Source: an uncultured Vogesella sp.
GTDB lineage: Bacteria > Pseudomonadota > Gammaproteobacteria > Burkholderiales > Chromobacteriaceae
Length of the DNA: 19,050 nucleotides
Direction of reading: 5' to 3'
NCBI GenBank assembly: GCA_946479405.1
Contig: CAMLGD010000044.1
Location: 1-19,050, forward strand
Part shown: one piece after another, positions 1 to 19,050 of the stretch
How positions within the stretch are numbered: position 1 is the first letter of the stretch
Layout of the letters: every line of letters starts with the position of its first letter
Made by a program: the position numbers and the translations under genes
Notes under the pieces: generated by a model
Databases searched by the model: none
Told to the model about the DNA's origin: nothing
Seen by the model: only the letters and a program-made list of their open reading frames with translations

Positions 1-688
1 CGATCACGTACAGGTAGCGGCCGGAGCTGGACAGGCGCGAGATGTGCACCGCGTAACCGGTCTTGACGATGTTGATGATCTGCTTGCTGTCGCCATCGAT
101 CAGCGCCACTTCGCCGCTGTCACGCAGCGTTACCGAGAACAGGTTGTCCAGGTTGTAGTTGTTCATCTTGCGCGTCGGGCGCTTGTCCACCGGGATCAGC
201 ACCTTGCGCGAGTTTTCGATGTCGGCCAGCGAGTATTCCGGTGGCGTCGGCGGCTCTTGCTGGATGTAGCGCGCCATCAGGTCCACGTCCTGCTCGCTCA
301 TCTCGCCCGAGGTCTGCCAGTTGGGCATACCGGCCGGGCTGCCGTAGGCGATGAAGATCTTCAGGTAATCGGTACCCTTGCCCAGGGTGATGTCCGGCGT
401 CAGCGGCTTGCCGGTGGCACCCTTGCGCAGCACGCCATGACAGCCGGCGCAGCGCTCGAAATAGATCTGCTTGGCACGGGCGAACTCCGCCTTGGTCATC
501 GGCGGCGCTTTGGGGTTGATGTTCTGGTGCATCTCCTCGCCGGCCAGCGGCGAGCCGCCGGCCTGATAGGCAACTTCCGGCTGGGTAACCGGTTTGTTTG
601 CAGCGTCGGCCCAAGCCAACGATGCGGCCAACGGCAGACTTGCCAGCAACACGCCCTGTGCGAGCGCGCTCATCCTCGGGAATTTCAT
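1..688 (-). CDS. nirS: Cytochrome cd1 nitrite reductase NirS (5' part, runs off the left edge)
   Basis: Periplasmic NirS reduces nitrite to nitric oxide in denitrification, using heme c to pass electrons to the heme d1 site. The frame stays open from the ATG at 688 to the window edge (229 codons). A signal peptide covers about residues 1-28 (MKFPRMSALAQG start, hydrophobic core, cleavage near AWA-DA). The heme-c motif CAGCH is at residues 80-84. After it come the NirS-typical segments TPDITLGKGTDYLKIF and YIQQEPPTPPEYS, then the start of the d1 propeller (IPVDKRPTRKMNNYNLDNLF). GGAGAA lies 5 bases before the ATG and supports this start. A perfect FNR-type box lies 68-81 bases upstream, so nirS has its own promoter even though it follows norD and the DUF3079 gene on the same strand. 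The heme d1 propeller and the gene end lie outside the window. Family assignment is secure. Confidence 0.97.
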   Translation of the reverse strand, partial: MKFPRMSALAQGVLLASLPLAASLAWADAANKPVTQPEVAYQAGGSPLAGEEMHQNINPKAPPMTKAEFARAKQIYFERCAGCHGVLRKGATGKPLTPDITLGKGTDYLKIFIAYGSPAGMPNWQTSGEMSEQDVDLMARYIQQEPPTPPEYSLADIENSRKVLIPVDKRPTRKMNNYNLDNLFSVTLRDSGEVALIDGDSKQIINIVKTGYAVHISRLSSSGRYLYVI

Positions 689-755
689 GATGTTCTCCAC
701 CACGCTATGAAGGAATCGATGCGCGCATCTTCCGCCTGTGGTCAGGACGGCAGCA

Positions 756-769
756 TTGATTCGAATCAA
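756..769 (-). promoter_or_regulatory. FNR/DNR (NNR)-type box of the nirS promoter
   Basis: TTGATTCGAATCAA is a perfect 14-base palindrome matching the FNR/DNR consensus TTGAT-N4-ATCAA at all ten fixed positions. Its centre (762.5) is 33 bases from the centre of a weak -10 candidate, GAAGAT (732-727 on the minus strand), close to the class II activator geometry. The start codon of nirS follows at 688. The box overlaps the TGA stop (768-766) of the upstream DUF3079 gene. Which CRP/FNR-family protein (FNR, DNR, NNR) binds cannot be told from the site. Confidence 0.9.
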
Positions 770-978
770 CGCTTTCCGGACACGTCGACAGGGTTATTTT
801 CTTCCAGCTCCAGGCCCCAGTCGCCGTGCAGATACCAGTCGTCGCCCAGCACTTCGGATGGGTGCTGGGTGCGACCGGAACCGTTGCCGCACTGCAACGA
901 TCCGGCCGGACAGTATTTGTCGCAGCCCCAGCACAGACGCTCCGGGTGGGCCGGGTGGATGGGGAATTTCTTGGCCAT
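766..978 (-). CDS. Small cysteine-rich DUF3079 protein between norD and nirS
   Basis: This 70-residue protein opens with MAKKFPIHPAHPERLCWGCD, which I recognise as the DUF3079 family of small proteobacterial proteins of unknown function. It has four cysteines in the pattern CxxCxxxCx6C (C16, C19, C23, C30), followed by a conserved GDDWYLHGDWG stretch. Four closely spaced cysteines suggest a metal site (zinc or iron-sulfur), but that is inference. There is no signal peptide or membrane segment, so it is probably cytoplasmic. The ATG at 978 has an AAGGAGG ribosome site 5-6 bases upstream. The gene lies 182 bases after norD and 77 bases before nirS, and its stop codon sits inside the nirS FNR box. 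Position inside the denitrification island hints at a link to nitrite or NO metabolism; nothing in the sequence proves it. Confidence 0.85.
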   Translation of the reverse strand: MAKKFPIHPAHPERLCWGCDKYCPAGSLQCGNGSGRTQHPSEVLGDDWYLHGDWGLELEENNPVDVSGKR

Positions 979-998
979 GGCGGCCTCCTTGTCTGGCG

Positions 999-1046
999 GC
1001 CAAGGTTGGCCGCATGCCTTGTGCCGCGGATGCGGCCAACCTTGGC
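999..1046. repeat. Inverted pair of the AAGGTTGGCCGC repeat forming a 17-bp hairpin
   Basis: Two exact copies of the 12-mer face each other: plus strand at 1002-1013 and minus strand at 1032-1043. With their flanks they make a perfect 17-bp stem (999-1015 with 1030-1046) around a 14-base loop. The element lies between norD, which ends at 1161, and the DUF3079 start at 978. There is no T-run after the stem in the direction of transcription, so intrinsic termination is doubtful; attenuation or an unrelated role is possible. The rest of the gap (1047-1160) shows only GC-rich sequence with a weak GGGCG/CGCCC dyad. Confidence 0.85.
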
Positions 1047-1160
1047 GCCATCACGCGCCAGGTGGTACATCCGCAGCGTGGACGATGTTTGCAGTCGCCG
1101 CTTCCGCCCGGCGAAAGGGACAAGGGCGTGGCGCCCCCCGCCCTACACCGGACTCCAGCG

Positions 1161-2978
1161 TCAGGCGGTCAGCCCCGCATACAGGCTGGTCAACACCTGC
1201 GGCAGCCGCCGCGCATCGTGCACCACGGTGTAACCGCGGCGGCCGAACAGGTGCGGCAGGTAATCGCCGGCTTCCTTGTCCACCGTGACGCAGAACGGGA
1301 TCAGCCCGGCCTGCTTGGCTTCCAGCACCGCGCGGCGGGTGTCTTCCACGCCGTAGCGGCCTTCGTAGTGATCGAGGTCGTTGGGCTTGCCGTCGGACAC
1401 GATCAGCAACAGCCGGCGCTGCGCCGGCTGTTCCAGCAGGATGCGCGTGGACTGGCGGATGGCGGCGCCCATGCGCGTGTAGTAGCCGGGGCGGATCGCC
1501 AGGATGCGGCCGCGCGCGGCGTCGTCGTAGCGCTCGGCGAAATCCTTCAGCAGCAGGTAGCGCACCTCGCTGCGGCGGATGCTGGAAAAACCGTACAGAC
1601 CAAAACTGTCGCCGCAGGCGGCCAGCGCCTCGGCAAACAGCAGCAGGCTGTCGCGGATGACGTGGATCACCTGCCCGGCCTCGCCCAGCCAGCTTTCGGT
1701 GGATAGCGACAGGTCGGCCAGCAGCAGGCAGGCCATGCTGCGCCCGCCCGGCGGCCACGCCTGGTACAGGGCGGGTTCGGCCACGGCCACGCCGCTCTTC
1801 TGCTCGGCCAGGAAGCGGATCAGCCGGTCGAGGTCGATGTCCGGACCGCTGGCTTCGCCGCTCTTGCGCGTGCGTTCCGGCGACAGCGCCTGGAACTGGC
1901 GGCGCAGGCGCCGCGCCAGCGGCTGCAGGTTTTCCGGCAGGCCGGCCGGCTGGGCATCACGCGGCAGCATCGGTTGCAGCCGGCAGTGATCGGCCACCAG
2001 CCGCTGCCGCTTCCAGTCCCATTCCGGCAGCAGGATGCCGCCACCGAGCGGGGTGTCGTCGTAGGCCGCGGCCGGCAGGTCGAGGTCGAACTTGAGGCGG
2101 CTGGAGCGAGTGTGGCCGTCTCGCGCCACGGTGAGACGGTCCATGTCTTCGGCAGCAGCGCCGTCGTCGGATTCGTCGTCGTCCTGGTGGCGGTTCACCT
2201 TCACGTAGTCGTCCCAGGTGAAGATGCTTTCGGCGCGGAACTGCAGCAGCATGCCGCTCTTGCGCTCGTCCGGCGTTTCGCGGCGCGCACGGTAGCGGCG
2301 GCGCTGCTTGCCGTCACGGCTGTCGCCGTGCGAGCTGTCCGGGGTCTGGCCATCGTCGGCGTTGGCCGCTACGGCGGTAGGCGGTGCCGGGTGCAGCCAC
2401 AGCAGCACCGGCTGCGGCGGGGTGCGCGCTGCCGGCAGGCTGATATCGGCCTCCGGCTGTTGCAATGCCAGGCGGATGGCGGCTTCCTGCGCGGCGGCGG
2501 CCGGCTCGCGCGGGCTGTCGCGCAGCGGCAGCAGCGCCGCCACCAGCCGCTGGTACAGCGTGGCGAGGCCCGGCATGGCAGCCAGGGCGGCGGCAGTGGC
2601 GCGGCGGTTGCGCGTCAGCCAGTCGCCGGCCGGTAGCGGCTGCGCCGCCAGCGCCATCAGCCAGAAGTACAAGTCGCGGTTGCGCGCGGCATCCGGGTAC
2701 AGGTCGATTTTTTCCGGCAGGTACAGCGACTGGCCGTCGCGCCAGGCCAGCTCCACCTGGGTGTTGCTGCCGGCGATGCGTTCCAGCAGCCGGCGGCGCG
2801 CACCGTGGGCAGTGCCGACCGCGCTCTTGATGGTGAGCGCCGGCTCGCCGCCCATGGCGCGAAAGAACAGCGGCGCCTGTTTTTCGATATCGACCAGCGC
2901 GACGGCGGCCTGCGGGTAGCCGCGATAAGCGGCGCGGCGGATGAGTTTGTCCCACCAGCCGCCGACGATGTCTTCCAT
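1161..2978 (-). CDS. norD: NorD, von Willebrand factor A protein for NO reductase activation
   Basis: NorD works with the AAA+ protein NorQ to mature or activate cytoplasmic-membrane NO reductase, probably during insertion of the non-heme iron; this is family knowledge. The 605-residue product has an alpha-helical N-terminal half, an acidic and basic low-complexity stretch (about 205-280), and a C-terminal VWA domain from about 412. The MIDAS motif DLSLS is at 422-426, the MIDAS threonine region TRMGAA starts at 501, and SDGKPND is at 528-534. All metal-ion adhesion residues are therefore present. The length fits NorD proteins. The ATG at 2978 follows a purine-rich AAGGGAAG about 8 bases upstream and lies 15 bases after the preceding stop, so norQ, the membrane gene and norD are surely one operon. 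Confidence 0.95.
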   Translation of the reverse strand: MEDIVGGWWDKLIRRAAYRGYPQAAVALVDIEKQAPLFFRAMGGEPALTIKSAVGTAHGARRRLLERIAGSNTQVELAWRDGQSLYLPEKIDLYPDAARNRDLYFWLMALAAQPLPAGDWLTRNRRATAAALAAMPGLATLYQRLVAALLPLRDSPREPAAAAQEAAIRLALQQPEADISLPAARTPPQPVLLWLHPAPPTAVAANADDGQTPDSSHGDSRDGKQRRRYRARRETPDERKSGMLLQFRAESIFTWDDYVKVNRHQDDDESDDGAAAEDMDRLTVARDGHTRSSRLKFDLDLPAAAYDDTPLGGGILLPEWDWKRQRLVADHCRLQPMLPRDAQPAGLPENLQPLARRLRRQFQALSPERTRKSGEASGPDIDLDRLIRFLAEQKSGVAVAEPALYQAWPPGGRSMACLLLADLSLSTESWLGEAGQVIHVIRDSLLLFAEALAACGDSFGLYGFSSIRRSEVRYLLLKDFAERYDDAARGRILAIRPGYYTRMGAAIRQSTRILLEQPAQRRLLLIVSDGKPNDLDHYEGRYGVEDTRRAVLEAKQAGLIPFCVTVDKEAGDYLPHLFGRRGYTVVHDARRLPQVLTSLYAGLTA

Positions 2979-2993
2979 ATTGGCGCTTCCCTT

Positions 2994-3371
2994 CTAGCGT
3001 GGCCGCCACAGGCCGGGCAGCGGGTAGCGGCACGGCAAACCGGCCATGGCCCGTGCCAGCGCATAGGCGCCGGACAGCACCAGGGCGGCATGAATCAGGG
3101 TGAAGTACAGGATCAGCACCACCCAGGTGGTGCTGTTGCCAAAGCCGCCCAACAGCGGCACGGCGGCGGTGACCAGCAGCAGCAACACGCCGCTCCACAA
3201 GGCGGCGGTAAATGCCTGCTGCAGATGCTGCTGTAAGGCCGGGCTGGCCTGCGGCTGCCAGCGGCGGCGGCAGCGCCACAGCAGCAGAAAACCGATGCCC
3301 GGCGCCAGCAGCAGGTTGAGCAGGTAGAGCGCGTGGGCGCAGATGGCGCGCTGGCGGTCGGCCTCGTCCAT
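2994..3371 (-). CDS. Small membrane protein between norQ and norD, unknown function
   Basis: This 125-residue protein starts at the ATG at 3371, two bases after the norQ stop (TGACATG), so translation is coupled. It has three hydrophobic segments: about residues 15-32 (ALYLLNLLLAPGIGFLLLW), 53-76 and 82-108. A basic loop (RCRRRW) follows the first segment and the C-terminus reads GLPCRYPLPGLWRPR. The layout (an early HxLxLLN segment, basic loop, paired helices and a final YPLP) recalls DUF4870/Tic20-like small membrane proteins, but I cannot confirm this. It carries no heme or metal motif. Its place in an otherwise standard norQ-norD pair suggests a role in NO reductase assembly or membrane docking of NorQD; this is inference from position only. 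Confidence 0.8.
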   Translation of the reverse strand: MDEADRQRAICAHALYLLNLLLAPGIGFLLLWRCRRRWQPQASPALQQHLQQAFTAALWSGVLLLLVTAAVPLLGGFGNSTTWVVLILYFTLIHAALVLSGAYALARAMAGLPCRYPLPGLWRPR

Positions 3372-3372
3372 G

Positions 3373-4182
3373 TCAGTGGCCAAACTGGGTGTCCACCACC
3401 GCCAGCAGTGCGGCAATGGTGTCCGCCTCGTCCGACAGCGGCTCCACCAGCGCCACGCGGCAGGCGCTGCGCGGGTCCATGCCGCTGGCGATCAGCTTGG
3501 CGGCGTACACCAGCAAACGGGTGCTGACGGCTTCGTCCAGGTCGTAACCGGTGAGGCGGCGGATCTGGCCGGCCAGTGCCACCAGCCGCGTGGCCAGTGC
3601 CTCGTCGGCGCCGCCTTCGTGGCGCAGCACCGCCATTTCCACCTCGACCGAGGGAAAGTCGAAACTCAGCGCCACGAAGCGTTGGCGGGTGGATGGTTTC
3701 AGCGTCTTCAGTACATGCTGGTAGCCCGGGTTGTACGACACCACCAGCATGAAGCCGGGCGGTGCGGCCAACTCTTCGCCGGTGCGCTCGATCGGCAGGA
3801 TGCGGCGGTCGTCGGTGAGCGGGTGCAGCACCACGGTGGTGTCCTTGCGCGCTTCCACCACTTCGTCCAGGTAGCAGATACCGCCTTCGCGCACCGCACG
3901 GGTCAGCGGGCCATCGCACCAGCTGGTATCGCCGCCGGCGATCAGGTGACGGCCGACCAGGTCGGCGGCGGACAGGTCGTCATGGCAGGACACGGTGAAC
4001 AGCGGCAGCCCCAGGCGCGCCGCCATGTGGGCAACGAAGCGGGTCTTGCCGCAGCCGGTGGGGCCCTTGATCAGCACCGGCAGTTGCCGGCGCCAGGCGC
4101 TTTCAAACACCTGGCACTCGTCGGCCACCGGCTGGTAGTAAGGAACGTTGGCCGCAATGGCGGCGTGGACGGGGGCATTCAT
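3373..4182 (-). CDS. norQ: NorQ, AAA+ ATPase for NO reductase activation (CbbQ/NirQ/NorQ family)
   Basis: NorQ is a cytoplasmic MoxR-type AAA+ ATPase that acts with NorD to activate NO reductase. The 269-residue product has Walker A GPTGCGKT at 40-47 and Walker B GICYLDE at 101-107. Further family signatures are SCHDDLSAADLVGRHL (65-80), PLTDDRRILPIERTGEE and SYNPGYQ (149-155), which are shared by CbbQ, NirQ and NorQ. The length is normal for the family. The ATG at 4182 is chosen over upstream starts because AGGAGC precedes it by about 7 bases and the reading frame upstream is not protein-like. It begins 11 bases after the norF-like stop and ends 2 bases before the next ATG, so it belongs to a tight norF-Q-membrane-D operon. 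Confidence 0.95.
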   Translation of the reverse strand: MNAPVHAAIAANVPYYQPVADECQVFESAWRRQLPVLIKGPTGCGKTRFVAHMAARLGLPLFTVSCHDDLSAADLVGRHLIAGGDTSWCDGPLTRAVREGGICYLDEVVEARKDTTVVLHPLTDDRRILPIERTGEELAAPPGFMLVVSYNPGYQHVLKTLKPSTRQRFVALSFDFPSVEVEMAVLRHEGGADEALATRLVALAGQIRRLTGYDLDEAVSTRLLVYAAKLIASGMDPRSACRVALVEPLSDEADTIAALLAVVDTQFGH

Positions 4183-4192
4183 CTGGGGGCTC

Positions 4193-4453
4193 CTACAGGA
4201 AACTGGTGAGCAGGCCGCCGCAGACCAGCAGCAGCCAGCCATGCACGCAGCTGCGCAGCCATAGCGGCGCATGGCGCAGCGCCATGAACTCTTCGGCCAC
4301 CGCCACGCCCTTGAGCCAGGCACCGGCGAGCGCCAGCAGCGCCACGGCATGGCCGCCGGCGCGCCAATCGGCCAGCAAGGCCAGCAACAGGGTAAGGACG
4401 GAAAGCCATAGCCAAACCAGCCACAGCCCGCGGTGGGAAACGGGGGAAGTCAT
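4193..4453 (-). CDS. norF: NorF-like small membrane protein (cytochrome oxidase subunit IV-like)
   Basis: This 86-residue protein begins MTSPVSHRGLWLVWLWLSVL and has three hydrophobic stretches: about 11-28, 35-52 and 66-84. The segment LKGVAVAEEFMALRHAP (47-63) fits the pattern of the bacterial cytochrome c oxidase subunit IV family that includes NorF. NorE and NorF are accessory proteins of the NO reductase cluster in Paracoccus and are needed for full activity. Here norF lies directly before norQ (11-base gap) but is parted from norE by the glutathione transferase gene. The ATG at 4453 was taken because the frame upstream runs through a terminator and a repeat; the ribosome site is poor (GCGGCATGCTTCGGCC region). 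Small size makes the family call less certain than for its neighbours. Confidence 0.75.
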   Translation of the reverse strand: MTSPVSHRGLWLVWLWLSVLTLLLALLADWRAGGHAVALLALAGAWLKGVAVAEEFMALRHAPLWLRSCVHGWLLLVCGGLLTSFL

Positions 4454-4478
4454 GGCCGAAGCATGCCGCAGCAGGGCG

Positions 4479-4490
4479 GCGGCCAACCTT
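4479..4490 (-). repeat. Single exact copy of the AAGGTTGGCCGC repeat
   Basis: An exact copy, reading AAGGTTGGCCGC on the minus strand, lies in the 94-base gap between the glutathione transferase and norF. It sits just downstream of the transferase terminator and 26 bases before the norF start. No second arm is present. Confidence 0.8.
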
Positions 4491-4500
4491 GACGACAGGC

Positions 4501-4526
4501 AAGAAAACGCCCGCGTGCAGCGGGCG
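4501..4526 (-). terminator. Intrinsic terminator after the glutathione transferase gene
   Basis: On the minus strand the stem CGCCCGC-TGCAC-GCGGGCG (7 bp, positions 4526-4508) is followed by TTTTCTT (4507-4501). It lies 22 bases past the transferase stop at 4548. It should separate that gene from the norF-norQ-norD transcript. Confidence 0.8.
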
Positions 4527-4547
4527 TGGCAGGGAGAGCGCTTACGC

Positions 4548-5171
4548 TCAGGCGGCTTGCAGCTGACGCCAGGCCTGCAGCGACGGGCGCTGCCACTGCT
4601 GCGCGGCATAGTCGGCCAAGTGCTGCGGCAGCGGATCGCCGGCACGCAGCAGGCGCTGCAGCATCAGCGCCAGGTCGGCATCGGCGATGCACCAGTCGCC
4701 GAACAGGTTAGCGCCGCCATGCGCCAGCAGGCCGGACGCCACGGCCACCAGCTTGGCCGCGGCCTGCTGTCCGGCGGCATCCAGCGGCGCGATGGCCGGG
4801 CGGCGGAATACCACTTCGGTGGTGCGCTGTTCACGCAGCGGCACGAGATCGCTGCGCAGCCAGGCCTGCACTTGCCGCGCCAGCGCGCGTTGCTGCGGCG
4901 CCGCCGGATACACCGCCGGCGCCGGGTGGCTGTCTTCCAGGTATTCGCTGATGGCGGACGATTCGGCGAGGCGGAAATCACCCGCCTGCAGCAGCGGCAC
5001 CCGCTGCATGCCGCACAGCGCCGCGTAATCCGGCTGGCGGTTGGCGCCGCTTTCCAGATCGACGGTACGCAGTTCGAACGGCAAACCTTTTTCGGTGAGG
5101 GTGACGAACACCGACATGGCATAGGGGCTCAGGTACTGGCTGTCGACATACAACTGATATGGCTGGGACAT
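4548..5171 (-). CDS. yfcF: YfcF-type glutathione S-transferase
   Basis: The 207-residue protein matches the E. coli YfcF kind of glutathione transferase as I remember it: QYLSPYAMSVFVTLTEKGLPFE at the N-terminus, RVPLLQ, ESSAISEYLED, then QVQAWLRSDLVPLREQRTTEVVF and a LFGDWCIADADLAL motif. Residues 1-85 form the thioredoxin-like domain that binds glutathione (ESSAIxEYLE is the gamma-glutamyl-binding motif) and the rest the helical C-terminal domain. YfcF has glutathione-dependent peroxidase and transferase activity. The ATG at 5171 has AAAGGAA upstream; an earlier in-frame start at 5207 lacks such a site. The gene sits between norE and norF and has its own terminator, so it looks like an insertion into the nor accessory genes. 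It may help against nitrosative or oxidative damage; that is inference. Confidence 0.9.
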   Translation of the reverse strand: MSQPYQLYVDSQYLSPYAMSVFVTLTEKGLPFELRTVDLESGANRQPDYAALCGMQRVPLLQAGDFRLAESSAISEYLEDSHPAPAVYPAAPQQRALARQVQAWLRSDLVPLREQRTTEVVFRRPAIAPLDAAGQQAAAKLVAVASGLLAHGGANLFGDWCIADADLALMLQRLLRAGDPLPQHLADYAAQQWQRPSLQAWRQLQAA

Positions 5172-5292
5172 GGTGTTCCTTTCGGATGGGTGGGAAGGCA
5201 AACACATTGGCCACCACTCTACCCTGTCCAGCCGCCCGTCACAGCCAGGCTATCCAGAATGCATTGTTCTGCCGTTGGCACAGCAGCGGCAT

Positions 5293-5877
5293 TCAGTGCG
5301 CCACGTACACCAGCGCAAACAGCACCAGCCACACCAGATCCACCATATGCCAGTAGGCGGCAGCGGTTTCCACGCCGACATGGTTGGCCGCATCGTAAGC
5401 CCCTTGCCGCGCACGGAGATACACCGCGGCGATGATCACCATGCCCAGCACCACGTGCAGGTAGTGAAAGCCGGTCAGCGCCAGGTAGAACATCCAGAAA
5501 TCGTTGCTGGACAGGGTGATGCCGGCGCCGAACTTGGCGGCGAACTCCATGCTCTTGAGCAGCAGAAAGCCGCCGCCACAGGCCAGCGACGCCAGCAGCC
5601 AGCGCTGGCCATGCCGCGCGCGGCCGGCGGCAAAACTGCGCACCGCCGCCGCCACCGCCGCACTGCCGGCAATCAGCAGCAGGGTGTTGATGATCGCCGG
5701 CAGCAATGACAGCTGCTGCTGCCCGGCGGCGAACAGTGCCGGCTGGCGCGCGCGCACCACGCCGTAGATGGCGAAGAACAGGCCGAATACCGCCAGCTCC
5801 GCCAGGATGAAAAACCACATCGCCAGATCACCCGGCACCGTACGCGGTGCGCTGGCGGCCAACCTTGTCGTCTGCAT
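5293..5877 (-). CDS. norE: NorE-like protein (cytochrome c oxidase subunit III family)
   Basis: The 194-residue integral membrane protein has the subunit III fold pattern with about five helices: GDLAMWFFILAELAVFGLFF near the N-terminus, a helix around 65-85, and the family motifs LLLKSMEFAAKF, FYLALTGFHYLHVVLGM and VGVETAAAYWHMVDLVWLVLF at the C-terminus. NorE is an accessory of the NO reductase cluster, not a catalytic subunit. The ATG at 5877 follows CGGAG 8-9 bases upstream; two earlier in-frame starts give an unlikely polar extension and were rejected. The codons for residues 5-8 (R-L-A-A) coincide with an exact copy of the AAGGTTGGCCGC repeat. A near copy (11 of 12) also lies inside the gene at 5379-5390. 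Upstream lies the norB terminator, so norE probably needs its own promoter. Confidence 0.88.
   Translation of the reverse strand: MQTTRLAASAPRTVPGDLAMWFFILAELAVFGLFFAIYGVVRARQPALFAAGQQQLSLLPAIINTLLLIAGSAAVAAAVRSFAAGRARHGQRWLLASLACGGGFLLLKSMEFAAKFGAGITLSSNDFWMFYLALTGFHYLHVVLGMVIIAAVYLRARQGAYDAANHVGVETAAAYWHMVDLVWLVLFALVYVAH
5855..5866 (-). repeat. Exact copy of the AAGGTTGGCCGC repeat inside the start of norE
   Basis: The copy reads AAGGTTGGCCGC in the direction of the gene and spans codons 4-8 of norE, encoding part of T-R-L-A-A. This is the only exact copy that lies within a coding region in the window. Confidence 0.75.
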
Positions 5878-5953
5878 TGTCGTGCTCCGGGCCGGCTCCG
5901 GGGCTGGAGGCGGCCAGTAAAAATCCATTCGGGGCGAACCGGACAGGAAGCCC

Positions 5954-5982
5954 GTTACCGCCACATGGAAGCGGCAAGTCAA
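5954..5982 (-). promoter_or_regulatory. Possible sigma-70 promoter for norE
   Basis: On the minus strand TTGACT (5982-5977, five of six to the -35 consensus) is followed after 17 bases by GGTAAC (5959-5954, three of six to the -10 consensus). It lies between the norB terminator and the norE start, where a promoter is needed, but the -10 is poor and it remains a weak call. Confidence 0.3.
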
Positions 5983-6037
5983 TCATCGTCCGCGCAGCAG
6001 GCACTGCCATCGTGCTCGGCACAGCCGCGGTGCGCGT

Positions 6038-6065
6038 AAAAAAGGCGCCCCCTTGCAGGGGCGCC
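6038..6065 (-). terminator. Intrinsic terminator of norCB
   Basis: On the minus strand the 8-bp stem GGCGCCCC / GGGGCGCC (6065-6058 with 6051-6044) is followed by six T (6043-6038). It lies 27 bases after the norB stop and should end most norCB transcripts before norE. Confidence 0.9.
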
Positions 6066-6092
6066 AACCGTTACACACACACATACACGGAA

Positions 6093-7992
<1,900 letters not shown>

Positions 7993-8032
7993 CGCAACCT
8001 CCTAGTCATCTGCTCCGGCATCCCGGCATTTC

Positions 8033-8057
8033 AGCCCGAAATGTACGTTTTCGGGCT
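8033..8057. promoter_or_regulatory. Perfect dyad over the predicted norC -10 region
   Basis: AGCCCGAAA at 8033-8041 and its exact complement TTTCGGGCT at 8049-8057 form a 9-bp inverted repeat with a 7-base spacer. The predicted norC -10 element TACATT (8045-8040 on the minus strand) lies within it, with the FNR-type box just upstream. It could be a repressor operator or a chance hairpin. It does not resemble the NsrR consensus I know. Confidence 0.5.
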
Positions 8058-8068
8058 TCCCGATAGCA

Positions 8069-8082
8069 TTGACCGCGATCAA
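8069..8082. promoter_or_regulatory. FNR/DNR-type box shared by norC and nirE
   Basis: TTGACCGCGATCAA matches TTGAT-N4-ATCAA at nine of ten fixed positions. From its centre (8075.5) a -10-like hexamer lies 33 bases away on each side: TACATT toward norC (8045-8040) and TACACT toward nirE (8106-8111), each four of six to TATAAT. This is class II activator geometry in both directions. One site may therefore control both genes. Confidence 0.88.
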
Positions 8083-8140
8083 CGATTTCCAGAGCCTGCC
8101 CTTCCTACACTGGCGTCATTCCATCGTTGCGGAGAACCGC

Positions 8141-8935
8141 ATGAACCCCGCCCTGCCCTTTCCCCATCCCGCCCCGCTGCACGGCGGCCAGGTCAGCCTG
8201 GTCGGTGCCGGCCCCGGCGATCCGGACCTGCTCACCCTCAAGGCGCTGCGCCGCCTGGCCGAGGCCGACGTGGTGCTGTACGACCTGCTGGTGGCCGAAG
8301 AAATACTGGCGCTGGTCAACAAGCGCGCGCGGCTGATCTGTGTCGGCAAGCGCGCCAGCCGCCACACCCTGCCGCAGCATGAGATCAACCAGCTGCTGCT
8401 AACCGAGGCGCAGGCAGGCCAGCGCGTGGTGCGGCTGAAAGGCGGCGACCCACTGCTGTTCGGCCGCGGCGGCGAGGAGTTGGCGGCGCTATTGGCAGCC
8501 GGCATCGAGGTAGAAGTGGTACCCGGCATCACCGCCGCGGTGGGTGCAGCAGCCGCCGCCGGCATCCCGCTGACCCATCGCGACTGTGCGCAAGGCGTCA
8601 GCCTGGTCACCGGCCATCGCCGCGACGGCGCCAGCGGGCTGGACTGGGCGGCACACAGCGGCCGCGAACAGACCGTGGTGGTGTACATGGGGCTGGGTGA
8701 GGCCGCCGCCATCGCCAACGAGCTACAGGCACATGGCCGCAGTGGCGATACGCCGGTGGCAGTGATCGAACAGGCCACCACGCCACGGCAACGGGTACTG
8801 CGCTGCACCCTCGGCACACTGGCCGACTGCGTGGCACAGGAAGGCCCGCAACCGCCGGCACTGCTGGTGATCGGAGAAGTGGTGGCGCTGGCCAGCCGCT
8901 GGCAGCGACAAACCGCGGAGTGCAGCGCCGACTGA
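8141..8935 (+). CDS. nirE: Uroporphyrinogen-III C-methyltransferase NirE/CobA type
   Basis: This SAM-dependent enzyme methylates uroporphyrinogen III at C2 and C7 to precorrin-2, the branch point to heme d1, siroheme and cobalamin. The 264-residue protein shows the family motifs: VGAGPGDPDLLT (21-32, SAM site), VVRLKGGDPLLFGRGGEE (96-113), VVPGITAAVGAAA (127-139), PLTHR (143-147) and VTGH (156-159). It lacks the CysG dehydrogenase/ferrochelatase domain. The ATG at 8141 has GGAGAA upstream; the earlier in-frame start at 8069 lies inside the FNR box and was rejected. Shared FNR control with norC and proximity to nirS favour a dedicated heme d1 role (NirE), although sequence alone does not separate NirE from CobA. 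It is the only plus-strand gene here and ends at a hairpin facing nnrS. Confidence 0.93.
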   Translation: MNPALPFPHPAPLHGGQVSLVGAGPGDPDLLTLKALRRLAEADVVLYDLLVAEEILALVNKRARLICVGKRASRHTLPQHEINQLLLTEAQAGQRVVRLKGGDPLLFGRGGEELAALLAAGIEVEVVPGITAAVGAAAAAGIPLTHRDCAQGVSLVTGHRRDGASGLDWAAHSGREQTVVVYMGLGEAAAIANELQAHGRSGDTPVAVIEQATTPRQRVLRCTLGTLADCVAQEGPQPPALLVIGEVVALASRWQRQTAECSAD

Positions 8936-8959
8936 CAGCGCATTCGCTCTCGACAACGC

Positions 8960-9003
8960 AAAAGGTTGGCCGCAAAGCGATGAACTTTGCGGCCAACCTT
9001 TTT
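8960..9003. terminator. Bidirectional terminator made of two facing AAGGTTGGCCGC copies
   Basis: A perfect 18-bp stem (8960-8977 with 8985-9002) encloses a 7-base loop, CGATGAA. Each arm contains one exact repeat copy (8962-8973 plus, 8989-9000 minus). The stem ends in a run of five T on the plus strand (8999-9003) and in four T on the minus strand. It lies in the convergent gap between nirE (ends 8935) and nnrS (ends 9057), as a shared terminator should. Confidence 0.92.
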
Positions 9004-9056
9004 GCCCTTGCTGCCGCTACCGAGTGTGCCCCATGGCCTTTGGCACCGGCAGCGCC

Positions 9057-10334
9057 TTACTCCACCGGCACCGCCTTGGCCACCGGCACCGCCTTGGCCA
9101 CCGGCTGCGTGCCCAGTCGCCAGCAACGCCAGGCGGCGTGGTAGTGCCAGCCCAGCAGCAACGCCAGCAGCGTACCGGCCAGCGCCGGCAGCAGCCACAG
9201 GCCGGGGGCCAGACACCAGGCCACGCCGCACAGCTGCCACAGGCACACCGCACGCCAGCCCTGCCGAGCTTTTGCCTCTGGCAGCAGCACCTGCAGCGAT
9301 GGCACCTTCTGTTGCGGCTTGACGCCGCGCCGCAGCTGCAGCCACAGCAGGAACGGGATGATGCGGTACAACATGCCCACGCATAGCGTCAGCACCACGC
9401 CCGGCAGCAGCAGCCAGCCCTGCAAGCGGCGCAGCCAGTCACTGTCCTGCCACTGCCCGGCGATGAACGCCAGACACAGCGCCAGCATCAGCCCCAGCGC
9501 CAGCTGCCAGTAACGGGGCAGCCATTCATGCGGGCGGCGGCTGTGTAGCAACGCCTTGCCCCACACCCAGCCACACAGCGGCAACGGCAGCGCAGCCAGC
9601 CACCACCAGCCACCGTCCGGCCACAGCAGTGACAACACCGCGGCCAGCAGCAACAGTCCGCCCCAGCCGGGCGATGCCCAGCGCTGCCACCAGCCGGGCA
9701 AGGCCGGCGTCAGCAGGAACATCGGCAGAATCACCTGCGCCACCGCCACCAGCAGCAGCCATACCCAGCCCTGCGCCGCCAGCCGATGCAGCGGCAGCAA
9801 GCTCAGCAATGGCCAGGACAGGCCCCAGCCGAACACACCCAGTTGTGCCACCCCCAGCCCCAGCGTCAGCAGCAGACACAGCAGCGCCAGGCGCAGGCCA
9901 CGGCTGCTGCTGTCCTGTGCCGGACTCTGCCACAGCAAGTACCACAGCCAGAGCAGCAAGCACATTGCCGCCAGCAGGGCCACGCTGGCCAGCTGCAGCC
10001 AGTGCGGCGACAGGCCGCCGGCAAAGCCCAGCGCCAGCGCGGCGCAGCCCGCCTGCCAGCAGCCCCACAGGCCGTGCTGCCACAGCCCCGGGCGCGGAAA
10101 GGCCAGCGCCGACACCACCGCCAGCAATTGCAGCAGCGCGCCCAGCATCACATTGCCCAGCACCCCCAGCGCCAGCATATGCAGCGGCAGCCACAGCCCG
10201 GGGGACGGATAGCCGCCATCGGCCGTGCCTATCCAGGCGCCGGCCAGCAACAACAGCCAGACCCACGCCGCCATGAAAAAACGCACCGGCAGGGCGAGTG
10301 GCGGTGCGCTGTCATAACTGGGTATCGCCTGCAT
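9057..10334 (-). CDS. nnrS: NnrS family membrane protein
   Basis: NnrS is a polytopic heme- and copper-containing membrane protein linked to nitric oxide stress and to NO-regulated denitrification genes; its exact reaction is unsettled. The 425-residue product has about 12 hydrophobic segments. It begins with an ALPVRFFMAAWVWLLLLAG stretch and then GLWLPLHMLALGVLGNVMLG, typical of the family. The start at 10334 overlaps the stop of the DUF2249 gene (TGATG), so translation is coupled. The C-terminus ends in an imperfect six-residue repeat (PVAKAV PVAKAV PVE) encoded by an 18-bp tandem repeat, which looks like a recent duplication outside the membrane core. It ends opposite nirE at a bidirectional terminator. 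Confidence 0.92.
   Translation of the reverse strand: MQAIPSYDSAPPLALPVRFFMAAWVWLLLLAGAWIGTADGGYPSPGLWLPLHMLALGVLGNVMLGALLQLLAVVSALAFPRPGLWQHGLWGCWQAGCAALALGFAGGLSPHWLQLASVALLAAMCLLLWLWYLLWQSPAQDSSSRGLRLALLCLLLTLGLGVAQLGVFGWGLSWPLLSLLPLHRLAAQGWVWLLLVAVAQVILPMFLLTPALPGWWQRWASPGWGGLLLLAAVLSLLWPDGGWWWLAALPLPLCGWVWGKALLHSRRPHEWLPRYWQLALGLMLALCLAFIAGQWQDSDWLRRLQGWLLLPGVVLTLCVGMLYRIIPFLLWLQLRRGVKPQQKVPSLQVLLPEAKARQGWRAVCLWQLCGVAWCLAPGLWLLPALAGTLLALLLGWHYHAAWRCWRLGTQPVAKAVPVAKAVPVE
9062..9105 (-). repeat. 18-bp tandem repeat, about 2.4 copies, at the 3' end of nnrS
   Basis: The unit CCACCGGCACCGCCTTGG (plus-strand reading) occurs twice in full, at 9062-9079 and 9080-9097, and in part to 9105. As the unit is six codons, copy changes would keep the frame and only vary the NnrS tail. 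Confidence 0.9.
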
Positions 10335-10549
10335 CAGGGAATATCCACGTGGAAGATCACGCCGGACATGTCCGGCAGCATTTCGCTGTCGAAGCGCACG
10401 CCACGGTCGCGCAGCATCGGCAACAGGGGGCCGGGAAAGTGCGGCAGCACAAAGGACAGACGTTGGCCGCTGGCCCCTTCGTCCACCGCATCCAGGATGA
10501 CTTCTATCGGCTCGGGCGGCAGCAGGCCGCGCAGGTCACGCGGGGACAT
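10334..10549 (-). CDS. DUF2249 small protein in the hemerythrin-nnrS operon
   Basis: The 71-residue protein (MSPRDLRGLLPPEPIEVILD... ending VIFHVDIP) fits the DUF2249 family, a TusA-like fold found near hemerythrins, nitrogen-oxide genes and NnrS. The pattern LxPPEPxxxILxAL...G......P.P.PLLPML is visible. TusA's active cysteine is not present, so sulfur transfer is unlikely for this copy. The ATG at 10549 lies inside the hemerythrin gene (14-base overlap) and the stop overlaps the nnrS start by one base, so all three are translated in a chain. Its own function is not known; co-location argues for a role in handling NO or iron. Confidence 0.82.
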   Translation of the reverse strand: MSPRDLRGLLPPEPIEVILDAVDEGASGQRLSFVLPHFPGPLLPMLRDRGVRFDSEMLPDMSGVIFHVDIP

Positions 10550-10967
10550 GGCCCAGCTCCGCCAACAGCACGCTCATATCGCCTACGCGATCACACATCG
10601 GGTACAGGATGTTCTCCTCCTTCAGGTTGTGCTGCTGCATCAGCAGCAACAGGGTATCGGCAGCGCCGGCCAGACCGTCGCCATCCAGCGCCGCGGCGGC
10701 GGCGCGCATCTCGTCCATCAGCACCCGCATTTCGGCGTGTTCGTGGCGCATCACCACGGTAGGCCCCTGGCTCATGCCGCTGGCCTGTTCAAAAGCCGGA
10801 AACAGCACGTTTTCCTCTTCGGCAAAGTGGTGTTCCATCGCCTGGCAGAAGGCCGTGCAGCTGGTCACTACCTGCGGCCAGTCGCCATCGCGCAGTGCAT
10901 TTTCCACGGCCACGAATTGATCGTCACAGGTGCGATGCACCTGGGTAAAACAGCGGGTGAGAGTCAT
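10536..10967 (-). CDS. Hemerythrin-like domain protein
   Basis: The 143-residue protein is an all-helical hemerythrin (HHE) domain. Candidate diiron ligands are H11 (QVHRTCDD), the H-xxx-E of MEHHFAEEENVLFP (about 44-57), H75/H77 in MRHEHAEM, and QQHNLKEENILYP (about 111-123). These correspond to the three H/HxxxE blocks of the family, so the metal site looks complete. Such proteins bind oxygen, NO or iron, and those next to nnrS are usually tied to nitrosative stress. The ATG at 10967 has AGGTG about 10 bases upstream. An FNR-like site lies 60-73 bases upstream. The 3' end overlaps the DUF2249 start. It is too short for a full RIC/YtfE repair protein, which carries an additional N-terminal domain. 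Confidence 0.88.
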   Translation of the reverse strand: MTLTRCFTQVHRTCDDQFVAVENALRDGDWPQVVTSCTAFCQAMEHHFAEEENVLFPAFEQASGMSQGPTVVMRHEHAEMRVLMDEMRAAAAALDGDGLAGAADTLLLLMQQHNLKEENILYPMCDRVGDMSVLLAELGHVPA

Positions 10968-11026
10968 GTCGGCAGCACCTGTGTTGAGCTTGCTTGCATT
11001 GTGCGGCGCGGCGGGTCGCGGCAGAC

Positions 11027-11040
11027 ATGACGCCGGTCAA
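11027..11040 (-). promoter_or_regulatory. Weak FNR-like site before the hemerythrin operon
   Basis: On the minus strand TTGACCGGCGTCAT matches TTGAT-N4-ATCAA at seven of ten fixed positions. A -10-like CACAAT (11003-10998, four of six) is centred 33 bases from the site centre, the same spacing as at nirS, norC and nirE. The shared geometry and the NO-related genes downstream support it; the base match alone would not. Confidence 0.45.
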
Positions 11041-11047
11041 GGGTATT

Positions 11048-12646
11048 TCAGCGCGCCACCGGCGCCGCGATGAAACGGCGGATGCGCGGCGGTGCGGTCT
11101 CCAGATGCAGTTCATGCCGGCGGTCGCGCAGGCTGAGGTCGGCAGCGGTGCCGCGCTCGTTGCGGCGCAAGTATTCCAGCCACGAACTGTCGGTGAACTG
11201 TTCAATATAGACGCCGGGCTCGGCGGTATCGTGAAACAGTTCCCACGACAAGGCGCCGTTGCGCAGCCGCGAGCGCCGGGTTTCGCGCATCAGCTGGGCA
11301 AACTCCTCGGCGCGGCGCGGGTCAATGCGGTACTCCACCATGATCAAGACCGGACCTTCGTCCGGCTCGATGTCGATGGCGACTTCCGGCGCCTGCCACA
11401 GCCGCACCGGCGACTTGTCCTCGTTGTGTATCCCCAGTGTCAGCCGGCGGGTGAGCAGCAAGCCCAGCAAGGCGCAGCCGGCGGCAATCGTCAGCGCTGC
11501 CGGCACGCTGCTGATGCTGGCCACCTGCCCCCACAGCGCAGCACCCAGCGCGCTGGAGCCCATCATGGTCATCTGGTGGATGGACATACCACGCGCGCGC
11601 ACCCAGTCCGGCAGCGCCGCCTGCGCCGACACCGTCAGCGAGTTGGCCACCGAGATCCACGCCATGCCGGCCAGCGGCATCAGCACGGCGGCCATCCATG
11701 GGCTGGGCACATGCGCCACCAGCACGGTAATGGCGGCATGCAGCAGCGTGCCGTAGCGCAACAGGGTGTCGCGCGGCAGGTGCTGGCGCACATACGGCAG
11801 CAGGAACGCCGCCAGCACCGCGCCGGCGCCCATGCTGGCCAGCAGCAGGGTAAAGGTGCCGGCCCCGGCGCCAGGAAAGCGCCGCGCCACCAGCGGCAGC
11901 AACGCCAGCAAGGCGGTGGACAAGGTAAAGAAGGTAAACACCCGCAGCATGATGATGTGCAGCTCCGGCGACTGCCGCACGTACTGCAGCCCGACGCGGA
12001 TGGCGCCGAAGAAGCGCTCGCCCGGTAGCGAGCTGACCTTTTGCTGATGACGCCAGGTCAGCAGCAGCAGGCCAATGGCTACCGACAGCACCGCGTTGAG
12101 CAGAAACACGTAGCCACTGCCGGCCGCGGCGATGATGCCGCCGGCGACAATGGGGCCGATCACCCGCGACAGGTTCATCGCCACCGCATTGAGCACCAGC
12201 GCGCCCGGCAGCTCGACCCGCGGCACCAGGGTGGGAATCAGTGCCGCAAACAGCGGCCAGCGCATGGCCAGGCCGATGCCGTAGGCAAACGTCAGCGTCA
12301 GCAACAGCCCCGGCGTCAGCAGGTCCAGAAAGGTGGTCAGGCTCAGGGTGATGGCCACGGCGGCAACCCAGAACTGGGTGGCAATAAAAAAGCGGCGCCG
12401 ATCGACGATATCCGCCAGCGCCCCGCATGGCACCCCCAGCAGGAACACCGGCAAGGTGGACGCCGCCTGCACCAGCGCCACCAGCACCGGGCTGCTGCTG
12501 AGCGAGGTCATCAGCCAGGCTGCGGCCACGTCATTCATCCACATGCAGATGTTGGCCGTCAGCCAGGTGCCCCACAGCATGCGGAACAGCGGTTGTTTCA
12601 ATGGAATCCAGGCGGGCAACGGCGTGGTGGTAGCGGGGGCGGTCAT
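11048..12646 (-). CDS. MFS_3 family exporter with C-terminal soluble domain
   Basis: The 532-residue protein is a major facilitator of the MFS_3 (EntS-like, PF05977) family, which exports siderophores, drugs or other small molecules. About 12 hydrophobic segments fill residues 15-405. The loop GALADIVDRRRF after the second and third helices matches the MFS signature G-x-L-A-D-(R)-x-x-R-R. The last 110 residues, from about GPVLIMVEYRIDP, form a soluble alpha/beta domain like a dimeric monooxygenase-type (ABM) fold, a standard part of many MFS_3 proteins. The substrate cannot be told. I chose the ATG at 12646. A TTG 21 bases upstream is in frame, but neither has a good ribosome site. A terminator-like hairpin lies just upstream, so how it is expressed is unclear. 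Confidence 0.85.
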   Translation of the reverse strand: MTAPATTTPLPAWIPLKQPLFRMLWGTWLTANICMWMNDVAAAWLMTSLSSSPVLVALVQAASTLPVFLLGVPCGALADIVDRRRFFIATQFWVAAVAITLSLTTFLDLLTPGLLLTLTFAYGIGLAMRWPLFAALIPTLVPRVELPGALVLNAVAMNLSRVIGPIVAGGIIAAAGSGYVFLLNAVLSVAIGLLLLTWRHQQKVSSLPGERFFGAIRVGLQYVRQSPELHIIMLRVFTFFTLSTALLALLPLVARRFPGAGAGTFTLLLASMGAGAVLAAFLLPYVRQHLPRDTLLRYGTLLHAAITVLVAHVPSPWMAAVLMPLAGMAWISVANSLTVSAQAALPDWVRARGMSIHQMTMMGSSALGAALWGQVASISSVPAALTIAAGCALLGLLLTRRLTLGIHNEDKSPVRLWQAPEVAIDIEPDEGPVLIMVEYRIDPRRAEEFAQLMRETRRSRLRNGALSWELFHDTAEPGVYIEQFTDSSWLEYLRRNERGTAADLSLRDRRHELHLETAPPRIRRFIAAPVAR

Positions 12647-12678
12647 GTCGGCAATCAGATGTGGCAACAGCAGGGTGG

Positions 12679-12709
12679 ATAAAGCGATGCGCCCGCCAGC
12701 GCGGGCGCA
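12679..12709 (-). terminator. Probable terminator after the universal stress protein gene
   Basis: On the minus strand the stem TGCGCCCGC-GCTG-GCGGGCGCA (9 bp, 12709-12688) is followed by a broken T tract (TCGCTTTAT). It lies 22 bases after the stop at 12731. The weak T run means termination may be partial, with some read-through into the MFS gene. Confidence 0.6.
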
Positions 12710-12730
12710 GACGGGCAGCAGGTCGGATAC

Positions 12731-13165
12731 TTACTCGTGGCTCACCACGGTCACGGGTACCGGCGACAGGCGAATCACCTCGCTGGTGACCGAGCCCAGC
12801 AGCGCGCGCCCCAGCCCGGAGCGGCCATGCGAGCCCATCACCACCTGGTGAGCGCTCACCTCGCTGGCATAGTGGGCAATGGTACTGGCGGTGTGCCCCA
12901 CCGCGATATGCGGCGTGTAGGGCTGGCCGGCCGCCTCCAGCGCCGCCTTGGCTGGCTGCAATGCGGCCAACCCTTCCTCGCGGTAGTAGTTTTCCAGCTG
13001 CTCGTGACTGACAAACCAGCGCACGTGGCCGGACTCCACCGGCACTTGTACCGTCAGCAGGTGCACCTCCAGCGCACCCACCAGCTCGCGCAGCTGCAAT
13101 ACGTGTTTCACCGCGCGCATGGCGCAGGCCGAACCATCCACCGCCAGCAATATCCGCATGCTCAT
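12731..13165 (-). CDS. Universal stress protein UspA family
   Basis: The 144-residue protein has the Usp fold: MSMRILLAVDGSACAMRAV at the N-terminus (strand 1 with the conserved Asp in AVDGS) and the C-terminal ATP-binding pattern G-x2-G-x9-G-S/T in MGSHGRSGLGRALLGSVTSEVI. It therefore belongs to the ATP-binding class. Such proteins act in the cytoplasm under starvation, oxidative or low-oxygen stress. The ATG at 13165 follows AAGGAA with a 6-base spacer; the earlier GTG at 13180 overlaps the terC stop but lacks a ribosome site. The gene lies 11 bases after terC and is likely cotranscribed with it. Confidence 0.93.
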   Translation of the reverse strand: MSMRILLAVDGSACAMRAVKHVLQLRELVGALEVHLLTVQVPVESGHVRWFVSHEQLENYYREEGLAALQPAKAALEAAGQPYTPHIAVGHTASTIAHYASEVSAHQVVMGSHGRSGLGRALLGSVTSEVIRLSPVPVTVVSHE

Positions 13166-13176
13166 CTTGGTTTCCT

Positions 13177-13920
13177 TCACGATGGTTTGCGCGGGCTGTC
13201 GTCGCCCAGCGCCACTTCATGGATGATCTGCGCCTGCGCGCGGCGCGCCAGCAGGCTGCCTACCAGCACCACGCCCAGCGCCCCGGCAGCGGCGGCAACA
13301 TAGTGCAGGCTGTGCGGCGCGCCGGCCAGCAACGGCTTGACCGCCACGTCGCCCAGCAGCATGTCGCCGGCGATCCAGCCCAGCAGCGCGGCGCCAAAGG
13401 TGATCACCAGCGGAAAACGGTCCATCAACTTGAGTACAAACTGGCTGCCAGAAACGATGATGGGAATGCTGATCAGGATACCGAACACCACCAGTCCCAG
13501 CTCGCCGCGGGCGGCGCCGGCCACGGCAATCACGTTGTCCAGGCTCATCACTGCGTCGGCGACGATGATGGTCTTGATCGCCCCCAGCAGGTGGGTGCTG
13601 CCCTCGATATTGCCGTGCGCGTCGCCTTCTTCCGGCTGCATCAGCTTCACGCCGATCCACAACAGCAGCAGCGCACCCACCACTTTCAGGTACGGCAGCG
13701 CCAGCAGCTGCAAGGCAAAGAAGATCAGCATGATGCGCAGCGCAATGGCGCCGGCCACCCCCCACATGATGCCCTTGCGCCGCAATGCCGGCGTCAGCTT
13801 GCGACAGGCCAGCGCAATCACCACCGCGTTATCGCCGCCCAGCAGAATGTCGATCATCACGATCTGCAGCACGGCGCTCAGAAAGGCCATGCTGAACAGC
13901 TCCATCCCGTACAACTCCAT
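13177..13920 (-). CDS. TerC/YjbE family integral membrane protein
   Basis: The 247-residue protein belongs to the TerC superfamily, YjbE branch, whose members export or handle manganese and other metals. It has about seven hydrophobic helices. Two family motifs carry the acidic residues in the membrane: IDILLGGDNAVVIALA (23-38, D24, D30, N31) and ADAVMSLDNVIAVA (121-134, D122, D128, N129). A hydrophilic loop around 95-112 (QPEEGDAHGN) separates the halves. The ATG at 13920 follows CCGAGGA; the upstream extension to 13989 runs through a repeat and hairpins. Many genes of this branch are preceded by the yybP-ykoY manganese riboswitch, but the 108-base leader here does not show its conserved core. 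A universal stress gene follows at 11 bases. Confidence 0.9.
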   Translation of the reverse strand: MELYGMELFSMAFLSAVLQIVMIDILLGGDNAVVIALACRKLTPALRRKGIMWGVAGAIALRIMLIFFALQLLALPYLKVVGALLLLWIGVKLMQPEEGDAHGNIEGSTHLLGAIKTIIVADAVMSLDNVIAVAGAARGELGLVVFGILISIPIIVSGSQFVLKLMDRFPLVITFGAALLGWIAGDMLLGDVAVKPLLAGAPHSLHYVAAAAGALGVVLVGSLLARRAQAQIIHEVALGDDSPRKPS

Positions 13921-13940
13921 GGTGTGTCCTCGGCGGCGGG

Positions 13941-13956
13941 CCGTGCACAGGCACGG
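13941..13956 (-). other. Short hairpin in the terC leader
   Basis: CCGTGC-ACAG-GCACGG is a perfect 6-bp stem with a 4-base loop about 20 bases before the terC start, just upstream of the ribosome site. It may influence translation, but nothing ties it to a known riboswitch. Confidence 0.35.
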
Positions 13957-13963
13957 CGGTGAC

Positions 13964-13974
13964 AGGTTGGCCGC
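13964..13974 (+). repeat. Eleven-base copy (AGGTTGGCCGC) in the terC leader
   Basis: Eleven of the twelve repeat bases are present; the first A is C. It is followed by TGCGGCC (13979-13985), which pairs with GGCCGCA (13969-13975) to make a 7-bp hairpin, so this may be a decayed inverted pair. Confidence 0.65.
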
Positions 13975-14028
13975 AGCGTGCGGCCGCATTGATGTTTCAT
14001 GTTAGCTGCTGCGCCGGGCAGCAACCGG

Positions 14029-14760
14029 CTAGCGATAACGGTTATACGCTGCCTGCAGATGGCCACGGACCTGCAACTGGTGAATGGCGCGATTGAGCTG
14101 GGCCAGGCTGACGCTGCTGTGCGGCGACAGTGCGCACTGCACCCGTGTCCGGCTGACCAGCAGCCGCGGGTGAAGCGCATGGCGGAACAGACCGTGCTTG
14201 ATCTGGTAATCCAGGAACTGGCTGTTGACCACCGCGTAGTTGATTCGTCCGGCGACCAGTTTTTCCAGATTGGCCTGCGCCTGCGGCGCATCATCACGGA
14301 TGAAATGCGTCCCCAGTGCGGCTTCCAGCTCCGGATAACGGAAGCCGAGCACGGTGCCCACCGGCTGGTCGGCGACAGCGGCCAGCGCCCGGGGGCGCGG
14401 CGCGCGGCGCAGGGCCACCAGCACGTCGGTATGCTCGGCCACCGCCGCGCTCCACTGGAACGGCCCCGGCAGCCAGGCCGGCTGGTAACCGCAGACAATA
14501 TCCGCATCGCCACTGGCCAGCGACACCGGCAGCCGCTTGCGCGGCCGGATCAGAAAGCGCGGCTCACGCCCCAGCCTGGCCGCCAGCAGCTCGCCGATAT
14601 CCTTGTGCCAGCCTTGCAGCAGCTGGCCATCGCGCAGCTCGGCCAGCGGCATTTCGGTGCTGTCGTCCACCACGATGCCAAGCGTGGCAGCGCAGGCCGG
14701 GCCGATACCAGCCAACAGGCCGCCAAGCAGCAACAGCAGGCGCCGGTAAGCGCGTTTCAT
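14029..14760 (-). CDS. Orphan periplasmic solute-binding protein (SBP_bac_3 type)
   Basis: The 243-residue protein has a clear signal peptide (MKRAYRRLLLLLGGLLAG, cleavage near ACA-AT at residue 24). The mature part looks like a family 3 amino-acid-type binding protein: a first lobe with GWHKDIGELLAARLGREP and LASGDADIVCGYQP, a hinge near VADQPVGTVLGFRYPEL, and a second lobe with LVAGRINYAVVNSQFLDY. The pattern ending in QLRGHLQAAYNRYR-like sequence is usual for the family. No permease or ATPase lies nearby, so it may serve a distant transporter or have a sensory role. The ligand is unknown. The ATG at 14760 follows a GGGGGGAT run; the longer frame to 14832 is not protein-like. Confidence 0.8.
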   Translation of the reverse strand: MKRAYRRLLLLLGGLLAGIGPACAATLGIVVDDSTEMPLAELRDGQLLQGWHKDIGELLAARLGREPRFLIRPRKRLPVSLASGDADIVCGYQPAWLPGPFQWSAAVAEHTDVLVALRRAPRPRALAAVADQPVGTVLGFRYPELEAALGTHFIRDDAPQAQANLEKLVAGRINYAVVNSQFLDYQIKHGLFRHALHPRLLVSRTRVQCALSPHSSVSLAQLNRAIHQLQVRGHLQAAYNRYR

Positions 14761-14798
14761 GCATCCCCCCTGCCCTACTGCGTCGCCTTGCCGGCACC

Positions 14799-14809
14799 AG
14801 GTTGGCCGC
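14799..14809 (+). repeat. Eleven-base copy (AGGTTGGCCGC) upstream of the solute-binding gene
   Basis: As at terC, the first A of the 12-mer is replaced by C (CCAGGTTGGCCGC). It lies 39-49 bases before the start codon, between it and the -10-like CATAAT, so it would be in the transcribed leader. Confidence 0.65.
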
Positions 14810-14831
14810 AACTCAGGACGCGCAGTTAACA

Positions 14832-14837
14832 ATTATG
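14832..14837 (-). promoter_or_regulatory. -10-like element for the solute-binding protein gene
   Basis: CATAAT on the minus strand matches TATAAT at five of six positions and sits in the AT-richest part of the 241-base gap, 72 bases before the start codon. No good -35 hexamer is visible at 16-18 bases. Confidence 0.35.
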
Positions 14838-14913
14838 CACCGCACTTTGCCACAAGCCCGCCGCAGTTGTCATGGCAACGCCGGCCATGGCTGGCCAAGC
14901 CCGCCGGCGGGCA

Positions 14914-14954
14914 GGAAAACAAACGCCGCGCCCCAGTGCAGGAACGCGGCGTTT
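14914..14954 (-). terminator. Intrinsic terminator of the pirin operon
   Basis: On the minus strand AAACGCCGCG (14954-14945) pairs with CGCGGCGTTT (14930-14921) across a 14-base loop and is followed by GTTTTCC (14920-14914). It lies 47 bases past the pirin stop at 15002. A GC-rich 14-base palindrome at 14899-14912 lies just beyond. Confidence 0.72.
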
Positions 14955-15001
14955 GCAGCACGGCAGCAACCCAGCGGGCGATCGGTAATTGCGCGTACCC
15001 G

Positions 15002-15862
15002 CTAGCCCGGCAGCGGGATGAACTCGGTTTCGCCCGGCACCATGGCAAAGCGGCCGGCGGCCCAGTCCTCGCGCGCCTGCTGCAGCCGCGCCTTGTCACT
15101 GGCGACAAAGTTCCAGTCCAGATAGCGCGGCGCATCCAGCGGCGCACCGCCAAACAGCACGCCATGAGCGCAGGCGCTGGCCCGCAGGCGGATCTCGCCC
15201 GCACCCAGCTGCACCAGTTCGCCGGCGCGTACCCGCTCGTCGCCAAGCTGCACTTCGCCGTCAAACAGGTACAGGCCGCGCTCGGCCACCTCCGGCAGCA
15301 GCAATTCACCGCCGCCCTTCAGCTGCCAGTCCAGATACAGCGTGTCGCTGAAGGTACGCACCGGCGCATGCATGCCGTAGGCGTTGCCGATCAACAACCG
15401 CACCAGCGCGCGCGGCAGCTGGCTTTGCGGCAGTTCATCCGCCGGATAGTGATGGAAGGCCGGTGCGCATGCTTCGTCCGCCAGCGGCAGCGCCAGCCAC
15501 ATCTGCAGCCCTTCCACCGCCAGCTGGCTTTCGCGGATGTCGGGCGGAATGCGCTCGGAGTGCACGATGCCGCGCCCGGCCACCATCAGGTTCACAGCCC
15601 CCGGCTCGATACGCTGCACCGTACCCAGGCTGTCGCGGTGCATCATCGCGCCCTGGGTGAGGTAGGTGACGGTGGCGAGGCCGATGTGTGGATGCGGCCG
15701 CACGTCGCCCTCGGTACCGGCGGCCACGAAATACGCCGGCCCCATGTGATCCAGAAACACGAATGGCCCGATCTGGCGGCAGCCGCGCACCGGCAGCAGC
15801 CGGCGCACGATAAAGCCGATGTCCTGCTGCTTCGGTTCGATACGTTGCATGATGGCGTTCAT
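15002..15862 (-). CDS. Pirin family protein, second gene of a tandem pair
   Basis: The 286-residue bicupin carries the pirin signatures FVFLDHMGP, VRPHPHIGLATVTYLTQG, MMHRDSLG and MVAGRGIVHSE. The four metal ligands known from human pirin and E. coli YhhW are all present (H57, H59, H101, E103). Bacterial pirins include quercetin 2,3-dioxygenases, redox sensors and metabolic regulators; which applies is not visible. The ATG at 15862 follows GAGGAG at good spacing. It starts 9 bases after the stop of the other pirin, so the two are translated from one mRNA. They differ clearly in sequence (for example IGLATVTYLTQG against RGFETVTYMLAG), so this is an old divergence, not a recent duplication. 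Confidence 0.95.
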   Translation of the reverse strand: MNAIMQRIEPKQQDIGFIVRRLLPVRGCRQIGPFVFLDHMGPAYFVAAGTEGDVRPHPHIGLATVTYLTQGAMMHRDSLGTVQRIEPGAVNLMVAGRGIVHSERIPPDIRESQLAVEGLQMWLALPLADEACAPAFHHYPADELPQSQLPRALVRLLIGNAYGMHAPVRTFSDTLYLDWQLKGGGELLLPEVAERGLYLFDGEVQLGDERVRAGELVQLGAGEIRLRASACAHGVLFGGAPLDAPRYLDWNFVASDKARLQQAREDWAAGRFAMVPGETEFIPLPG

Positions 15863-15871
15863 CGCAGCTCC

Positions 15872-16723
15872 TCAGGCCAGGGTGCCGGCCTGGTAATCGG
15901 CAAAGGCTTGTTCCAGTTCGGCACGGCTGTTCATCACGAACGGGCCGTACTGCGCAATCGGCTCGCCCAGCGGCTTGCCGGCCAGCACCAGCACGCTGGC
16001 GCCCGCCTCGCTGTGGAAACTCACGCCGTCAGCACCGGCGGACAGCACCGCCATGCGCCCCTCGGCCACCGGCCGCGCCGGCTCGCCGACAGTGATCTGC
16101 CCCTGGTACACGTACAGGAAGGCGTTGTGCCCGGCCGGGATGGTGATCTGCTGCGCCTGCCCTGCGGCCAACGTGACGTCCAGGTACAGCGGCTCGGTGT
16201 CCGGCTGCTGGATGGTACCGGCGGTGCCGGCGTAATGCCCGGCAATCACTTTCACCTTGCTGCCATCGGCCAGGCTGACCACCGGAATGTCGCTGGACGG
16301 AATGTCCTGGTAGGCAGCCGGAATCATCTTGCGCTTGCCCGGCAGGTTGATCCACAGCTGGAAGCCGTGCATCAGCCCTTCTTCCTGCTCCGGCATTTCG
16401 GAGTGGATCACACCGCGCCCGGCGGTCATCCACTGCACGCCGCCCGGCCCCAGCAGGCCTTCGTTGCCGCCGCTGTCTCGGTGGCGCATGCGGCCGGCCA
16501 GCATATAGGTAACGGTCTCGAAACCGCGGTGCGGATGCGGCGGGAAGCCGGCAATGTAATCGTTGGGGTCGTCGGAACGGAACTCGTCCAGCATCAGGAA
16601 CGGGTCGAGCCGGCGCTGCAGATCCTGCGTCAGCACGCGCTTGAGATTGACCCCGGCGCCGTCGGCGGTGTCGATGCCGACTACCAGGCGCTCTACCTGG
16701 CGGGATTGAAAAACAGTGGTCAT
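15872..16723 (-). CDS. Pirin family protein, first gene of a tandem pair
   Basis: The 283-residue bicupin starts MTTVFQSRQVERLVVGID and has PFLMLDEF, FPPHPHRGFETVTYMLAG, MRHRDSGG and MTAGRGVIHSE. The metal ligands H63, H65, H107 and E109 are intact. The C-terminal pirin domain contains AGHYAGTAG and ends GEPIAQYGPFVMNSRAELEQAF, a hallmark of the YhhW/quercetinase-like branch. The ATG at 16723 has GAGGAA upstream; a longer frame back to 16864 crosses a promoter and a terminator and was rejected. Cytoplasmic location is expected, as no signal peptide is seen. A -10-like TATAGT lies 34-39 bases upstream of the start. Confidence 0.95.
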   Translation of the reverse strand: MTTVFQSRQVERLVVGIDTADGAGVNLKRVLTQDLQRRLDPFLMLDEFRSDDPNDYIAGFPPHPHRGFETVTYMLAGRMRHRDSGGNEGLLGPGGVQWMTAGRGVIHSEMPEQEEGLMHGFQLWINLPGKRKMIPAAYQDIPSSDIPVVSLADGSKVKVIAGHYAGTAGTIQQPDTEPLYLDVTLAAGQAQQITIPAGHNAFLYVYQGQITVGEPARPVAEGRMAVLSAGADGVSFHSEAGASVLVLAGKPLGEPIAQYGPFVMNSRAELEQAFADYQAGTLA

Positions 16724-16756
16724 GGTGGCGTTCCTCGTAGCGTTGTTATGCGGCCA

Positions 16757-16785
16757 ACTATAAGAAAGCCGCCGCCGATAGAAAA
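16757..16785 (-). promoter_or_regulatory. Candidate promoter of the pirin operon
   Basis: TATAGT (16762-16757, minus strand) matches the -10 consensus at five of six positions. A poor -35, TTTTCT, lies 17 bases upstream. Right after the -10 comes TTGGCCGCA, a nine-base relic of the dispersed repeat. An eight-A run (16811-16818) lies further upstream and could act as an UP-like element. Confidence 0.5.
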
Positions 16786-16823
16786 GCGCAAAAAACTGCA
16801 AGCAGCCTTCAAAAAAAACGAGC

Positions 16824-16850
16824 AAAAAAGCCGCCCACAATGGACGGCTT
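16824..16850 (-). terminator. Intrinsic terminator after the HDOD gene
   Basis: On the minus strand AAGCCGTCC-ATTGT-GGGCGGCTT forms a 9-bp stem with one G-T pair (16850-16828) and runs into TTTTTT (16829-16824). It lies 20 bases after the stop at 16871. Confidence 0.88.
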
Positions 16851-16870
16851 GGCAACGGCTGCACAGCGGC

Positions 16871-18268
16871 TTACTCGCTGGCCGGCGCCAGCATCTCCTG
16901 CGCCCACACCATGGCGTCCAGGTGGCTGCGGTTCACCACCGCCGGCTCCAGCTTGAGCATGCGCGCCAGCGTGGTCACCCGTTCGATATTGTCCTGCTCC
17001 GCCGCCATCGCCAGCGCCAGATACGGCGCAAACAGCCCGCGCTGGTTGAGCAGCGCATCGGCGACTGTCGGCGGCAGCTCCAGCGGCTCCAGCGCCTCGG
17101 CCAGCTTTACCTGCATCAGCGCATCCAGCAACGAGAACATGCCGGTCAGGAACAGGTGCTCGCACTCCAGCTTGTGGTTGCCGCCCATCTCGCCCAGTTT
17201 TTGCATGAAGCGGGCGCGGAACAGCGAGCGCTCCATCAGCGCCACCGAGCGGCCATCATCCTTGCGGGTGGTAAACAGCAGCAGCGTCAGCCACTTGAAC
17301 AGCGAATCGCGGCCGATCAGCATCAGCGATTCCTGGATGGTCATCACCTTGCGCGACAGGCCGTTCATCGGCGAGTTGATGAAGCGCAGCAGCTTGAACA
17401 GCAGCAGCGAATCCAGCTTGAACTGGGCGTCGATCTCGGCACCGTCTGCGCCGGCGCGCAGCAGGCGCATGATTTCCATGATGCGCATCTGGCTGGCGTC
17501 CACCTGCGCCGCCGGCAACGGGTGGAAGTTGGTAAGGAAGCTGCCCTGATACAAGGCAAAGCGCTTGGCGGCGCCTGGCGTCTTGACACAGACATCGAAT
17601 TCTTCCGCCGAACCGATATTGCGCGCATACCAGCGCGCCGCCGGGTATTTGCCCGGCAGCTGGTCGAGAAACGGCGCCAGCACATCGTCCACCGCGGCGG
17701 CGAAATCCAGCACCAGGATGTCCATGCGCGACAGCAGCTCGTCCTGCAGCAGCTCGGACGCCACGTGGTGGCCGAACAGCGCCGGCTCCAGCGCAAAGCG
17801 GCGCCCCTGCGCCTTGTGGCGGTCGATCTCGGCGATGATGGCCTCGGTCACCGGCTCGTCCGACGGCGGGTTGAGCACGAAGTACACACGGTCGGTCGGA
17901 AAGCCGTCCAGCGCCGGATCGTTCAGCGAGGTGGTGGAGATGTGCACCAGCGCGCGGCGGAACGCCAGCAGGCGGAACACATCCATATTGATCAGCGTGC
18001 TGATCATCAGGTGATCGAACTGCACCCACTGGCTGGCGCTGGACTCCTTGCGCCGCAACGCGTCGCGCACCATAAATTCGTAGGCGACCACCCGCTGCTG
18101 ACTGTCGTGCACCGCCTGGTGCATGACAAAGCCGAAGGTGGGCGGCAGCACCGGGGCGGGCTGCGCCGCCGGGTCCGGCGTGGCGGCCGCGGGGGTCGCT
18201 CCCGGCTCGTTGGCCGCCGGCTCGTCCTTGCTGCCCTTGCCCAAACCACCAAACAGACTTTTCAACAT
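16871..18268 (-). CDS. EAL-HDOD signalling protein with degenerate EAL domain
   Basis: The 465-residue protein has an N-terminal MLKSLFGGLGKG segment, an Ala/Pro-rich linker (about 13-45), an EAL-like domain (about 46-255) and a C-terminal HDOD domain (about 256-465, with LLLFKLLRFINSP, SIQESLMLIGRD-like VMTIQESLMLIGRD and FMQKLGEMGG). This architecture is that of the YuxH/CdgJ group, which affects motility and biofilm. The signature EAL is replaced (YEFMVRD at 63-69) and the usual downstream E, N and DDFG motifs are not evident (VLNPPSD, VLDFAAA). Cyclic-di-GMP hydrolysis is therefore unlikely; binding or protein contact is more probable. The ATG at 18268 was preferred to one at 18310 because MLKSLFG is the usual family start, although its ribosome site lies in a small hairpin (18272-18282). 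Confidence 0.88.
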   Translation of the reverse strand: MLKSLFGGLGKGSKDEPAANEPGATPAAATPDPAAQPAPVLPPTFGFVMHQAVHDSQQRVVAYEFMVRDALRRKESSASQWVQFDHLMISTLINMDVFRLLAFRRALVHISTTSLNDPALDGFPTDRVYFVLNPPSDEPVTEAIIAEIDRHKAQGRRFALEPALFGHHVASELLQDELLSRMDILVLDFAAAVDDVLAPFLDQLPGKYPAARWYARNIGSAEEFDVCVKTPGAAKRFALYQGSFLTNFHPLPAAQVDASQMRIMEIMRLLRAGADGAEIDAQFKLDSLLLFKLLRFINSPMNGLSRKVMTIQESLMLIGRDSLFKWLTLLLFTTRKDDGRSVALMERSLFRARFMQKLGEMGGNHKLECEHLFLTGMFSLLDALMQVKLAEALEPLELPPTVADALLNQRGLFAPYLALAMAAEQDNIERVTTLARMLKLEPAVVNRSHLDAMVWAQEMLAPASE

Positions 18269-18311
18269 GATCGGGTATCCCGTCGTAAAACCAGTGTTAT
18301 TCAGAGCCATC

Positions 18312-18333
18312 CGCTTGCCGCACGCGACAAGCG
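18312..18333 (-). other. Hairpin between aroC and the HDOD gene, no T-run
   Basis: On the minus strand CGCTTGTCGC and GCGGCAAGCG pair over about 9-10 bp (one G-T) with a 2-4 base loop, 16 bases after the aroC stop. There is no T tract, so it may protect the aroC 3' end or weakly terminate. Confidence 0.4.
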
Positions 18334-18348
18334 TATCTGGTTATCAAT

Positions 18349-19050
18349 CTAGCCGATGCGCCCCGGAATGCGCGGGGTATCGACATGCACATCGCCGCAC
18401 TGCGCACGGTGGCGCAGCGCGTGGTCGATCAACACCAGCGCCAGCATCGCCTCGGCGATCGGCGTGGCGCGAATGCCGACGCACGGGTCGTGGCGGCCGT
18501 GGGTTTCCATCTCGATCGGCTCGCCGGCCTTGTTGATGGAGCGGCGCGGCTGGGCAATCGACGAGGTCGGCTTGATGGCGATGGACACTTCAATATCCTG
18601 GCCGGTGGAAATGCCCCCCAGCACGCCGCCGGCGTGGTTGCTGGCAAAGCCTTGCGGCGTCAGTTCGTCGCCGTGCTCGCTGCCGCGCTGGGTCACGCAG
18701 CCGAAGCCGGCACCGATTTCCACGCCCTTCACCGCGTTGATGTTCATCATCGCGTAGGCAATGTCGGCATCCAGGCGGTCGTACACCGGCTCGCCCCAGC
18801 CCACCGGCACGTTCTCGGCCACTACGCGCAGGCGTGCGCCTACCGAGTCCAGGCTCTTGCGGATGCTGTCCATATAGGCTTCCAGCTCGTCCACCTTGCT
18901 GGCGTCGGCGGCAAAGAACGGGTTGTCGTTCACCACGTCCCAGCTCTGGAACGGAATCTGCACCTCGCCGATCTGCGTCATGTGGCCGCGGATCACGATG
19001 CCGTGCTTTTCGCGCAGCCACTTCTTGGCAATGGCGCCGGCAGCCACGCG
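18349..19050 (-). CDS. aroC: Chorismate synthase AroC (3' part, runs off the right edge)
   Basis: Chorismate synthase converts 5-enolpyruvylshikimate-3-phosphate to chorismate with reduced FMN, the last common step of aromatic amino-acid synthesis. The frame is open to the window edge and the first visible residues [12 protein letters not shown] match the family's internal [10 protein letters not shown] motif, so the true start lies outside; the GTG at 19047 is an internal valine. Further signatures are [53 protein letters not shown] and [18 protein letters not shown]. The C-terminus is short and ends at TAG, without the tail of some homologues. It is a housekeeping gene and marks the end of the accessory region. 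Confidence 0.97.

Follow-up and report, generated by a model that had tools for sequence, protein, structure and literature searches.

The 12-base word AAGGTTGGCCGC recurs along a 19,050-nucleotide stretch of contig CAMLGD010000044.1 from an uncultured Vogesella sp. (the window), which raises the question of what a repeated word of this kind does in the genome. Six exact copies had been reported in an initial annotation and all were recovered at the same positions and on the same strands: 1002..1013 (+), 1032..1043 (-), 4479..4490 (-), 5855..5866 (-), 8962..8973 (+) and 8989..9000 (-). When up to two mismatches were allowed, the window held 21 matches compared to a mean of 3.29 and a maximum of 9 in 200 dinucleotide shuffles, and the 10-base core GTTGGCCGCA occurred 13 times where an order-3 background predicts 0.13. 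Apart from the exact words, the core was found within coding sequence at 623..632 (-), 3763..3772 (-), 4147..4156 (+, as the C variant AACGTTGGCCGCA), 5383..5392 (+), 12962..12971 (-) and 16163..16172 (-), and in sequence called intergenic, beside genes whose starts are uncertain, at 13966..13975 (+), 14801..14810 (+) and 16749..16758 (-). Among the lesser copies annotated earlier, those at 12963 and 16750 were correctly placed, whereas the two 11-base copies begin at 13963 and 14798 and a decayed copy at 5380, each one base from the position first given.

All six exact copies are intergenic in our gene calls, so that the intergenic bias noted previously holds while its count of five of the six does not. 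As the initial annotation had described, four of them are arranged as inverted pairs, one at 1002/1032 and the other at 8962/8989, and the copies at 4479 and 5855 are single. Both pairs give strong hairpins whichever strand is folded (z -5.9 to -7.5), which favors an alternative in which the word serves mainly to end transcription or as an element of mRNA 3' ends, standardized genome-wide and without a role in DNA uptake. However, a terminator scan of the window that returned 19 sites included neither pair. Only the pair at 8962/8989 is flanked by convergent genes (8069-8935, + and 9057-10274, -); the pair at 1002/1032 lies between two minus-strand genes.

The word is not restricted to this locus. 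The core GTTGGCCGCA was present at 1,871-2,442 copies per genome in eight Vogesella-type genomes compared to 2-58 in 21 others, and the exact 12-mer at 485-1,050 copies in each of the eight, whereas a control word read backward occurred 0-3 times across all 30 genomes. Two further forms share the same stem with different endings, AA or AG: the sister-genus form GTTGGCCGAA (579-2,168 copies in six genomes) and the Crenobacter luteus form GTTGGCCGAG (1,590 copies). One form dominates in each lineage, with C. oryzisoli partly mixed (579 AA, 165 AG), and all three forms carry CCG at positions +6 to +8. Genome-wide abundance, the existence of dialects, placement, conservation above that of flanking sequence and the presence of a ComP orthologue, ComEC and ComEA together form the basis for reading CAA(G/C)GTTGGCCGCA(A) as the Vogesella DNA uptake sequence, which very probably is recognized by ComP. 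The reading suggested in the initial annotation, a dialect not described before and recognized by a ComP-like minor pilin, is now the best supported, and it predicts an uptake bias. Of the refuting conditions named there, those open to computation were all contradicted.

We examined placement in 400 kb of V. alkaliphila, where 109 of 223 copies were intergenic compared to 87 of 768 control hits. Convergent gaps between the called genes sum to 30.5 kb, indicating that some genes were still missed and that this intergenic share is probably overstated, with control words equally affected. The intergenic excess was weak in Gulbenkiania (0.26 vs 0.17 of 52 control hits) and absent from a C. luteus sample of 17 words (0.29 vs 0.31 of 13 control hits). 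Inverted pairs lay wholly between genes in 24 of 25 cases in the V. alkaliphila stretch and 20 of 24 on contig 1 of V. indigofera, as did 35 of 36 in the N. bergeri control. This placement of the pairs would suit a terminator, yet at least 173 of the 223 V. alkaliphila copies fall outside such pairs, 112 are inside genes, and the two strands are used equally (114/109). Four or more T residues within the 8 bases past the CC of the right arm were seen in only 6 of 15 hairpin-ordered pairs. Moreover, 12 of the 25 V. alkaliphila pairs are in the reverse order, and nine of these are perfect 20-base palindromes that have no loop, unlike an ordinary terminator hairpin. We consider it improbable that termination is the main function of the word.

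A second alternative is that the word is the site of another genome-wide DNA-handling protein, such as one that acts at recombination hot spots, organizes the chromosome or belongs to the nucleoid. A short, very abundant word spread widely (mean spacing of 1.78 kb in V. alkaliphila) would suit such a protein, as would its conservation: in all six comparisons with alignable words, copies had stayed intact at a rate above that expected from the identity of their flanks, although these comparisons share species. The strand balance lacks the bias expected of Chi-like or KOPS-like words, however, and a strand-biased word of either type was ruled out. The switching of same-stem dialects between sister genera, the pairing and the intergenic excess instead follow the pattern of the DNA uptake sequences (DUS) of Neisseriaceae, which makes this alternative, too, quite unlikely. 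A mobile repeat of the REP or IS type was rejected because the sequence on either side of the word does not rise above background, and codon or dicodon bias as the sole cause was dismissed given the intergenic excess and the use of both strands. Depletion of the word from genomic islands was unsupported in V. alkaliphila, with four word-free gaps of more than 8 kb in 400 kb, close to the chance expectation of an estimated 2.5. Contig 1 of V. alkaliphila showed no synteny with contig 1 of V. indigofera.

Our search for ComP covered 15 word-bearing genomes (a further seven word-bearing genomes lay outside it) and recovered an orthologue from every one. Among these were all eight Vogesella-type genomes, in which search and tree together answer the question of a comP homologue raised in the initial annotation. 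In the tree, a single branch (support 100/98) separated 34 ComP rows, Neisseria ComP among them, from 21 other pilins. The rows were hand-chosen, comprising 10 Neisseriaceae ComPs and 9 PilE-like proteins taken from a set of 120, the best match per genome and 11 further pilins, with L234, L236, L238 and L239, L237 (which had no parsed protein) and the long-branched L088, L106 and L108 omitted; the 34 include the P. purpuratum protein, which lacks the WPxLP motif. In a previous tree, N. bergeri ComP was the sole representative from Neisseria and grouped with another Neisseria pilin (80/79); adding more ComPs resolved its placement. A model of ComP from V. oryzae, the nearest species, built from 50 hand-chosen sequences, had a solved ComP as its best structural match and the same fold.

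Chromobacteriaceae ComP resembles Neisseria ComP (PF16732; 2m3k, 5hz7, 2nba) in being a type IV pilin of PF16732 with WPxLP and a C-terminal cysteine pair. In contrast to the four cysteines of the Neisseria protein, its globular domain normally has two (three in an Aquitalea MAG) and the second disulfide is absent. Only 8-9 residues separate the two C-terminal cysteines, leaving no room for the DD region present in Neisseria ComP. The DD region and second disulfide are reported to be crucial for DUS binding. The Chromobacteriaceae system thus departs from DUS/ComP in two defining traits, as the word has a CCG instead of a CTG core and ComP lacks both the DD region and the second disulfide. These departures count against the uptake reading, and further observations do so too. 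The globular parts of ComP are not strongly positive, with a net charge (a residue count, which does not describe the surface) of -4 to +6 in WPxLP proteins outside Neisseria (+5 in V. oryzae) compared to +8 in N. bergeri. In addition, an abundant GTTGGCCG word is missing from seven genomes with a WPxLP ComP (three Aquitalea, two Chromobacterium, AP218F and P. yongneupense), and nothing else comparable ranked near the top in their sampled stretches (40 kb only for AP218F and P. yongneupense). Likewise, no candidate for an alternative word appeared among the top-ranked words in stretches from Aquitalea, Chromobacterium, Paludibacterium, Chitinibacter, Andreprevotia and C. caeni.

Competence genes were surveyed in 11 genomes, five of them Vogesella. 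ComEA was detected in 11 of 11 and ComEC scored above the cut-off in 10, the N. bergeri control being represented by two pieces below it. Both genes were present in all five Vogesella genomes, adding to the ComP found in eight, where the initial annotation had counted a lack of type IV pilus competence genes, together with no uptake bias, against an uptake role. The reading frames of ComP, ComEC and ComEA are open, and this, together with the retention of copies beyond flank identity, argues against the word being a relic uptake sequence that was inherited and has fallen out of use in Vogesella. The divergence of V. oryzae ComP (115 bits, whereas the V. indigofera group, which supplied two sequences of the query alignment, scored 173-188) would fit such a relic, to which we nevertheless assign hardly any likelihood. 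Under the uptake reading, the minor type IV pilin orthologous to Neisseria ComP would bind the word on incoming DNA, pilus retraction would pull word-bearing DNA through PilQ, and ComEA and ComEC would carry it inward for recombination. Copies would accumulate and persist genome-wide because word-bearing DNA is preferentially taken up. Some intergenic inverted copies may double as transcription terminators, and the AA and AG endings would represent dialects of sister genera.

The word shares much with Neisseriaceae DUS as described by Frye et al. (2013; PMC3630211): both are 10-12 bases long, number about 2,000 copies per genome on both strands, occur in coding and intergenic sequence and as inverted pairs, have one dominant dialect per lineage, and occur alongside ComP and the competence genes of the type IV pilus. 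Measured against the published dialects, the AA form AGGTTGGCCGAA shares 9 of its 12 bases with AG-mucDUS and AG-simDUS, among them AG at -2/-1 and G, G, C, G, A and A at +1, +4, +6, +8, +9 and +10, a level matched by 194 of 20,000 shuffles. The Vogesella form, with C at +9 as in king3DUS, reaches 8 of 12 (matched by 1,618 of 20,000). The initial annotation called the word unrelated to Neisseria DUS; given the 9 of 12 match of its sister form, a common origin is possible. All DUS dialects are reported to share a CTG core (PMC3630211). The Chromobacteriaceae forms have CCG at these positions, +6 to +8. We take Lutiella nitroferrum 2002 to be P. ferrooxidans 2002. The 2013 survey reported no obvious DUS in L. 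nitroferrum 2002 or Pseudogulbenkiania NH8B, and its Table S1D, which gives over-represented 10-mers for these surveyed genomes, may already hold GTTGGCCGAA (PMC3630211).

One possible history, which we judge about evenly balanced between right and wrong, is that DUS and ComP predate Neisseriaceae. The system would have arisen in the ancestor that this family shares with Chromobacteriaceae, starting from a word close to AGGTTGGCCGAA and a simple ComP lacking the DD region. In Neisseriaceae the core would later have shifted from CCG to CTG while ComP acquired the DD loop and second disulfide; in Vogesella and Crenobacter luteus the last two bases would have changed, and Chromobacterium and Aquitalea would have lost or replaced the word. 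If so, ComP recognition does not always require a CTG core. With a further uptake-sequence group that has a changed core, and orthologous receptors lacking the supposedly crucial loop and disulfide, both the origin of DUS and the basis of ComP-DNA recognition would become directly testable, as matched receptor/word pairs from three sister dialects are available. If the uptake reading is right, Vogesella, Pseudogulbenkiania, Gulbenkiania and Crenobacter should be naturally competent, and the word could mark foreign DNA in their genomes.

Uptake sequences are treated for two families, Neisseriaceae and Pasteurellaceae, in the papers that we found. Among the matches listed, none gave an account of this word or of any Chromobacteriaceae uptake sequence; none paired Vogesella with 'uptake sequence', and for Pseudogulbenkiania the only one was PMC3630211. 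The Pasteurellaceae USS, as presented in PMC12616744, is like the word in layout and proposed role, and differs in sequence, family and proposed receptor. Its core, given there as GCGG, can be read in the Vogesella form on the reverse strand, but neither the AA nor the AG form contains it.

The six exact copies of the 12-mer AAGGTTGGCCGC reported in the initial annotation (at 1002 and 8962 on the plus strand and at 1032, 4479, 5855 and 8989 on the minus strand) were all recovered by sequence match in the window, where copies with at most two mismatches numbered 21 and shuffled sequences averaged 3.3. A logo built on 240 occurrences of the fixed string TTGGCCGCA in 400 kb of Vogesella alkaliphila showed upstream preferences for C (63%), A (74%), A (77%), G or C (62% and 29%) and G (92%), followed downstream by A (41%). 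The other flanking positions were close to background, which sets the unit as a word of 13-15 bases and rules out a longer repeat. Scored with this matrix, the window held 18 sites above 9 bits, vs a mean of 0.95 and a maximum of 3 in 20 runs of an order-3 null.

The exact 12-mer was present 485-1,050 times in each of eight genomes of Vogesella type, which comprise six named Vogesella species, a pond MAG and 'Beta proteobacterium L13', and 0-9 times in the remaining 22 of 30 genomes; the same 12-mer read backward occurred 0-3 times per genome across all 30. Its 10-base core, GTTGGCCGCA, reached 1,871-2,442 copies in the same eight genomes and 2-58 in the remaining 21 of 29. When 150 genomes were sampled from the wider GTDB order, the core was abundant in just two, the Vogesella already known to be included (at most 52 copies elsewhere). 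In 400 kb of V. alkaliphila the word recurred every 1.78 kb on average with balanced strands (114 vs 109), and of its 223 cores 109 were wholly intergenic, 112 coding and 2 at gene edges, vs 87 of 768 same-letter shuffled words intergenic. Contig 1 of V. indigofera had 84 of 191 words between genes (control 0.14, n=250). Between sister species, words stayed intact more often than flank identity allows in six comparisons, which share species and are not independent: V. alkaliphila/V. indigofera (12/14, flanks 0.90; 7/9, flanks 0.87), V. alkaliphila/V. margarita (10/11, 0.91), V. margarita/V. indigofera (11/13, 0.89), L13/V. aquatica (9/12, 0.90) and the window/V. oryzae (4/6, 0.73). By simple arithmetic, these identities predict an unbroken 10-mer at a frequency of about 0.04 to 0.4. 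The aligned stretches of four further comparisons contained no word.

An unbiased 10-mer search, run on 20-kb loci and then on larger stretches, recovered the known GCCGTCTGAA in the DUS-bearing control N. bergeri and a related word, GTTGGCCGAA, in Gulbenkiania, Pseudogulbenkiania and strain JH1-16. Whole-genome counts of GTTGGCCGAA were 2,168 in JH1-16, 1,368 in an Aquitalea-labelled MAG, 1,245 in Gulbenkiania mobilis, 1,104 in P. ferrooxidans 2002, 893 in P. subflava, 579 in Crenobacter oryzisoli and 8-34 in the eight Vogesella types; in the order draw it was abundant only in the Aquitalea-labelled MAG (others at most 35). A third form, GTTGGCCGAG, occurred 1,590 times in Crenobacter luteus and 165 times in C. 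oryzisoli, besides the latter's GTTGGCCGAA copies. Intergenic fractions were 20/61 in P. ferrooxidans (control 0.10, n=51), 13/38 in JH1-16 plus the Aquitalea MAG (control 0, n=14), 24/92 in Gulbenkiania (control 0.17, n=52), 5/17 in C. luteus (control 0.31, n=13) and, for the DUS of N. bergeri, 101/137 (control 0.07, n=27). Across 61 genomes of the GTDB family, GTTGGCCGMR was present in at least 868 copies in 22 and in 53-245 copies in 38. One genome (G206) had 294 copies, an intermediate count that may mark a dialect in decay or one of recent origin. The Aquitalea-labelled MAG (L012/G012) bears the Gulbenkiania-type word and three named Aquitalea genomes are without it; three Crenobacter genomes (L019, L020, L032) differ among themselves, one with the AG form, one with mostly the AA form and one with none. 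These mismatches call for a check of the labels or of the dialect history.

In five Vogesella-type loci comP adjoins aroB-aroK-pilQ-pilP, with pilO-pilN-pilM also alongside where the contig extends far enough, and in four a second pilin-like gene precedes it (neighbours named by reading of their proteins). In the other fully listed Chromobacteriaceae loci, excluding C. luteus where comP lies at a contig end, comP is the last gene of a pilin-like cluster no more than a few kb from polA. ComEC and ComEA were present in the five Vogesella genomes tested. The word is very probably an uptake sequence read by ComP, and would work like a DUS. According to PMC3630211, CTG at +6 to +8 is common to all DUS dialects, whereas the Vogesella word, aligned on AG at -2/-1, has CCG there; it therefore falls outside the DUS in its strict definition and is treated as a variant of the DUS kind with a changed core. 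Its putative receptor is a ComP orthologue with a simpler C-terminal loop: the ComPs of Chromobacteriaceae normally have two cysteines 8-9 residues apart, those of Neisseriaceae four globular cysteines and a DD region. PMC3630211 places the origin of DUS after the split from C. violaceum, where BLAST found no ComP; a profile search and tree here identified orthologues of ComP in two congeners, C. piscinae and C. haemolyticum. AGGTTGGCCGAA agreed with two DUS dialects at 9 of 12 positions (matched by about 1% of shuffles) and the Vogesella form at 8 of 12 (about 8%). The former agreement hints at common descent but does not prove it.

Inverted pairs less than 60 bases apart numbered 25 in V. 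alkaliphila, 13 in hairpin order and 12 in the opposite order, nine of the latter forming the perfect palindrome TGCGGCCAACGTTGGCCGCA; overlapping dyad DUS pairs are also described for Simonsiella and Kingella in PMC3630211. Most pairs lay between genes (24/25 in V. alkaliphila, 20/24 in V. indigofera). Those in the window, as candidate terminators, had predicted folding energies of -33 to -45 kcal/mol; neither was among the sites of a terminator scan of the window, and only 6 of 15 hairpin-ordered V. alkaliphila pairs had at least four T in the next 8 bases.

The window chorismate synthase (18349-19047, minus) was 97% identical to that of Vogesella oryzae and 92% to those of V. indigofera, V. 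margarita and V. alkaliphila, which identifies the window as a Vogesella close to V. oryzae. Minus-strand genes at 1161-7992 look, by reading, like a nitric oxide reductase cluster, with a MoxR-type ATPase (near 3373-4182), a NorB-like protein (6093-7526; only sub-cut-off oxidase family matches) and a cytochrome c (7567-7992); a plus-strand uroporphyrinogen methyltransferase (8069-8935) comes next. The C-terminal residues of the membrane protein at 9057-10334 form a short repeat, PVAKAVPVAKAVPVE, that reflects an 18-base tandem repeat in the DNA (9057-9110, reading minus). Elsewhere, the 12-mer AGATCGTAAACA was over-represented in C. haemolyticum (11 copies, L161-L169) and Crenobacter oryzisoli (5 copies, L171-L176), against an expectation of about 0.01 or less, and is perhaps part of a mobile element common to both. 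The k-mer list of Aquaspirillum serpens (L209-L210, L026) was dominated by periodic words such as GAGACACGAGAC (12-13 copies), probably from one tandem array.
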